Positions 1 to 64,000 of a DNA stretch of 64,000 nt are shown here, in pieces. Both the position numbers and the translations under genes were made by a program. Each line of letters begins with the position of its first letter. Position 1 is the stretch's first letter. Source of the stretch: a virus; IMG/VR virus record IMGVR_UViG_3300034072_000373, positions 1 through 64,000 of that record, one strand, 5' to 3'. Under the pieces are notes generated by a model. The model worked only from the letters and a program-made list of their open reading frames with translations, was not told where the DNA came from and searched no databases.

Positions 1-19
1 GCACTGGTTCATCAGACAT
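1..19 (-). CDS. start of an unrecognised gene, cut by window edge
   Basis: Only the first six codons (MSDEPV) are inside the window. The ATG at 19 overlaps the stop of the preceding 31-codon gene as TAATG, the coupling used throughout this minus-strand block, which is the reason to believe it. Nothing can be said about function. Confidence 0.45.
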
Positions 20-114
20 TAGCCTATCCAATATGCTAAAGAGAAGAATGCGACGAGAGCCAAGAAGGTGAAACACCCATCAGGTTCTGGATCGTAATCA
101 GTGGTCAGTGCCAT
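19..114 (-). CDS. 31-residue single-pass membrane peptide
   Basis: The short ORF encodes an acidic N-terminus (MALTTDYDPEPDG) followed by one hydrophobic stretch (residues 14-30, CFTFLALVAFFSLAYWIG) that can span a membrane once. The ATG sits about 7 bases after a strong GAGGGA ribosome-binding site, and the frame overlaps the end of the upstream gene by 17 bases and the next start by one base. It is probably an early inner-membrane peptide of the kind phages use to alter the host envelope. Function is unknown. Confidence 0.6.
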   Translation of the reverse strand: MALTTDYDPEPDGCFTFLALVAFFSLAYWIG

Positions 115-463
115 TGGCAATTCCCTCAATGATTCTCATGCAAGCATGAGCATGTGTGATCCAAGGATCAGGCATACATGAGGTGACGAGAACAACCCCT
201 GAAACGTCTTGAGACATTTCAAAGATTTTCTCTAGCTCAAGCATGACTTCGAGATTTTCCTCTTTAATCTGCTGTTCGAGCCAGATGGAATATTCATCTA
301 CCTGATCAGCATATCGACGGATGGTGTAGTCATGTCCTCCACCACAATTGGTTCCCTTCTGTCCTAGCTTGATGCCAGAGGCAGTCATGGACAGTGGGCC
401 TTCATCCATATTGTATTGGAGGCCAGTGACTTTGTTTCCCTTACATTCTACGAGTATTACCAT
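98..463 (-). CDS. small protein, possibly DUF4326-like
   Basis: The 121-residue protein has a tyrosine/arginine-rich centre (HDYTIRRYADQVDEYSIWL), a helical stretch, then VVLVTSCMPDPWITHAHACM. This order (a 'Y..WL' helix, a hydrophobic strand ending in Cys-x-Pro, then a His-containing helix) resembles DUF4326 proteins, which are frequent in phages and of unknown function. The match is by eye only. AAGGA lies about 9 bases before the ATG; the start overlaps the end of the upstream gene by 7 bases. Confidence 0.6.
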   Translation of the reverse strand: MVILVECKGNKVTGLQYNMDEGPLSMTASGIKLGQKGTNCGGGHDYTIRRYADQVDEYSIWLEQQIKEENLEVMLELEKIFEMSQDVSGVVLVTSCMPDPWITHAHACMRIIEGIANGTDH

Positions 464-933
464 TCGAGAAATTCCTTGTAGCTATGAACTGCACGGGAAT
501 ATTCTAACTGTCTGCTCTCTGCCCTTATCCTTTGATAGTCAGGGTCAGTGTATTCCAGATGATGATTCTGTTCTGTTGGACTTATTTCAGGTTTTTTCTG
601 ATACATCAGACGATGTATGCCCTCGAAGAACTCCCATTTGTTGAGTTCTTTGATCTCTTCTTCCTGCAATAGCACGAAGTGAGTATATTTATAACCACGT
701 AATCTATGTGGTTCAGTTACAATTGTAACCTCCCACTCAACCATTGGATCAAAGTTAGGACTTACAAACATTGTGTTATTAGATGTGCTATCACATATAA
801 TAAAATGATCCCTGATCCAGTGCAGGCCAAAATTGTAATTTAGACAGATCACTGCCAATTGAATTCGTGGTTCTTGAATCTCTTGTGCGTCATGGATGAA
901 AGGAAGATGACGCCAATATCTACGCCTGTTCAT
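457..933 (-). CDS. hypothetical protein
   Basis: The 158-residue soluble protein is rich in aromatic, His and charged residues, without a motif I recognise. It has a basic start (MNRRRYWRH) and an acidic, helical C-terminal half. AAAGGAG is 8 bases before the ATG. The ribosome-binding site and start codon lie inside an unusual set of complementary segments (932-1003), so translation may be controlled by RNA folding. No transmembrane segment or signal peptide is seen. Confidence 0.7.
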   Translation of the reverse strand: MNRRRYWRHLPFIHDAQEIQEPRIQLAVICLNYNFGLHWIRDHFIICDSTSNNTMFVSPNFDPMVEWEVTIVTEPHRLRGYKYTHFVLLQEEEIKELNKWEFFEGIHRLMYQKKPEISPTEQNHHLEYTDPDYQRIRAESRQLEYSRAVHSYKEFLEW

Positions 934-1003
934 ACCCCAAACTCCTTTGGGTAATTATTGAGTCAGTTGACCCAAAATCTCCTACTTAGTTTTTGGGGTA
1001 TGA
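932..1003 (-). promoter_or_regulatory. candidate translation-control RNA fold in leader
   Basis: On the minus-strand transcript four short segments occur in order: CATACCCCAAA (1002-992), TTTTGGGT, ACCCAAAGGAG (which includes the Shine-Dalgarno) and TTTGGGGTATG (which includes the start codon). Segment 1 can pair with 4 over 11 bases and hide the AUG; segment 2 can pair with 3 (TTTGGGT/ACCCAAA) and hide the Shine-Dalgarno; 1 can also pair with 2, and 3 with 4, giving alternative folds. The pairings are read from the sequence; a switch function is inference. Confidence 0.45.
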
Positions 1004-1012
1004 GTTCAACTT

Positions 1013-1216
1013 TTAGGACAGAGTTGAGGTCAGGAACTGACGATCACCGAGGTTTGCACTCTCGATCAGCTTACCCTTGTAGAGAACAGAGGGAACTGAG
1101 AGTGTGCCAGTCAGGCGCTTCACTTCATCCTGATACACCTTGGTTTCATCCTTGGTGGTCTGCTTATTGCTATCGCTACGCTCAACAACACCAGCGTTCT
1201 GCTTATTCTTTGCCAT
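1013..1216 (-). CDS. 67-residue hypothetical protein
   Basis: This is a small, charged, hydrophilic protein. Residues 1-30 are Lys/Gln/Thr-rich and look disordered; the second half (VPSVLYKGKLIESANLGD) looks folded. AGGA lies about 9 bases before the ATG. It follows a strong terminator (1235-1274), so it is expressed by read-through or from an unseen promoter. I do not recognise the family. Confidence 0.6.
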   Translation of the reverse strand: MAKNKQNAGVVERSDSNKQTTKDETKVYQDEVKRLTGTLSVPSVLYKGKLIESANLGDRQFLTSTLS

Positions 1217-1234
1217 TTTGATCTATCCTATGAT

Positions 1235-1274
1235 GAAAAAATATGGGAACCATGAGACTGAATCCCATGGTTCC
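1235..1274 (-). terminator. intrinsic terminator
   Basis: GGGAACCATG (1245-1254) pairs perfectly with CATGGTTCCC (1265-1274). On the minus strand the stem is followed by ATATTTTTTC, a proper U-tract. It ends the single-gene transcription unit 1284-1658. Confidence 0.85.
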
Positions 1275-1283
1275 CTATGTTGG

Positions 1284-1658
1284 TTACTTGAGCTTGACAG
1301 CGAAGACGTTGCCTTCACTGACGGTCTGCGGCTGAGCGTCGTCAATGCGACGGACCTGAGCCTTGAGGTTGATCACCGCATCTTCGCCGGGCTTCAGCGA
1401 CTGAGCGATCTCCATGATCTGCGACAGCAGATCGTTCTGAGCAGCACGGAACTGCTTGAACTTTTCGTTCTTGCCACTCACCTTGAGCGGCTGGACCGAA
1501 TCCAGCGGAATGCCCATAGGCACCGACAGGAACGGATATTCTTCGTCTTCGGTTTCGACACCGACATTCAGCCAGAACTGGCTGGGTTCACGATCTTCTG
1601 CCTGAGCAGCAGGAGCCGACGAACGGTTGCCGAAACGGATGGGGAGTTCAACTGCCAT
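1284..1658 (-). CDS. small phage protein with its own early promoter
   Basis: The 124-residue protein starts MAVELPIRFGNRSS, has a central FWLNVGVETEDEEYPFLSVP stretch and ends in a helix and strands (GEDAVINLKAQVRRI). Its composition (beta-rich, acidic) suggests a compact soluble protein, perhaps a nucleic-acid or protein-binding factor; the family is familiar among phage hypotheticals but has no known role. The ATG at 1658 is chosen because AAGGA is 8 bases upstream. It is framed by a vRNAP-type hairpin promoter upstream and a strong terminator downstream, which suggests abundant, separately controlled early expression. Confidence 0.75.
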   Translation of the reverse strand: MAVELPIRFGNRSSAPAAQAEDREPSQFWLNVGVETEDEEYPFLSVPMGIPLDSVQPLKVSGKNEKFKQFRAAQNDLLSQIMEIAQSLKPGEDAVINLKAQVRRIDDAQPQTVSEGNVFAVKLK

Positions 1659-1725
1659 GATATATTTCCTTCTTTTGACTTCTCTTGATGTTGAAAGGGG
1701 CTGTGAGTAACTCACTTACATACAA

Positions 1726-1747
1726 CCCCAAACGGCCGAAGGCCGTT
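1726..1747 (-). promoter_or_regulatory. N4 vRNAP-type hairpin promoter
   Basis: The plus strand, which is the template for leftward transcription, reads AACGGCC-GAA-GGCCGTT (1731-1747): a perfect 7-bp stem with a 3-base, purine-centred loop. N4 vRNAP promoters are known to be template-strand hairpins with a 5-7 bp stem, a 3-base loop with the central purine at -11, and template C at +1/+2. Taking A1739 as -11 puts +1 at C1728 and +2 at C1727, so the RNA would begin GGG about 70 bases before the 1284-1658 gene. Confidence 0.75.
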
Positions 1748-1759
1748 AAACCAAACGAA

Positions 1760-1930
1760 TTACTCTAACAATTCGTAGGTAATAGTCCGCTTGTGCAAGG
1801 TTACATTAGAACCTTGAGAGCGTAATTTGTGTAGCCGTTTGGTGGCTAACTCAATATCATTAGAAATACATACATCTGTCCCCTTCTTTGACCGCACAAC
1901 ATATGAAATATCTGGTGCTGGAATAGTCAT
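1760..1930 (-). CDS. 56-residue hypothetical protein
   Basis: The product starts MTIPAPDISYVVRSKKGTD and is basic and beta-rich. The ATG at 1930 follows AAAGGA at 9 bases and overlaps the previous stop by 4 bases. Its size, its position and the 'RLHKL' helix recall the next gene upstream (RLNKL), so the two may be distant duplicates. Function is unknown. Confidence 0.6.
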   Translation of the reverse strand: MTIPAPDISYVVRSKKGTDVCISNDIELATKRLHKLRSQGSNVTLHKRTITYELLE

Positions 1931-2100
1931 GCGATTCGTTCCTTTAAGATGCTCCAACGGACATCCCGAACCAATACAGGTATGTAGAGGAATGCCGGTT
2001 CATCGTAGAGCTTGTTGAGACGTTCAGCTTCAGCATGTGCTTCAGCTTTGCTGTAATAGAGTTTACCTGCCCTTGATACGGATCGTTTGATTGTGCTCAT
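1927..2100 (-). CDS. 57-residue hypothetical protein
   Basis: This small basic protein (MSTIKRSVSRAGKLYYSKAE...) has a central helix AEAERLNKLYD and a C-terminal beta stretch. The ATG at 2100 lies within the end of the upstream gene, and no strong Shine-Dalgarno is seen, so translation is probably coupled. The start is less certain than in neighbouring genes. Confidence 0.5.
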   Translation of the reverse strand: MSTIKRSVSRAGKLYYSKAEAHAEAERLNKLYDEPAFLYIPVLVRDVRWSILKERIA

Positions 2101-2395
2101 TATAGAGTTTACGAAGGATTTCACGATTCTTGGCTCCTGTCCTGCCCATGGATTTGAACTCAAGGACACCACGGTCCCAAAGCTGACCACGCTTTGCACG
2201 GATGCGATACAAGCTCACACCCTTGGGCAATACTCGAAGTATTTCTTCAGCAGTGTGTGGTTGATTGAAGATATGACGGAGATAATAATCCCGCTGATAA
2301 TTGATCGGAGTGTTAGGAGCACCACGATCAACATGGACAGTAACCCGCTCATTGAGTAGGTTACGCTGGATGAATGATTTGAGATAGTCGAACAT
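2063..2395 (-). CDS. hypothetical protein
   Basis: The 110-residue basic protein has an N-terminal helix, a central AEEILRVLPKGVSLYRIRA segment and a C-terminus rich in Arg/Lys. The start overlaps the upstream stop by one base (translational coupling). No family is recognised; the net positive charge and the helix followed by basic strands would fit nucleic-acid binding, but this is not demonstrated. Confidence 0.65.
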   Translation of the reverse strand: MFDYLKSFIQRNLLNERVTVHVDRGAPNTPINYQRDYYLRHIFNQPHTAEEILRVLPKGVSLYRIRAKRGQLWDRGVLEFKSMGRTGAKNREILRKLYNEHNQTIRIKGR

Positions 2396-2856
2396 CAGTA
2401 TTTCATCCTTTCCTGACGATACTGTTCATATTCAGCATTCCACCGTGACATGAGTTCACGATAGATTGTATGAGCATCACTCTCACTATGTGAGAGATAC
2501 CAGTTGTTGTAGGTTTGAGGCTTTACATGCGAATCCAGATATGAATTGCTATGATATCTGGAGCCTTTACTTCCTCCCAAGAACTCCTTCGATACGAAGA
2601 AGTCTTTGTATGGTCGGAACTTAGGTTTGCCGAATGTTTCGCAAGAATGGTCCAACAAGTGGACTACACCGAGATATTCAGGCTCTAGAACCTTCGTGGC
2701 TCCACCTTGTCCCACACGCCAGATAGGCTCTCCAATCTCCAGCAAATCTGGAGAATAGACATACAGCGTAAGATCAATTGGACCCATATAAGCGAAGTTG
2801 AAAGGGCTAGGCTGTGCGAGTTCATCACGCATACGCTCGGATTGATACAGCAACAT
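2395..2856 (-). CDS. hypothetical protein
   Basis: The 153-residue Tyr/Ser/His-rich soluble protein has no recognised motif. It is tightly coupled at both ends (one-base overlaps) in the small-gene operon, so it is almost certainly translated. Possible landmarks are LDHSCETFGKPKFRPYKDFF in the middle and a charged helical C-terminus. No function can be proposed. Confidence 0.65.
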   Translation of the reverse strand: MLLYQSERMRDELAQPSPFNFAYMGPIDLTLYVYSPDLLEIGEPIWRVGQGGATKVLEPEYLGVVHLLDHSCETFGKPKFRPYKDFFVSKEFLGGSKGSRYHSNSYLDSHVKPQTYNNWYLSHSESDAHTIYRELMSRWNAEYEQYRQERMKY

Positions 2857-3395
2857 TAGCGGTTATCCTTTATTTCTTGGAGGATATCAGCAAGAGACTT
2901 GCCAATAGGTGCATTCATGTAGCGATCCATTTCTGCTGAATAGCAGCGATGATCTTCATGCTCGAAGTTGTCGATTGGGTTGTAATATGGACCATCATCG
3001 TAGTAATAATCCACATCATATAGATAATCATTGAAGTGCAAGCCTTCATCATAATCATCTTGAGGATACTCATAGTCATCCTCTGCACCATACCACCAAT
3101 CAGGTAGTTCCATTGGCTCATCGTCATACCAATCGAGGTCGTCATAATATTCCTCGATATCGCCCATCATATCTTCATAGAGGGCGAACTTGATTTGGAG
3201 CTTGGCAGCTTGTCTGCGGACACGACTGGAATATCGCACCATCTTGGAGCGAGATTTAGTCCAGTCATATTCCCAGTTGTTAGCTTTGACTGTGCCATGC
3301 CTGTCGTAATTAACGCCACACATGACTTCAGATGGATAGCGTTGACGCATTGCCTTACGCTTCCACTTAGGGTTGGCTCTACGAGTCCAGCCCAT
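2856..3395 (-). CDS. bipartite basic / Asp-Tyr-rich acidic protein
   Basis: The 179-residue protein is sharply two-part. Residues 1-70 are strongly basic (RRANPKWKRKAMRQRYPSE, RVRRQAAKLQ). Residues 75-155 form an Asp/Glu/Tyr-rich tract (IEEYYDDLDWYDDEPMELP, DVDYYYDDGPYYNP). Such acidic, aromatic tracts occur in DNA-mimic anti-host proteins and in histone-like chaperones; here it is only a compositional resemblance. The start overlaps the upstream stop (TAATG). It sits in the early block where phages keep host take-over factors. Confidence 0.65.
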   Translation of the reverse strand: MGWTRRANPKWKRKAMRQRYPSEVMCGVNYDRHGTVKANNWEYDWTKSRSKMVRYSSRVRRQAAKLQIKFALYEDMMGDIEEYYDDLDWYDDEPMELPDWWYGAEDDYEYPQDDYDEGLHFNDYLYDVDYYYDDGPYYNPIDNFEHEDHRCYSAEMDRYMNAPIGKSLADILQEIKDNR

Positions 3396-3583
3396 TAGTC
3401 TTTACTCGACAGATATTCATGGATCATGAGTGCAAATGCACCAGCAGCAGCCATGCACTGTGCAAATGCCACATAGAGCAGACCCTTGAATTGATACATC
3501 AGTTGATGATTATACTCATCGGTCTGGATGGCGATCATGAATGCGCAGAGCACATTGAAGATGATGAAAATGAACTTAGCCAT
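3395..3583 (-). CDS. two-pass small membrane protein
   Basis: The 62-residue product has two hydrophobic segments, residues 3-19 (KFIFIIFNVLCAFMIAI) and about 33-55 (LLYVAFAQCMAAAGAFALMI), separated by a short polar turn. AAGGA is 9 bases before the ATG. It lies in the early block, away from the lysis cassette, so a holin role is not favoured; an effect on the host inner membrane is more likely but unproven. Confidence 0.65.
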   Translation of the reverse strand: MAKFIFIIFNVLCAFMIAIQTDEYNHQLMYQFKGLLYVAFAQCMAAAGAFALMIHEYLSSKD

Positions 3584-3585
3584 GA

Positions 3586-3768
3586 TTACTTGTCCTTATT
3601 AATGAAATATAAGTGAGCAGCTTCCCATGCTTCAGAAAGTTCAGGAGTCATTACCATAAGGCCCGTTATATTATCACTTGAGCCGTCTGGATGTTGTCTG
3701 CCTGTGCGAATTTCTCTCTGAGAAGCATCTAAAGCTAGTAATAGGTTTGATAAAAGTTCTTCAACCAT
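3586..3768 (-). CDS. 60-residue hypothetical protein
   Basis: This helical acidic protein starts MVEELLSNLLLALDASQREI. AAGGA precedes the ATG by 9 bases, and the start overlaps the upstream gene by 8 bases. I do not recognise it. The helix-loop-helix look (second helix ELSEAWEAAHLYFI) would suit a small protein-binding factor. Confidence 0.6.
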   Translation of the reverse strand: MVEELLSNLLLALDASQREIRTGRQHPDGSSDNITGLMVMTPELSEAWEAAHLYFINKDK

Positions 3769-3937
3769 GGTTGAATGTCCTTATATCATATCGAAGACCA
3801 GCTTCGAGTTTCCACCAATCATCACTACCGATGACATAGACAGTCCAGTTTTTATCGAACAAGTCGAATTGGACTAATTCATCGTATGGTTCCCATGAAC
3901 CATCATCATGGATGATTACAGCTTCACCATCTCTCAT
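3761..3937 (-). CDS. 58-residue hypothetical protein
   Basis: This small acidic, Trp-rich protein starts MRDGEAVIIHDDGSWEPYDE. The ATG at 3937 is chosen because GGAG lies about 9 bases upstream and because the longer reading frame would run through the zinc-finger gene that occupies the preceding DNA in another frame. Its beta-rich pattern is compatible with a small barrel. Function is unknown. Confidence 0.6.
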   Translation of the reverse strand: MRDGEAVIIHDDGSWEPYDELVQFDLFDKNWTVYVIGSDDWWKLEAGLRYDIRTFNHG

Positions 3938-3941
3938 TGGA

Positions 3942-4097
3942 TTAGTTCTCCGGGTTTTCCATTTTAGACAACCAATCCGACATCTCGATATCGGTTGGCT
4001 CATACATGTTCTCATCAGGGATGGAGCAATCTTCGGAATGATCCGTAGCTTCATCATATATCTTCTGCTGACAAAGCCCGCAGTTATATGCTTTCAT
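3942..4097 (-). CDS. 51-residue zinc-finger protein
   Basis: The product begins MKAYNCGLCQQKIYDEATDH and continues SEDC, giving Cys-x2-Cys-x10-His-x3-Cys (residues 6, 9, 20, 24), a clear single zinc-binding module, followed by an acidic tail rich in Asp/Glu. GGAG is about 8 bases before the ATG. It is short enough to be missed by standard gene callers. Small zinc-finger proteins with acidic tails commonly bind nucleic acid or host transcription proteins; that role is inference. Confidence 0.65.
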   Translation of the reverse strand: MKAYNCGLCQQKIYDEATDHSEDCSIPDENMYEPTDIEMSDWLSKMENPEN

Positions 4098-4123
4098 GGT
4101 TCTTTCTCCATTAGTTATAATAA

Positions 4124-4150
4124 CCTTGGATATTTCTACCCAAGGCTATT
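4124..4150 (-). terminator. weak intrinsic terminator
   Basis: CCTTGG (4124-4129) pairs with CCAAGG (4140-4145). On the minus strand TTATTATAA follows the stem. The short stem and interrupted U-tract suggest partial termination between the 4154-4372 gene and the zinc-finger gene. Confidence 0.45.
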
Positions 4151-4153
4151 GAA

Positions 4154-4372
4154 TTAATGTTTGATTTGAGAGAGCATGAACCGACCAAGAGCGAAGATAC
4201 GCTCATTGGATTGAGCCAGTTCAAGCTTGAGTTTGACCACATTGTCTTCAGCAACAATGAGTTTATTGAGCCAAGCCTTCTTGGTTCGAGGATGAGTTGA
4301 GGTTTCCATACGTTCTTTGATATGGAAAACCATATATTCTGCATCCAGCAGAGTTTCCTCACGAGTTTTCAT
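4154..4372 (-). CDS. 72-residue helical protein
   Basis: The highly helical, charged protein starts MKTREETLLDAEYMVFHIKE, and a second long helix (LIVAEDNVVKLKLELAQSNERI) may form a coiled coil. It begins two bases after the stop of the upstream 55-codon gene with no clear Shine-Dalgarno, which points to coupled translation. No family is recognised. Confidence 0.6.
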   Translation of the reverse strand: MKTREETLLDAEYMVFHIKERMETSTHPRTKKAWLNKLIVAEDNVVKLKLELAQSNERIFALGRFMLSQIKH

Positions 4373-4374
4373 AT

Positions 4375-4542
4375 TTATGCTCGGACAATCTTGGTTTCAA
4401 AACCACGATCATCTCGCCAGTATTTTCCCTGACGAATTGCTGCGTCAACATTCTTATGAATATAAACTTTCACGCAATTGGGGAATTTTACTTTTACATG
4501 AAATTTCGCTGCGCTCAATTTCGTCTGCGACTGATAGGACAT
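4375..4542 (-). CDS. 55-residue basic hypothetical protein
   Basis: The product starts MSYQSQTKLSAAKFHVKVKF and ends KYWRDDRGFETKIVRA; it is basic and beta-rich. A very good ribosome-binding site (GGAGG) sits 8 bases before the ATG, and the stop is followed at once by the next gene. It is just below the usual 60-codon cut-off. A small beta-sheet nucleic-acid-binding protein would fit the charge pattern, but the family is unknown. Confidence 0.65.
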   Translation of the reverse strand: MSYQSQTKLSAAKFHVKVKFPNCVKVYIHKNVDAAIRQGKYWRDDRGFETKIVRA

Positions 4543-4672
4543 GGAATTTTCCTCCAGATACTAAATTTTCCATACAATCGAAGATTGTCACGAAACTGCG
4601 TTTCGCAACGTCTACGCTTCGCTCCGACTGTTATTTTCTTCTTATGGAAAGTAGAGAAAAGTAGAATTTTCT

Positions 4673-4695
4673 GATCCCATCCTTCGGATGGAATC
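4673..4695. repeat. long-stem hairpin with 3-base loop
   Basis: GATCCCATCC-TTC-GGATGGAATC can pair at 9 of 10 positions around a 3-base loop. The geometry is that of the vRNAP promoters at 5081 and 1726, but the GAA loop is on the opposite (minus) strand and no template CC is found at the predicted +1. It lies in the leader between a terminator and the 55-codon gene. Confidence 0.5.
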
Positions 4696-4712
4696 GAATT
4701 CTTCTATCAACT

Positions 4713-4740
4713 AAAAATGCGGGGATTTCTCCCCGCATCC
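4713..4740 (-). terminator. intrinsic terminator
   Basis: ATGCGGGG (4717-4724) pairs with CCCCGCAT (4731-4738); on the minus strand TTTTTAG follows. It closes the first early unit (gene 4744-5055) a few bases after its stop codon. Confidence 0.85.
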
Positions 4741-4743
4741 TTC

Positions 4744-5055
4744 TTATTTCTCCAAGATTTCCGTATATTCTGCCAGAAGCGAATTGAACAATTCAGCATC
4801 AGCTTCATCGGTCATCATATTCTCGATTTCCTTGCGCGCCTTAAAGTCTGCAAGGGCAGCCTCACGAGCAAGCTTCTTGTCGAGCTTCTTTAAGGCAATC
4901 TTGTTATTCTTCTGGGTCTCTACCTTATACAGGTTAGCGTTGTCATGCCAAGCAGTTACAACTGAGTTGAGTGCATCAACAGACAGAGTAGCAGTATCAG
5001 CTACCTTAACAACAGTGTTGAAGATAGAGCCAGCAGTCTGAGTGATAGTAGCCAT
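4744..5055 (-). CDS. 103-residue helical protein, first early gene after promoter
   Basis: The product starts MATITQTAGSIFNTVVKVAD. Residues 1-35 form an amphipathic, small-residue helix; residues 45-80 are very Lys/Ala/Glu-rich (KLDKKLAREAALADFKARKE) and probably form a coiled coil. AAGGA precedes the ATG by 6 bases. It is the first gene downstream of the hairpin promoter with predicted +1 at 5084, so it should be among the earliest and most abundant transcripts. Function is unknown. Confidence 0.75.
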   Translation of the reverse strand: MATITQTAGSIFNTVVKVADTATLSVDALNSVVTAWHDNANLYKVETQKNNKIALKKLDKKLAREAALADFKARKEIENMMTDEADAELFNSLLAEYTEILEK

Positions 5056-5080
5056 GGTTAGTCCTTATAATGGGCATCAT

Positions 5081-5101
5081 TACCCATATGGCCGAAGGCC
5101 A
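5081..5101 (-). promoter_or_regulatory. N4 vRNAP-type hairpin promoter
   Basis: On the plus (template) strand TGGCC-GAA-GGCCA (5089-5101) forms a 5-bp hairpin with a purine loop. With A5095 as -11, the predicted +1 and +2 are C5084 and C5083, so the RNA starts GG, as at N4 early promoters. The transcript runs leftward into 4744-5055 with a leader of about 29 bases. Loop sequence, orientation and start bases all match the second copy at 1726-1747. Confidence 0.75.
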
Positions 5102-5120
5102 ATACATAAGGGGGCCACTA

Positions 5121-5184
5121 CTGGTGTTAATAAGTGTTAACCGGGGGGGTATGTTTACATTACCCCGGTGTTCACCAGTGTTAT
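5121..5184. repeat. two 20-bp repeats with paired GTGTT half-sites
   Basis: CTGGTGTTAATAAGTGTTAA (5121-5140) and CCGGTGTTCACCAGTGTTAT (5165-5184) agree at 15 of 20 positions. Each has two GTGTT units exactly 10 bp apart, and the copies are 44 bp apart, so all units fall on nearly one face of the helix. They lie directly upstream of the early promoter and are separated by a run of seven G (5143-5149). They could be binding sites for a phage or host protein, or origin iterons. Confidence 0.5.
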
Positions 5185-5258
5185 ATTACATTGGAACATA
5201 ATTATCAAAAAATTCAGTATAAAATACAATATAATTATGACTATCTCTATAACCGTAT

Positions 5259-5426
5259 TTATGTTGTGTTACGTGGAATGAGTGTATATGTCCCGTCTCC
5301 GTTGTCTTTCCAATCAACGAATTGGAAGTCTTTCCACTCTTCTTCAAATTCTAATGGGAGAGGTAAGGTGATTTCATCCCTCTCATTTCTATGAATCCAT
5401 TGAGAATATATTGGTCCCTGTCTCAT
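5259..5426 (-). CDS. 55-residue acidic hypothetical protein
   Basis: The frame reads MRQGPIYSQWIHRNERDEIT, continues with LPLPLEFEEEWKDFQFVDWK and ends NGDGTYTLIPRNTT. The balanced, protein-like composition and an AGGA site 7 bases before the ATG support it over the longer ORF on the other strand. It lies in an otherwise non-coding control region, upstream of the early promoter at 5081, so it needs its own promoter. Function is unknown. Confidence 0.6.
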   Translation of the reverse strand: MRQGPIYSQWIHRNERDEITLPLPLEFEEEWKDFQFVDWKDNGDGTYTLIPRNTT

Positions 5427-5448
5427 GGCTCAGTCCTATTCAAGGTTA

Positions 5449-5474
5449 GGGGGAGGGTTTAAGGGAACACGGGG
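5449..5474 (+). other. G-quadruplex motif
   Basis: The plus strand reads GGGGG-A-GGG-TTTAA-GGG-AACAC-GGGG: four runs of at least three G with loops of 1, 5 and 5 bases, fitting the canonical quadruplex rule. It lies in the 252-base stretch 5427-5678, which otherwise holds no gene that I can support. Confidence 0.6.
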
Positions 5475-5522
5475 TTGACCAGAGGCAACAAGGGGGTTCC
5501 ATTTATATCTCGTAAGCACATG

Positions 5523-5537
5523 TGTGATGTAATCACA
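5523..5537. repeat. perfect inverted repeat TGTGAT-GTA-ATCACA
   Basis: This 6-bp perfect inverted repeat with a 3-base centre lies in the non-coding control region. It could be a protein operator. Its TGTGA/TCACA arms recall CRP-family sites, but the spacing is 5 rather than 6, and neither strand gives template CC at the vRNAP start position. Confidence 0.4.
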
Positions 5538-5643
5538 AACTGCTGGAGAGAATGTGAAACATTAGATTATGGGCAAACAATGGTAGGGAGGGTTGGTCCG
5601 GTTTTGATACACCTTGTCAACCCCCCATGTCTAAGTGATTTTT

Positions 5644-5670
5644 TCGATTAGTGTGATCGAAATTTTCGAT
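5644..5670. repeat. TCGAT cluster with 15-bp palindrome
   Basis: ATCGAAATTTTCGAT (5656-5670) is a perfect palindrome about its central base, and another TCGAT lies 12 bp to the left (5644-5648), so three TCGA-type sites occur within 27 bp. They lie just after the stop of the 5679-6194 gene. The element may be an operator or part of a weak terminator; on the minus strand it is followed by A-rich rather than U-rich sequence. Confidence 0.4.
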
Positions 5671-5678
5671 TAACGGTT

Positions 5679-6194
5679 TTATCGAGCAGAGAATCCACGA
5701 GAACCCCAATCAATCGCAAGATCAATGAGTTCCTCCACCGGGACATTGAAGAAGTAGTCACGGTTTTTGAAGCGGAACATCACTTCTTCCGTTGGCTCAA
5801 TGAGGGTGGGAGCAGGGTTAGCCCAATTCTTCATGAGGATACCACTGTCTGCTGCGTGCTGACGGATTTCATCTTCTCTTTCAGCGGAGAGTTTCTTCCT
5901 CTTCCGATTGATGATCTTCACTGGTGGGAGTGGACCATCAGGGATTGAGAAACGGACTTTACTTCCAATAGCTTCCCATGTTTCAGGAACATCTATTTGT
6001 CCGTGGACAGGCCAGCCGGGATAGTGCTTGGCATTGATGGTCATGCAGTTGGTTCCATGAACCAAGTGACCTCCTTCAATGACTCGTTGTAGTATCGCAA
6101 CATTATTAAGTGTATAAGTGATAGTGAATCTATGACCGATCATTCCATCAGGCATACGGATGGTGATAGTCTTTCCAGAGTTCGAGATTTTCAT
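5679..6194 (-). CDS. hypothetical protein, divergent from late genes
   Basis: The 171-residue protein starts MKISNSGKTITIRMPDGMIG. The N-terminal half is beta-rich with a GGHLVHGTNCMTINAKHYPG stretch; the middle has a basic patch (KIINRKRKKLSAEREDE); the end is acidic and helical (VEELIDLAIDWGSRG). The ATG at 6194 has AAAGGA 6-7 bases upstream, whereas the longer frame runs antisense through the tail gene. It is the first leftward gene at the divergence with the late region. Family unknown. Confidence 0.7.
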   Translation of the reverse strand: MKISNSGKTITIRMPDGMIGHRFTITYTLNNVAILQRVIEGGHLVHGTNCMTINAKHYPGWPVHGQIDVPETWEAIGSKVRFSIPDGPLPPVKIINRKRKKLSAEREDEIRQHAADSGILMKNWANPAPTLIEPTEEVMFRFKNRDYFFNVPVEELIDLAIDWGSRGFSAR

Positions 6195-6255
6195 TATATG
6201 TCCTTTCTGTAGGCTCCTTGATGGACAACCTATATTCATTAATGGAGTAAAAGAT
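6195..6255. promoter_or_regulatory. divergent early/late intergenic region
   Basis: These 61 bases separate the first leftward gene from the first rightward late gene. TATATT at 6231-6236 lies 20 bases before the late ATG and is the best -10-like hexamer; no -35 element is evident, which is what is known for N4 late promoters read by host RNA polymerase with phage SSB. GGAG at 6244-6247 is the late-gene ribosome-binding site. Confidence 0.35.
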
Positions 6256-7218
6256 ATGAGCGTATTGAACGCATTGCAGCGCAAATACACCTTGGTTGGT
6301 TTTAAGGGGCCAGTAACCCTACAGGATATCGTTGATACTGCTATTGCTGGTGGCTCCGGTGGAGGCGGGGGTGGTGATGGCGTCAGTGTTACCGGCGCGG
6401 CCATTGATGCCAATGGTGATCTGATTATCACTCTGTCTGATAACTCAACCCTTAATGCTGGTAGGGCGCGAGGCGTTGATGGTGCAGATGGAACCAGTTA
6501 TACTGCTATGTCTCAGGCTGAGGCAGCGGCAGGGACTGCTACCACACCTCGTGTTATTACCGCTGCACGATTGAAGGAAGCGATTGAAACCCATGCCCCA
6601 AGTGGTGGTGGGGGTAGCTCTACTCCTTGGTATTGGAATCCACCTGTGGCTGCTGACTTCACTCTACTGAGTGGTGACGCAAACAGTCTGACTCTTACGG
6701 ATGATGCCGATGTTGGTCTGATGATTAAGTCAGGTCCAATTGTTGGTGGTGCAGGCGACGTATCTCGTATTGCAGTGAAGCCTATTCCAAATCCTGCTGC
6801 GGATTGGGATATTCGAGTCCATGCACTGACCTTTGCTGATGGGCAGGACTATACCAAGATTCTTCCCTTGGTTCTGCGTGATAGCGTAGGTGGGCGACTG
6901 GCTACAATGTCAGTGACCAACGAGAGCAACACTTATGCCAATGTGAATTTCAATTCACTGACTGCATATGGTGGCGCAACTGGTGACTCGTTTAACAACA
7001 AGGGCGGTGCTCCTATGTGGTTCCGCGTTGCCTGTGTTGGCTCGACCCTGACTTACTATGTGTCGATGGATGGTAAGAACTGGTTGGATGTGGCGACCGC
7101 TGACGTCACTTCATTCCTTGCCAATCGTCCTAATCAGGTTGGGTTTGGTGCCAACTTCAATAAGATTGTGGGTAAGAAGGCGGTTATCACCGTCGATCAT
7201 CTTTCAATTACTCAGTAA
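6256..7218 (+). CDS. tail fibre/appendage protein
   Basis: The 320-residue protein starts MSVLNALQRKYTLVGFKGPV; the ATG at 6256 follows GGAG by 8 bases. Residues 30-45 are a glycine linker (GGSGGGGGGDG), residues 50-75 a beta segment. Around residue 90 the stretch MSQAEAAAGTATTPRVITAA-RLKEAI matches a short motif common in phage tail and fibre proteins. After a second Gly/Ser linker the last 190 residues form a beta-sandwich-like domain (TVDHLSITQ end), as in concanavalin-like binding domains. It is likely a late structural protein that contacts the host. A hairpin follows directly. Confidence 0.7.
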   Translation: MSVLNALQRKYTLVGFKGPVTLQDIVDTAIAGGSGGGGGGDGVSVTGAAIDANGDLIITLSDNSTLNAGRARGVDGADGTSYTAMSQAEAAAGTATTPRVITAARLKEAIETHAPSGGGGSSTPWYWNPPVAADFTLLSGDANSLTLTDDADVGLMIKSGPIVGGAGDVSRIAVKPIPNPAADWDIRVHALTFADGQDYTKILPLVLRDSVGGRLATMSVTNESNTYANVNFNSLTAYGGATGDSFNNKGGAPMWFRVACVGSTLTYYVSMDGKNWLDVATADVTSFLANRPNQVGFGANFNKIVGKKAVITVDHLSITQ

Positions 7219-7223
7219 CGAAA

Positions 7224-7255
7224 AATCCCCCCACCTATTTCTAAGTGGGGGGATT
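7224..7255 (+). terminator. strong hairpin after tail gene
   Basis: AATCCCCCCAC (7224-7234) pairs with GTGGGGGGATT (7245-7255) over 11 bp around a 10-base loop, 4 bases after the tail-gene stop. There is only a short T-run after it, so it may act as a terminator on the minus strand as well, or as an mRNA-stabilising structure. Confidence 0.55.
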
Positions 7256-7273
7256 CTCCGAAAGGAGCGGACC

Positions 7274-7377
7274 ATGGCAAGTTCCGCGAGTATGTTATGG
7301 ATCACCAGAGTAAGAAAGACCTAACACCCTTGGCTCCATTTGCAGACTGTTACAAAGCCACCTGTCTGCTGGGCTAA
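7274..7377 (+). pseudogene. small gene with apparent one-base deletion after start
   Basis: A strong AAAGGAG site leads to ATG at 7274, but that frame stops after 16 codons. The overlapping frame from 7276 reads GKFREYVMDHQSKKDLTPLA then PFADCYKATCLLG and a stop, which looks like genuine protein but has no start codon. Restoring one G (ATGGGCAAG for ATGGCAAG) joins the start to this frame and gives a 34-residue protein. Either a true frameshift or a sequencing error in a G run is possible. Confidence 0.4.
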
Positions 7378-7454
7378 CCGACGAACACTTTACAACCTTG
7401 CTTTAAGGTAATCTTGAGTCTAAAAATGTCAAGCCACAAAAGGAGGGCTTGAAT

Positions 7455-7796
7455 ATGACTGACTCAATCGAACAGATTCGCTTACGCTGCTTTCATGAAG
7501 TAATGCACCCAGATAAGCACATGCCTCAGCTTTTGAGCGAAGCTAAGCAGCTTGAAGAATATGTGCTAGGCAAGACTCTAGTGCAGAATAATCCAGTGCA
7601 TTTCATGGATCGTGTAAAGCAGGAAGCTGCTGAGCTTTATACAAAGCTCGAAGCACTCAAGAAATTTATCGCTACCGATACCTTCCAGCAACTCGAAGAC
7701 GAGGAACAGGCAGACATGGAAGCACAGTGTTCTCTCATGGCTCGATACCATGGGACACTTCAGCGTCGTATTCTACGATATGAGAAGAATCAGTGA
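7455..7796 (+). CDS. crAss001_48-like helical protein
   Basis: The 113-residue protein starts MTDSIEQIRLRCFHEVMHPD; AGGAGG is 8 bases before the ATG. Residues 50-113 (FMDRVKQEAAELYTKLEALK, FIATDTFQQLEDEEQADMEA, then a final helix ending RRILRYEK) match the pattern of the small all-helical family named after crAssphage gp48: a helix, 'KFI', an acidic 'L-x-x-EEQ' turn and a closing helix. The family is widespread in phages and its role is not established. Confidence 0.7.
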   Translation: MTDSIEQIRLRCFHEVMHPDKHMPQLLSEAKQLEEYVLGKTLVQNNPVHFMDRVKQEAAELYTKLEALKKFIATDTFQQLEDEEQADMEAQCSLMARYHGTLQRRILRYEKNQ

Positions 7797-7803
7797 GGTA
7801 GGT

Positions 7804-8193
7804 ATGGCTTCGCAAGACCCATATGATCTGTCGAACGATTATAATACTCCCCTCTCTCCTGAGAAGGAAAAAGCTTTTCAGGAGTGGGCAGCTAAAGCTA
7901 ATCGTTTAGGTGATCTAAGAGATTACGATCTGAGAGGTGCTTTTCTCAATCAAGAGAAGGAAGCATCCAACGGACATCTTCCCGACACCTATAAGAAACC
8001 TAATCATCCCACATTCTCTGATGAATCTCAGTATGCCAAGGATGGTTGGGTAGGCGGTTCTTGGAAAGAGAATCCTGAAACCAAGCGCTGGAGTTTCACG
8101 CCTAGTGGGACAAATTTGTTTTGGAGAAAACCGGAGGCATTACAGCAATACTTCAAAGAGTATGAGCCTGATGCTGATCTGATTTTGAATTAG
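7804..8193 (+). CDS. conserved phage protein, probably virion-associated
   Basis: The 129-residue protein starts MASQDPYDLSNDYNTPLSPE; the ATG at 7804 follows GAGGTAGGT closely, while the longer frame overlaps the previous gene. The core 'DLRDYDLRGAF...GHLPDTYKKPNHPTFSDESQY...GSW...FTPS' is a recurrent phage sequence found among head and ejection genes, with no assigned activity. The C-terminus is acidic. Its position between tail and terminase genes suits a late structural or packaging-linked role. Confidence 0.65.
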   Translation: MASQDPYDLSNDYNTPLSPEKEKAFQEWAAKANRLGDLRDYDLRGAFLNQEKEASNGHLPDTYKKPNHPTFSDESQYAKDGWVGGSWKENPETKRWSFTPSGTNLFWRKPEALQQYFKEYEPDADLILN

Positions 8194-8200
8194 GGTTTAA

Positions 8201-8235
8201 GGGGGACAGGTAAAAGGCAGAAAACCCTGTCCCCC
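8201..8235 (+). terminator. 10-bp hairpin without U-tract
   Basis: GGGGGACAGG (8201-8210) pairs perfectly with CCTGTCCCCC (8226-8235). GGGTTT just before it can instead pair with AAACCC inside the loop, so two folds compete. No T-run follows on the plus strand, so it may be an RNA processing or stability element rather than a terminator. Confidence 0.45.
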
Positions 8236-8292
8236 ACAATCTGTCGATGAACCCAACCACATCGAACCAATCGTGTATGACGGGATACTGAA

Positions 8293-8982
8293 GTGATTAC
8301 AAGTGAAGAAGTTGCACTGGCCTTGCCAGCAAATTTGAAATCAGTGGCTACGCAGGAAATTGCTGATTATATCAACAATATCTCTGGTGATCCTCTCATT
8401 GCAGAGCAAATCCGAAACAACTTTGTCTCGTATGCTTCAGTGATGAAGGAAGGTAAGCACAGCACCAAACAATATATGGAAGCTGTCACCTATGCCACGT
8501 TCAAGCTGATGAACTATACCAACAATGAGGCGTATGCTCGGACATTCCCTCAGCGCTATCAGTCAATGGTAGCGAACGGTAAAACTCCGAAAGAAATAAG
8601 CTCATTCGTCCATGCCTACAATAAGGGCAAGCTGGTCAACCAGATTATGGAGCAAACTCTTGTTCCTATGTGGGTTTTGAATCAGCCCTATTTCCAAGAG
8701 GCTATTCTCACGCAGGTTGATCTGATGAGGAACTCTGGCTCGGATAAGGTGAGAAGTGACGCAGCCAATTCACTGCTGACTCATCTGGCTAAGCCAAAGG
8801 ATACGGCTCCCTTGGTTCAGATTGATATGCGTGACACTGGACTGAATGCCATGAAGGAACAGATTCTTCTCTTGGCTCAGGCACAACGTGGAGCAATCGA
8901 GAATGGAACCACGGCAAGGGATATTGCCGCTACTCCACTCTTTCCAAAGGAATCGGAGGTAATTGAGAATGGCGCTGATTAA
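8293..8982 (+). CDS. N4 gp69-like protein, candidate small terminase
   Basis: The 229-residue mostly helical protein has its GTG start at 8293. It directly precedes and overlaps the large terminase by 14 bases. The stretch NFVSYASVMKEGKHSTKQYM-EAVTYATFKLMNY is typical of a DNA-recognition helical domain in N4-like genomes, where the gene next to terminase (gp69 position) is conserved. A small-terminase role follows from position, not from a recognised motif. The long C-terminal helix (MKEQILLLAQAQRGAIENG) could support oligomerisation. Confidence 0.6.
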   Translation: MITSEEVALALPANLKSVATQEIADYINNISGDPLIAEQIRNNFVSYASVMKEGKHSTKQYMEAVTYATFKLMNYTNNEAYARTFPQRYQSMVANGKTPKEISSFVHAYNKGKLVNQIMEQTLVPMWVLNQPYFQEAILTQVDLMRNSGSDKVRSDAANSLLTHLAKPKDTAPLVQIDMRDTGLNAMKEQILLLAQAQRGAIENGTTARDIAATPLFPKESEVIENGAD

Positions 8983-10555
8983 ACAAGAGCTAGATGAATG
9001 GCTGGATCAAGTTAGTTATGAGCATCTGAATAGCACAGACTATATTCCATCTGAGTTAGCTTTGGAGTTCATGAACTTCATTAAGCTGGTCAATGGTAAC
9101 GAGGGGGAAGCTAATAAGACTCCCCCAATGCACCTTGCTATGATGGATAAGCTGGCTGATCCTGTTTCATATCTGGTGAATCTATGTTTCCGTGGTGCAG
9201 CTAAGACTACAGTGTTTGGGGAATACTTCTTCCCATTCCTAGCATTCAGAGAAGAGCTTCCTCATCTGGGTAAGGTCGAGGGTGCTATCTATATTTCTGA
9301 CTCAATGGAAAACGGTGTTAAGTCTCTCCGTAAAAACCTTGAGCATAGATATGAGCAGTCTGATTTCCTGAAGGAATGGATGGAGATTGAATTCACCGAT
9401 CCATACATTGTCTTCAAAAATAAGAATGGTCATAAGCTGGGGCTTCGACTCTTTGGTGCGAAGACTGGTCTTCGAGGCACCAAGATTTTCGGTAAGCGTC
9501 CAACTGTCGCTGTGCTCGATGACTTGATCGGTGATGGTGATGCGAACAGTCAGGCTTCAATGCAGGCAATTCGTAACACTGTTTATCGTGGTCTAAATCC
9601 AGCACTTGATCCAACAAAGAGAAAGGTGATCTTCAACGGGACTCCTTTCAATAAGCAGGATATTATCATTTCTGCTGTGGAATCAGGTGTTTGGAATGTG
9701 AACGTCTGGCCTGTGTGTGAGAAATTCCCTTGCTCTGAAGAAGAGTTCAGGGGTGCATGGCCTGATCGTTTCACGCACGAAAAGCTGATGGAACAGTATG
9801 AACTAGCTGTAGGTAACGGCGAAGTTGCTGCATTCATGCAGGAATTTATGCTGCGTATTACCTCTGAAGAGGAACGGTTGGTTCAGGAAGGGGAGATTCA
9901 ATACTATGATCGTGGGAATCTTCTGAGGAATGAAGGCAACTTCAATTTCTATATCACCACTGACTTTGCCACTTCAGAGAAGCAGAGTGCTGACTACTCA
10001 GTTATCTCTGTGTGGGCATACTCAGCTAATGGTGACTGGTTCTGGGTGGATGGTGTCTGCCAGCGAATGACTATGGATAAGAGTGTTGACCATCTATTTA
10101 GATTGGTGAGCCAATACCATCCTCAACAGGTTGGTGTTGAAATCACTGGTCAACAGGGTGGTTTTATCCAATGGCTCCAGAGAGAGATGATTATCCGAAA
10201 CATTTGGTTTAACTTTGCATCTTCAGCAAAGTCAGGTGAACCCGGTATTCGTCCACTGGTGTCTAAGCTGGCACGATTCAATCTCGTGGTTCCATGGTTC
10301 AAGGCAAAGAAGTTCTATTGGCCAGAGGAAATGAAAGCCTCTGAGATTATGGGAATGTTCCTTGGACAAATCCGTCTAGCCACCTTTAGTGCATTGAAGG
10401 GCAAGGACGATTGTATTGATACAATCTCCCAATTAGCGTATTTGAATCCATGGAAGCCTTCAGAATCTGCTCCGGCCACTCCACATGAATTATCTGTTTG
10501 GGATAGGGCGAGAATGGATTCTGAATCCGCTGCACTCTCTTCCTACATCGTTTAA
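8969..10555 (+). CDS. terminase large subunit (N4 gp68-like)
   Basis: The 528-residue packaging ATPase/nuclease starts at ATG 8969, chosen for GGAGG 8 bases upstream. The Walker A region is the variant CFRGAAKTT (R75-T81); Walker B is VAVLDDLIGD (D184/D185); NGTPFNKQD follows as the coupling motif. The nuclease half starts with YITTDFATSEKQSADYSVIS, whose Asp residues fit the RNase H-like metal site. It translocates and cuts concatemeric DNA at the portal during packaging. The length is as expected for the N4 group. Confidence 0.9.
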   Translation: MALIKQELDEWLDQVSYEHLNSTDYIPSELALEFMNFIKLVNGNEGEANKTPPMHLAMMDKLADPVSYLVNLCFRGAAKTTVFGEYFFPFLAFREELPHLGKVEGAIYISDSMENGVKSLRKNLEHRYEQSDFLKEWMEIEFTDPYIVFKNKNGHKLGLRLFGAKTGLRGTKIFGKRPTVAVLDDLIGDGDANSQASMQAIRNTVYRGLNPALDPTKRKVIFNGTPFNKQDIIISAVESGVWNVNVWPVCEKFPCSEEEFRGAWPDRFTHEKLMEQYELAVGNGEVAAFMQEFMLRITSEEERLVQEGEIQYYDRGNLLRNEGNFNFYITTDFATSEKQSADYSVISVWAYSANGDWFWVDGVCQRMTMDKSVDHLFRLVSQYHPQQVGVEITGQQGGFIQWLQREMIIRNIWFNFASSAKSGEPGIRPLVSKLARFNLVVPWFKAKKFYWPEEMKASEIMGMFLGQIRLATFSALKGKDDCIDTISQLAYLNPWKPSESAPATPHELSVWDRARMDSESAALSSYIV

Positions 10556-10565
10556 GGAATTAAGT

Positions 10566-11255
10566 ATGATTCTGGAAGATGTGTTTACTCTCTTGGCTCA
10601 TGGGGAACTACAGAATCTCTCCATGGCTAAGGGGGGAGGTATCATTGAAGAGAAGCAGCCTGTAATCGTTACTCATATTAACGATGCACTAATGCGTCTC
10701 TATTCTCGATTTGTGATTAAGGAGAATGAACTTCTCCTTGAGTGCTACGAGAATGTCACCCAATATTATTTGAAGATTGAGCACACTAAGTCTCAGGGTG
10801 ATCTACTTCAGTATATCATTGATACAGAAGAGAATCCTTTCATAGAGGATGTTATCAAGGTTCTTGGAGTAACCTCCAATTACCGTGGTCCTGCTGCAAT
10901 CAATGATCCTGATGTATGTTGGAATATCAGGACTCCTCAACCTCAGATGGTTCAGGTTCCTAGTCCAATTGCTGGTGAATCTCTCTCTGTTACCTATCAG
11001 GCATCCCATCCAGTTCTCCATGTCGATGACATGTGTGAAGCTGAAGTGGAGTTGCCTCCTGTCCTCATGAAAGCACTGACCTCATATGTGGCCGGTAAAA
11101 TCTATGGGGATATGAATGGTCAGGAGAATATGGTTAAGTCTCAAGAGCAGATGTCAGTCTTTGAAGGTATCTGTGCTGAAGCCATTGACCGTGATCTAGT
11201 CAATACAAGCTCTTCGTCCACTAACACTAAGTTTCATCAGAGAGGTTGGGTATGA
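10566..11255 (+). CDS. head-tail adaptor-type protein (N4 gp67 position)
   Basis: The 229-residue protein starts MILEDVFTLLAHGELQNLSM; the ATG at 10566 gives a normal spacing after the terminase stop. Two helices, then LMRLYSRFVIKENELLLECY and a C-terminal helix ALTSYVAGKIYGDMNGQ followed by acidic sequence, match the helical bundle plan of phage head-completion/connector proteins. N4 gp67 is the virion protein at the same place. It presumably docks below the portal. Overlaps the next gene as ATGA. Confidence 0.65.
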   Translation: MILEDVFTLLAHGELQNLSMAKGGGIIEEKQPVIVTHINDALMRLYSRFVIKENELLLECYENVTQYYLKIEHTKSQGDLLQYIIDTEENPFIEDVIKVLGVTSNYRGPAAINDPDVCWNIRTPQPQMVQVPSPIAGESLSVTYQASHPVLHVDDMCEAEVELPPVLMKALTSYVAGKIYGDMNGQENMVKSQEQMSVFEGICAEAIDRDLVNTSSSSTNTKFHQRGWV

Positions 11256-11689
11256 ACCACTATTCGTCTTCGTTTAATCCCTTTGGTTCCAATAAGGCCA
11301 TTCTGGTCGATAAGATGATTGGTTCAGCATATGATGTAGTAAAACTTGTTGCCATGAATCTCGCTGAGATTCTCTATGTGGCTCAGAATCTGGATACTAT
11401 TCAGGAGACACTTCAGAACATCCGTAAGGAACGTGTGATTAATATGTCACTGGTTCCTTCGAGTGGTGTGATGATTGTCCCTCTTCCAGCGGATATTCAG
11501 GTTGCTGATATCAGCTACTTCACTGTCCAGATTAAGACCACGACTGGTGATCTCTACACTCCCGATAGCGGATACTTCAAAATCCGTATCGTGAATGATG
11601 CTCTGGAAATCACTGTTGATCCAGCAGCTAGTGCTGCTTTTGTTGGTGCTACCTTCCTCTGGAGCATTGTCTTTAGGGAGGGGCTATAA
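11252..11689 (+). CDS. late structural protein, N4 gp66 position
   Basis: The 145-residue protein starts MNHYSSSFNPFGSNKAILVD. A helical half (MIGSAYDVVKLVAMNLAEIL) precedes a beta-rich half (SLVPSSGVMIVPLPADIQVA ...) that looks like a small beta-sandwich. The start overlaps the upstream stop (ATGA) and its stop overlaps the next start (TAATG), so the set 10566-12099 is translated as a unit. It is likely a tail or appendage component by context; no domain is identified. Confidence 0.6.
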   Translation: MNHYSSSFNPFGSNKAILVDKMIGSAYDVVKLVAMNLAEILYVAQNLDTIQETLQNIRKERVINMSLVPSSGVMIVPLPADIQVADISYFTVQIKTTTGDLYTPDSGYFKIRIVNDALEITVDPAASAAFVGATFLWSIVFREGL

Positions 11690-12099
11690 TGGATGTGATC
11701 CCTCGTAAAACTCTGGAAGCCTCACCCCAAGTGTTGGAATTCGACACTTTAGTGGTGGGGCATAATTCCGGGGCAAAGTATGTGACGGTATCCAATACTG
11801 GTAATCGTCCCATCAAGATTAAGGCCATCAGGAAAGCTGGGGATATCAATATCTCCAACAATGCTCCTGCTGTCCTACGTCCCGGACAGTCATTCCAAAT
11901 TACTGTCTACTTTGTCCCATCAACTGAAGGGGCAAGGAGAGCCTCAATCTATATCGACACTGACAATGCTGTTGGCATTGAATATGTCTCGATCACTGGA
12001 TTTGGTTATCTGGACGGTGTTGAAGCACTAACCCTTAAAGCATTTGCTGAGGAACTCGTTGCTATTAAAGCTCGACTCACAGCACTGGAAAATGGTTAA
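11689..12099 (+). CDS. Ig-fold (ASH/choice-of-anchor-D-like) late protein
   Basis: The 136-residue protein is dominated by one domain, residues 10-105: VLEFDTLVVGHNSGAKYVTV, then SNTGNRPIKIKAI, APAVLRPGQSFQITVYFVPS and ASIYIDTDNAVGIEYVSITG. This 'strand - N-x-G - P-I - PG-x-S - F-x-P' series is the signature of ASH/HYDIN-like immunoglobulin folds. A short helix (EELVAIKARLTALENG) at the end may trimerise it. It probably decorates the tail or capsid and helps attachment. Such a domain is not part of the N4 core set. Confidence 0.7.
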   Translation: MDVIPRKTLEASPQVLEFDTLVVGHNSGAKYVTVSNTGNRPIKIKAIRKAGDINISNNAPAVLRPGQSFQITVYFVPSTEGARRASIYIDTDNAVGIEYVSITGFGYLDGVEALTLKAFAEELVAIKARLTALENG

Positions 12100-12110
12100 G
12101 GAGAAGTGTT

Positions 12111-12449
12111 GTGACCACATCTGTAGAAGTGCAGCTTGCGCGTATGGAAGAACGAATGGAAATCATCCTCGCTGATTTAGCTGAAGCTAAGGAGCGTAGG
12201 AGAGAGCAATACGTCTGGAATGAAACCATCAAAGGTTCATTGGCTGTTTTGAATGGTCGTCTTGCTAACGTAGAAAGCAGCATGTCTGAGGCTAAACCAA
12301 CTCTAGCTGAATTCACCAGAATGAAGCATGAAGTGAATGGCGCAGGTAAGTTGGGTAAATGGGTGTGGGCAATTGCTGGTGCAGTAATCGGTGCCATTGC
12401 TACATCAAGAGGATTCATTTTGCATATGTTAGGATACAATCCATCATGA
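12111..12449 (+). CDS. membrane-anchored coiled-coil protein, lysis cassette
   Basis: The 112-residue protein (GTG start, AAGGAG 7 bases upstream) has a coiled coil in residues 5-70 (VEVQLARMEERMEIILADLA...), an amphipathic linker and one transmembrane segment near residues 85-103 (WVWAIAGAVIGAIATS). This is the layout of XhlA-type lysis accessory proteins. It lies directly before the endolysin and probably helps form or regulate the membrane lesion. Its stop overlaps the endolysin ATG. Confidence 0.7.
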   Translation: MTTSVEVQLARMEERMEIILADLAEAKERRREQYVWNETIKGSLAVLNGRLANVESSMSEAKPTLAEFTRMKHEVNGAGKLGKWVWAIAGAVIGAIATSRGFILHMLGYNPS

Positions 12450-13015
12450 CCGATCTACTAACTGTGAAGGTGGCAGCAGAACTCATTGAGCATGAGGCCA
12501 TCGTTCTGGAAAGTTATTACGATAATGCCAATCCCCCAAGGCTAACTTGGGGGATCGGTGTAACTGATGCCTCTGGCCATAAGGTTGGACGGTATAAGGA
12601 TAATCCCCAGACGATTCAGCGTGTGCTTGAAATTTATCTCTGGCTCCTGAGAACTGTCTATGTTCCTGATGTCCTCAAGGCTTTTCAGGGTTACAATCTC
12701 ACTGAAGCTGAATTCGGTGCTGCTCTCTCATTCCACTATAATACTGGTGCAATCCTAAAGACGGATTGGGTTAAGCTGGTTAAAGCTGGGAAGCGTAAGG
12801 AAGCACGGGAATTTCTAGAGACTCACTATCTTAATGGTGGTTCTCTCACTAAGCGTCGTAAGCTGGAGGCTTCACTCTTCTTCGATGGACGTTGGACTAC
12901 GGATTTCCGTGCCACTGTCTTCAGTGTGAAGAAGCCAAGCTATACTCCTAATTGGAGCAGTGCTAAGACGGTCGATATTCTCGAACCTCTGAAGAAGGCT
13001 ATGCTTGCAAAATGA
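12446..13015 (+). CDS. endolysin, GH24-type lysozyme
   Basis: The 189-residue protein starts MTDLLTVKVAAELIEHEAIV. Glu17, Asp26 (ESYYD) and Thr34 (RLTWGIG) have the spacing of the Glu-Asp-Thr triad of T4-type lysozymes; residues 80-140 (FGAALSFHYNTGAILKTDWV ... EAREFLE) match the C-terminal lobe. It should cut the MurNAc-GlcNAc bond of peptidoglycan. There is no signal peptide, so release must depend on the adjacent holin-type proteins. N4 itself uses an N-acetylmuramidase at the same map position. Confidence 0.8.
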   Translation: MTDLLTVKVAAELIEHEAIVLESYYDNANPPRLTWGIGVTDASGHKVGRYKDNPQTIQRVLEIYLWLLRTVYVPDVLKAFQGYNLTEAEFGAALSFHYNTGAILKTDWVKLVKAGKRKEAREFLETHYLNGGSLTKRRKLEASLFFDGRWTTDFRATVFSVKKPSYTPNWSSAKTVDILEPLKKAMLAK

Positions 13016-13272
13016 ATAAGCTTCTAGGCGCACTGAAAAGTGCTGATGGTGATTATGAAATTCAGCGAACTCTCGGTGCGCTTGGAACCATCACATATAT
13101 TGTCACAGTCCCTCTCCTGATCTGGCTCGATAAGATTACAGTAACTCTCACTGAATTCTGTTTAGCCTACCCATCAGGATTGGGTGCTTGTGTTTTGACC
13201 ACTGCTGGTTCTATCGCCCTAAAGGATAGACAGATTGCTAAGGCAAAGAAGGAGGAACTACCCGGTGGCTGA
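13012..13272 (+). CDS. two-pass membrane protein, probable holin
   Basis: The 86-residue protein has transmembrane segments at about residues 23-40 ([18 protein letters not shown]) and 48-68 ([20 protein letters not shown]) and a basic C-terminal tail ([12 protein letters not shown]). It overlaps the endolysin by four bases (ATGA). Size, topology and position fit a class II holin that permeabilises the inner membrane to free the endolysin. The tail also carries the portal ribosome-binding site. Confidence 0.7.
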
Positions 13273-15562
13273 ACCAGAATCATCAGGGTTTCGACCAACA
13301 GAGAGTCAATCTCAGAAGCTGACAGAGTGGGAGAATGAACCCTCTCTGTTGGACCTGAAGAGTGATTTCGATGTGTCGAAAGATACTCACAATAAGCAGA
13401 TGGTGAAGATTGACCACTGGAACGATCTTATGTTCGTTCGTGGTAGGGCTAAACCTAATGCACCAAAGAATCGCTCTCAGGTGCAGCCAAAGCTCATTCG
13501 TCGTCAGGCTGAATGGCGTTACTCTGCACTGACTGAACCATTCCTTGGTTCAAATAAGCTGTTCAAGGTTTCTCCAGTTACATGGGAAGACGAAGAGGCA
13601 GCAAAGCAGAATGAGCTACTTCTGAACCATCAGTTCAGAGTAAAGCTGAATCGTGTCAAATTCATTGACGATTTCGTCCGTTCTACGGTCGATGAAGGGA
13701 CTGCCATTCTTCGGTATGGTTGGCTCCGTAATGTCACGACTGTTAAGGAAACAGTTCCTACCTTCCAGCATTTTGCAATGACTACGGAAGAAGAGGCACA
13801 GGCTCTACAGCAGGCACTCCAACTTCGCGAAGAGAATCCCAGAGGATATGAAGATCAGGTTCCTCCTGAACTGAAAGCTGCTGTCGATTATTTTGATCAG
13901 ACTCAGCAGCCTACTGTTGCTGTCCAGAATGGTGTGCAGGAAATTGATGTAGAGAAGATTCTACAGAATGAGCCTACTGTTGAAGTGCTCAATCCTAAGA
14001 ATGTGTATCTTGATCCCACCTGCAATGGGGACATGAATAAAGCACTGTTTACGGTTGTTGCTTTTGAAACCAACAAGGCTGAATTGCTGAAGAATCCAGA
14101 AACCTACAAGAATCTTGATAAGGTCAACTGGTCTACCAACACTCCAATTTCGGATGCTGAATATGAAACCCAGACACCAAATGTCTTCGAGTTCAAAGAC
14201 GACTTGCGTAAGAAAGTCGTGGCGTATGAATATTGGGGATTCTACGACATTCACGGTAACGGTGAACTTGTTCCCATTGTCGCTACGTGGATTGGTGACA
14301 CCATCATTCGACTGGAAGAAAGTCCCTTCTCAAATAAGAAGCTTCCTTTCATCGTGGTTCCCTACCTCCCCGTTAAGCGTGAGCTATACGGTGAACCAGA
14401 TGCCGAACTCCTAGAAGATAACCAGAAGATTCAGGGTGCCCTAACTCGCGGTATCATTGATCTCTTGGGTCGATCTGCCAATAGCCAGATTGGTTTGGCT
14501 AAGGGTCTATTGGACCCTATGAATCGCAATCGGTATGATCGTGGTGAGGATTATGAATTTAATCCCAGCATGAATCCTACTTCCCATATTATTGAGCATA
14601 AATACCCTGAACTACCTCAGTCAGCTATGATTATGCTGAACTCTCAGAACCAAGAAGCTGAAGCACTGACTGGTGTGAAGAGCTTTGGTGGAGGTATGTC
14701 AGGTGAAGCTTATGGTGAAGTTGCTGCCGGTATTCGTGGTGTTCTGGATGCTGCTTCCAAGCGGGAAATGGCGATTCTCCGTAGGCTTGCTAAAGGCGTT
14801 ACTGAATTGGGTCAGGCAATCATTTCGATGAATGCCGATTTCCTGTCTGAACAGGAAGTGATTCGTGTAACCAATACTCAGTTTGCTGTAATCAAACGTG
14901 AAGAGATTCAGGGTCAGTTTGATCTTGAAGTGGATATCTCCACGGCAGAAGTCGATAATCAGAAGTCTCAAGATTTGAGCTTCATGCTTCAGACCATTGG
15001 TAACTCAATGGACTTTGGTATGACCAAGATCATTCTGTCTGAAATTGCTGAACTGAAGCGTATGCCTGCCTTGGCTTATACGATTAAGACATTTGAGCCA
15101 CAGCCTTCACCTGCACAACAGCGTCTAGAAGAACTGGCTATTCAGAAGGCTGAACTGGAGAATGAAGAACTCCAGTCACAGATTGAACTGAATAGGGCTA
15201 AAGCTCGTCAGGCAGAAGCTCAGGCTGATAAGACTGATCTTGATTATGTTGAGCAGGAAACTGGCACAACTCATGCCAGAAACATGCAGAAGCAGAAAGC
15301 TCAGAGCGAAGGTAATCAGAATCTACAGGTTACTAAGGCTCTCACTACTCCAAAGAAGGAAGGTGAAGCCAAGCCTGACATTGATGCTGCTGTTGGTTTC
15401 AACGAACTAAGTAAGCGTCTAAGTAACGATGGTATCCCTGATCGTGTTGACAACAGTTTTGAAAGGGACCAACAAGCAGAAAGTGATCCAAGGTTTAGCA
15501 TCTATAGTAGGTTCTATCAGCCAAGCCTTGATCCAGCGTCTAACCCAAATATGAGTATTTAA
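13265..15562 (+). CDS. portal protein (N4 gp59-like)
   Basis: The 765-residue protein is close in length to N4 gp59. The GTG at 13265 is preferred because AAGGAGG lies about 10 bases upstream and the frame otherwise runs into the holin gene. The central region ([57 protein letters not shown]) follows the N4 portal type; residues 620-690 are a long Gln/Glu/Ala-rich coiled coil ([20 protein letters not shown]). It forms the dodecameric channel for DNA packaging and ejection. Confidence 0.85.
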
Positions 15563-15563
15563 G

Positions 15564-15893
15564 ATGTCCCGACTAATTGAACTAGAAATGCAGAAGCGTG
15601 GTCTTGAAGAGCGTCTTGCGTATAAGGACAAGTTTGATCGTCTTTTCGCAAATCCCGATTTTCAGGACGTGGTTCAGAAGCTGTTCTGTGAACAGGAAGC
15701 ACTGGCTTATCTTGGCCGATATGTTGATTCCAATCTCAGTGACGATGCTCGTGCTGAAGGTCTGGAAATGGCAAAGGCAGCAGCAAGTCTGAAGCTTTGG
15801 TTCCAGATTCAGGGTCAGCTACTGGATCGGACCCCCGGTGATCTCCAGAAGGTCAAAGATGAAATTGAATGGACTCGTCAGGAAGGGAATTAA
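15564..15893 (+). CDS. small helical protein (N4 gp58 position)
   Basis: The 109-residue helical protein starts MSRLIELEMQKRGLEERLAY. The first ATG overlaps nothing and lies two bases after the portal stop; the gene ends five bases before the scaffold start. It is conserved by position between portal and scaffold in N4-like genomes. It may assist assembly, but no activity is known. Confidence 0.65.
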   Translation: MSRLIELEMQKRGLEERLAYKDKFDRLFANPDFQDVVQKLFCEQEALAYLGRYVDSNLSDDARAEGLEMAKAAASLKLWFQIQGQLLDRTPGDLQKVKDEIEWTRQEGN

Positions 15894-15897
15894 TTAA

Positions 15898-17094
15898 ATG
15901 AGTGGTATGACCCAGCAGACCTCGGATACTCTTTCGAGCATGTCTGATGAGGACTTCCTAAAGGCTCTTCCATCAGCGGTGGAAGAGTCTACTCAGACGG
16001 AAGAATCTTCACAGCAGGCTCCAGCAGAGGAACAGACTGAGGAAGTCGAAACCCAGACTGAAGTTCAGACGCCTACTGAGGAATCTCAGGAACAGGCGGA
16101 AGAACAGCCTGAAGAGAAGGTTGAAGGTGAAGAAGCACCTACTCCTGATGAACAGGTTCAGACTGAAGAACAGCCTCAGCAGCAGCCAAAGGTTGAAGAA
16201 CCTAATGCTCTGAAGGAAGGGGAAGAAGCCCCTAAGCAGGAAGAACAGCCTAAACCAGAGGCTAAATCACCTACTGATCTTCAGGCTTTCCATGATAAGA
16301 TTCTGGCTCCATTCAAAGCGAATGGTAAAATGCTTCAGGCAAAGGATGCCGATGAAGCAATTCAGCTTATGCAGATGGGTGCTAACTACACCCGTAAGAT
16401 GCAGGAACTTCAGCCAGCCCGTAAGACCATTATGCTCCTAGAAAAGCACGGTCTTCTGGATGAAGAAAAGTTGTCCTATCTGATTGATCTTCACGAGAAG
16501 AATCCAGAGGCAATTAAAAAGTTGGTTCAAGAGTCTGGTATTGAACCAATGGATATTGATCCAAATGAAAAATCAAACTATGTAAGTGCTAATCATCAAC
16601 TCTCTAACGAGGAATTTGCGTTCAGAGCCGCTGTTGAGGAAGTATCTACTTCGACCAACGGGCATGAGACGATCAAAGCTGTTAGTGGTTGGGATCAGAC
16701 TAGCCAAGACTTCATCTGGGAAAACCCAAGCGTTCTATCAATTATTCACGAACAAAAAGAGAGCGGTGTTTACGATCTCATTGTTGCTGAAGTTGATCGA
16801 CGCAAGACCATGGGTCAAATCCCAGTTAACGCTCCATTTATCGCTGCTTACGAAACTGTAGGTAAGGAAATGGCTGAAGCAGAATTGGCAGCTAAGAAGG
16901 TGACAGAGCAGCCCAATGTGGTTGTTGAACCTAAACCAGTAGTAGCCACTACTGTTGCAGCCCCTAAGCCAACAGCCGCTAATGGTGATAAGGCTAAAGC
17001 CGCAAGTCCAACCAGAACCAATGGAGCCAAGGCTCCTGTAGTCGATTTCTCCAAGCTTTCAGATGATGAATTCTTGAAGACATTCAAAGCATAA
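15898..17094 (+). CDS. scaffolding protein (N4 gp57-like)
   Basis: In this 398-residue protein, residues 20-120 are an extreme Glu/Gln/Pro/Thr-rich disordered tract (for example EEPNALKEGEEAPKQEEQPK). Helical segments follow (DEAIQLMQMGANYTRKMQEL ...), then an Ala/Pro/Lys linker, and a short C-terminal helix SKLSDDEFLKTFKA. The N-terminal DEDFLKAL and C-terminal DDEFLKTF sequences are alike, so both ends may bind the capsid protein. It directly precedes the major capsid gene, as expected for a scaffold. Function by position and composition. Confidence 0.75.
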   Translation: MSGMTQQTSDTLSSMSDEDFLKALPSAVEESTQTEESSQQAPAEEQTEEVETQTEVQTPTEESQEQAEEQPEEKVEGEEAPTPDEQVQTEEQPQQQPKVEEPNALKEGEEAPKQEEQPKPEAKSPTDLQAFHDKILAPFKANGKMLQAKDADEAIQLMQMGANYTRKMQELQPARKTIMLLEKHGLLDEEKLSYLIDLHEKNPEAIKKLVQESGIEPMDIDPNEKSNYVSANHQLSNEEFAFRAAVEEVSTSTNGHETIKAVSGWDQTSQDFIWENPSVLSIIHEQKESGVYDLIVAEVDRRKTMGQIPVNAPFIAAYETVGKEMAEAELAAKKVTEQPNVVVEPKPVVATTVAAPKPTAANGDKAKAASPTRTNGAKAPVVDFSKLSDDEFLKTFKA

Positions 17095-17106
17095 GGATCG
17101 TAATTC

Positions 17107-18318
17107 ATGCTAAATTATAACGCCCCTATTGATGGTGCTAAGTCCACCATCGACAATGCTCCCGGCAATAGCTCGGATCAGATGAACAGCTACCACTGGC
17201 TGCGTAAGAGCATCATCACTGCTCGTAAGCTTCAGTTCTTCACGCCTCTGGCTCGCACTGAGAATATGCCAAAGAACTATGGTAAGACCATGAAGCTCTA
17301 TGAGTATGTTCCCATTCTCGATGACCGCAACGTCAACGATCAGGGTATTGATGCTGCTGGTGCTACCATTGCCAATGGTAATCTGTATGGCTCAAGCAAG
17401 GATATCGGCACCATTACTGCCAAGCTCCCTGTCCTTCAGGAAGGTGGCGGTCGAGTGAACCGTGTTGGCTTTACTCGTATCCAGCGTGAAGGTTCGCTAG
17501 TTGAATTCGGTGAATTCTATGAATTCACTAAGGATTCGCTGATGTTCGATTCAGACCCTGAGCTTATGAGCCATCTGAGCCGTGAACTGGTGAACTCAGC
17601 CGTTCAGATTTCAGAAGCTGTTCTACAGCGTGATATTCTGGCCGCTGCTGGTGTTACCGTGTTTGCTGGTGCAGCTACCTCAAACGGCACTGTGACTGCT
17701 GAAGGTGCAACTCCTTCAATCGTGGATCATGATGATCTGGTTCGTCTGGATCAGATTCTGACTGATAACCGGACCCCAATGCAGACCACTGTTATCAGCG
17801 GTTCGCTCTACACTGATACCCGCACCATTCCTGCTGCTCGTATCATGTTTGTTGGTTCCGAACTGGTCCCAATGCTGAAGAAGATGCAGGACTCATTCGG
17901 TAATCCTGCCTTCATTGCAGTCCAGCACTACACTGATGCTGGCACCGCTCTGAATGGTGAGATTGGCTGCATTGACAGCTTCCGTCTGATTCAGGTTCCT
18001 GAAATGCTGCATTGGGCTGGTGTCGGTGCAACTGTAGGCACCAATCCCGGTTATCGTGCATCGAATGTCGGTAACGGTAATCGTTACAACGTCTATCCAA
18101 TGGTCGTTGTGGGTGAGGACAGCTTTGCCACTATCGGTTTCCAGACCGATGGTAAGTCAGCGAAGATGAACGTCCTGACCAAGATGCCCGGTCGTGAAAC
18201 TGCTGATCGCAATGATCCATACGGTAAGACTGGTTTCAGTTCTATCTCTTGGTTCTATGGCTTCCTTGCCAAGCGTCCAGAACGTATCGGTCTGATCAAG
18301 ACTGTTGCACCCATCTAA
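17107..18318 (+). CDS. major capsid protein (N4 gp56-like)
   Basis: The 403-residue protein is of similar size to N4 gp56 (about 400). Sequence landmarks: [20 protein letters not shown] near the N-terminus, [20 protein letters not shown], and a C-terminal [20 protein letters not shown]. It should adopt the HK97 fold and form the icosahedral shell. The gene follows the scaffold after 12 bases and is followed by a strong terminator, which would raise its relative expression. Codons are visibly more GC-rich than in the small early genes. Confidence 0.88.
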
Positions 18319-18342
18319 TAGATGGTGCTAACTCCACAAAAG

Positions 18343-18376
18343 AGGGAGGGGGATTAACTTCCTCCTCCCTTTTTTT
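18343..18376 (+). terminator. intrinsic terminator after major capsid gene
   Basis: GGGAGG (18344-18349) pairs with CCTCCC (18364-18369) with further pairs inside, followed by a run of seven T. It lies 25 bases after the capsid stop. Confidence 0.85.
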
Positions 18377-18401
18377 ATTCCCTACATAAAGGTGTGTTAT
18401 C

Positions 18402-19019
18402 ATGAATCTTGAACCAAATGCTCTAGATCAGAGTGATGCCGAAATGGAAGTTATCCCTGCTGCTGAAGCAAAGGATGAACTGACTGTTCTCAAAGAACGT
18501 GCTCGTAAGATGAACATCACGTTCTCAAACAACATCAAGGTCGATGCTCTTCGTGAGAAGATCGAAGCTGTGATGAATGGTAATAAGACTACCAAGGCTG
18601 AGCCAGAGACGGATGAAGGTGGCAACTCAGTTGCCGACATTCGTAACAAGGTTTACCTCGAAGCAATGAAGCTGGTCCGTATTCGTATTACGAATATGAA
18701 CCCTGCCAAGGGTTCTCTGTTTGGTGAATTCTTCACTGTGGCAAATCGCTATATCGGCACTGTCACAAAGTATGTCCCATACAATGAAGCCTCCCAAGAA
18801 GGCTATCATGTTCCTCACTGCATCTATGAAGCGCTGAAGGAAAAGGAATATCTTCATGTCCGCACCAAGACCAATCCTCGGACTGGTGCTGCAATTCCTG
18901 AAACCAAGTATGTGAAGGAATTTGCTATCGAAGTTCTGCCTCCCCTGAGTGAGAAAGAACTGAAGGATTTGGCACTGGCTCAGGCTGCTGCCGGTTCAAT
19001 TGAACCAACCAACACTTAA
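18402..19019 (+). CDS. late protein with HeH/LEM-like domain (N4 gp55 position)
   Basis: In this 205-residue protein, residues 27-58 (LTVLKERARKMNITFSNNIK-VDALREKIEA) look like the helix-extension-helix fold (HeH/LEM/SAP group), used for DNA or protein contact. The C-terminal part (AMKLVRIRITNMNPAKGSLF ... VPYNEASQEGYHVPHCIYE) is beta-rich and resembles a conserved phage structural family. AAAGG lies 9 bases before the ATG. It is probably a virion protein linking DNA and shell or ejection complex. Confidence 0.65.
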   Translation: MNLEPNALDQSDAEMEVIPAAEAKDELTVLKERARKMNITFSNNIKVDALREKIEAVMNGNKTTKAEPETDEGGNSVADIRNKVYLEAMKLVRIRITNMNPAKGSLFGEFFTVANRYIGTVTKYVPYNEASQEGYHVPHCIYEALKEKEYLHVRTKTNPRTGAAIPETKYVKEFAIEVLPPLSEKELKDLALAQAAAGSIEPTNT

Positions 19020-19034
19020 TAAGGATGATGCGTC

Positions 19035-20594
19035 ATGAGTTGTGGTGCTGAAGTAACAGCCAAGAGATTGTATGATGCCCTCAAAGCAGACGCATCATTT
19101 GATTTCCCTGAACTGGATTGGGATGATCCAGATTTGCAATTTCCCCCTACAACGGGGGAATTGTATGAGCCAATTGAGAAGCTGAAGGATGAAGACCTAA
19201 CCACTGGACTAATCAACGGTGATGGCACATTCGATAAGCTGATGGCTTCAATCAAACATCACCTTCGTGGTGAATTTGAAGATGGCCGAATCACTGGTCG
19301 GGAATTCTCAGAAGCATATACCCAGAGCACAGTTGCTGCTCTGGGAACTGCTGTTCAGTATCTTCTGGGTAAAGATCAGGCTAACTGGCAGGCAATCCTT
19401 CTACAGCTTCAGGCTAGAGAAGCTGCTATTGCTGCAATCAATGCTAAGGTCACACTACGGACTTCAATGCTTCAGTATGAAGTTGTCCGTATGCAGGCTG
19501 AAATGTCAGTTATTGATTATGCCAATAAGAAGATTCAGTTGGCTATCGCTGATGAAGATTACTGCCTGAAGATTCAGCAAGGTGAACTGAATGAGATTGA
19601 AAAATCAACTCGTCAGTATAATCTTGATACGATTCTCCCACTCCAGTCTCAGATGCTGACTGAACAGATTGCTGGGCAGGTTCTGGATAATACCGGACAG
19701 GGTATTCAGAATGATACTGCAACATATAATCTAGATGAGATTCTGCCTAAGCAGGCTGCACAGCTTACAGTTCAGACTGATAATCTGACCAAGCAAGGTT
19801 TGGGCATCGTGGCTCAGACTGCAAATGTTGAATCTGACACTGCCATTAAGGGTTATCAGCTTTCGGATATGCTTCCTGCTGAACTGGCTCAGACAGAGGC
19901 TCAGACTACGAATCTTGGTAAGCAGGGTATCATTCTGGATGATGAGCATGATCTCAATCTGCTGCGTGCTACAGGTCTTGGTATTGATAATAATACAAAG
20001 ACTTACAATCTGAACACCATGCTTCCTGCACAGATGGCAGGGGTTGTGGCACAGACTGATATGGTCACTGCACAGATCGTCAATGAAAGTAAGCGTGGTC
20101 TGGTTTTGGATCAGAATGTCCTTCAGCTTCAGGCTGAGATTCTGGGCATTGGTCTGGATAACGATACCAAGACTTACAATCTGGCCAACATTCTGCCTAA
20201 GAATCTTGAGCTACTGACGGCACAGGTTGCAGGTGTTGAAGCAGATACTGACGGTAAGATTTATAATGTTACCTATGTTCTGCCTAAGCAGCTTGAACTG
20301 GTTAGTGAACAGGTTGAGTCAACCAGAGCGCAAACCATGGATACCAGAACTGACGGCACCACTGTCATTACTGGTCTGCTTGGTAAACAGAAGGCACTCT
20401 ATGAACAGCAGATCACCAGCTATCAGCGTGATAGTGAAGTGAAGGCTGCAAAGATGTTCATTGATGCTTGGATCACACAGAAGACCATTGATGAAGGTCT
20501 GCTCCCACCAGAGGGCTTCGAGAATGACAATCTCGATTTGATTCTGGCGAAGCTGATCTCTAACAACGGTTTCGGAACAATGATTGCGGATTAA
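19035..20594 (+). CDS. repetitive coiled ejection-type protein (N4 gp54 position)
   Basis: The 519-residue protein has a globular first quarter, then a long Gln/Asn/Thr-rich helical region in which 'YNLxxxLPxQ' returns six times (YNLDTILPLQ, YNLDEILPKQ, YQLSDMLPAE, YNLNTMLPAQ, YNLANILPKN, YNVTYVLPKQ), each followed by a helix with 'AQT' elements. Such a tandem hairpin repeat suggests a tube or rod. N4 gp54 is an internal virion protein at this position. It may form part of the periplasmic conduit for vRNAP and DNA. Confidence 0.7.
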   Translation: MSCGAEVTAKRLYDALKADASFDFPELDWDDPDLQFPPTTGELYEPIEKLKDEDLTTGLINGDGTFDKLMASIKHHLRGEFEDGRITGREFSEAYTQSTVAALGTAVQYLLGKDQANWQAILLQLQAREAAIAAINAKVTLRTSMLQYEVVRMQAEMSVIDYANKKIQLAIADEDYCLKIQQGELNEIEKSTRQYNLDTILPLQSQMLTEQIAGQVLDNTGQGIQNDTATYNLDEILPKQAAQLTVQTDNLTKQGLGIVAQTANVESDTAIKGYQLSDMLPAELAQTEAQTTNLGKQGIILDDEHDLNLLRATGLGIDNNTKTYNLNTMLPAQMAGVVAQTDMVTAQIVNESKRGLVLDQNVLQLQAEILGIGLDNDTKTYNLANILPKNLELLTAQVAGVEADTDGKIYNVTYVLPKQLELVSEQVESTRAQTMDTRTDGTTVITGLLGKQKALYEQQITSYQRDSEVKAAKMFIDAWITQKTIDEGLLPPEGFENDNLDLILAKLISNNGFGTMIAD

Positions 20595-20598
20595 GTCG

Positions 20599-23283
20599 AT
20601 GGGTTTGTTTTCGTCTAAGAAGAAGATTTTCGTAGCCACCTCCGTCTATAATATGGCGGGGGATGAGCTAGAGAGACGTAACTACCTCAAAGACATGATT
20701 ATCAACAATGTCTTAGCCCCCCAGCCAGCAAGCTGGGGGGATTTGATCAATCAGAACTACCTCTATGGACCCGGCATGAAATTACGCCGTTGGTTCAAAT
20801 GGGTAACTAAGCCCGGTAACTATAATCATGTAGGGCTGCCTACTGGTGTCCTCTACGGCTCACTCTCACTAGATAATGATCTAGTTATCCCTCAGCTTCC
20901 TGAAGACCCTAGCGCTACCATTCTGGTGCAGGAGTCTCATGTTGGTGGGGGTGATTTCTCATGGTGGGCAGATCAGTGGATTCTCCAGAATGAGCCAGAC
21001 CTGATCGACACGGAATTTAAAATTGACTATGACGATACAACTTCTCAGATCGTTATCACTCGTCCAGATGCTTCTACAGTGTCTTTTGCTCCAGTGGGAT
21101 ATAATCAGAACCAGAACTATATCTTCGTCAATTATGTTGTGGCAGAAGATTTGGCAGATGAAAGTGTGGTCACAGGCACACCTACAAACAGTGATCCACT
21201 CCCTTCAGAGTCTGGATGGGATTTGGTATCTACTAACACAACCAATGTTCCTGTTACGCTGAAGACGTATGAGAAGGTTGATATCACCTATAGTGATGCC
21301 ACACCTCCGTCTTCATCTGGACCCAATGAGACTGGTTCTACAGATACAAATTATGACCTCATTGAGCGTCATCTACGTAAAGAAGAATACACTGGTAGCT
21401 CATCTACTGGTGATGAAACTGCATCTGTAAAAACAGAGCGATATACCAATGATGGTAAGAAAGTAGTGGCCGTAGAAGATGTGGATGTTGTTAATGAAGA
21501 CATTGGGGGTGGTGTCACTAAGACAACTACTACAACTACTTATACCGATACTTTGGTTAATGATCGTTGGTATCGTGATGACACGCAACGTGTGAATATC
21601 CGTAGCTGGTCTACGGCTAAGATTTTCATTTATCAGATTGGTTCAGGCAATGCTGCACTGGATGCTTTGATTGATGAATCTGCCATGAGTGGGACTCAGT
21701 TCTTCCCACACATTCCAGTCCGTATCGACAATAAGATGATTAGCGAAATGGGTCCAACCTATGACGCTGCATTTGCTCAAGCTGATAAAGCCTATAAGCG
21801 TGCTGTCGGGGATCATATTGATACCCTGATTGAGAAGGTAGCTGAGAATGAAAGTCTGAAAGATATTGACTACACCATGGTTGTCTTTGGTGTTCAGGCC
21901 AATGTCATTGAGAACGCATGTCGGAAATACATGTTCAGATTCTTCCAGAAGCTGTCCGAATCTCAGTTTGCTGACCAATCTGATTATGTCACTTGGGAAA
22001 CCAAGAAGACCGGATTTGAGGCAGCAATGCAAGCATGGCTAGATTGGAAAGCTGCTCAGAGCAATGAGTCTGATCCAGACTTTGGCACTCCTGAACCGAC
22101 GATTCCTGACTATAGCTATCTGCCCAGCAATCTAATGCGGGTAGCTACTACAGGTGACTATGGTTCAGAATTCAATATGGAAATCTCATGGGCTGCTATT
22201 GAGCATGAGGAATTCACTGGTGAGGCTAAGCCTAATGTAAAAGTTGGGGAGGTTTGGTTCCAGCAGATTGGGTTCGAGGACACTCTCTACAATATGTATG
22301 CTAAGAGAGGTAAGCTGGGTGAGTATGAATCACGGGTCAATGTTGTCCGTGGATATTACCAGACAAGTGCCAATACGTATGAACGTCTGACCATCATCAA
22401 CATGATTCATAAGAATTATGTGTATAAGGGTAAATCTGTCGAGACTGACTTTGCATTTGGTCTGACTGATCCAGAAGAGTCAGAATTCATTGTGCCACTG
22501 CATTACCCTACTTTCAGGGAAATGAGTCTGGTGGATTCTACCCAGATGGCAACAGCATGTATCTTGCTGGCATTTAATTGCTACAAGGTAAAGAAGATCA
22601 AATGGTATCAGCGGGGCATCTTCAAGATTGTTCTGGTGGTAGCAGTGATTGCTGTTTCCATTGCCTTGGCTCCAACCACTGGTGGTGCTTCACTTGGTAT
22701 TCTTGGAACTAATATTGCTGTGGGATCAGCCATTGGTTTGACTGGTCTAGCTGCTGCTATTGCTGGGGCCATTGCAAATGCAATCGTTGCTGCAATCATC
22801 ATGCAGGCAGTGAGTATGATTGCTACCGGAATCTTTGGTGCAAAGATTGGTCTGATCCTCACAGCTATTGCTGCTGTCGTTGTCATGAATGTTGGGTCTA
22901 TGTTTGGTCCCAATGGTTCCATGGCTTTGAATTGGGACAGCCTTATGAGGGCAGATAATCTTCTCAAGATGACTAGCTCTGTAGGCAATGCCTATCAGGC
23001 ATATGTCGGCGGGAAGATTATGGATTATCAGGAGAAGACTGCTGACCTCATGAAAGAGTATCAGTCTAACCTGAAGGATATTCGACAGAGCTATATTGAC
23101 CAAGGGTTGTATGGTAATGCAACGATTGACCCAATGCAGTTTGTCCAAAACAACTTTGCATTGGAAAACTCTGATACGTTTTTGGCTAGGACACTTTTGA
23201 CGGGGACAGATATTGCAGAGATGAGCCAGAATCTCTTGACTGATTTCTCGACTTTAACCCTCAGCACTGAACTCCCAATATAA
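20599..23283 (+). CDS. large virion protein with membrane-spanning block (N4 gp53 position)
   Basis: The 894-residue protein starts MGLFSSKKKIFVATSVYNMA; the ATG at 20599 follows the previous stop. Residues 1-660 are soluble, with a low-complexity Thr/Ser/Asp part near 220-300. Residues about 671-765 are continuous hydrophobic, Ala/Gly/Ile-rich sequence (VLVVAVIAVSIALAPTTGGA, AIANAIVAAIIMQAVSM, IGLILTAIAAVVVMNVG) able to cross a membrane several times. The plan fits an ejected protein that inserts in the host inner membrane when the genome enters. The name follows gene order only. Confidence 0.7.
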   Translation: MGLFSSKKKIFVATSVYNMAGDELERRNYLKDMIINNVLAPQPASWGDLINQNYLYGPGMKLRRWFKWVTKPGNYNHVGLPTGVLYGSLSLDNDLVIPQLPEDPSATILVQESHVGGGDFSWWADQWILQNEPDLIDTEFKIDYDDTTSQIVITRPDASTVSFAPVGYNQNQNYIFVNYVVAEDLADESVVTGTPTNSDPLPSESGWDLVSTNTTNVPVTLKTYEKVDITYSDATPPSSSGPNETGSTDTNYDLIERHLRKEEYTGSSSTGDETASVKTERYTNDGKKVVAVEDVDVVNEDIGGGVTKTTTTTTYTDTLVNDRWYRDDTQRVNIRSWSTAKIFIYQIGSGNAALDALIDESAMSGTQFFPHIPVRIDNKMISEMGPTYDAAFAQADKAYKRAVGDHIDTLIEKVAENESLKDIDYTMVVFGVQANVIENACRKYMFRFFQKLSESQFADQSDYVTWETKKTGFEAAMQAWLDWKAAQSNESDPDFGTPEPTIPDYSYLPSNLMRVATTGDYGSEFNMEISWAAIEHEEFTGEAKPNVKVGEVWFQQIGFEDTLYNMYAKRGKLGEYESRVNVVRGYYQTSANTYERLTIINMIHKNYVYKGKSVETDFAFGLTDPEESEFIVPLHYPTFREMSLVDSTQMATACILLAFNCYKVKKIKWYQRGIFKIVLVVAVIAVSIALAPTTGGASLGILGTNIAVGSAIGLTGLAAAIAGAIANAIVAAIIMQAVSMIATGIFGAKIGLILTAIAAVVVMNVGSMFGPNGSMALNWDSLMRADNLLKMTSSVGNAYQAYVGGKIMDYQEKTADLMKEYQSNLKDIRQSYIDQGLYGNATIDPMQFVQNNFALENSDTFLARTLLTGTDIAEMSQNLLTDFSTLTLSTELPI

Positions 23284-23294
23284 AGGATTATGAA

Positions 23295-23786
23295 ATGGGA
23301 CAACCAACTCCTGATAACCCTCTGGGTCTAGATTACACTGGTGGCAATGGGTTCGGTGCGTCAACACTGCTCAGCCCCGGACAGATTACATCAAAAGCAA
23401 TTCCAACCCTTGGGTATGATACAAGTGGATTTTGGGGAGGCTCAAGTGATGTTCTCACTAATGGTTCCTCAACTATTCCAGTTGGTTCTGGTGGGCAGGG
23501 TGGTGGATTCTTCGGTGGCATGAATGGGATGCAATCCGTTGGTGCTGTTCTGGGTGGTCTACAGTCACTCAGTAACATGTTCCTCGGATTCCAAGCTCTG
23601 AGCCAAGCAAAGAAGCAGTTTAAGACACAGCGTGCATTCTCAAACGCAAATCTTGAGAATCAGGTTAAGAGCTACAATACTGCTTTGGAAGATAGGGCTA
23701 GAAGCAGGGCTGCTGTTGAAGATCAGTCTGCATCCCAAGCTCAGGGTTACATTGATAAGAACCGTCTGAACTTCTCTAGAATCTAA
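23295..23786 (+). CDS. ejection protein, N4 gp52-like
   Basis: In this 163-residue protein, the first half is Gly/Ser-rich (GGSSDVLTNGSSTIPVGSGG, GQGGGFFGGMNGM), the second a helix (SNMFLGFQALSQAKKQFKTQ ... LENQVKSYNTALEDRARSRA) like the short internal ejection proteins of podoviruses. N4 gp52 is the virion protein in the same place. It presumably joins the 894- and 691-residue proteins in the ejection complex. Confidence 0.7.
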   Translation: MGQPTPDNPLGLDYTGGNGFGASTLLSPGQITSKAIPTLGYDTSGFWGGSSDVLTNGSSTIPVGSGGQGGGFFGGMNGMQSVGAVLGGLQSLSNMFLGFQALSQAKKQFKTQRAFSNANLENQVKSYNTALEDRARSRAAVEDQSASQAQGYIDKNRLNFSRI

Positions 23787-23797
23787 GGAATATTAAT

Positions 23798-25873
23798 ATG
23801 GCTGCACTAACTTGGAGAAACGTTGCTGCCCCTGATTTCTCAGGAGTTCAGGGGGGCATCAGCAATGCTGGTGAATTCTTTAATCGTGCTTTCTCCGGTG
23901 GTCAGAAGACTGTGGAGAATATTCAGAATATCCGTGAGGATAATGCTGTAAAGGAAGTCTTGGGCAGAGCCTTGGCTTCCAATGATCCTGCTGCAATTCA
24001 GGCAATGGCTGCTGAAGCTGCTCAGAATCCTAATTTCACTCTTCGTGGTTTGGATACTCTGAACCGTCAGGTGGATACCCTTCAGCGTAGGAATCTTACT
24101 GAAGAACAGATTCTTGGTGCCAGACAGGGTAGAGAACAGGGAGCTACTCTGTTTAATCGTGGTGAGCAGGAATATAGCGCAAGAGAAGCTGCCAGAGGTG
24201 AAATCCTGAAACTATATGGTTCAGGTATGACACCTGATAAGATTGCTCAAGCTGCTGCATCCAATCCAATTCTGGCTGCATTGCCTACCAAGGATTTGAT
24301 GGGAATTATTGATGACTCCTACAATCGTAGGGATCGCAATCTAAATTATGATATTCGCTCAACTGAATTTGCAAACAGTCAGGCAGATCGTAATGACGCA
24401 TTTGTGGTAGCAGACGCTCTATCCACCATTGACCAATCTTCATTGACTGATGAAGAAAGATTCTCCGCACTTGAGAGAATGCGGGGTAATCTCACCCCTA
24501 GACAATATACACTTGCCCGTAATCGTCTTATGGGTGGTGGAACAGGTGGTGCTGGCGGAGGTGAATTTGCTGCTCCTGCATCTGGCTCATTTTCTGCTGG
24601 TGGTTCCAATTATGCTTTTGGAGCGCCACAGAAAGCATATGCAGATGTCTTCTCCAGTGCTGGTGTCAGTAACAATGTTGTCGCTGGTCTACTAGGTAAT
24701 GCCCACGTTGAGGGTGGTTGGACTGGTAAAGAAGGTGACGGTGGTGCTGCTGGTGGTATTGTCCAGTGGAGGGATGGAAGACGGGATGCTTTCATTCAGC
24801 GTAATGGTGTTGACCCAACAAAAGCATCACCTGAAGTTCAGGCAAGACATGTGATGTGGGAACTTTCTACTCCTGAAGGTAGAAAGGTTGCTGGTATTAC
24901 GGAACAGCAAGCCAATGCCATTTTGAATGCTAAGTCACCTGAAGAAGCTGCTGAATATATTGACCGTTTTTATGAGCGTTCATCTGGTCAGCATCGTCAA
25001 CAGCGTATTGCTGCTGCGGCTGCATATGGTCAATTGACTCGTCCCGGTGATCCTGTTGCTAATGGGCTTCAGGGAATTGCAAACAGTGTGGACACTGATC
25101 GTGCAAGAGCACAACAGGGCGGTTCAGTTGGTGCCAGAATTCTCCGTGAGAATGCTGGTTCAAAGAAGGATCGTGCTGATGTTATCAGTGATGTGATGAC
25201 TTCTCTTGGAGCCTCTGACAGAGGAACAGTTGAGAATATCTTCAATGATATGCGTAACCGTTTCCTTGCCAATGGTTGGGAAGCTCCAAATGATGCAATC
25301 ATTGGTGCCGCTCTAAAGACTGGTTCAACCTATGATCGTAGACTTGGTGATCGTATCTGGGATTGGACAGGTAATCTTTTTGGAGCCACGGATGCTGTAT
25401 CAGGCGGACTTCAGGTAGATAGAGATAATCTCTATAATCGTCTGAAGGATATTGTGCAGAGTCCTCAAGCTTCAAATGTGGCTGTTGTGGAAGCTCAGAG
25501 AAATGCTGGGGAACAAGCTGCATCTGTTGCAGATGCACAGTATCAGCAGGCAAGAGCACAACGTGAATATGCAGAGAATGAGGTTAGATCAGGCCGTAGA
25601 CCTAACATCAATCTCAAACCATATTATGATCGTGAGAACCAAGCACTAGCAACTTCACAGGCTGCAAATGCTGCTGTTAGGAATTCAGGTTTGACTAATC
25701 CCGGTGTTCAGCCTGTTGGTTCCTCAACAGGTAAACCTACTCAGGGAACACCTAAGTCAACTGATGACTTTGTGCGTAATGCTGCTGATCGACGTAGGCA
25801 AACTGCACCGCCTCCAAGAGCATCCAATGGATGGCAATTGCTCAAAGATACGGTAACTGGTATCTTCGACTAA
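23798..25873 (+). CDS. ejection protein with tail-lysozyme domain (N4 gp51 position)
   Basis: The 691-residue protein is mainly helical and Ala/Gln/Arg-rich. Residues about 280-410 form a distinct module: KAYADVFSSAGVSNNVVAGL, LGNAHVEGGWTGKEGDGGAA, GGIVQWRDGRRDAFIQ and EEAAEYIDRFYERSS, matching phage tail lysozyme-type (PF18013-like) domains, with Glu in 'NAHVEGGW' as the likely catalytic residue. It would open peptidoglycan locally during entry. A glycine-rich linker (GGGTGGAGGGE) leads into it. The C-terminus is disordered. It is followed by a terminator. Confidence 0.78.
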   Translation: MAALTWRNVAAPDFSGVQGGISNAGEFFNRAFSGGQKTVENIQNIREDNAVKEVLGRALASNDPAAIQAMAAEAAQNPNFTLRGLDTLNRQVDTLQRRNLTEEQILGARQGREQGATLFNRGEQEYSAREAARGEILKLYGSGMTPDKIAQAAASNPILAALPTKDLMGIIDDSYNRRDRNLNYDIRSTEFANSQADRNDAFVVADALSTIDQSSLTDEERFSALERMRGNLTPRQYTLARNRLMGGGTGGAGGGEFAAPASGSFSAGGSNYAFGAPQKAYADVFSSAGVSNNVVAGLLGNAHVEGGWTGKEGDGGAAGGIVQWRDGRRDAFIQRNGVDPTKASPEVQARHVMWELSTPEGRKVAGITEQQANAILNAKSPEEAAEYIDRFYERSSGQHRQQRIAAAAAYGQLTRPGDPVANGLQGIANSVDTDRARAQQGGSVGARILRENAGSKKDRADVISDVMTSLGASDRGTVENIFNDMRNRFLANGWEAPNDAIIGAALKTGSTYDRRLGDRIWDWTGNLFGATDAVSGGLQVDRDNLYNRLKDIVQSPQASNVAVVEAQRNAGEQAASVADAQYQQARAQREYAENEVRSGRRPNINLKPYYDRENQALATSQAANAAVRNSGLTNPGVQPVGSSTGKPTQGTPKSTDDFVRNAADRRRQTAPPPRASNGWQLLKDTVTGIFD

Positions 25874-25879
25874 ATAAGA

Positions 25880-25906
25880 AAGCCCTCTTAACGGAGGGCT
25901 TTTTTA
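25880..25906 (+). terminator. intrinsic terminator before vRNAP gene
   Basis: AAGCCCTC (25880-25887) pairs with GAGGGCTT (25894-25901) and is followed by TTTTT. It separates the structural operon from the polymerase gene, so the latter may be expressed at a lower level or from its own start at 25907-25943. Confidence 0.88.
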
Positions 25907-25943
25907 TGCTATGTGAGGTCAAAATCACCTAAAGGTATTGTGT

Positions 25944-28900
25944 ATGGCAAACCCCTCTTCCACCATTATGAATGAGTATCTGTCTAAGGCTAAGCAAACA
26001 GGTGTTGCTAATGCCACTGCACAGAAGAAGCAGACTATGGCTGCTCAAGCATCTGTAAATGATGATGCTCTTTACCGTATTGCTTCTGCTCAAAGTAATG
26101 GCACTGGCAATTCCATGGAAGGTTACGAACGTGACCTTAGAACCATGGGAACCTTTGATCTAATCGGTAAGTATGGTTCGGGGATTGTTGGTGATCTGTC
26201 ACGGCTAGAAAATGCTAGAGAGCGTTATCGTGGTGATGAGTCATCCCAGCGTGGTTTTGGTGATGTAGTTGGGGATGCTGCTATTGGTGTGCCCACTGCA
26301 TTTGCATCTGGTATCCATTCAATTGCAAATTTGATCGAAGCCCCATTTGCTCCAGAGACTGCTGCAAGAGATGCGTTGGCAAATGCTAAGTTTGGTGAAT
26401 GGGCTAACTCATTCCAGAGTGATGCACTCAATCAGCGTAGACGTGCTGCTGGTGCCGATCTCCAAAATACTCAAGCAGATAATAAGGCTGCACAGGAAAG
26501 AGGTGAGATTAACTCGCTAGAGCGTATGGGCAGAGATGCCTATGATGCTGCTGCACGTTATCTGGATGATGGTGCGCTTACATCAGACGTTGTTGCTCAG
26601 GGTGTTGGTTCACTCTTTATTGGTGGTCCAATGATTAAGGGCTTCAGTAAGGTTGGTCAGGGTATCCTGAAAGCTGCTGGCCGTGGTGAATCTGTCCTAG
26701 CTGGTAGGGTTGTTAATGCTGCTGCTGGTTCACTAGGTGTAGGCACACAGGAAGCTGGTGGTGCTTACGATCAGACTGTTCAGGCTGCTATGGAAAGAAT
26801 GGCAGATAGAACTGATCTCACTGAAGAACAGAAGCTGGAACTAGCTAATAAGGCTGGTCTGGAAGCTGCTGCTATTCAGGGAACTGTTGCTGCTGGGATT
26901 GGTCTAATTCCCGGCATGACTAACCTTGAACGTGCTCCACTTGCTCTTCGTGGTTCAGTCCGCAATTCAGTCAAAGCTATTCTGGGTGAGACTCTTGAAG
27001 AAGCTACTCAATCAACTTCAGGTCAGTTGGCTCAGAATCGTGCTATCCGTGATGTGGTTGATCCAAATCAGGATATGCTTGAAGGTGTGGGTGAACAGAC
27101 TGCTCTCGGTGCAATTGGTGGCTTTGGTTCTGCTGGTATGGTTCAGGCTCCAAGCCTTGCAGCTAATACTGCAATGGCTCCTGTCCGTGCTATCATGGCT
27201 AAGGGTGCTGAAATCAATTCACGTAGGGAAGCTGCACAGGTTCAGGAATTCTCCAATAATGTAGAAACTGTTCGTGCTGCTGGTCCTGTGAATATGGATG
27301 CAGTTAACACTGCCATTGATAACTCTGATCTTGATCCAGAGATTAAGAACACTGCTCGTGCTCAGATTGATGGGATGATGCAGCGTGCTTCATACACCCC
27401 TGAACAAACACGCAATTATTCTCCAGAACTTCAATCATATCTGGAAGATTCAATTGATAAGTTTGATGCTCTCGACACTGCTATGGCAATTGTGGAAGAT
27501 TCTGACTTCACAAATGCACAGCGTCTGGAAGCAGGTGCTTATATCGCACAAACTGTTCTTCAGAATAATTCTCAGATCAAAGCTGATCTAGATGAAGCAA
27601 TTGCTGCTATTCATGAGGATGACCCTGAATTTGATAAGCTCATTGAATACAATGATCTTATGGATAAGATGGGTAGCCATCCTATTGTTCAGCGCATGGT
27701 TCAGCAGTTTAGGGAACAGGTTGCGGCAGTCACCCCTGAACAGGTGAATGCTGAAGCTATGGCAACTCCTGAAGGTAAGCAGACTGCTAGTGCAGTAGCT
27801 ACTGCTGTGGCTTCTGATCCTGAAGCTGTAAGCCCAGAGGTTATCTCAACCATTTTGGAACATGATGAATCTGATCCTGAATTCTCACCAGTGAATCGTA
27901 AGATTCTGGAAGGTGCTCAGGCATATCATGATATGAAGGAAACTCTGCGTAAGAATGCAGAGCAGATTGCCATTCAGAATATCAATGCTGTCACTGACAA
28001 CATGATTAAGTCACGCTTTGAGGATAACCCACAGGAAGGTTCTCCTTTGGCTCTATCACTGCGTGACCATTACACCCGTTTCTATAATGCACTGATGGCC
28101 AATGATGATGTCTCTGCAAAGGATTACCTAGATAATCTAGGTTTCTTTGCTGCACACATGCAGAACAAGTTGGCCACTGTGAACTCAGCTATTGAGGACA
28201 ATGCTTATAGTGAAAAGCTGGCTAAGCCTTATATGGCAGTGGTTCCAGCCAGAACTGCTGCACAGCGTAAGTGGGTTCCATCCAATCTCAAGATTTGGAT
28301 GAATGGCAGAGCAAAGGACAGTGTGCGTCTGGCTAAGCGTATCCAGCTAGAAGCTCAGGCAATCACCAATACCTATAACAACCTTGTGGAGCAGAATCCT
28401 GAATTCAATCTTCCTACGATTGATGTAGGCACACTGAACCCTCTCTTTGATGGTTCAATTGATGAAGTCGTAAATCGGTATAAGGGTCAAAAGAATGTTC
28501 AAACGTCTACTTCTGACAGTAGCGGAAACGCTAATCCTCAGCGGACTCAACAGTCTGAAGGAACGTCAGTCACGCAAAGCAGCCGAGAAGGCACTGAAGA
28601 AAGCGGAAGCGAAACTTCAGGAACAGAATCCCGTGGTTCCAGAGTAACTCCTGAACAGGCACGGGGTATCTCTGACAGAGCACTACAGTCACGAATCACC
28701 AGTCTCGAATCAATGATCGAAGACAATAAGGCGACTGTGCAAGACAGAGCTACCCTTGCCGTTCTCCGTAAGGAGAATGCCAATCGTAATGCTGAAGCAA
28801 TGCAGCGTGAACGAGAGGAACAGGAAGCTGAAGCTAAGGCTAGAGCGACTGAATCAAATCAGGATCAAAAGCCTAAAACTCCAGAAGTCACTGATTCTTC

Positions 28901-31900
28901 AGAAGATAATTCTGAGGAAAGCACTGATGCGTCTGAAGAATCAAATGTGGATGAAGAAGTTGAGGAGCCAAATGCTCCTACCCTTCAGTCAGTTTACACT
29001 GATCTTCATGAAGGCTCTAACTTCCTGACTATGTTCAAGGCTAAGTTTAAGAAGAGCCGTATTGCAACGAACACTTCACCGCAGGCTTTTGTAGGTGATG
29101 CACTATTCGATAAGGAAAGTCTGAAGAAGGTTTCTGGAACCAATGCAAATGGTTATACCAAGAAGGTAGCTCAGGCTTATCACAATCTATTCCGTTCAAT
29201 GGGTGTTGTTCAGGATGCTCTGAACAGGCAGCTTGCTGCTGCCATGAAACAGAATCCCAACATGTTTAAGCGGGATGATAGATTCAACTTGGTTCAGGGT
29301 AAGGTTCTGAACTTCGTTGGTCCTGATGGTAAGTGGAATCCTCAGATCATTGAGAAGGCAATCATGGCTGCAATGCAGTTTGTGATTACCGGCAACAGTG
29401 TCCACTACAACAAGGATAAGGAAGATATTGCCAAGGCATTTGGTATGGACCCTTCCAATGTAACTCCTTGGATTGAAGGCGTAGTCAACAACACCATCAT
29501 GTATAATGATGCGGTCTATCAGCTATCACGTAAGATTGCTGATTACCTTGGTGTGTCTGTTGATCCTAATGCCCCAATGGGCATTGCCAACGGCATGATG
29601 GATGGTCTGGCTATTGAAGTGCTGAGAGCCTTTGAGACTGCTGGCTATATTGAATCTGGTATTCTCAAGACTGGTAAGAGCCAGCATGGTTATCTCGATT
29701 TCCGTGGCTTCACTCCCGGTAAGAAGACTAAGCTACAGAATGAGGCACGCCAGAGAATTAAGGATGTGTCTTCATATCCCAATGCAATGGATGACATTGT
29801 TCTGACTGAGAGAGACAATCCAGTCTCGATTGGTGAGCAGTTGGATCGTATGCCTAAGACTCGTCTGCGTCAGGATACTCCCCTTACTCGTGATGAGCAG
29901 CGGGCTGTTAGACTGATCCAGAATACTCCACTGTATGCCAATACAACTATGGCTAATCTGTATCAGAAGCTGGGCAAGGATAATCTTGTTCGTCTGTTTG
30001 GTTCACCAATTGCTGATCCAGCTAAGTTGAACAGGGAAGACCTACTCTCAAAGGAAGGCAAGAACCTCACTGTGATTTCTGCCTTTGATGCCTTTGAGAA
30101 GTATTTCTCCATGCTTCAGGAATATGCCAATGACACCAAGGATGCTCTGGGCAATGTTCCAATGTATTTTGGTTCAGAGATTACCTCAGTCGGTCGTCTG
30201 ATGATGATCGGTGAGCAGAACCCTGTTGCTGCTAAGATCATTCGTGAATTCCTCCTACCTACTAAGGCAACGGTGGATATGAATGATCCAGTCAATGAGC
30301 ATAATTACTATCTCATGATGGCTCAGGCTTTGGGTAAGAAGCTGGACAAGATGACTCCAGAACAGGCTGTTCAACAGGCTAAGGATACCCTGTTCTCTGA
30401 GGACATGGGTAATCTGCTGGAGACTCTTGAAACTCTGATGGGTGATGGTGAAGTCACTGTAGAGGCAATGAATGTCCTACAGGATAATATCAAATCGCCA
30501 TTCATGCTTCATGCTCTGACTGATTTCATTCGTTACAATCAGGCTAAGGCTGAAGGCAATCTTCAGAGATTCACCACCTCACTGTATCTGGAAGCTGATG
30601 GTAGAACCAATGGTCCTGCTGGTGCCCTGTTCCTGTATGGAACTGGTGCATTCACTTTGAACCAGCTTCGTGATTTCCAGAGAGTAGGTGTGTTCCCCGG
30701 TGATGCTGCTGGGACTGAAGCTGAGCCTAACTTCTCAGGTAAGCAGAAGATTGCTGATCTTTATGAACTAACTGCTGATCGCTTTACTAAGCGTCTTGGT
30801 TCACTGGTCGATGATATTCTGAATACTGCACGGGCTGCTAATCGTAAGGGTCAGATCACCGATAGATATGAGAACCAAATCCGTAACATGTTTGGTGCGG
30901 TGACTACGCTTATCCACGATACAGGTAATGGCATTGTCACCAATGCAAAAGGTAAGCTGGAGACTACTCGTGGTTCTGTGAAGAATCCTCTGACCAAGTT
31001 TATCTATGGTGCAGGTGAAGCCTCAATCTCTGCTGGCATCACTCAGGATATTCTGGCCAGCTTCTATGAGGCAGTTTCAGAACATCTGACCACAGGCAGC
31101 AATCCAGTAGCTTTTGCTAACATGCAGAATCTCATTGGACACTTGGTTCATAATAAGCTGGGGACTCGTAAGTCTGATGGTGTGAGCTTTGTTTTTGACA
31201 AGCAGAACACCGATTTCTCATTCCCTGCTGATGAAGCTGGTTGGAGAAACTTCAAGTTTACTTCTGAACAGGTCAACACAATCAATGCCAATGTCAGAGC
31301 AATGTATGTGAATCCTATGGTTCGTTCCATCAATTCAGTGATGGTCGATACTCTGGGAACCACTGGTCTGCTTATCGCAGCTTCCAACATGCAGAATGAA
31401 CTGTATGCAAAGCTGATGGATGAAGCGATCAAGAATGCTTTGAAGGAAAAGAAGCGTGCTGATCCTAAATTCCAGAACCATCACTTCCTGTCAGAGAATG
31501 AACTGAAGAAGATCAAGAATTCACTCAATTGGGTTAAGCCCCAGATTGATGAGAATCTCCAGTCATTGAATCTCAGCCCTACTGAGGCTGGTCTGACTAT
31601 GGACAGTGGTAGTGAACTGAAGTTTGTGAGCAGCCTTGATGGCAATCACAATGTTCCCGGTCAGGTCAATCTTCCCGGAGCCATGGGTGTTAGAGCAGTG
31701 CCTCTGACCACCATTAACTTTGGTGATGCCAGAATGGTAATCAATGCTTTCATGAAGGGTATTGAAAAGGTTCTGGCTGTCTATGACGGTATGCACATGT
31801 CACTGGATCGTATCCCTGTGGATTCGGTCAAGTATAATGAAGCTGTCAGTGAAGCATGGGACTTCAATGCTCTGAAGGTTTTCACTGAGCAGTTTGAAGG

Positions 31901-34900
31901 TATGGTTAAGAACCTGTCACCTGAAATGCTGGCTGATATGGCATCAGATGAAAATACTCCTGAAAGCATTCTGCGTGATTTGCAGAGAGCTTCACGGGAG
32001 ATTGATGCTCGTCAGTATGCACTTAATCAGGTTGCACTATCTGTAGACCAGATGGCTGCTACTGGTTCATCATTCACCAAGAACATGGATAAGACCGCTG
32101 TTGATGAACAGCAGACTTTTCAGATGCTGAATGATGCCTATGATGAATTCATGGCAAAGCAGGAGCCAAAGGAAGTATCTAACTTTGAGCTTCCTTCACG
32201 TATGAAGGGTCTTGCTGTTGTCCATAAGGAATCTGGTGCATATGTAATTCGTGCTAATAAGCTGATTGAGAACATTGCAGCATTGACCACCGATAAGAAT
32301 CTTATCTCATTGGTTCAGTCACTGAAGCTGCCTAATAGCGAAGATGTAAAGATCATCTTTGGCTCAGCAGAAGCTCGTAGAAAATATGCTCCTGACCTAA
32401 TGGCTAAGAGCAAATCAACTACTCGTGGTCTGTCTGATCCAGCTACCAATCGTATTCTATTGAACACGCAGTCAATGGAAACACTGGTGCATGAACTTAT
32501 TCATGCTGCCACTTTCAATACTGTTTACAATAGCTTGAATGGTTCTGCTTCAGAAGAACAGATGGATGCTGTTGAACGTATTGAAGCTTTGATGGACCAG
32601 TTCATTAACATGGATTATGATACGACTGGTTGGTCAGATAAGGCTAAGACTGCATATCGTCGTCTAACCAACGTCATTAATAATGCACTGTCTCAGAATG
32701 AGAATGATCTCTTTGTTGATGAGATTCTCAATCGAGCAATTGCTGTTAATGAATTTATGGCTTGGACACTTTCCAATCAGGAGTTGGGATATGTTGCATC
32801 GAAGACGCAGGCTTCACCAGAGATTGTCCGCTGGACTCAAAAGGCTTGGAGAGCGGTTCAGCAATTCTTCCGTGCTGTTAAGTTCTGGGAACCCAGACAT
32901 GATATCCTTAGCAATCTGCGGTTTAACACTCAGATTCTGACTACAGAGACTGAGGCACCTTCGGTTGCTGATATCGCCAATGGTATCTCACTGGCTCATG
33001 AAGAGGCAGAAAGCCCTGTGCTGCGTAAGCTGTTCTCTCAGTTGAGCACTGCTCTTCAGGGTAGAAGAGAAGAAGCCAATGGCACTGCTAACGTAGAGAG
33101 CATTGGTATCGGTGGTAGGGTAGCAAATGACTTCAGTGCTGCATTCCCAATGGATGCTGAACAGAAGAATCAGTTTGCTGTAATGGTTACTGCTATGTCT
33201 CAGGGTATGGGCCTTGAAGGCAATGCCTTCGCTCGTATCGCTGATATCTATCAGACTGTTCTGGAGAAGCTGGATGTCACTGACTTCCTAGCAAATCCTG
33301 AATCAACCAACCCTGCTGAGATTGCTACGGCTACTGCAAAGTATAATGCTGTTATGGGTAACACCACTGCACTCACTGGTGCAGATGGAGTGTCAACCCG
33401 TATCCCAGCATTCTTGGCTCTGTCACTAATTGATCCAGAATTCAGAAAGGTTCTTGAGAAGCTCAAGACTCCTAAGAATAAGGATTGGAAGTTTGAAGGT
33501 GTTGGAGCCACTCTGAATGATCTTGGCTCAAGAGCTATGCAGGGTCTGAACAACTATGTTGCTCCTACCGGCAAAGCTACCAATGCTAAGGAAGCAGTGG
33601 ACAATCTCATTGGGCATATGACTCGTGATCTGTCCAAGGCACAGACTGCTGCTGAAATGGCATCACGTAAGGGTCATGGTTATCTGGACAAGGCGAATGA
33701 TTTCTTTGTCGAGAACATGGAACGTCTGAGCAAGATTGCTGATGAGAAGCTCTCACGGGTAATGGATACTACCCAGAATAAGTATGTGAATATCGCTGCT
33801 GGTGTCGGTAAGATGCTGACAGGCGTTATCAATGCTGAAGTGGGTGAAGCCAACTCAGAAAGCATGATGCAGATGATTAACCGTCTGAAAGGTTGGGATA
33901 CTATCCGTGCAGCCTATTCAGATATCGTTGGTAGAACCAAAACCAATGCTGGCGTCTATGATCTTATCAAGCTTGTGAAGTCAGTGGTTTCACAGGGCCG
34001 TGAGAAGTATCGTGAGCAGTTGCCCAAGATTATCAAGGGTAAGTTCAAGAAGGCTCCTACGGCTGCACAGTGGACTTCACTGTTCCGTGGTATTGCCAAG
34101 ACTGACATTGCTGCTCTTCGGAACCATATGACCCAGAGTGAAATGCTTGAGGTCATTGGTTCAGATGCAAATGTCCGTGCAGAGATTGCTAGACTGGAAG
34201 GTATCCTGCCTGACAATGTTCTGAAGGCTGACAGAATTGCTAAGGCTAAGCAGCTTGCCAATTTCATGAACACAGGTGTTTATGGCGATATGCTTCTGCG
34301 TAATGCAAAGGCTGTTGCTGATCTGAGAGGCATGAACAATCAGGCGAATTCAACTGTTGATGAAGTTCAGACAATTGATTCACTGATTTCCCTTTATGCT
34401 TTCCAGAGCATGGATGCTGCACATCGGAACACCATTCGTGAACTGATGACCAATGAGCCAGATGCTATGAAGTATCTGATTGCTCAGGTGCAGGGTGCTA
34501 GACAGGATGAATTGGCCAAGGTCACTGATGATGTCGCCTACAATGTTTATAAGGGCTATACCCCTTCTGAACAGCGTGAAGGCATCAGCTTGATCGTTGC
34601 TGAAGATACCGACCGTGCAAGACTGGAACGTCTGGGTTATGTCCGTAAGGGTGACTACAATGGCTCAAACAAGGAGACTCGTGCGAGCTTCAATACCAAG
34701 GGCTATTACTATTCACCTGTGACTGGTAACAACCCATTCACTCAGGGCATTTCACAGAATGTGAATGAGACTGTCGGCGGTGTTGATCCTATCCGTGGTT
34801 TCAGCTTTGGTGTTCGCCATGCTGGTATCATTATGGACCCACGTAAGGTTCAGCGGATTGCTAATAGCCCACGGACTGATCGTGGTAATGAGAGCCTGTC

Positions 34901-36311
34901 ACCCATCTTCAACAAGGATGGGGATATCATTGCCTTTGAGCGGACTATTGATCCTGCAATGGATGCACTGCTGGATCGTAGCACTGATCTTGCTGATATG
35001 CTGGGTGCATGGAGAGGTCGTCAGTTTGAGGAAGAGAATGCAATCGTCTTCAATACTGAGCTTCTGGGTGCTCTGAAGGATATGCACGATAGACGCCCTG
35101 CTAATAGCAACGGTGACTATATCAATATTCTGGATGATGCTGAGTTGGCTCGTGATCCAGTGTTGGCTGATGCTGTGAAGCTGCTGTCTCCTAGAATGAA
35201 GGCAGAAGCTGCTGAACTGTTCGGTGAGAACAATTTCATTCCTGTCCGTAAGGATATGCTGAATGATGTTGTTGGTTATCGTGCTGCATCTGTAGGTGAC
35301 TCATGGACTGGTGTTACCCGGTTCAATGAGAACACACAGAATGCAATCGTTAATCTGGCAACTGGTTTTCTGGGGAGGGATGCCTTCAAGAAACTGGTTC
35401 AGGCTGAACGGTTCGTGGAAGGTGTAGTGGGCGATATTCGTAAGACCATTGTGGTTCGGTCAGTGATCGTCCCATGGGGCAACTTTATCTCTAACATGGG
35501 TCAGCTACTTACCCGTGGTGTTCCACTACATGCTTTGATCTCTGGTGTTCCAAAGAAGCTGAATGAAATTCAGACCTACGCTAAGAGCCAGAGAGATCAT
35601 ATTCGTTATGAGTCTGATCTGCTGGCAGCTAAGGGTGCTAACGATACTAGAGGAATTGCTCAGGCTGAAGCTAAGCTAAAGACAATTGAGGATATGCAGA
35701 AGCGTCTAAGCATCTGGCCTCTAATTGCTGCTGGTGAGTTCAGTTCAATTGCTGAAGATTTGGATAAGGCTGATAATCCACTTGCCACTGGTAGATGGAT
35801 GGATTGGATTGAATCCAAGATTCCTCAGTCTGGTATGTTGAAGGAGCCACTGAAATACTATTGGCTGGCTTCAGATACCCCTCTGTTCAAAGCACTACAG
35901 ACTTCAGTGAACTATGGTGACTTTGTTGCAAAGGCTGTCCTGTATGACCATATGACCAAGACTAAGAAGATTTCAAAGGAAGATGCTCTTCCCAAGATTT
36001 CTGAAGAGTATGTCAATTACGATAAGGTTCGTGGTCGGGTTAGACAGAAGCTGGAGAATGTTGGCTTGCTCTGGTTCTGGAACTTCAAGCTTAGATCAAC
36101 AAAGGTTGCGCTAAGTATGATCCGAGAGAATCCAGTCCATGCCCTGTTCTATTCCTTGGTTCCAACTCCAGATATTCTTGGTGATATTGATTCACCACTT
36201 CTGGATAACATCTTCTATCAGGCAACCGATGGTTCGCTAGGATATTCGATTGGACCGGGGATGGCAGTTCAGGGATTCAATATGAATCCATGGAACAGTT
36301 TGATCTTCTAA
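25944..36311 (+). CDS. virion RNA polymerase (N4 gp50-like), 3455 aa
   Basis: This giant protein is packaged in the capsid and injected to transcribe early genes. The ATG at 25944 has AAAGG 8 bases upstream. Residues 1-850: helical N-terminal domain. About 850-1020: Ser/Glu/Thr-rich linker. Polymerase: TxxGR at T1414-R1418; motif A EADGRTNGPAG (D1552); motif B R1676-x3-K1680-x7-Y1688-G; motif C VYDGMHMS (D1948). The R1418-D1552 distance (134) nearly equals that in N4. Soon after, at 2183-2187, HELIH is a zincin-type metal-binding motif. Residues 2300-3455 correspond to the C-terminal part that N4 needs for packaging the enzyme. The total length is close to the N4 protein (3500). Confidence 0.95.
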   Translation: MANPSSTIMNEYLSKAKQTGVANATAQKKQTMAAQASVNDDALYRIASAQSNGTGNSMEGYERDLRTMGTFDLIGKYGSGIVGDLSRLENARERYRGDESSQRGFGDVVGDAAIGVPTAFASGIHSIANLIEAPFAPETAARDALANAKFGEWANSFQSDALNQRRRAAGADLQNTQADNKAAQERGEINSLERMGRDAYDAAARYLDDGALTSDVVAQGVGSLFIGGPMIKGFSKVGQGILKAAGRGESVLAGRVVNAAAGSLGVGTQEAGGAYDQTVQAAMERMADRTDLTEEQKLELANKAGLEAAAIQGTVAAGIGLIPGMTNLERAPLALRGSVRNSVKAILGETLEEATQSTSGQLAQNRAIRDVVDPNQDMLEGVGEQTALGAIGGFGSAGMVQAPSLAANTAMAPVRAIMAKGAEINSRREAAQVQEFSNNVETVRAAGPVNMDAVNTAIDNSDLDPEIKNTARAQIDGMMQRASYTPEQTRNYSPELQSYLEDSIDKFDALDTAMAIVEDSDFTNAQRLEAGAYIAQTVLQNNSQIKADLDEAIAAIHEDDPEFDKLIEYNDLMDKMGSHPIVQRMVQQFREQVAAVTPEQVNAEAMATPEGKQTASAVATAVASDPEAVSPEVISTILEHDESDPEFSPVNRKILEGAQAYHDMKETLRKNAEQIAIQNINAVTDNMIKSRFEDNPQEGSPLALSLRDHYTRFYNALMANDDVSAKDYLDNLGFFAAHMQNKLATVNSAIEDNAYSEKLAKPYMAVVPARTAAQRKWVPSNLKIWMNGRAKDSVRLAKRIQLEAQAITNTYNNLVEQNPEFNLPTIDVGTLNPLFDGSIDEVVNRYKGQKNVQTSTSDSSGNANPQRTQQSEGTSVTQSSREGTEESGSETSGTESRGSRVTPEQARGISDRALQSRITSLESMIEDNKATVQDRATLAVLRKENANRNAEAMQREREEQEAEAKARATESNQDQKPKTPEVTDSSEDNSEESTDASEESNVDEEVEEPNAPTLQSVYTDLHEGSNFLTMFKAKFKKSRIATNTSPQAFVGDALFDKESLKKVSGTNANGYTKKVAQAYHNLFRSMGVVQDALNRQLAAAMKQNPNMFKRDDRFNLVQGKVLNFVGPDGKWNPQIIEKAIMAAMQFVITGNSVHYNKDKEDIAKAFGMDPSNVTPWIEGVVNNTIMYNDAVYQLSRKIADYLGVSVDPNAPMGIANGMMDGLAIEVLRAFETAGYIESGILKTGKSQHGYLDFRGFTPGKKTKLQNEARQRIKDVSSYPNAMDDIVLTERDNPVSIGEQLDRMPKTRLRQDTPLTRDEQRAVRLIQNTPLYANTTMANLYQKLGKDNLVRLFGSPIADPAKLNREDLLSKEGKNLTVISAFDAFEKYFSMLQEYANDTKDALGNVPMYFGSEITSVGRLMMIGEQNPVAAKIIREFLLPTKATVDMNDPVNEHNYYLMMAQALGKKLDKMTPEQAVQQAKDTLFSEDMGNLLETLETLMGDGEVTVEAMNVLQDNIKSPFMLHALTDFIRYNQAKAEGNLQRFTTSLYLEADGRTNGPAGALFLYGTGAFTLNQLRDFQRVGVFPGDAAGTEAEPNFSGKQKIADLYELTADRFTKRLGSLVDDILNTARAANRKGQITDRYENQIRNMFGAVTTLIHDTGNGIVTNAKGKLETTRGSVKNPLTKFIYGAGEASISAGITQDILASFYEAVSEHLTTGSNPVAFANMQNLIGHLVHNKLGTRKSDGVSFVFDKQNTDFSFPADEAGWRNFKFTSEQVNTINANVRAMYVNPMVRSINSVMVDTLGTTGLLIAASNMQNELYAKLMDEAIKNALKEKKRADPKFQNHHFLSENELKKIKNSLNWVKPQIDENLQSLNLSPTEAGLTMDSGSELKFVSSLDGNHNVPGQVNLPGAMGVRAVPLTTINFGDARMVINAFMKGIEKVLAVYDGMHMSLDRIPVDSVKYNEAVSEAWDFNALKVFTEQFEGMVKNLSPEMLADMASDENTPESILRDLQRASREIDARQYALNQVALSVDQMAATGSSFTKNMDKTAVDEQQTFQMLNDAYDEFMAKQEPKEVSNFELPSRMKGLAVVHKESGAYVIRANKLIENIAALTTDKNLISLVQSLKLPNSEDVKIIFGSAEARRKYAPDLMAKSKSTTRGLSDPATNRILLNTQSMETLVHELIHAATFNTVYNSLNGSASEEQMDAVERIEALMDQFINMDYDTTGWSDKAKTAYRRLTNVINNALSQNENDLFVDEILNRAIAVNEFMAWTLSNQELGYVASKTQASPEIVRWTQKAWRAVQQFFRAVKFWEPRHDILSNLRFNTQILTTETEAPSVADIANGISLAHEEAESPVLRKLFSQLSTALQGRREEANGTANVESIGIGGRVANDFSAAFPMDAEQKNQFAVMVTAMSQGMGLEGNAFARIADIYQTVLEKLDVTDFLANPESTNPAEIATATAKYNAVMGNTTALTGADGVSTRIPAFLALSLIDPEFRKVLEKLKTPKNKDWKFEGVGATLNDLGSRAMQGLNNYVAPTGKATNAKEAVDNLIGHMTRDLSKAQTAAEMASRKGHGYLDKANDFFVENMERLSKIADEKLSRVMDTTQNKYVNIAAGVGKMLTGVINAEVGEANSESMMQMINRLKGWDTIRAAYSDIVGRTKTNAGVYDLIKLVKSVVSQGREKYREQLPKIIKGKFKKAPTAAQWTSLFRGIAKTDIAALRNHMTQSEMLEVIGSDANVRAEIARLEGILPDNVLKADRIAKAKQLANFMNTGVYGDMLLRNAKAVADLRGMNNQANSTVDEVQTIDSLISLYAFQSMDAAHRNTIRELMTNEPDAMKYLIAQVQGARQDELAKVTDDVAYNVYKGYTPSEQREGISLIVAEDTDRARLERLGYVRKGDYNGSNKETRASFNTKGYYYSPVTGNNPFTQGISQNVNETVGGVDPIRGFSFGVRHAGIIMDPRKVQRIANSPRTDRGNESLSPIFNKDGDIIAFERTIDPAMDALLDRSTDLADMLGAWRGRQFEEENAIVFNTELLGALKDMHDRRPANSNGDYINILDDAELARDPVLADAVKLLSPRMKAEAAELFGENNFIPVRKDMLNDVVGYRAASVGDSWTGVTRFNENTQNAIVNLATGFLGRDAFKKLVQAERFVEGVVGDIRKTIVVRSVIVPWGNFISNMGQLLTRGVPLHALISGVPKKLNEIQTYAKSQRDHIRYESDLLAAKGANDTRGIAQAEAKLKTIEDMQKRLSIWPLIAAGEFSSIAEDLDKADNPLATGRWMDWIESKIPQSGMLKEPLKYYWLASDTPLFKALQTSVNYGDFVAKAVLYDHMTKTKKISKEDALPKISEEYVNYDKVRGRVRQKLENVGLLWFWNFKLRSTKVALSMIRENPVHALFYSLVPTPDILGDIDSPLLDNIFYQATDGSLGYSIGPGMAVQGFNMNPWNSLIF

Positions 36312-36317
36312 AAACAA

Positions 36318-36350
36318 AATACCCCCAGAGAGAAATCTCCGGGGGTATTT
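36318..36350. terminator. bidirectional terminator at convergence
   Basis: AATACCCCC and GGGGGTATT pair, extended by GAGA/TCTC, between the converging vRNAP gene and the minus-strand replication block. On the minus strand TTTTGTTTTT follows; on the plus strand only TTTC, so it is stronger for leftward transcription. Confidence 0.8.
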
Positions 36351-36352
36351 CA

Positions 36353-36517
36353 TTACGTGGTAGCAGGCGGATCATCGTCATGGAGTATGACCCATCCGAT
36401 AAGACAGATCACAACGAATGCCGCTATGTAGGGGGCCGCAACTACAATGGCTGTCGAGAGAACCATGAATAGTCCCAGAGCCACTAATCCTAATAGCAGC
36501 TTACCGGCCACACCCAT
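36353..36517 (-). CDS. 54-residue two-helix membrane protein
   Basis: The frame MGVAGKLLLGLVALGLFMVL continues STAIVVAAPYIAAFVVICLI and ends with GWVILHDDDPPATT. It holds a nearly unbroken hydrophobic stretch of about 40 residues (two membrane passes) and an acidic tail. The ATG overlaps the stop of the upstream gene as TAATG. It is the last gene of the leftward block, closing 2 bases after the convergent terminator. It is below common size cut-offs; role unknown, possibly lysis timing or superinfection control. Confidence 0.65.
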   Translation of the reverse strand: MGVAGKLLLGLVALGLFMVLSTAIVVAAPYIAAFVVICLIGWVILHDDDPPATT

Positions 36518-37011
36518 TAGTTGTTAACTGGCTTCTTCAAACCAGAGAACAGTCCACGCTTTGGTGCTGATGGAGGTGCTTCCTCCACAACGGCTGGAGC
36601 CTTGTCTTCCTGATATTCAGGGGCAAGCTCTTCGCCAACAGGAGTTTCTTCTTCGACTGAGACGGGTTCACCATCTGGCTCGAATGGAAGTTCTGCCTGT
36701 CCCTCATCGGCTGGTGTTGGTTCTGATTCTGGCTCAGGAGCCTTCTCAGCAACCTCGACAGTCCGACGAGTATATTTACGCTTCGGCTTCTCTTCAGCCT
36801 CAGCGGGTTCCGCAGGGGCGCTGGTGACAGTGTTTGCAGGGATGATGTTTTCCGCAGTGGGAACAACGTCGCTTGCATTGACAATTGCCACAGTCACGCC
36901 CTCTTCACTGAATGAGATATCCAGTGATGCGTTGGGGTTGATTGTGATCAGGGCTGAAACGTGGTCCTGCACCAGTGATGCAATGACCGACTTTTCGATG
37001 GTAAATTTCAT
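36517..37011 (-). CDS. acidic disordered protein with basic patch
   Basis: The 164-residue protein has a short folded start (MKFTIEKSVIASLVQDHVSA ... EEGVTVAIVNASDVV); residues 65-150 are Glu/Pro/Ala-rich and disordered with an AT-hook-like patch KPKRKYTRRT. The C-terminus APKRGLFSGLKKPVNN resembles the SSB tail encoded nearby (KKSGLFQKK). It may be a partner of SSB or of host RNA polymerase; the family is not recognised. It is co-directional with the resolvase, one base apart. Confidence 0.65.
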   Translation of the reverse strand: MKFTIEKSVIASLVQDHVSALITINPNASLDISFSEEGVTVAIVNASDVVPTAENIIPANTVTSAPAEPAEAEEKPKRKYTRRTVEVAEKAPEPESEPTPADEGQAELPFEPDGEPVSVEEETPVGEELAPEYQEDKAPAVVEEAPPSAPKRGLFSGLKKPVNN

Positions 37012-37012
37012 T

Positions 37013-37579
37013 TCACACCTTTTCCAAAAGCCGCATTAGGGTCTGGAATGCCGGAGTGTGGACTCCAGCATGAATTGCAGCGATAGCGTCTGCGGCATGT
37101 TCTGCCTTGCTGGTAATCTCAACCTTGCCCTTTAATTTCCGAGTAGGCCAATTTGAGTTGGGATACAACTTGACCGCCTCATCAATCATATTCTGCTTAG
37201 TGGCATTCTTGTTTCCGGTCAGATGGTATTTCACTTCTGATGCGGTCACTTCAATTATTTGGTGTCCCATGGACCTAAGCATTCCAAGGATACCGACGCA
37301 CACCCCATATGAGGTCATAGCTCTTGCTGACTGTGAGCCAACAGGAACTTCCACAAACATGACCTTACAGGATTGGGCGACTCTCAGAACCTCCTCAGCT
37401 AACTGCTCTGATCTGAACATGTCAGAACTATTAACCCTTACTTGCTTTGTGTTAAGCTTTTCTGGTTCAATAACAGTCAACTGAGGGGTGCTGAGTTCGC
37501 CAGAGTCAAGGCAAAGATTAGCCTTGGCAATACCCCAATGTGTGAAGCTGGGGTCCATTCCGGCGACTGGAATGATCAC
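37013..37579 (-). CDS. RuvC-like Holliday junction resolvase
   Basis: The 188-residue RNase H-fold nuclease has catalytic acidic residues D9 (VAGMDPSFTHWG), E77 (VMFVEVPVGSQSARAM) and D164 in KAEHAADAIAAIHAG, in the order expected for RuvC-type enzymes. It would resolve branched replication and recombination intermediates before packaging. N4-like phages carry such a gene near SSB. The start overlaps the SSB stop by four bases, so the two are co-translated. Confidence 0.82.
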   Translation of the reverse strand: MIIPVAGMDPSFTHWGIAKANLCLDSGELSTPQLTVIEPEKLNTKQVRVNSSDMFRSEQLAEEVLRVAQSCKVMFVEVPVGSQSARAMTSYGVCVGILGMLRSMGHQIIEVTASEVKYHLTGNKNATKQNMIDEAVKLYPNSNWPTRKLKGKVEITSKAEHAADAIAAIHAGVHTPAFQTLMRLLEKV

Positions 37580-38334
37580 TTCTTCTGGAACAGACCAGAC
37601 TTCTTGCGTTCACCACCTTCCTGTGGAGGTGAACCGGGCTTACCGGACTTGCCGCCGCCCTTTGCACCAGCAGTCTTGTCGATGCACTGGCCCTTGTTCT
37701 TTTCGAGCCACTTGTCCCAGAAGACGCCTTCGACTTCTGAAACGTCACCGTCAGGATTGTCCTTCAGGAACTTGGTGATTTCGCTGACAGTAGCCTTGGC
37801 TTCTGGATGCAGAACCTTGGCAATGTTGTTCCGCTTCACGGTCTTGCCGGTGGGAACATATTCACCGTTCTGAAGCTCAGTCTTGTCTTCCAGAGTTTCC
37901 AGAATGGCCAGTGCCACTTCACCACCTAGCAGAGCAGTGATGACAGGAACGCTCTTGGGCAGTTCCTTCTTCTCGTCTGGATCGTATATGTTGACCTTCT
38001 TCTCTTCGACATACTGGTCCATCTCTTCCAGAGCTTCGCCAGTGATCAGGATGCAGAGATCGTTCACGGTATAGAAACCGGGAAGACCATAGTTCTTACC
38101 ATCCTTCTCGTAGAAGTTGTCACCCTTTGCATTGGTGAAGTAGACCTGTTCCTTGTGGGTCTTACCACCATGCTCGAATTCCAGACCGAGGAACTGAGCA
38201 CCCTTCTTCGATTCGCCTACATAGGCCATCTTGATGGTGCCGGTATAAATGTCTGAGGGAACTGTGAAGCCACCACCAACAAAGTCGGTGTTTTCTTCCA
38301 GATTGTCAGTTCCCATTTTCTTGAAAAGTGCCAT
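37576..38334 (-). CDS. single-stranded DNA-binding protein (N4 gp45-like)
   Basis: The 252-residue protein starts MALFKKMGTDNLEENTDFVG and fits N4 SSB in size, position and N-terminal layout (GGGFTVPSDIYTGTIKMAYV, GAQFLGLEFEHGGKTHKEQV). In N4 this protein is needed for replication and recombination and also activates the host sigma-70 RNA polymerase on late promoters through its C-terminus. Here the C-terminal tail is Gly/Pro/Lys-rich and basic, ending ERKKSGLFQKK, unlike the acidic tip of bacterial SSB. Co-transcribed with the resolvase. Confidence 0.82.
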   Translation of the reverse strand: MALFKKMGTDNLEENTDFVGGGFTVPSDIYTGTIKMAYVGESKKGAQFLGLEFEHGGKTHKEQVYFTNAKGDNFYEKDGKNYGLPGFYTVNDLCILITGEALEEMDQYVEEKKVNIYDPDEKKELPKSVPVITALLGGEVALAILETLEDKTELQNGEYVPTGKTVKRNNIAKVLHPEAKATVSEITKFLKDNPDGDVSEVEGVFWDKWLEKNKGQCIDKTAGAKGGGKSGKPGSPPQEGGERKKSGLFQKK

Positions 38335-38346
38335 TATATTCTAACC

Positions 38347-39087
38347 TCAGTTGTAAAAGTCGTTAAGACGATCCAGAAGAAGCTGTGCATCGTTGTTGAT
38401 GTAAGTTTCTTCCCTGCTGAACAGACCCATTGGTGAGCGGATACGTTCGTGTATTGTTGCCTTCGTCAGACGAGTCTGGAAGACATGCTTGTAGCCGAGA
38501 ATCTCATCATCTTCCGTGATGGTGAGTAGATCATTCTCATATGGCTCAAGGTCTTTGAGAGTCATCTTCTTCGTGGAAACCACGGTGGAGAAATATGACT
38601 CAATGCCATTATTGGCCAATGCACCCTTAACGGGAACACATGTTACGTTGGCCAGAAGTTCCTTGTCATAGCTGGTCTTGGTATGAGCCAAGATGATGAC
38701 AGGTTTCTCGAACAGAACCACCTTCGTCTGAAGGAGATTCTTCCAATACTGAGCATAGTCAGACCATGCTTTCTGGCCGTTCGATGATGGGAGAACATAC
38801 TGAGACTCATACATATCCATTAGATATGTTGAAGTATCAATGATGATCCCCTTGGTTTCATCTGCAATTTCACCGTCTCCGGTAGCAGCATCGAACCCTT
38901 CATAAACCTGATAAGGATCGCTGATACGAATATCGTTGAACTTGTTTCTGAATGGTAGTCGCTTACCAGCCTCACACCCAAGATACAGCCAATCAGGCTG
39001 ATCTCGGATGTTCATGAGGCTTGTCGACTTGCCTGACGCAGATTCACCACTAATTAGAACGAGTTGATTGTTTACATCTTCGGACAT
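38347..39087 (-). CDS. RecA-like AAA ATPase
   Basis: The 246-residue protein has Walker A GESASGKST (residues 14-22), Walker B GIIIDTSTYL, and a sensor-type IILAHTKTSYDKE. This is the pattern of the phage 'AAA_24/Sak4-like' ATPases that act with SSB in recombination and replication. The ATG at 39087 is preferred (AAGG 8 bases upstream, three bases after the primase stop) to the longer frame. N4 gp43 sits at the same place. Confidence 0.75.
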   Translation of the reverse strand: MSEDVNNQLVLISGESASGKSTSLMNIRDQPDWLYLGCEAGKRLPFRNKFNDIRISDPYQVYEGFDAATGDGEIADETKGIIIDTSTYLMDMYESQYVLPSSNGQKAWSDYAQYWKNLLQTKVVLFEKPVIILAHTKTSYDKELLANVTCVPVKGALANNGIESYFSTVVSTKKMTLKDLEPYENDLLTITEDDEILGYKHVFQTRLTKATIHERIRSPMGLFSREETYINNDAQLLLDRLNDFYN

Positions 39088-39088
39088 G

Positions 39089-41236
39089 TTACGCCTTATA
39101 TTTTTGGGCAACAGAACGAAGAATGGTAGAATCAATCTCGTCCGTTGGTAGTGGGGAATCTAGCTTCTTATTGAAGCTATGGACTGCGTTTGAAACATCA
39201 ATGAAATCCATTCCACTATCTACAAGAGCTAGTGCGAACTTAATCATATGATTGTTTCTGCTGCCTGATACCATTCGAGCAGCAAACCACCGTTCCAGAT
39301 TATCGAGACTGGACAGACTCTTCATGCTGTTTTTGTATTGTTCATGGCGTGAAGTCTTAGGGATGAATGGCAACACATCCAGAAGATCACCTTCCATGTT
39401 CAGTGTGAACTCACCATTATGGTAGGTTTCCCACTTCTTACTTCGTTGGTTCGCTGCTTCGTCAGTGGGGAAAGGCAACCATTCCATCACTGCATTCATG
39501 AATTCCTTATATTCATCGGAATCCAGTTCAAGGTGATAATTTGTTGGAAGCATCAACCTGAAACGATTTTCCTCTTCGGTATGTCGTTTCGTTGTGTAGG
39601 TAATGAACTTGTAGTCTTTCAACAGTTCATGAACCAACGACAATGATGTTCCACCATCCACATCAATCGTAATGAGGTTGAATCCCGGAATGGTATTCTC
39701 TTCCTTACGATGCTCACCTTTGAAGTGATGGTTCGACCAGTGAAGACCTTCTGCCTGAGTGAGAATGTCTAGGTTCTCAAATGGAACCATTTCTGGTTCA
39801 TAATGATAAGCCCAATTGTCACTGTGGGATAGAATGATTTCCTGAAGGTTAGTTTCCTTCAGAGTTTCACCTCTGAAGAATTCGATACCTTCAACGAAAG
39901 TCTTCTTAATGATGATGTGCTTCTTATAGCCCCATGCTGTGGCCAGAGACATCATTTCATTTCTACGGCTACTGGTAGAGCTATAGAATGGTAGGGCTTC
40001 GAGAAGATCAGCATGTGTGACTTCAGTGTCAACGTCAGCGATATACTTCGCCAACTTCACATATGCTTTCTCACGATCCAAGATAACTTGGAAAGCCTTA
40101 CCTGATTCCTCAACAAGCAGGATAGCACGATGGAGATTTTCCATCGAGATATACTGAAGTTGATCCACGAAGGAATAAGCACCAGCCAGCTTGAGTGCTT
40201 TGAAATAACGATGAGAGATTTCCGCTTTACGGATATCTTCATGTTCTTTCATTTTGTCAGCTTCACGCTCACAAGCAATCTTATACTGGATCAGTTCAAT
40301 TGCCACATCATCAGGCATTTGCATCTTCCATCCATGGATCGTAGCATCTGCCAGCTTCATGAAATGGGAATACCATTTGTTAACGGTATCAGATTGATCC
40401 CTGCTGATTAGGGCATTGAAGATTTCTTCTGGTGTCATGGAATCGGATGCACGAATTGTGTGCTGGCCAAAGCCAAACAAACAACGTCTTGCATATCCTG
40501 TCTCAAGGAATGAGTAGAATTGATCTTCAGTCTGACCACCATCCAACAGCTTGCTTGGAGTGCCAAACAGCAGTGCATTGGTTGGAGTCTTACCGGTGAT
40601 CTCTTCACCTCGTTTGTTTTCCTGAGTGTTCTTGGTCAGCTTGTTCTTCACCATCCCTTGGTCATACAACTCAAGGAATAGATTCAGCACATCGACTGAG
40701 CCAATGAGGTTGGAACCGATTTCGTCAATCTGAAGATTGAGACTGCCAGCCTTTGCCATCAGCAACTTATTACGAAGTTGCTTAACGGCTGGAGGAGTAG
40801 CACTATCAAAGGTGAACGCATAAGCACCACCTGAGTTATACTCCTTCAGAGCCTGATCGTATTCCTCCTGTTGATCGGTGCCATTTCTGACAGCACGATC
40901 ATCAGCAATTTCCCACAAATGCTTTTCAGCAATGATGGGCATTGTTTCTTCGATAAAGCGTTTCTCGAAGCCTTGGAGGAATTCCTGTTCAACGATGTTG
41001 ACGGAATATCCCTTACCAAAGCCAGAGGTAGCTAGAGCCAGTGCATAGATATTTACCGGCACTTCCCCACGATCTTTCGTGACAATGACAGCCCTCTGAC
41101 AGCTTGCCATCTTAGCAAGGAAATAGGCCACCTCTGTTCTAAAAAATCCTTTATCTTTGTTTTGGGTCTTTGCACATAAGACCTCGACTATTTCTTCAAT
41201 GGCGGGATGATGGCCCGTATCCATTAGCTCAATCAT
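39089..41236 (-). CDS. primase/ATPase replication protein (N4 gp42-like)
   Basis: The 715-residue protein starts with a P-loop-like ATSGFGKGYSVNI (residues 70-80) and a long DUF3987-type ATPase region (LQIDEIGSNLIGSVDVLNLF, LLFGTPSKLLDGG). The C-terminal third shows LITIDVDGG (D525/D527) and, 25 residues on, H552-TEEEN-R558-F-R560, as in archaeo-eukaryotic-type primases. N4 gp42 at this position is essential for replication. It probably primes and unwinds at the fork with polymerase and Dda helicase. The primase assignment is by motif pattern. Confidence 0.72.
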   Translation of the reverse strand: MIELMDTGHHPAIEEIVEVLCAKTQNKDKGFFRTEVAYFLAKMASCQRAVIVTKDRGEVPVNIYALALATSGFGKGYSVNIVEQEFLQGFEKRFIEETMPIIAEKHLWEIADDRAVRNGTDQQEEYDQALKEYNSGGAYAFTFDSATPPAVKQLRNKLLMAKAGSLNLQIDEIGSNLIGSVDVLNLFLELYDQGMVKNKLTKNTQENKRGEEITGKTPTNALLFGTPSKLLDGGQTEDQFYSFLETGYARRCLFGFGQHTIRASDSMTPEEIFNALISRDQSDTVNKWYSHFMKLADATIHGWKMQMPDDVAIELIQYKIACEREADKMKEHEDIRKAEISHRYFKALKLAGAYSFVDQLQYISMENLHRAILLVEESGKAFQVILDREKAYVKLAKYIADVDTEVTHADLLEALPFYSSTSSRRNEMMSLATAWGYKKHIIIKKTFVEGIEFFRGETLKETNLQEIILSHSDNWAYHYEPEMVPFENLDILTQAEGLHWSNHHFKGEHRKEENTIPGFNLITIDVDGGTSLSLVHELLKDYKFITYTTKRHTEEENRFRLMLPTNYHLELDSDEYKEFMNAVMEWLPFPTDEAANQRSKKWETYHNGEFTLNMEGDLLDVLPFIPKTSRHEQYKNSMKSLSSLDNLERWFAARMVSGSRNNHMIKFALALVDSGMDFIDVSNAVHSFNKKLDSPLPTDEIDSTILRSVAQKYKA

Positions 41237-42212
41237 CGGGGAAATACTCTCTACGCTGGTTGCAGATATCGTAAGCGGGACAGAATGGACACCGCTTCAC
41301 TTCACCGGGGACAGTGACGACAACGCCTTTTCCCTTTTCAGCTTTGAAAGCAGCAGCGTCAGCTAGTGTCTCAAAGTTCTTTGTGGATCGAGCAGTTGGG
41401 TCTTTGGCTTTCTCTGGATCGCTATAGTATTTGAACTTAGGATCAGACCGCCAAAGGTCTTCATCGGAACATGGTGGAAGCTGATCTTGAGGAGTCTTAG
41501 AATACTTCTCAAGTTGTTCCAGCTTATGAGTTACCCATTTTTCAGTGTCACTCAAGGAATTAAGCTCATGATCCTTATGTAGAACCCGTTGCTGAGGATA
41601 TGCGGGATTTGTTTTGGCTGACATTTTCTGCCAGTCAGTGAACACATAGTTCACCCGCATGAAACCTTCAGTAATTATCGGGGTCTCGGATACCGAGTCG
41701 ATCCATCGGTAAAGAGATGTCTGAAGTATATGTTCTTCATCTCTTGTTCCGTATAACCAGTTAAAAGCGGAAGTAGACTTATTGTCTTCGACATGGCCTT
41801 CCGCCACCAGATCGAACTTGCCACCAATAGTATATCCATTGAACTCTCTAAAGATGCGTTGTTCGATGTAGACTGGAATGTCATCATCGGTGACTGTCGA
41901 TGGATCAGGATTGATCTTGATCCGGTCAATGGTCTTTGGACCATAACCTAGCTTTTCAAGATTAGTCCGATAGTTTGTGACCCAAGCTTTCTCAATGCTA
42001 TCGTGAACTGCATTCCCTAATGCACGATTCACATAATCAAGCACATCTGATTTCTGCTCATCATATTTCACTCTGCGTGACATGATGAGTTGCTTCAGCG
42101 GCTTCATCAATGTGGTAACACTGATATAGTTTGGCTGATAAACGTAATCGTAATCATCGTTTACCAGCCAGACTGCTAGGGACAGGGAAATGTTATTAAA
42201 ATTCGTGATCAT
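41229..42212 (-). CDS. PD-(D/E)XK nuclease, RecB/Cas4-like
   Basis: The 327-residue protein has H70 (GNAVHDSIEKAW), GGKFDLVAEGH (D134) and VEDNKS (D143-N-K145), forming the nuclease core. Near the C-terminus is CPFCPAYDIC, three Cys spaced as in Fe-S or zinc clusters of RecB-type exonucleases, with another Cys in LPPCSDEDLW. It likely processes DNA ends for recombination or degrades host DNA. The ATG at 42212 is preferred (GGAG 8 bases upstream) to the one at 42218. Overlaps the primase start by 8 bases. Confidence 0.82.
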   Translation of the reverse strand: MITNFNNISLSLAVWLVNDDYDYVYQPNYISVTTLMKPLKQLIMSRRVKYDEQKSDVLDYVNRALGNAVHDSIEKAWVTNYRTNLEKLGYGPKTIDRIKINPDPSTVTDDDIPVYIEQRIFREFNGYTIGGKFDLVAEGHVEDNKSTSAFNWLYGTRDEEHILQTSLYRWIDSVSETPIITEGFMRVNYVFTDWQKMSAKTNPAYPQQRVLHKDHELNSLSDTEKWVTHKLEQLEKYSKTPQDQLPPCSDEDLWRSDPKFKYYSDPEKAKDPTARSTKNFETLADAAAFKAEKGKGVVVTVPGEVKRCPFCPAYDICNQRREYFPDD

Positions 42213-42227
42213 TCCCATGGCTCCAGA

Positions 42228-42698
42228 TTAGGAAGTTCTTGAGATTCTTCTCAAGATGCGTCCAGCATAATGGACGATCTTCTGCGCTCCATAGAGAGCA
42301 GTGTGACCGGGTTTACCATTGTGCTTTCGGGCATTGGCTCCACGCCAAATTTCCTTGAAGATATTAGCCTCATCTGGATTCAGTTCAAGTGCTTCGATGA
42401 TGTCTTCACACTCTGCCTGATAAGGTTCCTGATCTTCCCTTTGTGGGTGATCCACATGAACTAGATAGTAGTTCACACGGCCACCCTTAACTTCAGTTTC
42501 CTGAGCGAGCTTAGCTGGTAAGCCCTTCGCTAGTTCCTGCTTCGCCAGCTTCTGCACTATCTCCGCCATCGACTGATTCTCCGGTGGTGGATTCAGCTTC
42601 TCCAGCGCTTCCCGAAACTCCTGTTCCTGTCTCGACGCTCCCATCATTTCCTCCTGTATCGCTTGAAAGAACTTCGGATGCCTTGCTGCGAGTCCCAT
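42228..42698 (-). CDS. conserved phage protein with long overlapping N-terminus
   Basis: The protein has 156 residues from ATG 42698 or 113 from ATG 42569; both starts have a GGAG site. The C-terminal part (VNYYLVHVDHPQREDQEPYQ, AECEDIIEALELNPDEANIF, KEIWRGANARK) is a conserved phage family of unknown function. If the first start is used, 188 bases are read in two frames, the other frame being the acidic tail of the upstream gene. The conserved part begins after residue 70, so it does not settle the start. Confidence 0.7.
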   Translation of the reverse strand: MGLAARHPKFFQAIQEEMMGASRQEQEFREALEKLNPPPENQSMAEIVQKLAKQELAKGLPAKLAQETEVKGGRVNYYLVHVDHPQREDQEPYQAECEDIIEALELNPDEANIFKEIWRGANARKHNGKPGHTALYGAQKIVHYAGRILRRISRTS

Positions 42699-43020
42699 TG
42701 AATGCTCCCTCAGCCTGTGCCTTCAGTTCTGCTTCTTCGGTGCCAGCACGGAAATCTTCTTCCGACATACGGCCCAGAGGAACCAGATTGGTGATGATCA
42801 CATCCATGATCTTTGGGTTGTTTGGGTTGCCCTGCATCTTCTGAAGGAACTGCACCTGAAGTGCCTGTTGGATACGGCCAACTGCCTTGAGATTGAAAAC
42901 AGGATCATCATTGATGATGAGTGCATTGCTGTCCACTCGCTGAGCGAAGGTAGCCTCATCATCCACAAAGATGATGATGCCAGCAGCAATGAAATAGTTG
43001 TGTAGCTTCGTGTCGGTCAT
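42511..43020 (-). CDS. hypothetical protein with acidic disordered tail
   Basis: The 169-residue protein has a folded N-terminal part (LHNYFIAAGIIIFVDDEATF, IQQALQVQFLQKMQGNPNNP) followed by about 60 residues of Gly/Ser/Glu/Thr low complexity (GEAESTTGESVDGGDSAEAG). It follows the tail-spike terminator and starts a new run of replication genes. The tail overlaps the next gene in another frame. No family recognised. Confidence 0.65.
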   Translation of the reverse strand: MTDTKLHNYFIAAGIIIFVDDEATFAQRVDSNALIINDDPVFNLKAVGRIQQALQVQFLQKMQGNPNNPKIMDVIITNLVPLGRMSEEDFRAGTEEAELKAQAEGAFNGTRSKASEVLSSDTGGNDGSVETGTGVSGSAGEAESTTGESVDGGDSAEAGEAGTSEGLTS

Positions 43021-43038
43021 TTAGATTCTCCAAAAGAA

Positions 43039-43071
43039 AAGGAACCAAGAGACATAATCCCTTGGTTCCTT
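43039..43071 (-). terminator. intrinsic terminator after tail-spike cassette
   Basis: AAGGAACCAAG (43039-43049) pairs with CTTGGTTCCTT (43061-43071) over 11 bp; on the minus strand TTCTTTTG follows. It separates the tail cassette from the recombination and replication genes downstream. Confidence 0.8.
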
Positions 43072-43090
43072 ACTTTCACTCTAATGTCTA

Positions 43091-46000
43091 TTAGAGCGGG
43101 TTTGCTAGGGTTTGTGATGAAGTCTGGGAATAGATGAACCAAGTTGAGCCAGCAGCCCTACCTAGTGCTTCTTGTTCAGCCAGCTTCGTTGCAAACGCAT
43201 TGTCTGCGATCACCTTAGCGTTCTGCATTTGTGTATCAGTGTAGCCCATACGAATGAGCGTATCTGGTGCAGCCAGAAGCAAGTCAGTTCCCTGACCGTC
43301 TCTGGAGTTTGACGTTGAACTGCCGGGAAGAGTGTATCTATCCCATGTAGCTGTATAACCGTCAGTCAACATGCGTGCTCTTGAGGCAGCATATGAATGT
43401 GGCAAGGCAGCTACGTCTGACATGTCATTAAGATTAGTCATCCAGTTCTGACGCCATACTGAAATGCTGTAATACTGATTATCAGCAGGTGGGATATCAA
43501 ACCCATTGTTGATTCTCTGTCTTACACGCTCTGCATGTGCATCACACATGAAGTCGAACACTTCACCAGCAATAGAGCTTCTGGCTCTGATAGCTGCATC
43601 CATGCCATAGAACTTCATGGTGAACAGTGATGCCAGCCAATAGCCAGCTTGGAATTCGGAGTAGCCTACGTCCTGATATGCTGCACCTGAAGTTTCATAC
43701 TTCACTGCCATGCCAAAGACATTGCAGACATATGAGTCCAGCTTCAGAATATCAATTTCACCTTCAGTAAAGATATCTGAGGGTGGATTGAAATAGACAT
43801 CACCATAGTTAGCTGCCCAACCTTCATAGTCAGCAACCAACCAATCCAAGATTTCACTACGGCTGTAGAGACGATCACTATTCTGTGAACCATAATGCCA
43901 AGCCAATGCAGCATGTTGGTGAACCCAAGCTGCTGATCGACCAGCCCATTCGGACTGATTGACATTGATGATTGCACTGGAACCGCCTGAATAGAGTCTG
44001 GTCTGATCGGTAAACTGATTACCCATCATCGCAAATTCAGGAGTCTTGAACAGTGAACTACCCCAATATGGGAACTGATGCCCATGGAGTGAGTCGATAC
44101 CAAACCCACCAAAATATGGATGAGTTGGATCAACAGCCCAACGAATACCGTAAGTGTCAGGGGTTGCCCTCCAACGCATTGGGTATTCTTGGGTAATCCA
44201 GTCAGCACGATTATCCAACGATGCCATTGCATACCATGCACGTTCTGGTGGGGTGTATGATTCACCAGCACCATAATAGTGATAGCGCATTGAGATTGGT
44301 CGGGTTGGATTCCCCTTATACAGAGGCTTACAACGACCATTCTCCACTGAGTGATATGGCTCAGAAGCATATGAAGTCAGATAGTCTAGTGCAATGTTAA
44401 GCAGAGGAGTCTGATCAACATGACGGACACCATTCACATCCTGACAGTAGATTGCCACTGGTTCAGGAATTGCCTGACGCTCATTACGAGTGCCACCATT
44501 ACCTGTCAGTGGTGATTTACCACAGATATTGAATGGGGTGTATTTGAGCCAAAGCCCAGCATTAGGCTTAGTTGAATTACTGGTATAAGGACCAGTGACG
44601 GTATTACCGTATGGGTCAGTATTGTTGGGTGAATTAGCCCATTCAGTAATTGAACTGTAGCCTACCTCGAATGGCTCCCATGGCATGTTAAGCCAGTTAC
44701 CATAACCATTCTGCTGGAAAGTCCCCATGACTCTCGCATCACCACCATTCACTGAGAAACCAGTGTATGAGTTAAATGGGATACGAGCCTCAAACACAGG
44801 CATATTTTCATACACTTGGTTCTGAGTATAGATTTGGGGATTACGATTTCTCCAAATGATAGAGCAACGAGCAGTGCCTTGTGGATACCACCAGTTACCT
44901 GTGTCTACCATTGGATTGGCTCGACCATCATAGTCACCTTCCCAGACATTAGGAATGTCTAGGCCATTGAGTGGGCCACCATCTGGACGTTCGATAGTAT
45001 CCAAGAGGTTATTATCTTTGTCGTAGATTTTCCACTTATGAGGAACCATGTAGGTATTCTTGCCCTGTGGATCACCAAATGGTGATTCAGGGACATTGAT
45101 CCAGTAGACGAACTGGAAGACTGAGTATGTGCCCATACGGATACATTCACAGCCATAAGCCAGATCGCCAATGATTGGGACCGGACCCTTTGGAATACAC
45201 TCAAACCATTTATAGTTCAGGCTATCGGCCTCAAACCGACAGTTCTGAGCTTGCGGTAGAGTCATGACCAATTCGTTTGGATGAGGAATCCCTACGCCAG
45301 TAGACCAGTCTTCGAGGACTGCCTTATAAGCGTCACCGGGTTCCACATCATACTCATCCACAATGACGGTGATGATCTTGTCTTCAACGTCTGTGGTATT
45401 GGTGATTGTCACAGGTGATGGGGCACGGACAACATTGTCTGTAGCATCCACAACAAGGCGTGAAATTACCAATGGAGTGATTGAGCCTTCAGGAACAGTT
45501 TCATAGGTGTAGTCGATACCGGGGGTATCATAGTCCACCTTCAGAGACTTGAACTTACAGACCCGTGCATCACTGAGATTGCCGATAGAACCATTGACCC
45601 AGATAGCCATGCTTGGCGTGATCTTTGGCCTATCATATGCTGTGACATCAACAGTGTTGATAAGCACATCATCAATAGTCAGTGTTACAGTTCTCGTGGT
45701 TCCATTGTCCGCATATTCCACGACATACTTATGAATGTCAGGGAGGAATGGGGCAAAGGTTGCGGGATCACAAAGCTGGATGCTTGTAAAATCAGCAGCA
45801 GTTTTGTTTCGTCCCATTTCTAGGACGAGAGTGTCACCTGTGCCACCAGCCCAACGATACTGAATGTTGAAACGATCTGAGGGATACTCATACATTTCAA
45901 ACAGACGAACACCGTAGTTGATAATGGCACCTGTCCACTCAACCCTGAACCTTGAAGGTGCAAAGGTAGTTGCTGGATCAGAGGTTTCCTGAAGCAAAAT

Positions 46001-47533
46001 TCCAACCACATTTGCAAACATGGCAACATCAGTATCCAGATTCACACACTGGTTTACTGAATCCCATGAAGCATTTGCAGCAGCAGCTTCACCCTGAACT
46101 GAGTTCGAGGTGTAATAGCCCAAAGGCAAGCTGTTACCGAAACCTTCAGTCATTGAATCAGGAACATGGCCTGTCCCAATAACCCCACCATCATTGGCCA
46201 GATTCCACAGACAGTTACGAGATAGAGTAACGTCGAATGGGCGCTTCTCTCTCAAGTTAAATGCAGTGTCATCATAGGCAATGCTGTAGGACTTCCCTAC
46301 TTCGGTGATAGCACCGAGAGGTAGGATAAGACCGGGAGCAACGTAGAGTGTATCAGGAGTATCAGCGTCTGCTGGATTCAGAACAACACTTGCACCCTGA
46401 GCCACTGTCCAAGCAGACCAACCTGCTGAATTACCAGCCCGAACCTCACAACCGATTACATAATCGGTATCACCCTGAATGGGTGTGTAAGTGTTCTGAT
46501 CAGCATTCAGAATAGGATTGGATGCTCTTGTCCAACGATACTCATACATAGTTGGGATTACATCCCATGAGCCATTGTTTACAGAGAGTTCTTCCCCATA
46601 AATAAATGAGCCTGAGATAGTTGGTGCAGTGACATTGACGGGGAAATCATCCGAAGGAATCTCTTCACCATCAACAACACCACCGCCTGTAGCAGCGACA
46701 TAAGCACTGTTACCTGAAGCGTTAGTAGCTCTTACCTTGGCTCCAATTGTAGTGCCTTCATCAATTGCTAGAAGGTTATATGTGTTTCCGTTGGCTCCGG
46801 GAATATCAATCCCATTTCGAGTCCACTGACGTGAGAACGAAGTAGGAGAGTTAGTCCATGTGCCTGTGGATACACTGATCGTCTGACCCACAACAAGTGA
46901 GCCAGAGATAGCAGGGGCAGAGAGATTTGCTGGAGCTTGAGGAACCGTCTCTGGATTGACGACACCCCCACCTGTGGCATTGACCCAGATGGATTCACCA
47001 GCAGCGTTTTCTGCACGAACCTTGGCACCAATCACACTGTCTACATCACTGTCGAGCAGTGTGTAGATCGTGGATGTTGCACCAATGATATCAACGCCAC
47101 CAAGGGTCCACTGATAGTCGTAATCAGTGGGATTGCCTGTCCATGAACCAGTGGACACTGAGAGGGTAACACCCTCTGTCAGTGTGCCTGTGATTGCTGG
47201 AGCAGATACGAGAGTTGGAACCTGAGTGACAGGGGGAAGCCCATCACTAGCAACACCAATGACGAGGTTTACACCTGCGTCATCAGTGGTTGCATACAGA
47301 CCAATTCTCTTCTCTGGATCAGAGAATGGAAGCTGAATATCAACTTCATCCCCCAATTCAGAAGCTGGTGCATCAGTGATGACGGGAACCATCAGATAGG
47401 TTCCCGTCCCAATAGCTTCTGGACCCTCAATTGCTGAGAGGTCCACAAGATGGAGTTTGCCTCCATCACCATCATTACCCTTGGGTCCGGGCGGACCCTG
47501 AATAGGTGTGCCAACAAGATCGACTTTGATCAT
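43091..47533 (-). CDS. giant tail spike with Ig repeats and enzymatic-looking C-terminus
   Basis: The 1480-residue protein has residues 1-100 similar to the start of the next tail protein (MIKVDLVGTPIQGPPGPKGN; short collagen-like piece), so both use the same anchor. About 108-395: three tandem Ig-like repeats of about 90 residues (SAPAITGTLTEGVTLSVSTG... YQWTLGGVDI...). About 510-670: a lectin-like beta-sandwich (FRVEWTGAIINYGVRLFEMY). Last 750 residues: aromatic-rich, helical repeats with HxH and Trp-rich patches (DSLHGHQFPYWGSSLF, WVHQHAALAWHYGSQN) like an alpha/alpha-toroid polysaccharide lyase or hydrolase. Probably a capsule or EPS depolymerase; the activity is inference. Confidence 0.75.
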   Translation of the reverse strand: MIKVDLVGTPIQGPPGPKGNDGDGGKLHLVDLSAIEGPEAIGTGTYLMVPVITDAPASELGDEVDIQLPFSDPEKRIGLYATTDDAGVNLVIGVASDGLPPVTQVPTLVSAPAITGTLTEGVTLSVSTGSWTGNPTDYDYQWTLGGVDIIGATSTIYTLLDSDVDSVIGAKVRAENAAGESIWVNATGGGVVNPETVPQAPANLSAPAISGSLVVGQTISVSTGTWTNSPTSFSRQWTRNGIDIPGANGNTYNLLAIDEGTTIGAKVRATNASGNSAYVAATGGGVVDGEEIPSDDFPVNVTAPTISGSFIYGEELSVNNGSWDVIPTMYEYRWTRASNPILNADQNTYTPIQGDTDYVIGCEVRAGNSAGWSAWTVAQGASVVLNPADADTPDTLYVAPGLILPLGAITEVGKSYSIAYDDTAFNLREKRPFDVTLSRNCLWNLANDGGVIGTGHVPDSMTEGFGNSLPLGYYTSNSVQGEAAAANASWDSVNQCVNLDTDVAMFANVVGILLQETSDPATTFAPSRFRVEWTGAIINYGVRLFEMYEYPSDRFNIQYRWAGGTGDTLVLEMGRNKTAADFTSIQLCDPATFAPFLPDIHKYVVEYADNGTTRTVTLTIDDVLINTVDVTAYDRPKITPSMAIWVNGSIGNLSDARVCKFKSLKVDYDTPGIDYTYETVPEGSITPLVISRLVVDATDNVVRAPSPVTITNTTDVEDKIITVIVDEYDVEPGDAYKAVLEDWSTGVGIPHPNELVMTLPQAQNCRFEADSLNYKWFECIPKGPVPIIGDLAYGCECIRMGTYSVFQFVYWINVPESPFGDPQGKNTYMVPHKWKIYDKDNNLLDTIERPDGGPLNGLDIPNVWEGDYDGRANPMVDTGNWWYPQGTARCSIIWRNRNPQIYTQNQVYENMPVFEARIPFNSYTGFSVNGGDARVMGTFQQNGYGNWLNMPWEPFEVGYSSITEWANSPNNTDPYGNTVTGPYTSNSTKPNAGLWLKYTPFNICGKSPLTGNGGTRNERQAIPEPVAIYCQDVNGVRHVDQTPLLNIALDYLTSYASEPYHSVENGRCKPLYKGNPTRPISMRYHYYGAGESYTPPERAWYAMASLDNRADWITQEYPMRWRATPDTYGIRWAVDPTHPYFGGFGIDSLHGHQFPYWGSSLFKTPEFAMMGNQFTDQTRLYSGGSSAIINVNQSEWAGRSAAWVHQHAALAWHYGSQNSDRLYSRSEILDWLVADYEGWAANYGDVYFNPPSDIFTEGEIDILKLDSYVCNVFGMAVKYETSGAAYQDVGYSEFQAGYWLASLFTMKFYGMDAAIRARSSIAGEVFDFMCDAHAERVRQRINNGFDIPPADNQYYSISVWRQNWMTNLNDMSDVAALPHSYAASRARMLTDGYTATWDRYTLPGSSTSNSRDGQGTDLLLAAPDTLIRMGYTDTQMQNAKVIADNAFATKLAEQEALGRAAGSTWFIYSQTSSQTLANPL

Positions 47534-47545
47534 TTTCGTTATCCC

Positions 47546-49978
47546 TTACGCAGTTGCACGATTTGCGAAATTATCCACATACGGAGTGAAACCAGCTTCG
47601 ATAGTGTTATTCGACAGAGTAACATCATCTACATACCAGTTTGTCACAAAGTTTGTGGGGAATGACCAACCGACAGGGTAATTCGCAAAGGATACCGTGT
47701 TGTCGCTAATCACCAGACCATCAGCCGACCAGAGTTGGCCTTCAGGACTGATTGTGATTACAGTCAGAGCATTGTCCTTATAACGTCCTTGGATCAGGAT
47801 GTTATTATCAATTACCCCTGTTGCACCATTCGACAAGTCGATCAGATAGTTCACACCCTGACCGAACGTATCGTCAATGGAGCAATTCCGCATATTGATA
47901 GCTCTTGCACGGCACTTCACATAGTGACCACCAGTGCCACGATCAAACTGGCAATTATCCAGTGTGAACGTGTTAATCTGCCCAATGTAAACACTATGAG
48001 CAGGACCACCTTCTGTGTAACCACAGCGGGTGAATCGGGTATTCTTGATTGTGATAAAGCTGTTGGCTCGATCACCACCAATGATTAGACCATTGTAACT
48101 ATCTCTGAAGATGCAGTTCTCAACGAGCAGAGCATCAGATTCATGTCTGATACCAGCTTCATTGGTTTCATCACCCTTCATGTTGCGGAATTCGATATTG
48201 CGGACAACAGACTCTACACCACGAAGAACGAGTGCAGCTTTCTGTTCAGCAATACCACCATCAAAGATGACAGGACCAAGGGTTGAACCTTGGTAAGTAA
48301 TGGAGCCACCATTCTGAACCACGGAATCACCATAGACACCGGGTTGAATTTCAATGGTTCCAGTCCCGTTACCAATTGCCCAAACAGCATCTGCGAGTGT
48401 GGCATATGAAGTGCCAGTCTCAAGGACAGTGAATGGGTTAGCTGGAGGGGGTGAGCCTTTGACACCATCAGGAACAATCAGAAGATAATTGGCTACACCG
48501 TCGATGGTGTAATCCAATCTCTGGTTCCCTCTATCTGTGGTCAGAGTTCTGGTATCGACATACAAGCTCTCAAAGGTAGCCTTCGAGATTGTCCCATTTG
48601 ACACGGGAGCATAGCTGATTACTGGATCAAGCCGCTTATATGAAAGGCGAAGGTAATTGATTTCCAGATTGTCTACGGAAGTCAGATAGCTACCCAACAC
48701 ATTGTTTGAGTAAAGTGTGCTATTTGCGGTTACGTAAACTTTGGTTGCAGTAAGTTCAGTAATACCGAACTTCACACCATTCACATAGAATTCAACATGA
48801 CCACCATCGCTTTCTGGATCATTGACCCATTCAGCTTCGAGTAGCATTTCCCCTGTATGGGGATTGAATTGATTGATGAGGGTGGAAGGGGTATAAACAG
48901 TTTGTGTTACACCATTGGCGCTTAGTCTGAAGAACAGAGCCTTCGACCAGTGGATACCAAAGGTAGCTTCACAAACACCACTTTCACCAATGCCAAGAAG
49001 AATCGTAGTGCTATCTTGCTGATGGGCATAGACCATAGCAGAGAAGCGGATTCTGGCTGGCATATCTGGTTGTGATGCTCCTGAGAATGCTAGTCCAGCA
49101 GCAGCGGATACAAGCCCTGAAGTCTTGGAGAGCACAACCTTATTCCCATTGTAGGTGGCTCCAGTGCCATCCACAGTGAGGGGAACAGATACCTCACCAC
49201 CACTTGCAGCAAAGCTACCGCCAATGACGGAATTCCACTGAGTGGTGTAGGTGGGCTGTGACGTATCAACAACACGCTGAGCCAGAGTTACCCCTGACTC
49301 AAATGCAGTTGTGATGTTGATTGTGGGATTGGCTGCCAAGACTGTCAGATTCAGCGGAGTGAGTTCACCACGATAAACATACAGAAATGGTAGATAGTCC
49401 CATTCAGGAAAGATGGAGGCAGGGTCTTGAAGGACACCACCACCAGTTGCAGCAACGGCTGGGCTTTCGCCTTCATCGTTGGTTGCATAAACATTCAGGC
49501 CAATGACCTTCAGTTTATCGTCTGTTGATGTAGCATATGAAACACCAACAGCACCGGGAATTGCCACACCATCCAAAGTCCATTCATATCTGAATGATGT
49601 TGGATTATTGAGCCAAGTGCCATCGGTTGCTTTAAGGAGAGTCTCCCCAGCAATTAGCTGACCTTGGATCGTTGGTGGCACGGTATTGATAGGGGTGAGG
49701 ACATCTCCATCAGAGATGCCTACCACCACATCAACCCCTTCAGTATTGGCATAGGCATACATAGCAATCCGCTTATTCAGATTGTTGTATGGAAGCTGTA
49801 GATCGACTTGATCGACCATGGCTTCATTTGGCACTGACCGAACTACTGGAACCAACAGATAAGACCCGGAGCCAATAGACCCCGGACCTGAAATGTCGGA
49901 TAGATCGACCAGATGCACATATCCATCTTTGCCCTTTGGACCCTCTAGAGGAGTCCCCACTAGATCAAACTCAATCAT
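47546..49978 (-). CDS. tailspike with right-handed beta-helix
   Basis: In this 810-residue protein, the N-terminal anchor (MIEFDLVGTPLEGPKGKDGY ... SGSYLLVPVV) and one Ig-like repeat parallel the 1480-residue protein. A lectin-like middle follows. From about residue 535 (TSYATLADAVWAIGNGTGTI) a pectate-lyase-type beta-helix runs to the end, with short rungs such as GVESVVRNIEFRNMKG, ENCIFRDSYNGLIIGG, LDNCQFDRG and NMRNCSIDD. Such helices bind and often cut host polysaccharide. Start overlaps the upstream stop by 8 bases. Confidence 0.82.
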   Translation of the reverse strand: MIEFDLVGTPLEGPKGKDGYVHLVDLSDISGPGSIGSGSYLLVPVVRSVPNEAMVDQVDLQLPYNNLNKRIAMYAYANTEGVDVVVGISDGDVLTPINTVPPTIQGQLIAGETLLKATDGTWLNNPTSFRYEWTLDGVAIPGAVGVSYATSTDDKLKVIGLNVYATNDEGESPAVAATGGGVLQDPASIFPEWDYLPFLYVYRGELTPLNLTVLAANPTINITTAFESGVTLAQRVVDTSQPTYTTQWNSVIGGSFAASGGEVSVPLTVDGTGATYNGNKVVLSKTSGLVSAAAGLAFSGASQPDMPARIRFSAMVYAHQQDSTTILLGIGESGVCEATFGIHWSKALFFRLSANGVTQTVYTPSTLINQFNPHTGEMLLEAEWVNDPESDGGHVEFYVNGVKFGITELTATKVYVTANSTLYSNNVLGSYLTSVDNLEINYLRLSYKRLDPVISYAPVSNGTISKATFESLYVDTRTLTTDRGNQRLDYTIDGVANYLLIVPDGVKGSPPPANPFTVLETGTSYATLADAVWAIGNGTGTIEIQPGVYGDSVVQNGGSITYQGSTLGPVIFDGGIAEQKAALVLRGVESVVRNIEFRNMKGDETNEAGIRHESDALLVENCIFRDSYNGLIIGGDRANSFITIKNTRFTRCGYTEGGPAHSVYIGQINTFTLDNCQFDRGTGGHYVKCRARAINMRNCSIDDTFGQGVNYLIDLSNGATGVIDNNILIQGRYKDNALTVITISPEGQLWSADGLVISDNTVSFANYPVGWSFPTNFVTNWYVDDVTLSNNTIEAGFTPYVDNFANRATA

Positions 49979-50309
49979 GAGTTACCTCCGTTCTGAAGAT
50001 GAAAGGGATGGTCTGAGTTCGAGTCTCATATCCACCCGGAGCAGTCAGAAGAATATCTAGATCGTTACGACCTAGAGGCCAGTCACCAGTTAGGTTGTGG
50101 TAAACCAATAGTGCTGTGTAATCTTCATTGACCCAATAGCAGGAGATATCTGCAATTGGTGGAGCACAGCCCCTGCTACGTTCTTTCCTCAGTTGAGCAG
50201 TGGGAACCCAATGCTCGAAGAATTTCGGAGAGAATCCCTCCGGCAATTCTAGAGAGAAAATGTATGCGAACGTATTCCCTCGTTTGAAAGTGATTGGTTT
50301 GGTGATCAA
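49971..50309 (-). CDS. small tail-adaptor protein starting the spike cassette
   Basis: The 112-residue protein starts at a TTG (50309): AGGAGG, encoded by the last codons of the DNA polymerase gene, lies 5 bases before it, and the polymerase stop is one base away. It is beta-rich (ITFKRGNTFAYIFSLELPEG, DLDILLTAPGGYETRTQTIP), like small proteins that fix receptor-binding proteins to a baseplate. It probably links the spikes to the tail. The longer ATG frame inside the polymerase gene has no ribosome-binding site. Confidence 0.6.
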   Translation of the reverse strand: MITKPITFKRGNTFAYIFSLELPEGFSPKFFEHWVPTAQLRKERSRGCAPPIADISCYWVNEDYTALLVYHNLTGDWPLGRNDLDILLTAPGGYETRTQTIPFIFRTEVTHD

Positions 50310-50310
50310 C

Positions 50311-52905
50311 CTAACCTCCTGTGGCTTCTGATACGATTTCAACTATCTCTTCTTCTGATGCTCCATTGGGTATGGTGACTTCCTTTGACCAGTCTGGAAA
50401 ACAGACAAAGAAGGTTCCACCCAGCTTCACATCAGGATGATATATATCAGGATGGTTCTGCCACCTAGCTGCATTAACCAAATGCTCATTGGTGAACATA
50501 ACCGCTTCAATATCATCTGGAATTAGGAAATAGTTTGCATCATGAATTTGAGCACAAATCTTGATCTTATGTTTCCACTTGGACTTTCGCACTTTACCCA
50601 TAAATTCTGAGCCAGCACGAGAGTTTAGTAGACACCAAGATTGTCCCAAAGCATTGCCTGCTGTTCTTCCTTCAGCTTGGGCTTGATAAGGTGTCTTGGA
50701 GGTTCCCCGTATTACCTGATGGAGCAACGGAGTTCTGACACGCAAACCAAATGCAGCAGTGATATAGCCCACCTTAGAGGCTTTATCTAGCTGAGTATCG
50801 ACCCATGTATCACTAACCACATATAGTTCGTGATAACGCTGTTCGATCAGCTTTGCTTTCTCTTCAGTAAAACCACAATTCGCCATGAGGGTAACGTATG
50901 TGCCTGCATATGTCAGAGCAAAGGTAGGAACCTTAGATTCCTGCCTCAAATGCTTATAAACATCTGCAATGCTATTGATGGACTTGACACAGTTTGGATC
51001 AATGCCAGTCATCTGATCCTTGAAGTAGGCATATGCACGGAGGCAATGGCCATCATACCCATCGGTATAGACCTTCAGCTTCATTGGGTCTTTGGTAGTC
51101 AGGGCAGAGATTCGATCCTCAAGAGAGTCGAAATCCAAGCCACAGAACAGCCAGCCCGGTGGAGCTTTGAAGCACTTCTTTAGAATCTTCGCATACTTGG
51201 TTCCTGTAGACGGTAGATTCTGTAGGTTAGGCTTACTGGAAGATAGTCTGCCTGATACAGTTCCACCGAGGTTGAAATTGCCGAATAGGTAATGCCAACC
51301 GTCTTTGCCTTTCTGAGCACCTTCCAATGCTGGAATGAATGTAGAGAGAATCTTCTCCACATCCTTATATGCTAACAGAGCATCAAGGAAATCTAGGATA
51401 TCCTGATTGTCTGTATGCTTCTTCAGAGACTTCAGGGTGTCAGCATCACAGCTTGGCGCTTTGCTATCTGTGTATGCAATGACAGGCAGTTGCAGGAACT
51501 CATAGAGAATTTCCTGAATCTGTGGCCCTGAATTGGGATTGAATGTCTCATTGAAGTCAGAGGCATAAACACGTTTCTTAACGTATTTCTTATTGGCCTT
51601 ATAGGCCAAGTTATGATTGAGAATGTCCCTGTATTCTTTGATGATAAGGGAATTCTGAATCTTGGTAAGAGCTTCGTCGTAGTCTTTAGTCAAGGCTACC
51701 TTAGCTCTCTTCACTTCTTCCATATCGACAGGCAGACCAGTCAACTGCATCTGAATAATGTCCACCATCGCTGGTTTGAAGACAGTATTGTAGATGTCGT
51801 TTTGCTGGTCATAGACCATGATGGGATGGTTCTTATTGAACACATACCATGTCGCTAGGCCGTCAGTGAGATTGTATGTGAGTAGTTGTCTCTTTGGTAT
51901 CTTTGTAATGTCATTGATTTCGTCTTGTGCGTAATTTCCTGCATATTCATGAGCCAATGTCTTCAGAGACAGATCATTCCCTGCACAGCTATTGGTTGCA
52001 AGATAGCTGATTAGCTTCGTGCAATCCCAATAGGTGAGTAGAATTTTCAGACCTTCATGCAGACCTTCTTGGTCAAGTAGGTCATCCATGAATAACTGAT
52101 AGATCAAAGCATAAGCATCGTAAGCGATGTTATGATAGATGATCGTCCGTTTCTGCTTATACATTGCTATAAGGAAGTCTTTTAGATACTTCCTGATGAT
52201 GAGGTTCTTACGATTTACACCGTAATCATCATCACCCTTCGCATGGTAATCAACAGGAAAGGCAATTCCTTCATGTTGGTTCCAGCAAAGAGTTACGGTT
52301 CCAATCCCACAAGACCAATGCTTCAGTGAGAAGCCTTCAATGTCCAGTGTGATAGCACCTTTCATAGCTAGGATATTATCCAGCCATGCTTTGATCTCCT
52401 TTGGAGAATCAGGATATGCAGCAACCTTAATGATGTCACTGCCCAAGGCTTTGTAATTACTTTCCATGGTTCCCTGAAGGGCATCCATGGCAACCTTGAT
52501 CTGGTGAGTCACCTTTTCAGGATTGTAAAACATAGCTTGGTAATTGGGGATGTAGAACACCTTTTGCTTACCAAACTGACTATCCACAGGATAACCAATA
52601 AATGGTTCTGCTTTGGACTGTTTGGTATATGCTTTGAAGTATTCCGAATCCCCACAGAGAATATACTCTACACCGCAATCATCTAATACATCTTGGAGTT
52701 CTTGCGTGATATACTCACGCATTTCCGCCATTGGTGTCTTCTTCTTGCCGGGGGCTTGGAACAGGTCAATGACTACGAAGTCTGACCTGTCCAGAGTTCG
52801 ATTAACAAAATATGCTTTTGCTATTTCCTCTGTTTTGATTTTGGGAACCAAGATGGCAACTTTGTATTTGCCATCCTCTACATCAGAGAAAATATCATAT
52901 CTCAT
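50311..52905 (-). CDS. DNA polymerase, family A (N4 gp39-like)
   Basis: The 864-residue enzyme carries the 3'-5' exonuclease motifs ITLDIEGF (D188/E190), YHNIAYDAYALI and YNLTDGLATWYV. Polymerase motif A is FCGLDFDSLEDR (D591), motif B RQESKVPTFALTYAGTY, motif C AQIHDANYFL (H788-D789). It would replicate the genome. The first 170 residues are an extra N-terminal domain of unclear type (VEYILCGDSEYFKAY ...). The start overlaps the upstream stop (ATGA); the last codons double as ribosome-binding site for the tail cassette. Confidence 0.92.
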   Translation of the reverse strand: MRYDIFSDVEDGKYKVAILVPKIKTEEIAKAYFVNRTLDRSDFVVIDLFQAPGKKKTPMAEMREYITQELQDVLDDCGVEYILCGDSEYFKAYTKQSKAEPFIGYPVDSQFGKQKVFYIPNYQAMFYNPEKVTHQIKVAMDALQGTMESNYKALGSDIIKVAAYPDSPKEIKAWLDNILAMKGAITLDIEGFSLKHWSCGIGTVTLCWNQHEGIAFPVDYHAKGDDDYGVNRKNLIIRKYLKDFLIAMYKQKRTIIYHNIAYDAYALIYQLFMDDLLDQEGLHEGLKILLTYWDCTKLISYLATNSCAGNDLSLKTLAHEYAGNYAQDEINDITKIPKRQLLTYNLTDGLATWYVFNKNHPIMVYDQQNDIYNTVFKPAMVDIIQMQLTGLPVDMEEVKRAKVALTKDYDEALTKIQNSLIIKEYRDILNHNLAYKANKKYVKKRVYASDFNETFNPNSGPQIQEILYEFLQLPVIAYTDSKAPSCDADTLKSLKKHTDNQDILDFLDALLAYKDVEKILSTFIPALEGAQKGKDGWHYLFGNFNLGGTVSGRLSSSKPNLQNLPSTGTKYAKILKKCFKAPPGWLFCGLDFDSLEDRISALTTKDPMKLKVYTDGYDGHCLRAYAYFKDQMTGIDPNCVKSINSIADVYKHLRQESKVPTFALTYAGTYVTLMANCGFTEEKAKLIEQRYHELYVVSDTWVDTQLDKASKVGYITAAFGLRVRTPLLHQVIRGTSKTPYQAQAEGRTAGNALGQSWCLLNSRAGSEFMGKVRKSKWKHKIKICAQIHDANYFLIPDDIEAVMFTNEHLVNAARWQNHPDIYHPDVKLGGTFFVCFPDWSKEVTIPNGASEEEIVEIVSEATGG

Positions 52906-53393
52906 ACAATCAACCTCAATGCCGAGTAATATTCGATTAGCTCCATTCCTTGGACAATATCGTCAGGTATCGGTGGCTCAACGATAGAGCGTGATAGAGA
53001 CGATATTTCCTTGGGGAAGCAATCCACTATACAGTCAGGAGAGTAATCACGGAAGGCTTGATAATTCCCACAGTGTTTCAATCTGATGGATAGGGTCTGT
53101 TTGCAGACTTGATAATCTGCATCCAATCTCTCTTCTTTTTTGACGAGAAAGTGGAATTTTTCCGCCATTTCCTCTGGAACATGATGGAAAACTCTTTTAC
53201 CTCTAGGCATATTCTTGAGGGTATATCTATGACCCTCTGCAAAAATGGCACTGCACTCTAGTCCCAGATACCTCTTAGCTTCTGAGACATATCTGTCTGC
53301 ATCGTCCTTCAGCCCTTGCTGTTGGACGGAGAATAGCTTCTCTAATGCAGACAGAATGAATGCAGTGGACCATTGAGTTCTGATGACCTTCAT
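52902..53393 (-). CDS. hypothetical protein between helicase and polymerase
   Basis: The 163-residue soluble protein (MKVIRTQWSTAFILSALEKL) is mixed helix and strand with several Cys (LKHCGNYQAF, SPDCIVDCFP). AGGT precedes the ATG. It is translationally coupled to the DNA polymerase (four-base overlap), as is an unassigned gene in N4 (gp38 position), so a replication-accessory role is likely. No motif is recognised. Confidence 0.65.
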   Translation of the reverse strand: MKVIRTQWSTAFILSALEKLFSVQQQGLKDDADRYVSEAKRYLGLECSAIFAEGHRYTLKNMPRGKRVFHHVPEEMAEKFHFLVKKEERLDADYQVCKQTLSIRLKHCGNYQAFRDYSPDCIVDCFPKEISSLSRSIVEPPIPDDIVQGMELIEYYSALRLIV

Positions 53394-53400
53394 GGTTCAC

Positions 53401-54696
53401 CTATCGGACAAGACCGCCATATTTTTCTGTCAGGGAGCCATGGAAGCATACACGCTTCCTTGCACGAGAGCAGGCCACATACAATGCACGGGCTGCTTCA
53501 TCAGGCTTATTCATCTTGCTAAGGTTCGTAGCGTCGATGTAGACAGTCTGATAGGAGCTACCCTGAGACTTATGGAACGTGGAAGCATCACGTTGGCGAA
53601 GATCAGGATAACCTTCCTTTAGGCCAAACAATGTTGTCCAATCCTTCTGACGACCAGCATATTTGATGAGGTCTTGGAAGTGGTTTCGATCCAATGGAGC
53701 TTTCATCACAGGATAGCGAACGCCATACATGGATTCAAATTCCACAGGAACACAAGTCATCTGAGCGTCTCTGCCTACTTGAACAAGTTCCGTAGTATCT
53801 CCGACCCCAACAATAAGGACTTCCTGTTCGATAGATAGGCGGCCAGAGCTACCGATCTTGATTGCTGAGTTGGAGACGAGAGTTTCCCCAATGACGTAAG
53901 GCTGTGTATTTCCTCGTAGATCATGGATATGGTCATTAAAATCGAGGACACGCTCATTGGTGTAGGCAAGAATTCTGGACTCATGCCTTGGGTCTTGGAA
54001 GTTGTTGGCAATTTCATCCTCGAACTCCTCATCACTGAGCCAGTCAATGATGCCGGGAACTATCTTAATCGGATTGAACACTAGCGATTCAACGCTGGTT
54101 CGAAGCTGATTGTTTAGTCCCATGAGGTGTGGACAGGTTGTCCGCATTGGTTGCTTCAGTTCTAGCATCCGTAGATTACGGCGATAGATTGGGCTGAGTG
54201 ATTCCATAACTGGAGCCAACTGACAGTGATCCCCGACATACACGATCTTACATTCGTGAGTCCCTTGCAGGATATACTTCAGAAGATCGGAGTCGATGTA
54301 GGAACATTCATCAATGAAGATGATGACGTTCTGATGCACACGCCAGTTACCAGATGGACGAACTGATGAACGACCAGTTGAATAGTCATTCTTCACCACC
54401 AGATTCAGGAATGAATAAATGGTGGAAGTTGGACGTTTTGTAGCTTCACCAAGCACAGCAGCAGCTTTGTTGGTGGTAGCTGTCATTTCAACATCTGTAT
54501 ATCTTGGCTCAATGTCCATGAGCTTACAGGTGCTGAGATATTGGGGGATGATGTTGTCGATGAGATAGCCCATTAGGACTGTCTTACCTACACCACCGGG
54601 ACCAGAGATAATGATCTCTGGTTCATCATCATTGAGCAGGAACTCAAAGAAGGCATCAGCAGCAGCTTGCTGATCGGAATTCAGGGTTACACTCAT
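53401..54696 (-). CDS. Dda/RecD-type SF1B DNA helicase (N4 gp37-like)
   Basis: The 431-residue helicase has Walker A SGPGGVGKT (residues 31-39), motif Ia TATTNKAAAVL, Walker B IIFIDECSY (D129/E130), motif III VGDHCQLAPV (from 154), motif IV QPMRT, motif V TFHKSQGSSYQTVYID and motif VI YVACSRARKRV: a complete set. Dda-type enzymes move 5'-3' and help start replication and clear proteins. It lies two genes upstream of the polymerase in the same operon and follows a terminator. Confidence 0.9.
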   Translation of the reverse strand: MSVTLNSDQQAAADAFFEFLLNDDEPEIIISGPGGVGKTVLMGYLIDNIIPQYLSTCKLMDIEPRYTDVEMTATTNKAAAVLGEATKRPTSTIYSFLNLVVKNDYSTGRSSVRPSGNWRVHQNVIIFIDECSYIDSDLLKYILQGTHECKIVYVGDHCQLAPVMESLSPIYRRNLRMLELKQPMRTTCPHLMGLNNQLRTSVESLVFNPIKIVPGIIDWLSDEEFEDEIANNFQDPRHESRILAYTNERVLDFNDHIHDLRGNTQPYVIGETLVSNSAIKIGSSGRLSIEQEVLIVGVGDTTELVQVGRDAQMTCVPVEFESMYGVRYPVMKAPLDRNHFQDLIKYAGRQKDWTTLFGLKEGYPDLRQRDASTFHKSQGSSYQTVYIDATNLSKMNKPDEAARALYVACSRARKRVCFHGSLTEKYGGLVR

Positions 54697-54710
54697 AGAT
54701 ACCTCTAGCG

Positions 54711-54742
54711 AAAAAATAAGCCCCCATTACTGGAGGCTTATT
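54711..54742 (-). terminator. intrinsic terminator
   Basis: AATAAGCC (54716-54723) pairs with GGCTTATT (54735-54742), followed on the minus strand by TTTTTTC. It lies directly after the pyrophosphohydrolase-like gene. Confidence 0.85.
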
Positions 54743-54744
54743 GT

Positions 54745-55191
54745 TCAAATGAATGGGTAAAGCTGTGGGGGCTTGTAATTTGGCCCCTTCATGATTTTAC
54801 CAACTTCATTCAGAATTGGTTCCCCATCGACAAACTTGGACCAGTTAGAAGCATCGACTTCTTCCGTGGCACCTACAATGTCGGTTTGAACCATATGAGC
54901 ACAACCAATGTTGGTCACAATCTGATCGCATAGAGCGTCCAGATAGTTCAGACGATTAGGAATCGAGAAGACTCCTTCACTCTGATAGCAATAGTCTTTC
55001 AGACCCATCAGGGCCAGCTTGGCTTTTGCTAGGACAACTTCACCTTCTGGTGAGTTTGATTGGATTTCCTGAACCATTTCAAGAACTTCCTCAAAGTGAG
55101 CACCCAATTGGGTGTGGAAGTCCTTGTTTGATACAGGCTGCTTCTTTCCTTTCTGAAACCATGAAAGGATACTGGCAATAGTGTTGGTCAT
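54745..55191 (-). CDS. MazG/PRA-PH-like NTP pyrophosphohydrolase
   Basis: In this 148-residue protein, the C-terminal half (NRLNYLDALCDQIVTNIGCA, DIVGATEEVDASNWSKFVDG, NEVGKIMKGPNYKPPQL) has the helix pattern and conserved 'LDAL-D-IV...E-V-SN-SKF' of all-alpha NTP pyrophosphohydrolases found in many phages. Such enzymes hydrolyse (d)NTPs or the alarmone pool. Acidic metal ligands are visible in the first and second helix. Start overlaps the HTH gene stop by four bases. Confidence 0.72.
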   Translation of the reverse strand: MTNTIASILSWFQKGKKQPVSNKDFHTQLGAHFEEVLEMVQEIQSNSPEGEVVLAKAKLALMGLKDYCYQSEGVFSIPNRLNYLDALCDQIVTNIGCAHMVQTDIVGATEEVDASNWSKFVDGEPILNEVGKIMKGPNYKPPQLYPFI

Positions 55192-55514
55192 GAATGTCTC
55201 GTGTTATATGCCTCGACAATCAGGTTGGTCAGCCACTTTTTAATGTGGATAGTTTCTACCTGATCGGCAAGCCATTCTTGCTGATCTTCGGTTAATGTGA
55301 GGAATATATCCTCAAAGAACGAACGGCGGGTATCACATGGCTGGATACCAATATCGACCATTCGTGCTTTCACGGAGGTTTGATGGACGCCCAGAGCTTG
55401 TCCAATTGTCTTCAGAGATAGACCAACATTATTCAGTTTGATTAGATCAGCATCTGTAAATTTACGAGATTTTCTTTCGGTCTTGGCTCTCTTACGAACG
55501 GTATTTGTGGTCAT
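55188..55514 (-). CDS. helix-turn-helix DNA-binding protein
   Basis: The 108-residue protein starts at ATG 55514 (GGAG about 9 bases upstream). A basic leader (MTTNTVRKRAKTERKSRKFT) precedes a helix-turn-helix: DADLIKLNNVGLSLKTIGQA, LGVHQTSVKARMVDIG, like the resolvase or sigma-region-4 type. The C-terminal half is helical and acidic. It may regulate middle or late transcription. It is cotranslated with the pyrophosphohydrolase-like protein. Confidence 0.72.
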   Translation of the reverse strand: MTTNTVRKRAKTERKSRKFTDADLIKLNNVGLSLKTIGQALGVHQTSVKARMVDIGIQPCDTRRSFFEDIFLTLTEDQQEWLADQVETIHIKKWLTNLIVEAYNTRHS

Positions 55515-55532
55515 GTCTAACTCCAAAGAAGA

Positions 55533-55552
55533 CTCCCCCATTTCTGGGGGAG
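55533..55552 (-). terminator. intrinsic terminator after rIIB
   Basis: CTCCCCCA (55533-55540) pairs with TGGGGGAG (55545-55552) around a 4-base loop; TCTTCTTTGG follows on the minus strand. It is the end of the rIIA-rIIB unit. Confidence 0.75.
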
Positions 55553-55560
55553 CCTTTCAT

Positions 55561-57000
55561 TTATGCTGGCTTGGAAGCCACAATGATTTCCTCTTCGGAA
55601 GGACTGAAGCCCAGCTTATGCCAGCCGACCTTCTTTTCCTTCTTGAAGGCGTAGAGCTTCGCCCACTCTTCATTGTCGAACATTGCACGAGCAATGCCAT
55701 TACGGCTCATGGATTTGGCCGCTGTCACTTCAGCAACAGCAGTCTTAACGTCCAGTGCCTGAGACTTATCAAGAGTCACGTTGTCCGTGTCCTTGACGAT
55801 AGCAGCCGATTCCACCGTCTCTTCAGTGGTCTTTTCGATCACTTCCTGAGCGTTGGTTTCGGCATCCAGATCGGTGATAACCAGACCGCCGCCGTAGCCT
55901 TGGGTGATTTCCACCAACTGGACAGGTGCAGGATAGTTACCTGCCACTGCTGCTGCCAATGTCCGGGTGATGACATGATCGGCAGGGAACGAGACGTTGT
56001 TGGTCAGGTCAGTGTAGGTATCCTTGGGGATTTCTGCAATGATCTGATAACCACAGACTCGAACCTTGTCTGGCTCACCATGGGGAACCGCAAGAATATC
56101 CTCTGGTCGAATGACACAGAGAACAATCACATCATTGCCGTGGAAGAAGCCACGAATATACTTCTTCCGAGCAATGTGCAGGCCGTTGGAACAGCTTGCA
56201 TTGCGATTCAGGTCAACAAGGCTATGAGCCATGAAGACCTTGGAACCGACCTTCTGGAAGACCTTGCCGGTGTGCTTATCAGCAAACCGACCGTCATTAA
56301 GGCGACGAAGCACCTTATATGCCAGAATGTCACCAGCATTGGTGAAGGGCAGATCGTTCTTCTGAACGAACGTCAGACAGTCCTGAACGGAATGCTTACG
56401 TGAATCAATCACTGCACTGAGTCGTGCAATGAAATTGTTCAGCCCTTCTGGGTTATCGGTCTTGGCAGCATGAGCCACATGATCCTTCAGCTTTTCCATT
56501 TCTGGAACGACCTTATCACCCACAACAGCAATGATGGTTTCATCGCTATTGATCTTGGATGAAGTTGCAGGAGTTGCGTGCTTCATGATGTCTGCCACAG
56601 CATTGTCGATCTTGTCCGACTTTGCCTTGTCAGCCGTCACTGGAACGGTGACAACTTGTTCCACCTTCTTAGGAGGAACTTGACCGACTCGACCCTTTGG
56701 AGTCTCATCGTCTCCACCGAAGATAGCCTTGACGGCACTCTTCAGAACGCGGAAGAACTTGACCATGCCCTTGCCTTCAGTCTTTTCAGCATAGGTAGCG
56801 AATGGATCAGAATCCTCCCGGATTTCAATATCGGCATAGCCGTTATTGATGATGGGGTCTTTGCACTGAGCATAGACACCCTTCAAACGCTCATCCCCTT
56901 GGAGGATGACCATCTCTTCGATTGTTTCACTGCCTTCCTTGGCGTAAAACAACTGGAGCCTCGTTGTGTTGAGGTCCAACGCATATACACGGATTTTCAT
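55561..57000 (-). CDS. rIIB: rIIB-like protein
   Basis: In this 479-residue protein, the middle holds the typical rIIB core: NFIARLSAVIDSRKHSVQDC, DLPFTNAGDILAYKVLRRLN, VGSKVFMAHSLVDLNRNASC, SNGLHIARKKYIRGFFHGND. N- and C-terminal extensions are disordered and acidic. In T4, rIIA and rIIB are membrane-associated and block exclusion by a lambda-encoded system; N4-like phages carry homologues of unknown precise role. It follows rIIA after three bases and is followed by a terminator. Confidence 0.82.
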   Translation of the reverse strand: MKIRVYALDLNTTRLQLFYAKEGSETIEEMVILQGDERLKGVYAQCKDPIINNGYADIEIREDSDPFATYAEKTEGKGMVKFFRVLKSAVKAIFGGDDETPKGRVGQVPPKKVEQVVTVPVTADKAKSDKIDNAVADIMKHATPATSSKINSDETIIAVVGDKVVPEMEKLKDHVAHAAKTDNPEGLNNFIARLSAVIDSRKHSVQDCLTFVQKNDLPFTNAGDILAYKVLRRLNDGRFADKHTGKVFQKVGSKVFMAHSLVDLNRNASCSNGLHIARKKYIRGFFHGNDVIVLCVIRPEDILAVPHGEPDKVRVCGYQIIAEIPKDTYTDLTNNVSFPADHVITRTLAAAVAGNYPAPVQLVEITQGYGGGLVITDLDAETNAQEVIEKTTEETVESAAIVKDTDNVTLDKSQALDVKTAVAEVTAAKSMSRNGIARAMFDNEEWAKLYAFKKEKKVGWHKLGFSPSEEEIIVASKPA

Positions 57001-57003
57001 GGG

Positions 57004-59523
57004 TTAAATACTTTCGATGAAAGTGGTGATGAGTTTCACACCCTGTGGTGCTAAGTCACCGGAGAAAATATCCTGATAGCCGTATTCGTCTATCTTATTG
57101 AGGACTTCATGCTTCCTAAAAGCCTGCATGAATGCGATCATACGTTCGCAAGGTTTGATCTTGGCGAACTTAGCTTCGACAGCTTGAATCTCATCGACAT
57201 ACTCTTTCGAGTAGCGATGAATGTGCTGCTTCTTCATATATTTCCAAAGCTCGTAGTAGACTACATCTAGTTCGTTCTTTGGAGTATGAAGACGATACTT
57301 CTTCTGGATATCTTCATGTTGCAGCATAGGCAGAACCATGTCTGCTACATTTTCAGCAACATAGCCGGTTACACCCAGACTAACTGGCACCATTGGATGG
57401 TGTGGGTGGGTGGCATGAACAGCACAGATAGTCTTGCTGTTCAGGATGTGATCGAACATCTTCTTAGCAAGATAGCTGTTCAAGTTCATGGCTCCCTTTT
57501 GCATGTATTTGTCACGCTGAGTCGTAGTCACAGCGATACCGATTACATCACCAAACTCCTTGATGACGAAATCATGCAGCTTTGTGGGCATACGAATCAT
57601 ATCATCACACTGACCATCACCCTTACGGATGAGAGTCACTGCTTCAGGCTTGGAAACTCGATTAGCTGTTTGAACAGCAATAATCGTTTCATATTGTGCC
57701 CTTGGCAGATATGCCTTCATTGAAGTCAGCGTTGGAATGCCGATCTTCTTTGGGACAGCCTTGGTTGGATCACCAGCAGCTACAACAGGACGTTCTACTT
57801 CGCGGCAGTTGTCGATGACCTGATAGCCCAAGTCCTTGAAGAACTGAACAATCTCATCCTTCTTCTTCGTATTCCGAGGAATGACGTAGGTAAGGAAGTC
57901 ACCTGACTGATGATGCTTCTTCAGTTCTGGCTCATAGATGGCGTCAGTGATGTCGCTGGTATTGTGACCAATGACGATGAACCTCCGAAGGAAGTTCAAC
58001 TGAGCATCAATGTTGAATGAAGTATAATACTTCAGTTCCACCAGACCAGAACGGTGACGACTCCGCCAACCATTCTTCTCAAGCTCATAGATAGTATGAG
58101 CATAGACCTTCAGATGCTTCAGGTTCACCTTGGGGTTTGCCTGAGCAGCCTTTATGATAGGCCAGAAGTGGTGACGAACGATCCAGTTATTGTGTGAATA
58201 TATCTGGTTGTAGCCATGATAATAAACACGAGAGGTGTTGTTATCCGTGGTGGTAAGCTGATTACGGAAAGCCGTAGCCAACTTACGATCCAAGAGCTTA
58301 CCCCGAATGGCTCGATTGATTCGCCACTTATATTCTTTCAGAATAATGTTGGGGTAAAAGGATTCGCTGAGACTGCCCAACAACATTGCACGATTCAAGG
58401 TATAGTTATCCTCGATTCGTTCACGGTTGGTGAAGGCATCATCATTCCGCATACGGGCAATATGACCCGGCGTCATTGCCAAGATGGCAATGGGATTCAT
58501 GTGAGCGAACACTTCCTTATGAAGCTCAGTAATCACTGGAGCAGCGAATTCAGGCTTCAGCTTGGAATAGAAGTTCTCACAGAAATCCTTCAGAATCTTA
58601 TTGACCGTATTAACAGTCAATTCTGACATGCTCAGACCTTCACGGGAAGGCATGATAGACAGTGAATCTGGTTCAGCCATAACCACAAGGCGATATGCCC
58701 GTGAGCCATAACGATTGCCCTGTGCAGGAATGTCACGGACAAAACGAACTGCCTTTTGAAGCATTTCGTTTGTCGATTCGTGAGATTCCAGAGGATACAC
58801 CACATTGCCATAACGAACAAAGATTGTGTTATTAGCATTGTCAATCGACAGTGGCTCAGTGGTGATGAAGAATCCATGCTTCGATTGGCTAAGTGGCAGA
58901 GTCGGGAGCAGTTCATCATTCAGGGTAGCTGAGATTTCACCATTGAAGACTACCGAACGGATAGCAGCCATGATGTATGATTCATCATGTGGCTTGATTT
59001 CGATCTTCACTTCCAGACCTGATTCATCCCCACATGGCATGGAAATGATAGGCAGCATTGAAGGCTTACCATTGACCTCAGCAGAGGACTTGGAAGCCTT
59101 GTAGATCGTCTTGGTTCCTTCGTGGTATGACGACACCTGAAAACTATCTACATAGGCCCATGGGCTTTTACAGCCCAATCCGAAGCCGCCTGTGACACCA
59201 GAGTCATTGGTCTTGGTGGAACCACCATAGACGCAATAAATCTTCTGAATCTTGTCAGGGTGAATACCCTTACCAAAGTCACGGATAATGAGAACATTAT
59301 CCCGAAGAGTGATTGAACCGGGGGTATCCGTCTTACCTGCATCAATATGGGCATCCCACATATTACAGATAGTTTCACGGATCATTGCCAGACGAGGATT
59401 GCTGTAGAGGGCAGTGGACAGGATGTGAGCCAAGTGGGCTGAATCATCGAACGAGAAGTCCATAGCCTTATTCTTCGATACCGTAACATGGGTTACGTGA
59501 TCGGCAGACTGAGATACTTGCAT
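57004..59523 (-). CDS. rIIA: rIIA-like GHKL ATPase
   Basis: The 839-residue protein has a GHKL (Bergerat) ATP site at the N-terminus: MIRETICNMWDAH (E50, N54), IIRDFGKGI (D82, G84, G86) and TGGFGLGCKSPWAY (111-124). The rest is alpha/beta without recognisable catalysis. AAGGA lies 7 bases before the ATG. It pairs with rIIB downstream and probably acts at the membrane in defence against host exclusion systems. Confidence 0.85.
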   Translation of the reverse strand: MQVSQSADHVTHVTVSKNKAMDFSFDDSAHLAHILSTALYSNPRLAMIRETICNMWDAHIDAGKTDTPGSITLRDNVLIIRDFGKGIHPDKIQKIYCVYGGSTKTNDSGVTGGFGLGCKSPWAYVDSFQVSSYHEGTKTIYKASKSSAEVNGKPSMLPIISMPCGDESGLEVKIEIKPHDESYIMAAIRSVVFNGEISATLNDELLPTLPLSQSKHGFFITTEPLSIDNANNTIFVRYGNVVYPLESHESTNEMLQKAVRFVRDIPAQGNRYGSRAYRLVVMAEPDSLSIMPSREGLSMSELTVNTVNKILKDFCENFYSKLKPEFAAPVITELHKEVFAHMNPIAILAMTPGHIARMRNDDAFTNRERIEDNYTLNRAMLLGSLSESFYPNIILKEYKWRINRAIRGKLLDRKLATAFRNQLTTTDNNTSRVYYHGYNQIYSHNNWIVRHHFWPIIKAAQANPKVNLKHLKVYAHTIYELEKNGWRSRHRSGLVELKYYTSFNIDAQLNFLRRFIVIGHNTSDITDAIYEPELKKHHQSGDFLTYVIPRNTKKKDEIVQFFKDLGYQVIDNCREVERPVVAAGDPTKAVPKKIGIPTLTSMKAYLPRAQYETIIAVQTANRVSKPEAVTLIRKGDGQCDDMIRMPTKLHDFVIKEFGDVIGIAVTTTQRDKYMQKGAMNLNSYLAKKMFDHILNSKTICAVHATHPHHPMVPVSLGVTGYVAENVADMVLPMLQHEDIQKKYRLHTPKNELDVVYYELWKYMKKQHIHRYSKEYVDEIQAVEAKFAKIKPCERMIAFMQAFRKHEVLNKIDEYGYQDIFSGDLAPQGVKLITTFIESI

Positions 59524-59532
59524 TGTCTTTCC

Positions 59533-59886
59533 TTAGCAGGAGCAACTGAAGAAGTGACGATGAGTTGATTCATCATCCACATCCTTATCGAGCAGGACGT
59601 TCATGGCTCGGAAGAAGCCCTGATCTACGCCCACACCTTCAAAGGCACCGCCACGAGTGATGTAGTCACCACCCCAACGTGTATTAGGGTCCATATGGCT
59701 CAGGTGAGTGTCGATGAGTTCATCGGAAGTTACGGGATGGTTCCCATATTCTTCGTCCTCACACATGTCGGACAGGTTCTTGGCATAACCCTCAATCCAC
59801 TTGAGGGCTTCAGCCTTGGAATCACCCAGCAGAAGTCGAGCAGTATGCTCTTCCTCTGGGTATCCAGCGATAGGATGGTAGCTCAT
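59533..59886 (-). CDS. hypothetical acidic protein with Cys-rich end
   Basis: The 117-residue protein (MSYHPIAGYPEEEHTARLLL) has a helical middle (DSKAEALKWIEGYAKNLSDM) and an unusual end HRHFFSCSC with two His and two Cys close together, a possible metal site. The start overlaps the upstream stop (ATGA) and it is followed by rIIA after 9 bases. No family recognised. Confidence 0.65.
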   Translation of the reverse strand: MSYHPIAGYPEEEHTARLLLGDSKAEALKWIEGYAKNLSDMCEDEEYGNHPVTSDELIDTHLSHMDPNTRWGGDYITRGGAFEGVGVDQGFFRAMNVLLDKDVDDESTHRHFFSCSC

Positions 59887-60218
59887 TCAGCCTCCGGGAA
59901 ATCTGGATGGGACCAGACATGGCGAAGTGAAGTGATACGGCGTGGATAAACCACCAGCCAGAATTCTTCACCACGGGGAACACCGCTCTTTGGTAGGAAC
60001 GGATCAACGATGCCGACATAAGCAGGGCTACCCCTGAGTCGAGTATGGAAAGCCTGACCACTTTCAGCGATATAAATATCCTGTCCGGGTTTCAGGTCTT
60101 CACCGGCTGTGATTGGCTCTACTGCCAAATGAATTGCGTCACGATATTCCTTACGGAAATGGACCATGCCCAATGTTTCAAGGGCGTCAGTTGACACTGA
60201 CCGATTATCACCGCTCAT
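59883..60218 (-). CDS. conserved phage protein, small beta-barrel type
   Basis: The 111-residue protein starts MSGDNRSVSTDALETLGMVH at ATG 60218 (AAAGGA upstream). The stretch IHLAVEPITAGEDLKPGQDI, then YVGIVDPFLPKSGVPRGEEF and WLVVYPRRITSLRHVWSHPD, is a recurrent unassigned phage family: a 'bound-PG-x-x-V' strand series with a 'FWL-x-xYPR-ITSLRHVWxHP' closing part. The leader of about 130 bases between the tRNA and this gene (60219-60352) holds no other ORF; only several CTGGAC-type repeats. Confidence 0.7.
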   Translation of the reverse strand: MSGDNRSVSTDALETLGMVHFRKEYRDAIHLAVEPITAGEDLKPGQDIYIAESGQAFHTRLRGSPAYVGIVDPFLPKSGVPRGEEFWLVVYPRRITSLRHVWSHPDFPEAE

Positions 60219-60352
60219 TTCTTTTTCCTTTAATTTAGAGTTTTTTATCTGTGCTGGACTATCCAATTCTGACCAGCAGATCGGACCAGTGTTTCATAGT
60301 TTCGGCTGGACCCCGTGAGTCAACGGCACGTTTAGAGAGTGTGACTCTATAG

Positions 60353-60429
60353 TGGCGCTCCCTGAAGGACTCGAACCCTCAACCAACCGACTAGAACTCG
60401 GTTGCTCTATCCATTTGAGCTAAGGGAGC
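60353..60429 (-). tRNA. tRNA-Arg (anticodon UCU)
   Basis: The minus strand folds into a complete cloverleaf: acceptor GCTCCCT/AGGGAGC (7 perfect pairs), D-arm GCTC/GAGC, anticodon stem ACCGA/TCGGT, loop GTTCTAG with anticodon TCT (60393-60395), variable TGGTT, T-arm GAGGG/CCTTC with loop TTCGAGT, discriminator G and an encoded CCA (60353-60355). It reads AGA (and AGG by wobble). AGA is a rare codon in GC-rich hosts, so the gene probably compensates for the phage's lower GC content. Loop positions 32 and 38 are both G, which is uncommon. Confidence 0.93.
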
Positions 60430-60436
60430 GTAACAC

Positions 60437-60658
60437 TTATTCATCCACTACAGGAGGTGTAGGGATGAACATGAACTTTTCGAGGAACTCAGGAACAGCC
60501 CGGTAAAATACCAGACCGTTATTGGGTTCAGTGGTGTAACGAACAGTGGGGAACCACTCATCGTTATACTGGCTCAGATTCTTTTCCAGAACCGAGTTAA
60601 CCCGATATACCTTGCCCTTGTAGGTCCAGATACTATCAGGAGGGATTAACTGTGACAT
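60437..60658 (-). CDS. 73-residue DUF1653-like protein
   Basis: The protein starts MSQLIPPDSIWTYKGKVYRV at ATG 60658 (GGAAT about 10 bases upstream) within the end of the previous gene. 'YKGKVYRVNSVLEKN...WFPTVRYTTEPNNGLVFYRAVPEFLEKF' parallels DUF1653-type small proteins (a KGK-x-Y-x-V strand, 'V-YR' strand, then 'R-x-x-x-F'). The function of the family is unknown. It lies 7 bases before the tRNA. Confidence 0.65.
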   Translation of the reverse strand: MSQLIPPDSIWTYKGKVYRVNSVLEKNLSQYNDEWFPTVRYTTEPNNGLVFYRAVPEFLEKFMFIPTPPVVDE

Positions 60659-60890
60659 CTGCCGATTCCAGTTCTTCGAGCGTAATTCTGATAGCAGAGC
60701 CATCAGCGAATTTAACATCCCGTTCAACACGTTTGGTTCCTGATTCCATAACCAGATCAGCACATAGTGCTAGATAAACATGTTGTGTGATGTTGGCGAC
60801 ACGTTTGATTGGCTGACGGTATTTTTCTTCCGTCAGCCAGAGATCACCCGTTTCTGTGTCCATACGGACAGACAGCTTGTTTGGGTTCAT
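60636..60890 (-). CDS. 84-residue hypothetical protein
   Basis: The protein starts MNPNKLSVRMDTETGDLWLT; the ATG overlaps the ThyX stop. Mixed strand/helix with a helix ITQHVYLALCADLVMESG and an end FADGSAIRITLEELESADVT. It is likely a small alpha/beta protein. No family recognised; it travels with ThyX and the DUF1653-like gene, so it may belong to a nucleotide-related cluster. Confidence 0.65.
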   Translation of the reverse strand: MNPNKLSVRMDTETGDLWLTEEKYRQPIKRVANITQHVYLALCADLVMESGTKRVERDVKFADGSAIRITLEELESADVTVNPS

Positions 60891-61765
60891 AGTCCAAGAA
60901 TCTTTCGATGCTGGATAAACCCAACAAAATTACCCCATTTGGAAGTATCATCAGAATTGAGGACACCCTTTGGATCAGGGGTAGCCTGATGCTCACAAGG
61001 TGAAGCATGAGCAGGCTTTGCCACGATCAGCTTAGCATACAGCTTGATATCGTCACTGATGGTGGTGGGCTTACCTTCATGAGTAAAGTAAGACACACGA
61101 GCACATCGAGCCACGGAAACCTGAAGCAGTAGAAGCTGCACTTCAGTCTTGGAGACTGGATAGTTTTCATGGTGACATGCCTTAATGTAGTCATGGGCAG
61201 CCAGTTCATCCTCAGCGGTGACATATGGTAGATGCCATTCACCAACCTTCAGATACTTTGGCTTGGATGCTTCCATGGCTGCTTTCATCTGAATAGCAAG
61301 CTCATGAATCTCAGGCTGTGCATCTTTATGAGCACGAAGCTCAAAGAAGTTATCCCATTCGGTCGAGGTAACGACCACACGGATATGTGCCCATGGTTCC
61401 AGAATACGATTGGCAATCTGCTTATGCAGACCATGCTTAATCATATTCTCAGCAACCAGAATGTTTAGGTTCATAGCTTGGAGCCAATGAGCCTTAACAC
61501 TTTCCAGTGCATCGCCTTCCAATTCAGGACCAGCCTGCATACCGGGTTGATGACTGCCCCAATAGATTGGCCATGCTGGTTCACGCTTCAGATCAGCGAT
61601 CATACGAGCAATGGGAATTGCACGACTGGATGAGGCATTACGACTCATACAACGATGAGTCATAAATTCAGAGTGGATGAACCGTGGATACAGCAGTTCC
61701 ATGGTTGTGATTCGCTTACCGTCTGGGGAGACGGAATCAGCGATAATCTTTGCAGAAATCGTCAT
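60887..61765 (-). CDS. thyX: FAD-dependent thymidylate synthase ThyX
   Basis: The 292-residue flavoenzyme makes dTMP from dUMP with methylene-tetrahydrofolate and NADPH. The ThyX signature RHRxxSxNxxSxR appears as THRCMSRNASSSR (residues 36-48), with the first Arg replaced by Thr; other landmarks are IHSEFMTHR, HIRVVVTSTEWDNFFELRAH and KPAHASPCEHQATP. It supplies dTTP for replication together with dCTP deaminase encoded 1.5 kb upstream. Overlaps both neighbours by four bases. Confidence 0.92.
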   Translation of the reverse strand: MTISAKIIADSVSPDGKRITTMELLYPRFIHSEFMTHRCMSRNASSSRAIPIARMIADLKREPAWPIYWGSHQPGMQAGPELEGDALESVKAHWLQAMNLNILVAENMIKHGLHKQIANRILEPWAHIRVVVTSTEWDNFFELRAHKDAQPEIHELAIQMKAAMEASKPKYLKVGEWHLPYVTAEDELAAHDYIKACHHENYPVSKTEVQLLLLQVSVARCARVSYFTHEGKPTTISDDIKLYAKLIVAKPAHASPCEHQATPDPKGVLNSDDTSKWGNFVGFIQHRKILGL

Positions 61766-62262
61766 TTACGGTTCCTTCGGAGATAGTTTGTGTAGGCTTC
61801 CACCTTTGCAAGTTCTGGATGATTATGAATCCAGACACCTGTTGATGGATCGAATTCTTTTCTGAAGAAGTCATCCAGATCAGGACGACTGGTGGGAATT
61901 GAAACATCCACCATTTTACATGCTTCATCGAATTCACCATCAGAACACAATGGTTCCTCATTTGGTTGTAATTCGTAAGCAAATGCTGCCGCTGACAGCA
62001 TGATACGGAGCTTAGTCTGTATCTCTGAGGGGTTTCCCCACGAAGCCATATCAATATAGCTCCCGAATAATTGAATCATTCGCTTACGGTGTAGATACCG
62101 TGTGATTTGATAATCCCACTCACCGGACCATGCGAATTCTGCCGTGTCTCTTGCTTCTGGAGATTCCATGGCTCGAATGTTGCATAGAGTTCGCCTTAAC
62201 GATCCCATTTTCCAGTTATGGTCACGAGCAAGAATCTCTAAGGGAGTCTGCGTTCTAGCCAT
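61762..62262 (-). CDS. DNA ligase LigA-related protein
   Basis: In this 166-residue protein, residues 95-155 (LSAAAFAYELQPNEEPLCSD, GEFDEACKMVDVSIPTSRPD, LDDFFRKEFDPSTGVWIHNH, PELAKVEAY) resemble the small N-terminal Ia region of NAD-dependent DNA ligase ('YY..G.P..SD.EFD...HPEL'), but the nucleotidyltransferase domain is absent. It is a known stand-alone phage family; it cannot ligate alone and may bind NAD or a partner. The N-terminal half is helical and basic. Confidence 0.68.
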   Translation of the reverse strand: MARTQTPLEILARDHNWKMGSLRRTLCNIRAMESPEARDTAEFAWSGEWDYQITRYLHRKRMIQLFGSYIDMASWGNPSEIQTKLRIMLSAAAFAYELQPNEEPLCSDGEFDEACKMVDVSIPTSRPDLDDFFRKEFDPSTGVWIHNHPELAKVEAYTNYLRRNRK

Positions 62263-62280
62263 GGATCACCTAACAAATAA

Positions 62281-62311
62281 AAAAAGGGAGCGGATTTCTC
62301 CACTCCCTTTT
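62281..62311 (-). terminator. intrinsic terminator
   Basis: On the minus strand AAAAGGGAG pairs with CTCCCTTTT, ending in a run of seven T. It ends the transcript of the 62332-62715 gene, so the LigA-related gene and ThyX depend on read-through or another promoter. Confidence 0.85.
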
Positions 62312-62331
62312 CTTGTTGCTCTAAACAGAGT

Positions 62332-62715
62332 TTAGATCAGAGTCAGGTGCTCCGCAGCACGTTCGAGCAGGAAATCCTGTTCATCGGCATCCAGAAATTC
62401 CCAACGGACACCGTGGGAATGGAATGCCAGTGCCTTGGCGTAACCCTGAATCTCACCCTGAAGGAAGCAGCCACATGGGCCTTCTTCTTCTTCAGGAGCT
62501 TCTTCGACTTCGGCTGGATATTCACCAGCCTGATCGACAGGAGCGGTAGCATATGCCGAATCAGTGTCAGGACCGCTGCCGATGATAGCAGCACCAAGCC
62601 CACCAAGGGCAGCATCACCGAACAGTTCCGAGATTGGAATGTGTCGCACGGTGATATTCTGATCGGCTGCAAGTTCGTTCAGCAGGGCTGCAATGAAATC
62701 TTCAGGCTTTTGCAT
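62332..62715 (-). CDS. acidic Gly-rich hypothetical protein
   Basis: The 127-residue protein starts MQKPEDFIAALLNELAADQN at ATG 62715. The middle is Gly/Ala/Glu-rich (FGDAALGGLGAAIIGSGPDT, EEAPEEEEGPCGCFLQGEIQ) with a Cys-Gly-Cys. The end (FHSHGVRWEFLDADEQDFLL) is helical. The long upstream part of the open frame overlaps the next gene in another frame and is not used. No function assigned. Confidence 0.65.
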   Translation of the reverse strand: MQKPEDFIAALLNELAADQNITVRHIPISELFGDAALGGLGAAIIGSGPDTDSAYATAPVDQAGEYPAEVEEAPEEEEGPCGCFLQGEIQGYAKALAFHSHGVRWEFLDADEQDFLLERAAEHLTLI

Positions 62716-62752
62716 TTGAGTTCTCTCTGTTTGAGTTCCGAAGGACTGGGGA

Positions 62753-62950
62753 TCAGTCTTCGGTCTGTGCTTCGCCAGCCTTTGCGATGGCTGAACGGAC
62801 GGCACGATTGGTTTCCGCCACTTCGACCGCACCACCATTGGTGAGGTTGATACGGCTGCCACCGGCTTCAGTTGGGATGAAACCGACGATCTTGTCAACA
62901 GCCAGATTGACTTCTGCGCCGTTGTTCTTGAGACGAATGAATGCTGACAT
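62753..62950 (-). CDS. 65-residue FlbD-like small protein
   Basis: The protein starts MSAFIRLKNNGAEVNLAVDK and continues IVGFIPTEAGGSRINLTNGG, AVEVAETNRAVRSAIAKA. The two-strand pattern with 'L-x-x-V-D-x-I ... xxxINLTNG-x-x-V-x-E' matches small beta-hairpin/helix proteins of the FlbD type, which occur in many phages with unknown roles. The GAAAG before ATG 62950 is a weak ribosome-binding site; an ATG at 62959 is the alternative. Confidence 0.65.
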   Translation of the reverse strand: MSAFIRLKNNGAEVNLAVDKIVGFIPTEAGGSRINLTNGGAVEVAETNRAVRSAIAKAGEAQTED

Positions 62951-62997
62951 TGTTTGCACTTTCTATCAAAGGGTATGAAACACCCGAAAAACAAACG

Positions 62998-63321
62998 CTA
63001 GACGAAAATGAATTTCCGCCTGTCGTTATCACCGATGAGGTTATGCAATTCATTTGCTTCCCTCAATCGTTGTTTGGCATCGTCACCATGAGCTTTATTC
63101 AAGTTCGTGATGACAACACCTAGCGCACTCTGAATCAGATTACGCTGGGAAACAGTGAGAACAACCGGGGTTGGACCTTCACTTGCTCCCACATGGTTCA
63201 ATTCAAAGCAGGCTTCACAGGCATCCGCAAAGGGAGGCGCTGGATAGACCTTCTTCTTATCGAAACCGATTTCGGCTCCACACCTGTCACAGTAGTGGAC
63301 CACCACATTCTTTGCAGCCAT
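62998..63321 (-). CDS. zinc-ribbon protein
   Basis: The 107-residue protein starts MAAKNVVVHYCDRCGAEIGF; Cys-x2-Cys (residues 11, 14) and ACEACFELNH (second Cys-x2-Cys) make a four-Cys zinc ribbon over the first 40 residues. The C-terminal half is helical (NLIQSALGVVITNLNKAHGD). This could bind nucleic acid or a polymerase. It overlaps the dCTP-deaminase gene by one base. Confidence 0.7.
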   Translation of the reverse strand: MAAKNVVVHYCDRCGAEIGFDKKKVYPAPPFADACEACFELNHVGASEGPTPVVLTVSQRNLIQSALGVVITNLNKAHGDDAKQRLREANELHNLIGDNDRRKFIFV

Positions 63322-63836
63322 CAGTGAGTTACCTCCATGATAGCTTCTACAGGACGATCAGCTTGATTCTGATACTTGCCTGAGTAGTGGGCTGGAATAG
63401 CCAGTTCATGGAACAAGACTTGTGCAATGCCTGAACCAGCAGGAATATGCACACCTTCTGAACCATGGAAAACCAGTTCCAAGGTGAGGAAGCCTTTCCA
63501 ACCTGGTTCGATTACCGTGTTGAAAACACTCAGACCCTTACGAGCCAAGGTGGATTTGTCATGGACAATTCCAACCAGATTCTCAGGCATCTGAAATTCT
63601 TCGATAGCTGAAGCTAGACAGAACCGACCGTAGATACGTTCACTATCCACCATGAGATATGGTGTAGGCGGGTATCCTCGATCATATTCCACAAAGCGGA
63701 ATCGAATGTCCTGCTTCAGTCGAATGTCGTAACCAGCTTCGGTCAAGCCGTAGCTAGTTCCATGTGCAACACGCTTGCACTCTTCCATATTCTTGATTGG
63801 CTCAAGAGCTAGAAGCTGTGACCCATTGATAATCAT
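63321..63836 (-). CDS. dcd: dCTP deaminase
   Basis: The 171-residue enzyme of the dCTP deaminase/dUTPase superfamily shows the trademark HDKSTLARKGLSVFNTVIEP (residues 92-111) with catalytic Glu110 before PGWKG, and the closing GSGIAQVLFHEL. It turns dCTP into dUTP, which feeds dUMP to ThyX. AAAGG is 9 bases before ATG 63836; a TTG start three codons upstream is possible. Overlaps the preceding 33-codon gene by one base. Confidence 0.85.
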   Translation of the reverse strand: MIINGSQLLALEPIKNMEECKRVAHGTSYGLTEAGYDIRLKQDIRFRFVEYDRGYPPTPYLMVDSERIYGRFCLASAIEEFQMPENLVGIVHDKSTLARKGLSVFNTVIEPGWKGFLTLELVFHGSEGVHIPAGSGIAQVLFHELAIPAHYSGKYQNQADRPVEAIMEVTH

Positions 63837-63937
63837 TACTGACAACCTTTATCGTGCTTAAAGAGCCAGCAGAATCCAATGTAGACTATCAGAAGAATTC
63901 CTATGTGAATTAGGAAATCAATAAGATCAGGAGACAT
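63836..63937 (-). CDS. 33-residue single-pass membrane peptide
   Basis: The frame MSPDLIDFLIHIGILLIVYI continues GFCWLFKHDKGCQ: one membrane-spanning helix (residues 9-25) and a short basic tail. GAGGA lies just before the ATG, which overlaps the stop of the upstream gene (ATGTCTCCTGA), and its own stop overlaps the dcd start (TAATG). It is too short for most gene callers. Function unknown. Confidence 0.55.
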   Translation of the reverse strand: MSPDLIDFLIHIGILLIVYIGFCWLFKHDKGCQ

Positions 63938-64000
63938 TTTCCTCTACCCATTTTCTGAAAGCAGATGGGAGGAATGGGCCAGCATATTTTGCAACTCCAT
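63927..64000 (-). CDS. 3' end of an unrecognised gene, cut by window edge
   Basis: The last 23 residues of a protein are visible (GVAKYAGPFLPSAFRKWVEE then NVS and stop). The protein-like composition and the overlap of its TGA with the following ATG make it credible. Its start and identity lie outside the window. Confidence 0.55.
   Translation of the reverse strand, partial: GVAKYAGPFLPSAFRKWVEENVS

What the first reader, a model, noticed from the sequence alone, without database searches (positions are those of the whole stretch)
32400..32700. Zinc-metallopeptidase motif inside the virion RNA polymerase
About 235 residues after motif C the giant protein reads SMETLVHELIHAATF, an exact HExxH with the hydrophobic setting of zincins (residues 2183-2187). 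A protease next to a polymerase that is threaded into the host could cut the polypeptide free, act on host proteins, or be a relic. I know of no such activity described for N4 vRNAP.
Basis: partly seen in the sequence, partly recalled or inferred. Interest (0 to 1): 0.8.

Follow-up and report, generated by a model that had tools for sequence, protein, structure and literature searches.

The report
Zincin protease domain in phage polymerase
The giant RNA polymerase that this N4-like phage carries in its virion and injects into bacteria contains an intact-looking zinc-protease domain; it is real and present in every relative examined, but it was already described for phage N4 in 2017, and only what it cuts remains unknown.

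Summary
Confirmed, but not new. The window encodes an N4-like virion RNA polymerase (25944-36311, 3455 aa) whose only HExxH (HELIH, 32490-32504) lies directly after the polymerase domain. Among 90 divergent vRNAPs (median pairwise identity 27%), only four of 325 aligned positions are invariant: the two His, the catalytic Glu, and a Glu 87 residues on (NEFMAW, 32751-32753), the missing third ligand. That is a complete HExxH...E zincin signature. AlphaFold2 models the domain confidently (pLDDT 89, pTM 0.87). Foldseek finds N4 vRNAP itself and then, weakly, mostly anthrax lethal factor. Purifying selection is about as strong as on the polymerase, so a relic is unlikely. The domain also occurs in RNAP-less giant, cysteine-poor proteins such as phiKMV gp37.

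Iyer et al. 2017 (PMC5512222) already assigned this N4 region to the zincin metallopeptidases and proposed self-processing or host cleavage. The 2025 N4 cryo-EM preprint (PMC12633501) notes the motif. No activity test turned up in the papers searched. That preprint's protein was purified in 0.5-1 mM EDTA, so its lack of degradation does not test a zinc enzyme. Most likely it is a working peptidase switched on after injection; the substrate (itself, ejection partners or host proteins) is unresolved.

The parts
25944..36311 (+). N4-like virion RNA polymerase (gp50 homologue), 3455 aa from the ATG (ORF listing starts it at TTG 25938); no cysteine
   Evidence: phrog_2206 E=0 over residues 26-3456; matches full-length N4 vRNAP chains 9pnr/11gp; 0 Cys
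28635..28937 (+). low-complexity linker between N-terminal and polymerase domains
   Evidence: column conservation 0.15-0.16 with more than 50% gaps; equivalent to the N4 linker 907-1006 described in PMC12633501
28938..32156 (+). T7-type RNA polymerase domain
   Evidence: phmmer to 3q0a/2po4 over residues 1001-2073; Pfam PF21867, PF21894, PF21769
32073..32189 (+). poorly conserved linker between polymerase and zincin domain (approximate limits)
   Evidence: conservation 0.25 around residues 2051-2100; low pLDDT at the start of the model; N4 equivalent 2102-2123 is disordered (PMC12633501)
32190..32942 (+). zincin metallopeptidase domain (N4 C1 domain equivalent)
   Evidence: AlphaFold2 pLDDT 89, pTM 0.87 for 32115-32972; Foldseek 9pnr E=7.8e-7, then mostly anthrax lethal factor
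32490..32504 (+). HExxH (HELIH): two predicted zinc ligands and the catalytic Glu
   Evidence: invariant in 92 of 92 distinct vRNAP sequences
32748..32765 (+). NEFMAW; Glu codon 32751-32753 is the predicted third zinc ligand
   Evidence: Glu invariant in 90 of 90 alignable sequences and kept in L056 beyond a roughly 250-residue insertion
32985..36311 (+). large C-terminal (C2) region
   Evidence: 31-sequence alignment A3, 41% mean column identity; no relative in PDB sequences other than N4 vRNAP
23798..25873 (+). upstream gene at the position of N4 gp51 (ejection protein), cysteine-free, with a phage-lysozyme domain (about 24629-25024)
   Evidence: phrog_6126 virion structural protein; PF18013 E=4.9e-19; 0 Cys in 690 aa

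Best explanation
It is an intact zincin-like metallopeptidase domain of the polyvalent-protein type, built into the injected virion RNA polymerase between the polymerase and its C-terminal domain. His2183, His2187 and Glu2270 (ATG numbering) would hold Zn2+, and Glu2184 would activate the water (shown: the residues and their invariance; inferred: metal binding and catalysis). I think it works as a peptidase only after the chain has been threaded into the host, refolded and picked up zinc (inferred). The likeliest substrates are the ejected virion proteins themselves, that is vRNAP or its channel partners, either to free or remodel the polymerase or to dismantle the ejection apparatus; host proteins are nearly as likely. 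Rough odds: zincin domain 0.95; catalytically active 0.8; acts after injection 0.6; self or partner substrate 0.45, host substrate 0.3.
For: Only 4 of 325 positions are invariant across 90 vRNAPs at 27% median identity, and they are the two His, the catalytic Glu and the downstream Glu; a structural site would not need Glu2184. HExxH was found in 78 of 78 loci picked by an RNAP motif alone. AlphaFold2 pLDDT 89, pTM 0.87, with three strands before the HExxH helix and the Glu on a later helix. Non-N4 Foldseek hits are mostly anthrax lethal factor, the same protein that HHpred gave Iyer et al.. BFVD hits include polyvalent proteins and a crAssphage 'RNAP associated protein fused to zincin protease'. 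Profile-profile match to zincins of other giant phage proteins E=2.3e-14 with the catalytic residues aligned. dN/dS 0.08-0.13 within one clade, like the RNAP domain. N4 vRNAP is packaged uncut (PMC5512222), which argues for action later.
Against: No proteolysis has been shown in any paper found. The similarity to solved zincins outside phages is weak (E at least 0.26, TM-score about 0.25), and Pfam metallopeptidase models stay under their cut-offs. Recombinant N4 vRNAP showed no degradation (PMC12633501), although the purification buffers contained EDTA and the protein also survived expression in E. coli. Neither linker has a conserved cleavage-like motif.
Confidence: 0.7

Rival explanations
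1. The domain is a delivered effector that cleaves one or more host proteins soon after injection, for example to help takeover or counter a defence; it has no role in processing the phage's own proteins.
For: Zincins in conflict systems can be effectors, and Iyer et al. list this option. No conserved self-cleavage motif in the linkers. Some vRNAPs carry a second HExxH domain.
Against: The domain is present in every vRNAP seen, from phages of enteric, pseudomonad, Vibrio, rhizobial and roseobacter hosts, more like a core function than a variable effector.
Confidence: 0.3
2. The fold is kept for structure only: the site binds zinc or nothing, and helps to fold the C-terminal domain or supports encapsidation and autoinhibition of the polymerase, without proteolysis.
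For: The C-terminal region is reported to be needed for encapsidation, and the CTD inhibits the polymerase (PMC12633501). No degradation of purified N4 vRNAP was reported.
Against: The catalytic Glu is as invariant as the ligands, which a structural zinc site does not require. The same four residues are invariant in RNAP-less relatives. The no-degradation result came from EDTA-containing preparations.
Confidence: 0.15
3. It processes the polyprotein before or during packaging, like the cleavage of P1 DdrB.
For: DdrB carries a related domain and is processed before packaging (PMC5512222).
Against: N4 vRNAP is packaged as an unprocessed protein, and a 370 kDa virion RNAP was identified by mass spectrometry in LIT1 virions (PMC3715699).
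Confidence: 0.05
4. The HExxH belongs to another metalloenzyme, such as the alpha-ketoglutarate HExxH hydroxylase type cited in the N4 preprint.
For: The N4 preprint mentions radical SAM and alphaKG-HExxH enzymes next to zincins.
Against: The later-helix Glu, the predicted element order and the Foldseek and HHpred matches point to zincins.
Confidence: 0.05
5. A chance HExxH in a long protein.
For: None beyond the size of the protein.
Against: 0.025 expected and 1 found; invariant in 92 of 92 sequences.
Confidence: 0.001

Closest known systems
Zincin-like metallopeptidase of N4 vRNAP (Iyer et al. 2017, PMC5512222; N4 residues 2130-2448; C1 domain 2124-2375 in cryo-EM structure 9PNR, PMC12633501)
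   Same: Same protein, same position after the polymerase, same HExxH and downstream Glu; profile match E=4e-105
   Different: Only sequence divergence (about 29% identity over the domain)
Zincin of phiKMV/LUZ19 gp37 internal virion protein (PDB chain 9sfn_G) and related giant phage proteins
   Same: HExxH plus Glu on a later helix; hhalign probability 98.3, E=2.3e-14; large cysteine-poor proteins
   Different: No RNA polymerase in the chain; shorter spacing in many members
Anthrax lethal factor metalloprotease domain (solved structures, by name)
   Same: Nearest non-phage fold match, HExxH...Glu zincin
   Different: Weak similarity (E at least 0.26, TM-score about 0.25); no claim of shared substrate or membership
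crAss-like phage RNAP-associated protein fused to zincin protease (BFVD A0A345MT41)
   Same: A zincin joined to a phage RNAP-associated protein
   Different: That RNAP is of the unrelated double-psi beta-barrel type (PMC7886860); structural match only (E=0.038)

Membership tests
Zincin-like metallopeptidase (HExxH...E, polyvalent-protein type) | HExxH on a helix | tested here: met
   HELIH in the modelled helix 121-141; 92 of 92 sequences
Zincin-like metallopeptidase (HExxH...E, polyvalent-protein type) | Third ligand Glu on a later helix | tested here: met
   Glu in modelled helix 203-220, invariant in 90 of 90; distances to the His not measured
Zincin-like metallopeptidase (HExxH...E, polyvalent-protein type) | Core of three strands with a preceding helix and two later helices | tested here: met
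   Order helix, strand 79-82, strands 105-108 and 113-116, HExxH helix, Glu helix
Zincin-like metallopeptidase (HExxH...E, polyvalent-protein type) | Significant fold match to a solved zincin outside phages | tested here: inconclusive
   Anthrax lethal factor is the main non-N4 match but at E 0.26 or worse
Zincin-like metallopeptidase (HExxH...E, polyvalent-protein type) | Homology to other phage giant-protein zincins | tested here: met
   hhalign E=2.3e-14 to A4; hmmsearch 9sfn_G E=3.2e-9
Zincin-like metallopeptidase (HExxH...E, polyvalent-protein type) | Bound zinc and peptidase activity | not testable with these tools
   No experiment found in the papers read; the refinement table of the N4 structures lists no metal and the protein was purified with EDTA
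N4-like virion RNA polymerase | Giant T7-type polymerase with N4 domain order in the N4 gene context | tested here: met
   phrog_2206 over the whole length, Pfam vRNAP domains, N4 PDB matches
Pfam SprT-like / DUF6782 / M91 metallopeptidases | Score above the curated cut-off | tested here: not met
   Window domain: DUF6782 16.0 of 27 bits, SprT-like 14.3 of 25.6 bits; M91 matched only other members, best E 0.028

The most novel reading that the evidence does not exclude
A general injection-activated protease: short-tailed phages of unrelated groups build the same zincin into their giant ejected, cysteine-poor proteins. It stays off while the chain is packed or unfolded, and once refolded and zinc-loaded in the host it cuts the ejected proteins, in N4-like phages releasing the polymerase from its autoinhibitory C-terminal domain or dismantling the ejection channel.
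Probability: 0.2. Interest if true: 0.75.

Novelty: new member of a known kind. Interest (0 to 1): 0.3.

Why it matters
The domain is already predicted in the literature, so the sequence finding itself is ordinary. What is left is a clear, testable open question: every schitovirus vRNAP examined keeps a complete zinc-protease site, yet in the papers read nobody has tested it, and the one full-length structure came from EDTA-containing preparations. If active, it would be a protease delivered with the first transcription machinery of the phage.

Tried and rejected
Chance motif: rejected by conservation. Losses of the motif: none found; the two loci without it (L072, L082) end before the domain. 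Glu apparently missing in a dozen loci by a fixed pattern was a pattern failure; alignment shows it in all but L056, where an insertion moved it, and L046 (a copy of the broken pSb-1 gene). The first full-length alignment failed to line up this domain (no HExxH column) and was replaced by a local one. Conserved autocleavage motif in the two linkers: not seen. C2 homologues in the PDB: none except N4. PADLOC: nothing. Fold of the domain inserted in L056: not established (low pLDDT). A genome-contig scan with alignment A1 could not run. Atomic coordinates of the model and of 9PNR were not available, so zinc-site geometry and accessibility in the tight complex were not checked.

Full report
What is there. 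The window is 64 kb of a 76 kb virus record. Its longest ORF, 25938-36311(+), is an N4-like virion RNA polymerase: phrog_2206 matches over the whole length, Pfam finds the three N4 polymerase domains, and phmmer matches the full-length N4 vRNAP chains. It is the only HExxH in the protein, 0.025 expected.

Conservation. N4 itself reads LIHELVHASTF at the same place. I fetched 22 named schitovirus vRNAP loci through hits to a query spanning the polymerase and zincin domains and 80 metagenomic ones through the single polymerase motif EADGxTNG, the latter not selected for HExxH. HExxH was present in all 78 of the 80 whose contig reaches the domain and in the named phages down to about 20% identity in the polymerase region. 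In the alignment of 90 intact domains, median pairwise identity 27%, exactly four of 325 window positions are invariant: His, Glu and His of HExxH and a Glu 87 residues downstream of the first His, in NEFMAW. Within one clade, dN/dS of the domain is 0.08-0.13, against 0.08-0.18 for the polymerase and 0.10-0.11 for C2; one more distant pair gives 0.26.

Fold. AlphaFold2 with 67 aligned sequences gives pLDDT 89 and pTM 0.87. The order is helix, strand, two strands, HExxH helix, further helices, Glu-bearing helix, which agrees with the core that Iyer et al. describe. Foldseek against the PDB returns N4 vRNAP (E=7.8e-7) and then mainly anthrax lethal factor, individually weak (E at least 0.26). 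Against predicted viral structures it returns vRNAPs, large polyvalent proteins and a crAssphage protein annotated as RNAP-associated fused to a zincin protease. No coordinates were available to me, so the metal geometry is not measured.

Relatives outside vRNAP. A profile of the domain finds 9sfn_G, an internal virion protein of 1337 aa (E=3.2e-9). Its fragment matches phiKMV-group gp37, a DarB-like protein and several N4-like vRNAPs directly. An alignment of 26 such domains has the same invariant H, E, H and E and matches the vRNAP profile with hhalign E=2.3e-14. These sit in large ORFs (many 1.3-2.8 kaa) with 0-3 cysteines and no polymerase motif. Of 104 vRNAPs, 99 have no cysteine and none more than one, after trimming the N-terminus; the Cys-free nature of LUZ7/LIT1 vRNAP was linked to passage through the tail and periplasm before (PMC3715699). 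The zincin is thus a feature of giant phage proteins that are known or likely to be ejected, not of RNA polymerases as such. That these metagenomic giants are ejected is inference.

What was known. Iyer et al. [quoted passage not shown] they note that N4 vRNAP is packaged unprocessed. PMC8472413 repeats this for Pectobacterium phage CB1. The N4 cryo-EM preprint PMC12633501 defines the C1 domain 2124-2375 and notes the conserved HExxH. So the finding is a correct rediscovery in a new phage.

Mechanism. The invariance of the catalytic Glu together with the ligands argues for an active enzyme rather than a structural site or relic. Uncut packaging points to action after entry. The C-terminal domain inhibits the polymerase in N4 and the zincin sits just after the linker between them, so cutting that linker is an attractive model; but the linker is among the least conserved parts, and relatives without a polymerase keep the domain, so I weight a more general role on ejected proteins, or on host proteins, at least as highly. 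The reported absence of degradation in purified N4 vRNAP is not a test, because that protein was prepared with 0.5-1 mM EDTA; it does show that expression in E. coli without added chelator did not destroy it. Shown: sequence, conservation, predicted fold, homology. Inferred: zinc binding, catalysis, timing, substrate.

Verdict. Observation confirmed, interpretation supported, novelty low, residual interest in the untested function.

Noticed in passing
L056 (IMGVR_UViG_3300050196_000085), 8122-9753: A vRNAP in which a roughly 250-residue segment with its own HETIHAF...E motif is inserted inside the zincin domain, between the HExxH helix and the NEFMAW helix; relatives 46-54% identical lack it. 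The fold of the insert was not established (low pLDDT).
   Followed up: partly
[quoted passage not shown]
   Followed up: partly
L002-L112 and L116-L168: vRNAPs and the related zincin-bearing giants are almost cysteine-free (99 of 104 vRNAPs have none); in the window vRNAP and the upstream ejection protein have none while many other long ORFs have about 1%.
   Followed up: partly
L013 (Shigella phage pSb-1, NC_023589), 649-11437: vRNAP is annotated as three ORFs; the middle frame ends 28 residues after the start of HExxH, so the zincin is split there (broken gene or sequencing error; intact relatives exist).
   Followed up: no
L021 (Salmonella phage As2), 1039-11828: vRNAP is also annotated as three overlapping ORFs.
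   Followed up: no
L023 (RPP1, residue 1294) and L020 (V14, residue 1189): A second HExxH motif with hydrophobic surroundings (IHEMAH / IHEAGH) upstream of the usual one, in line with Iyer's 'one or more' metallopeptidase domains.
   Followed up: no
window 60353-60429: A tRNA-Arg gene with anticodon TCT on the minus strand.
   Followed up: no
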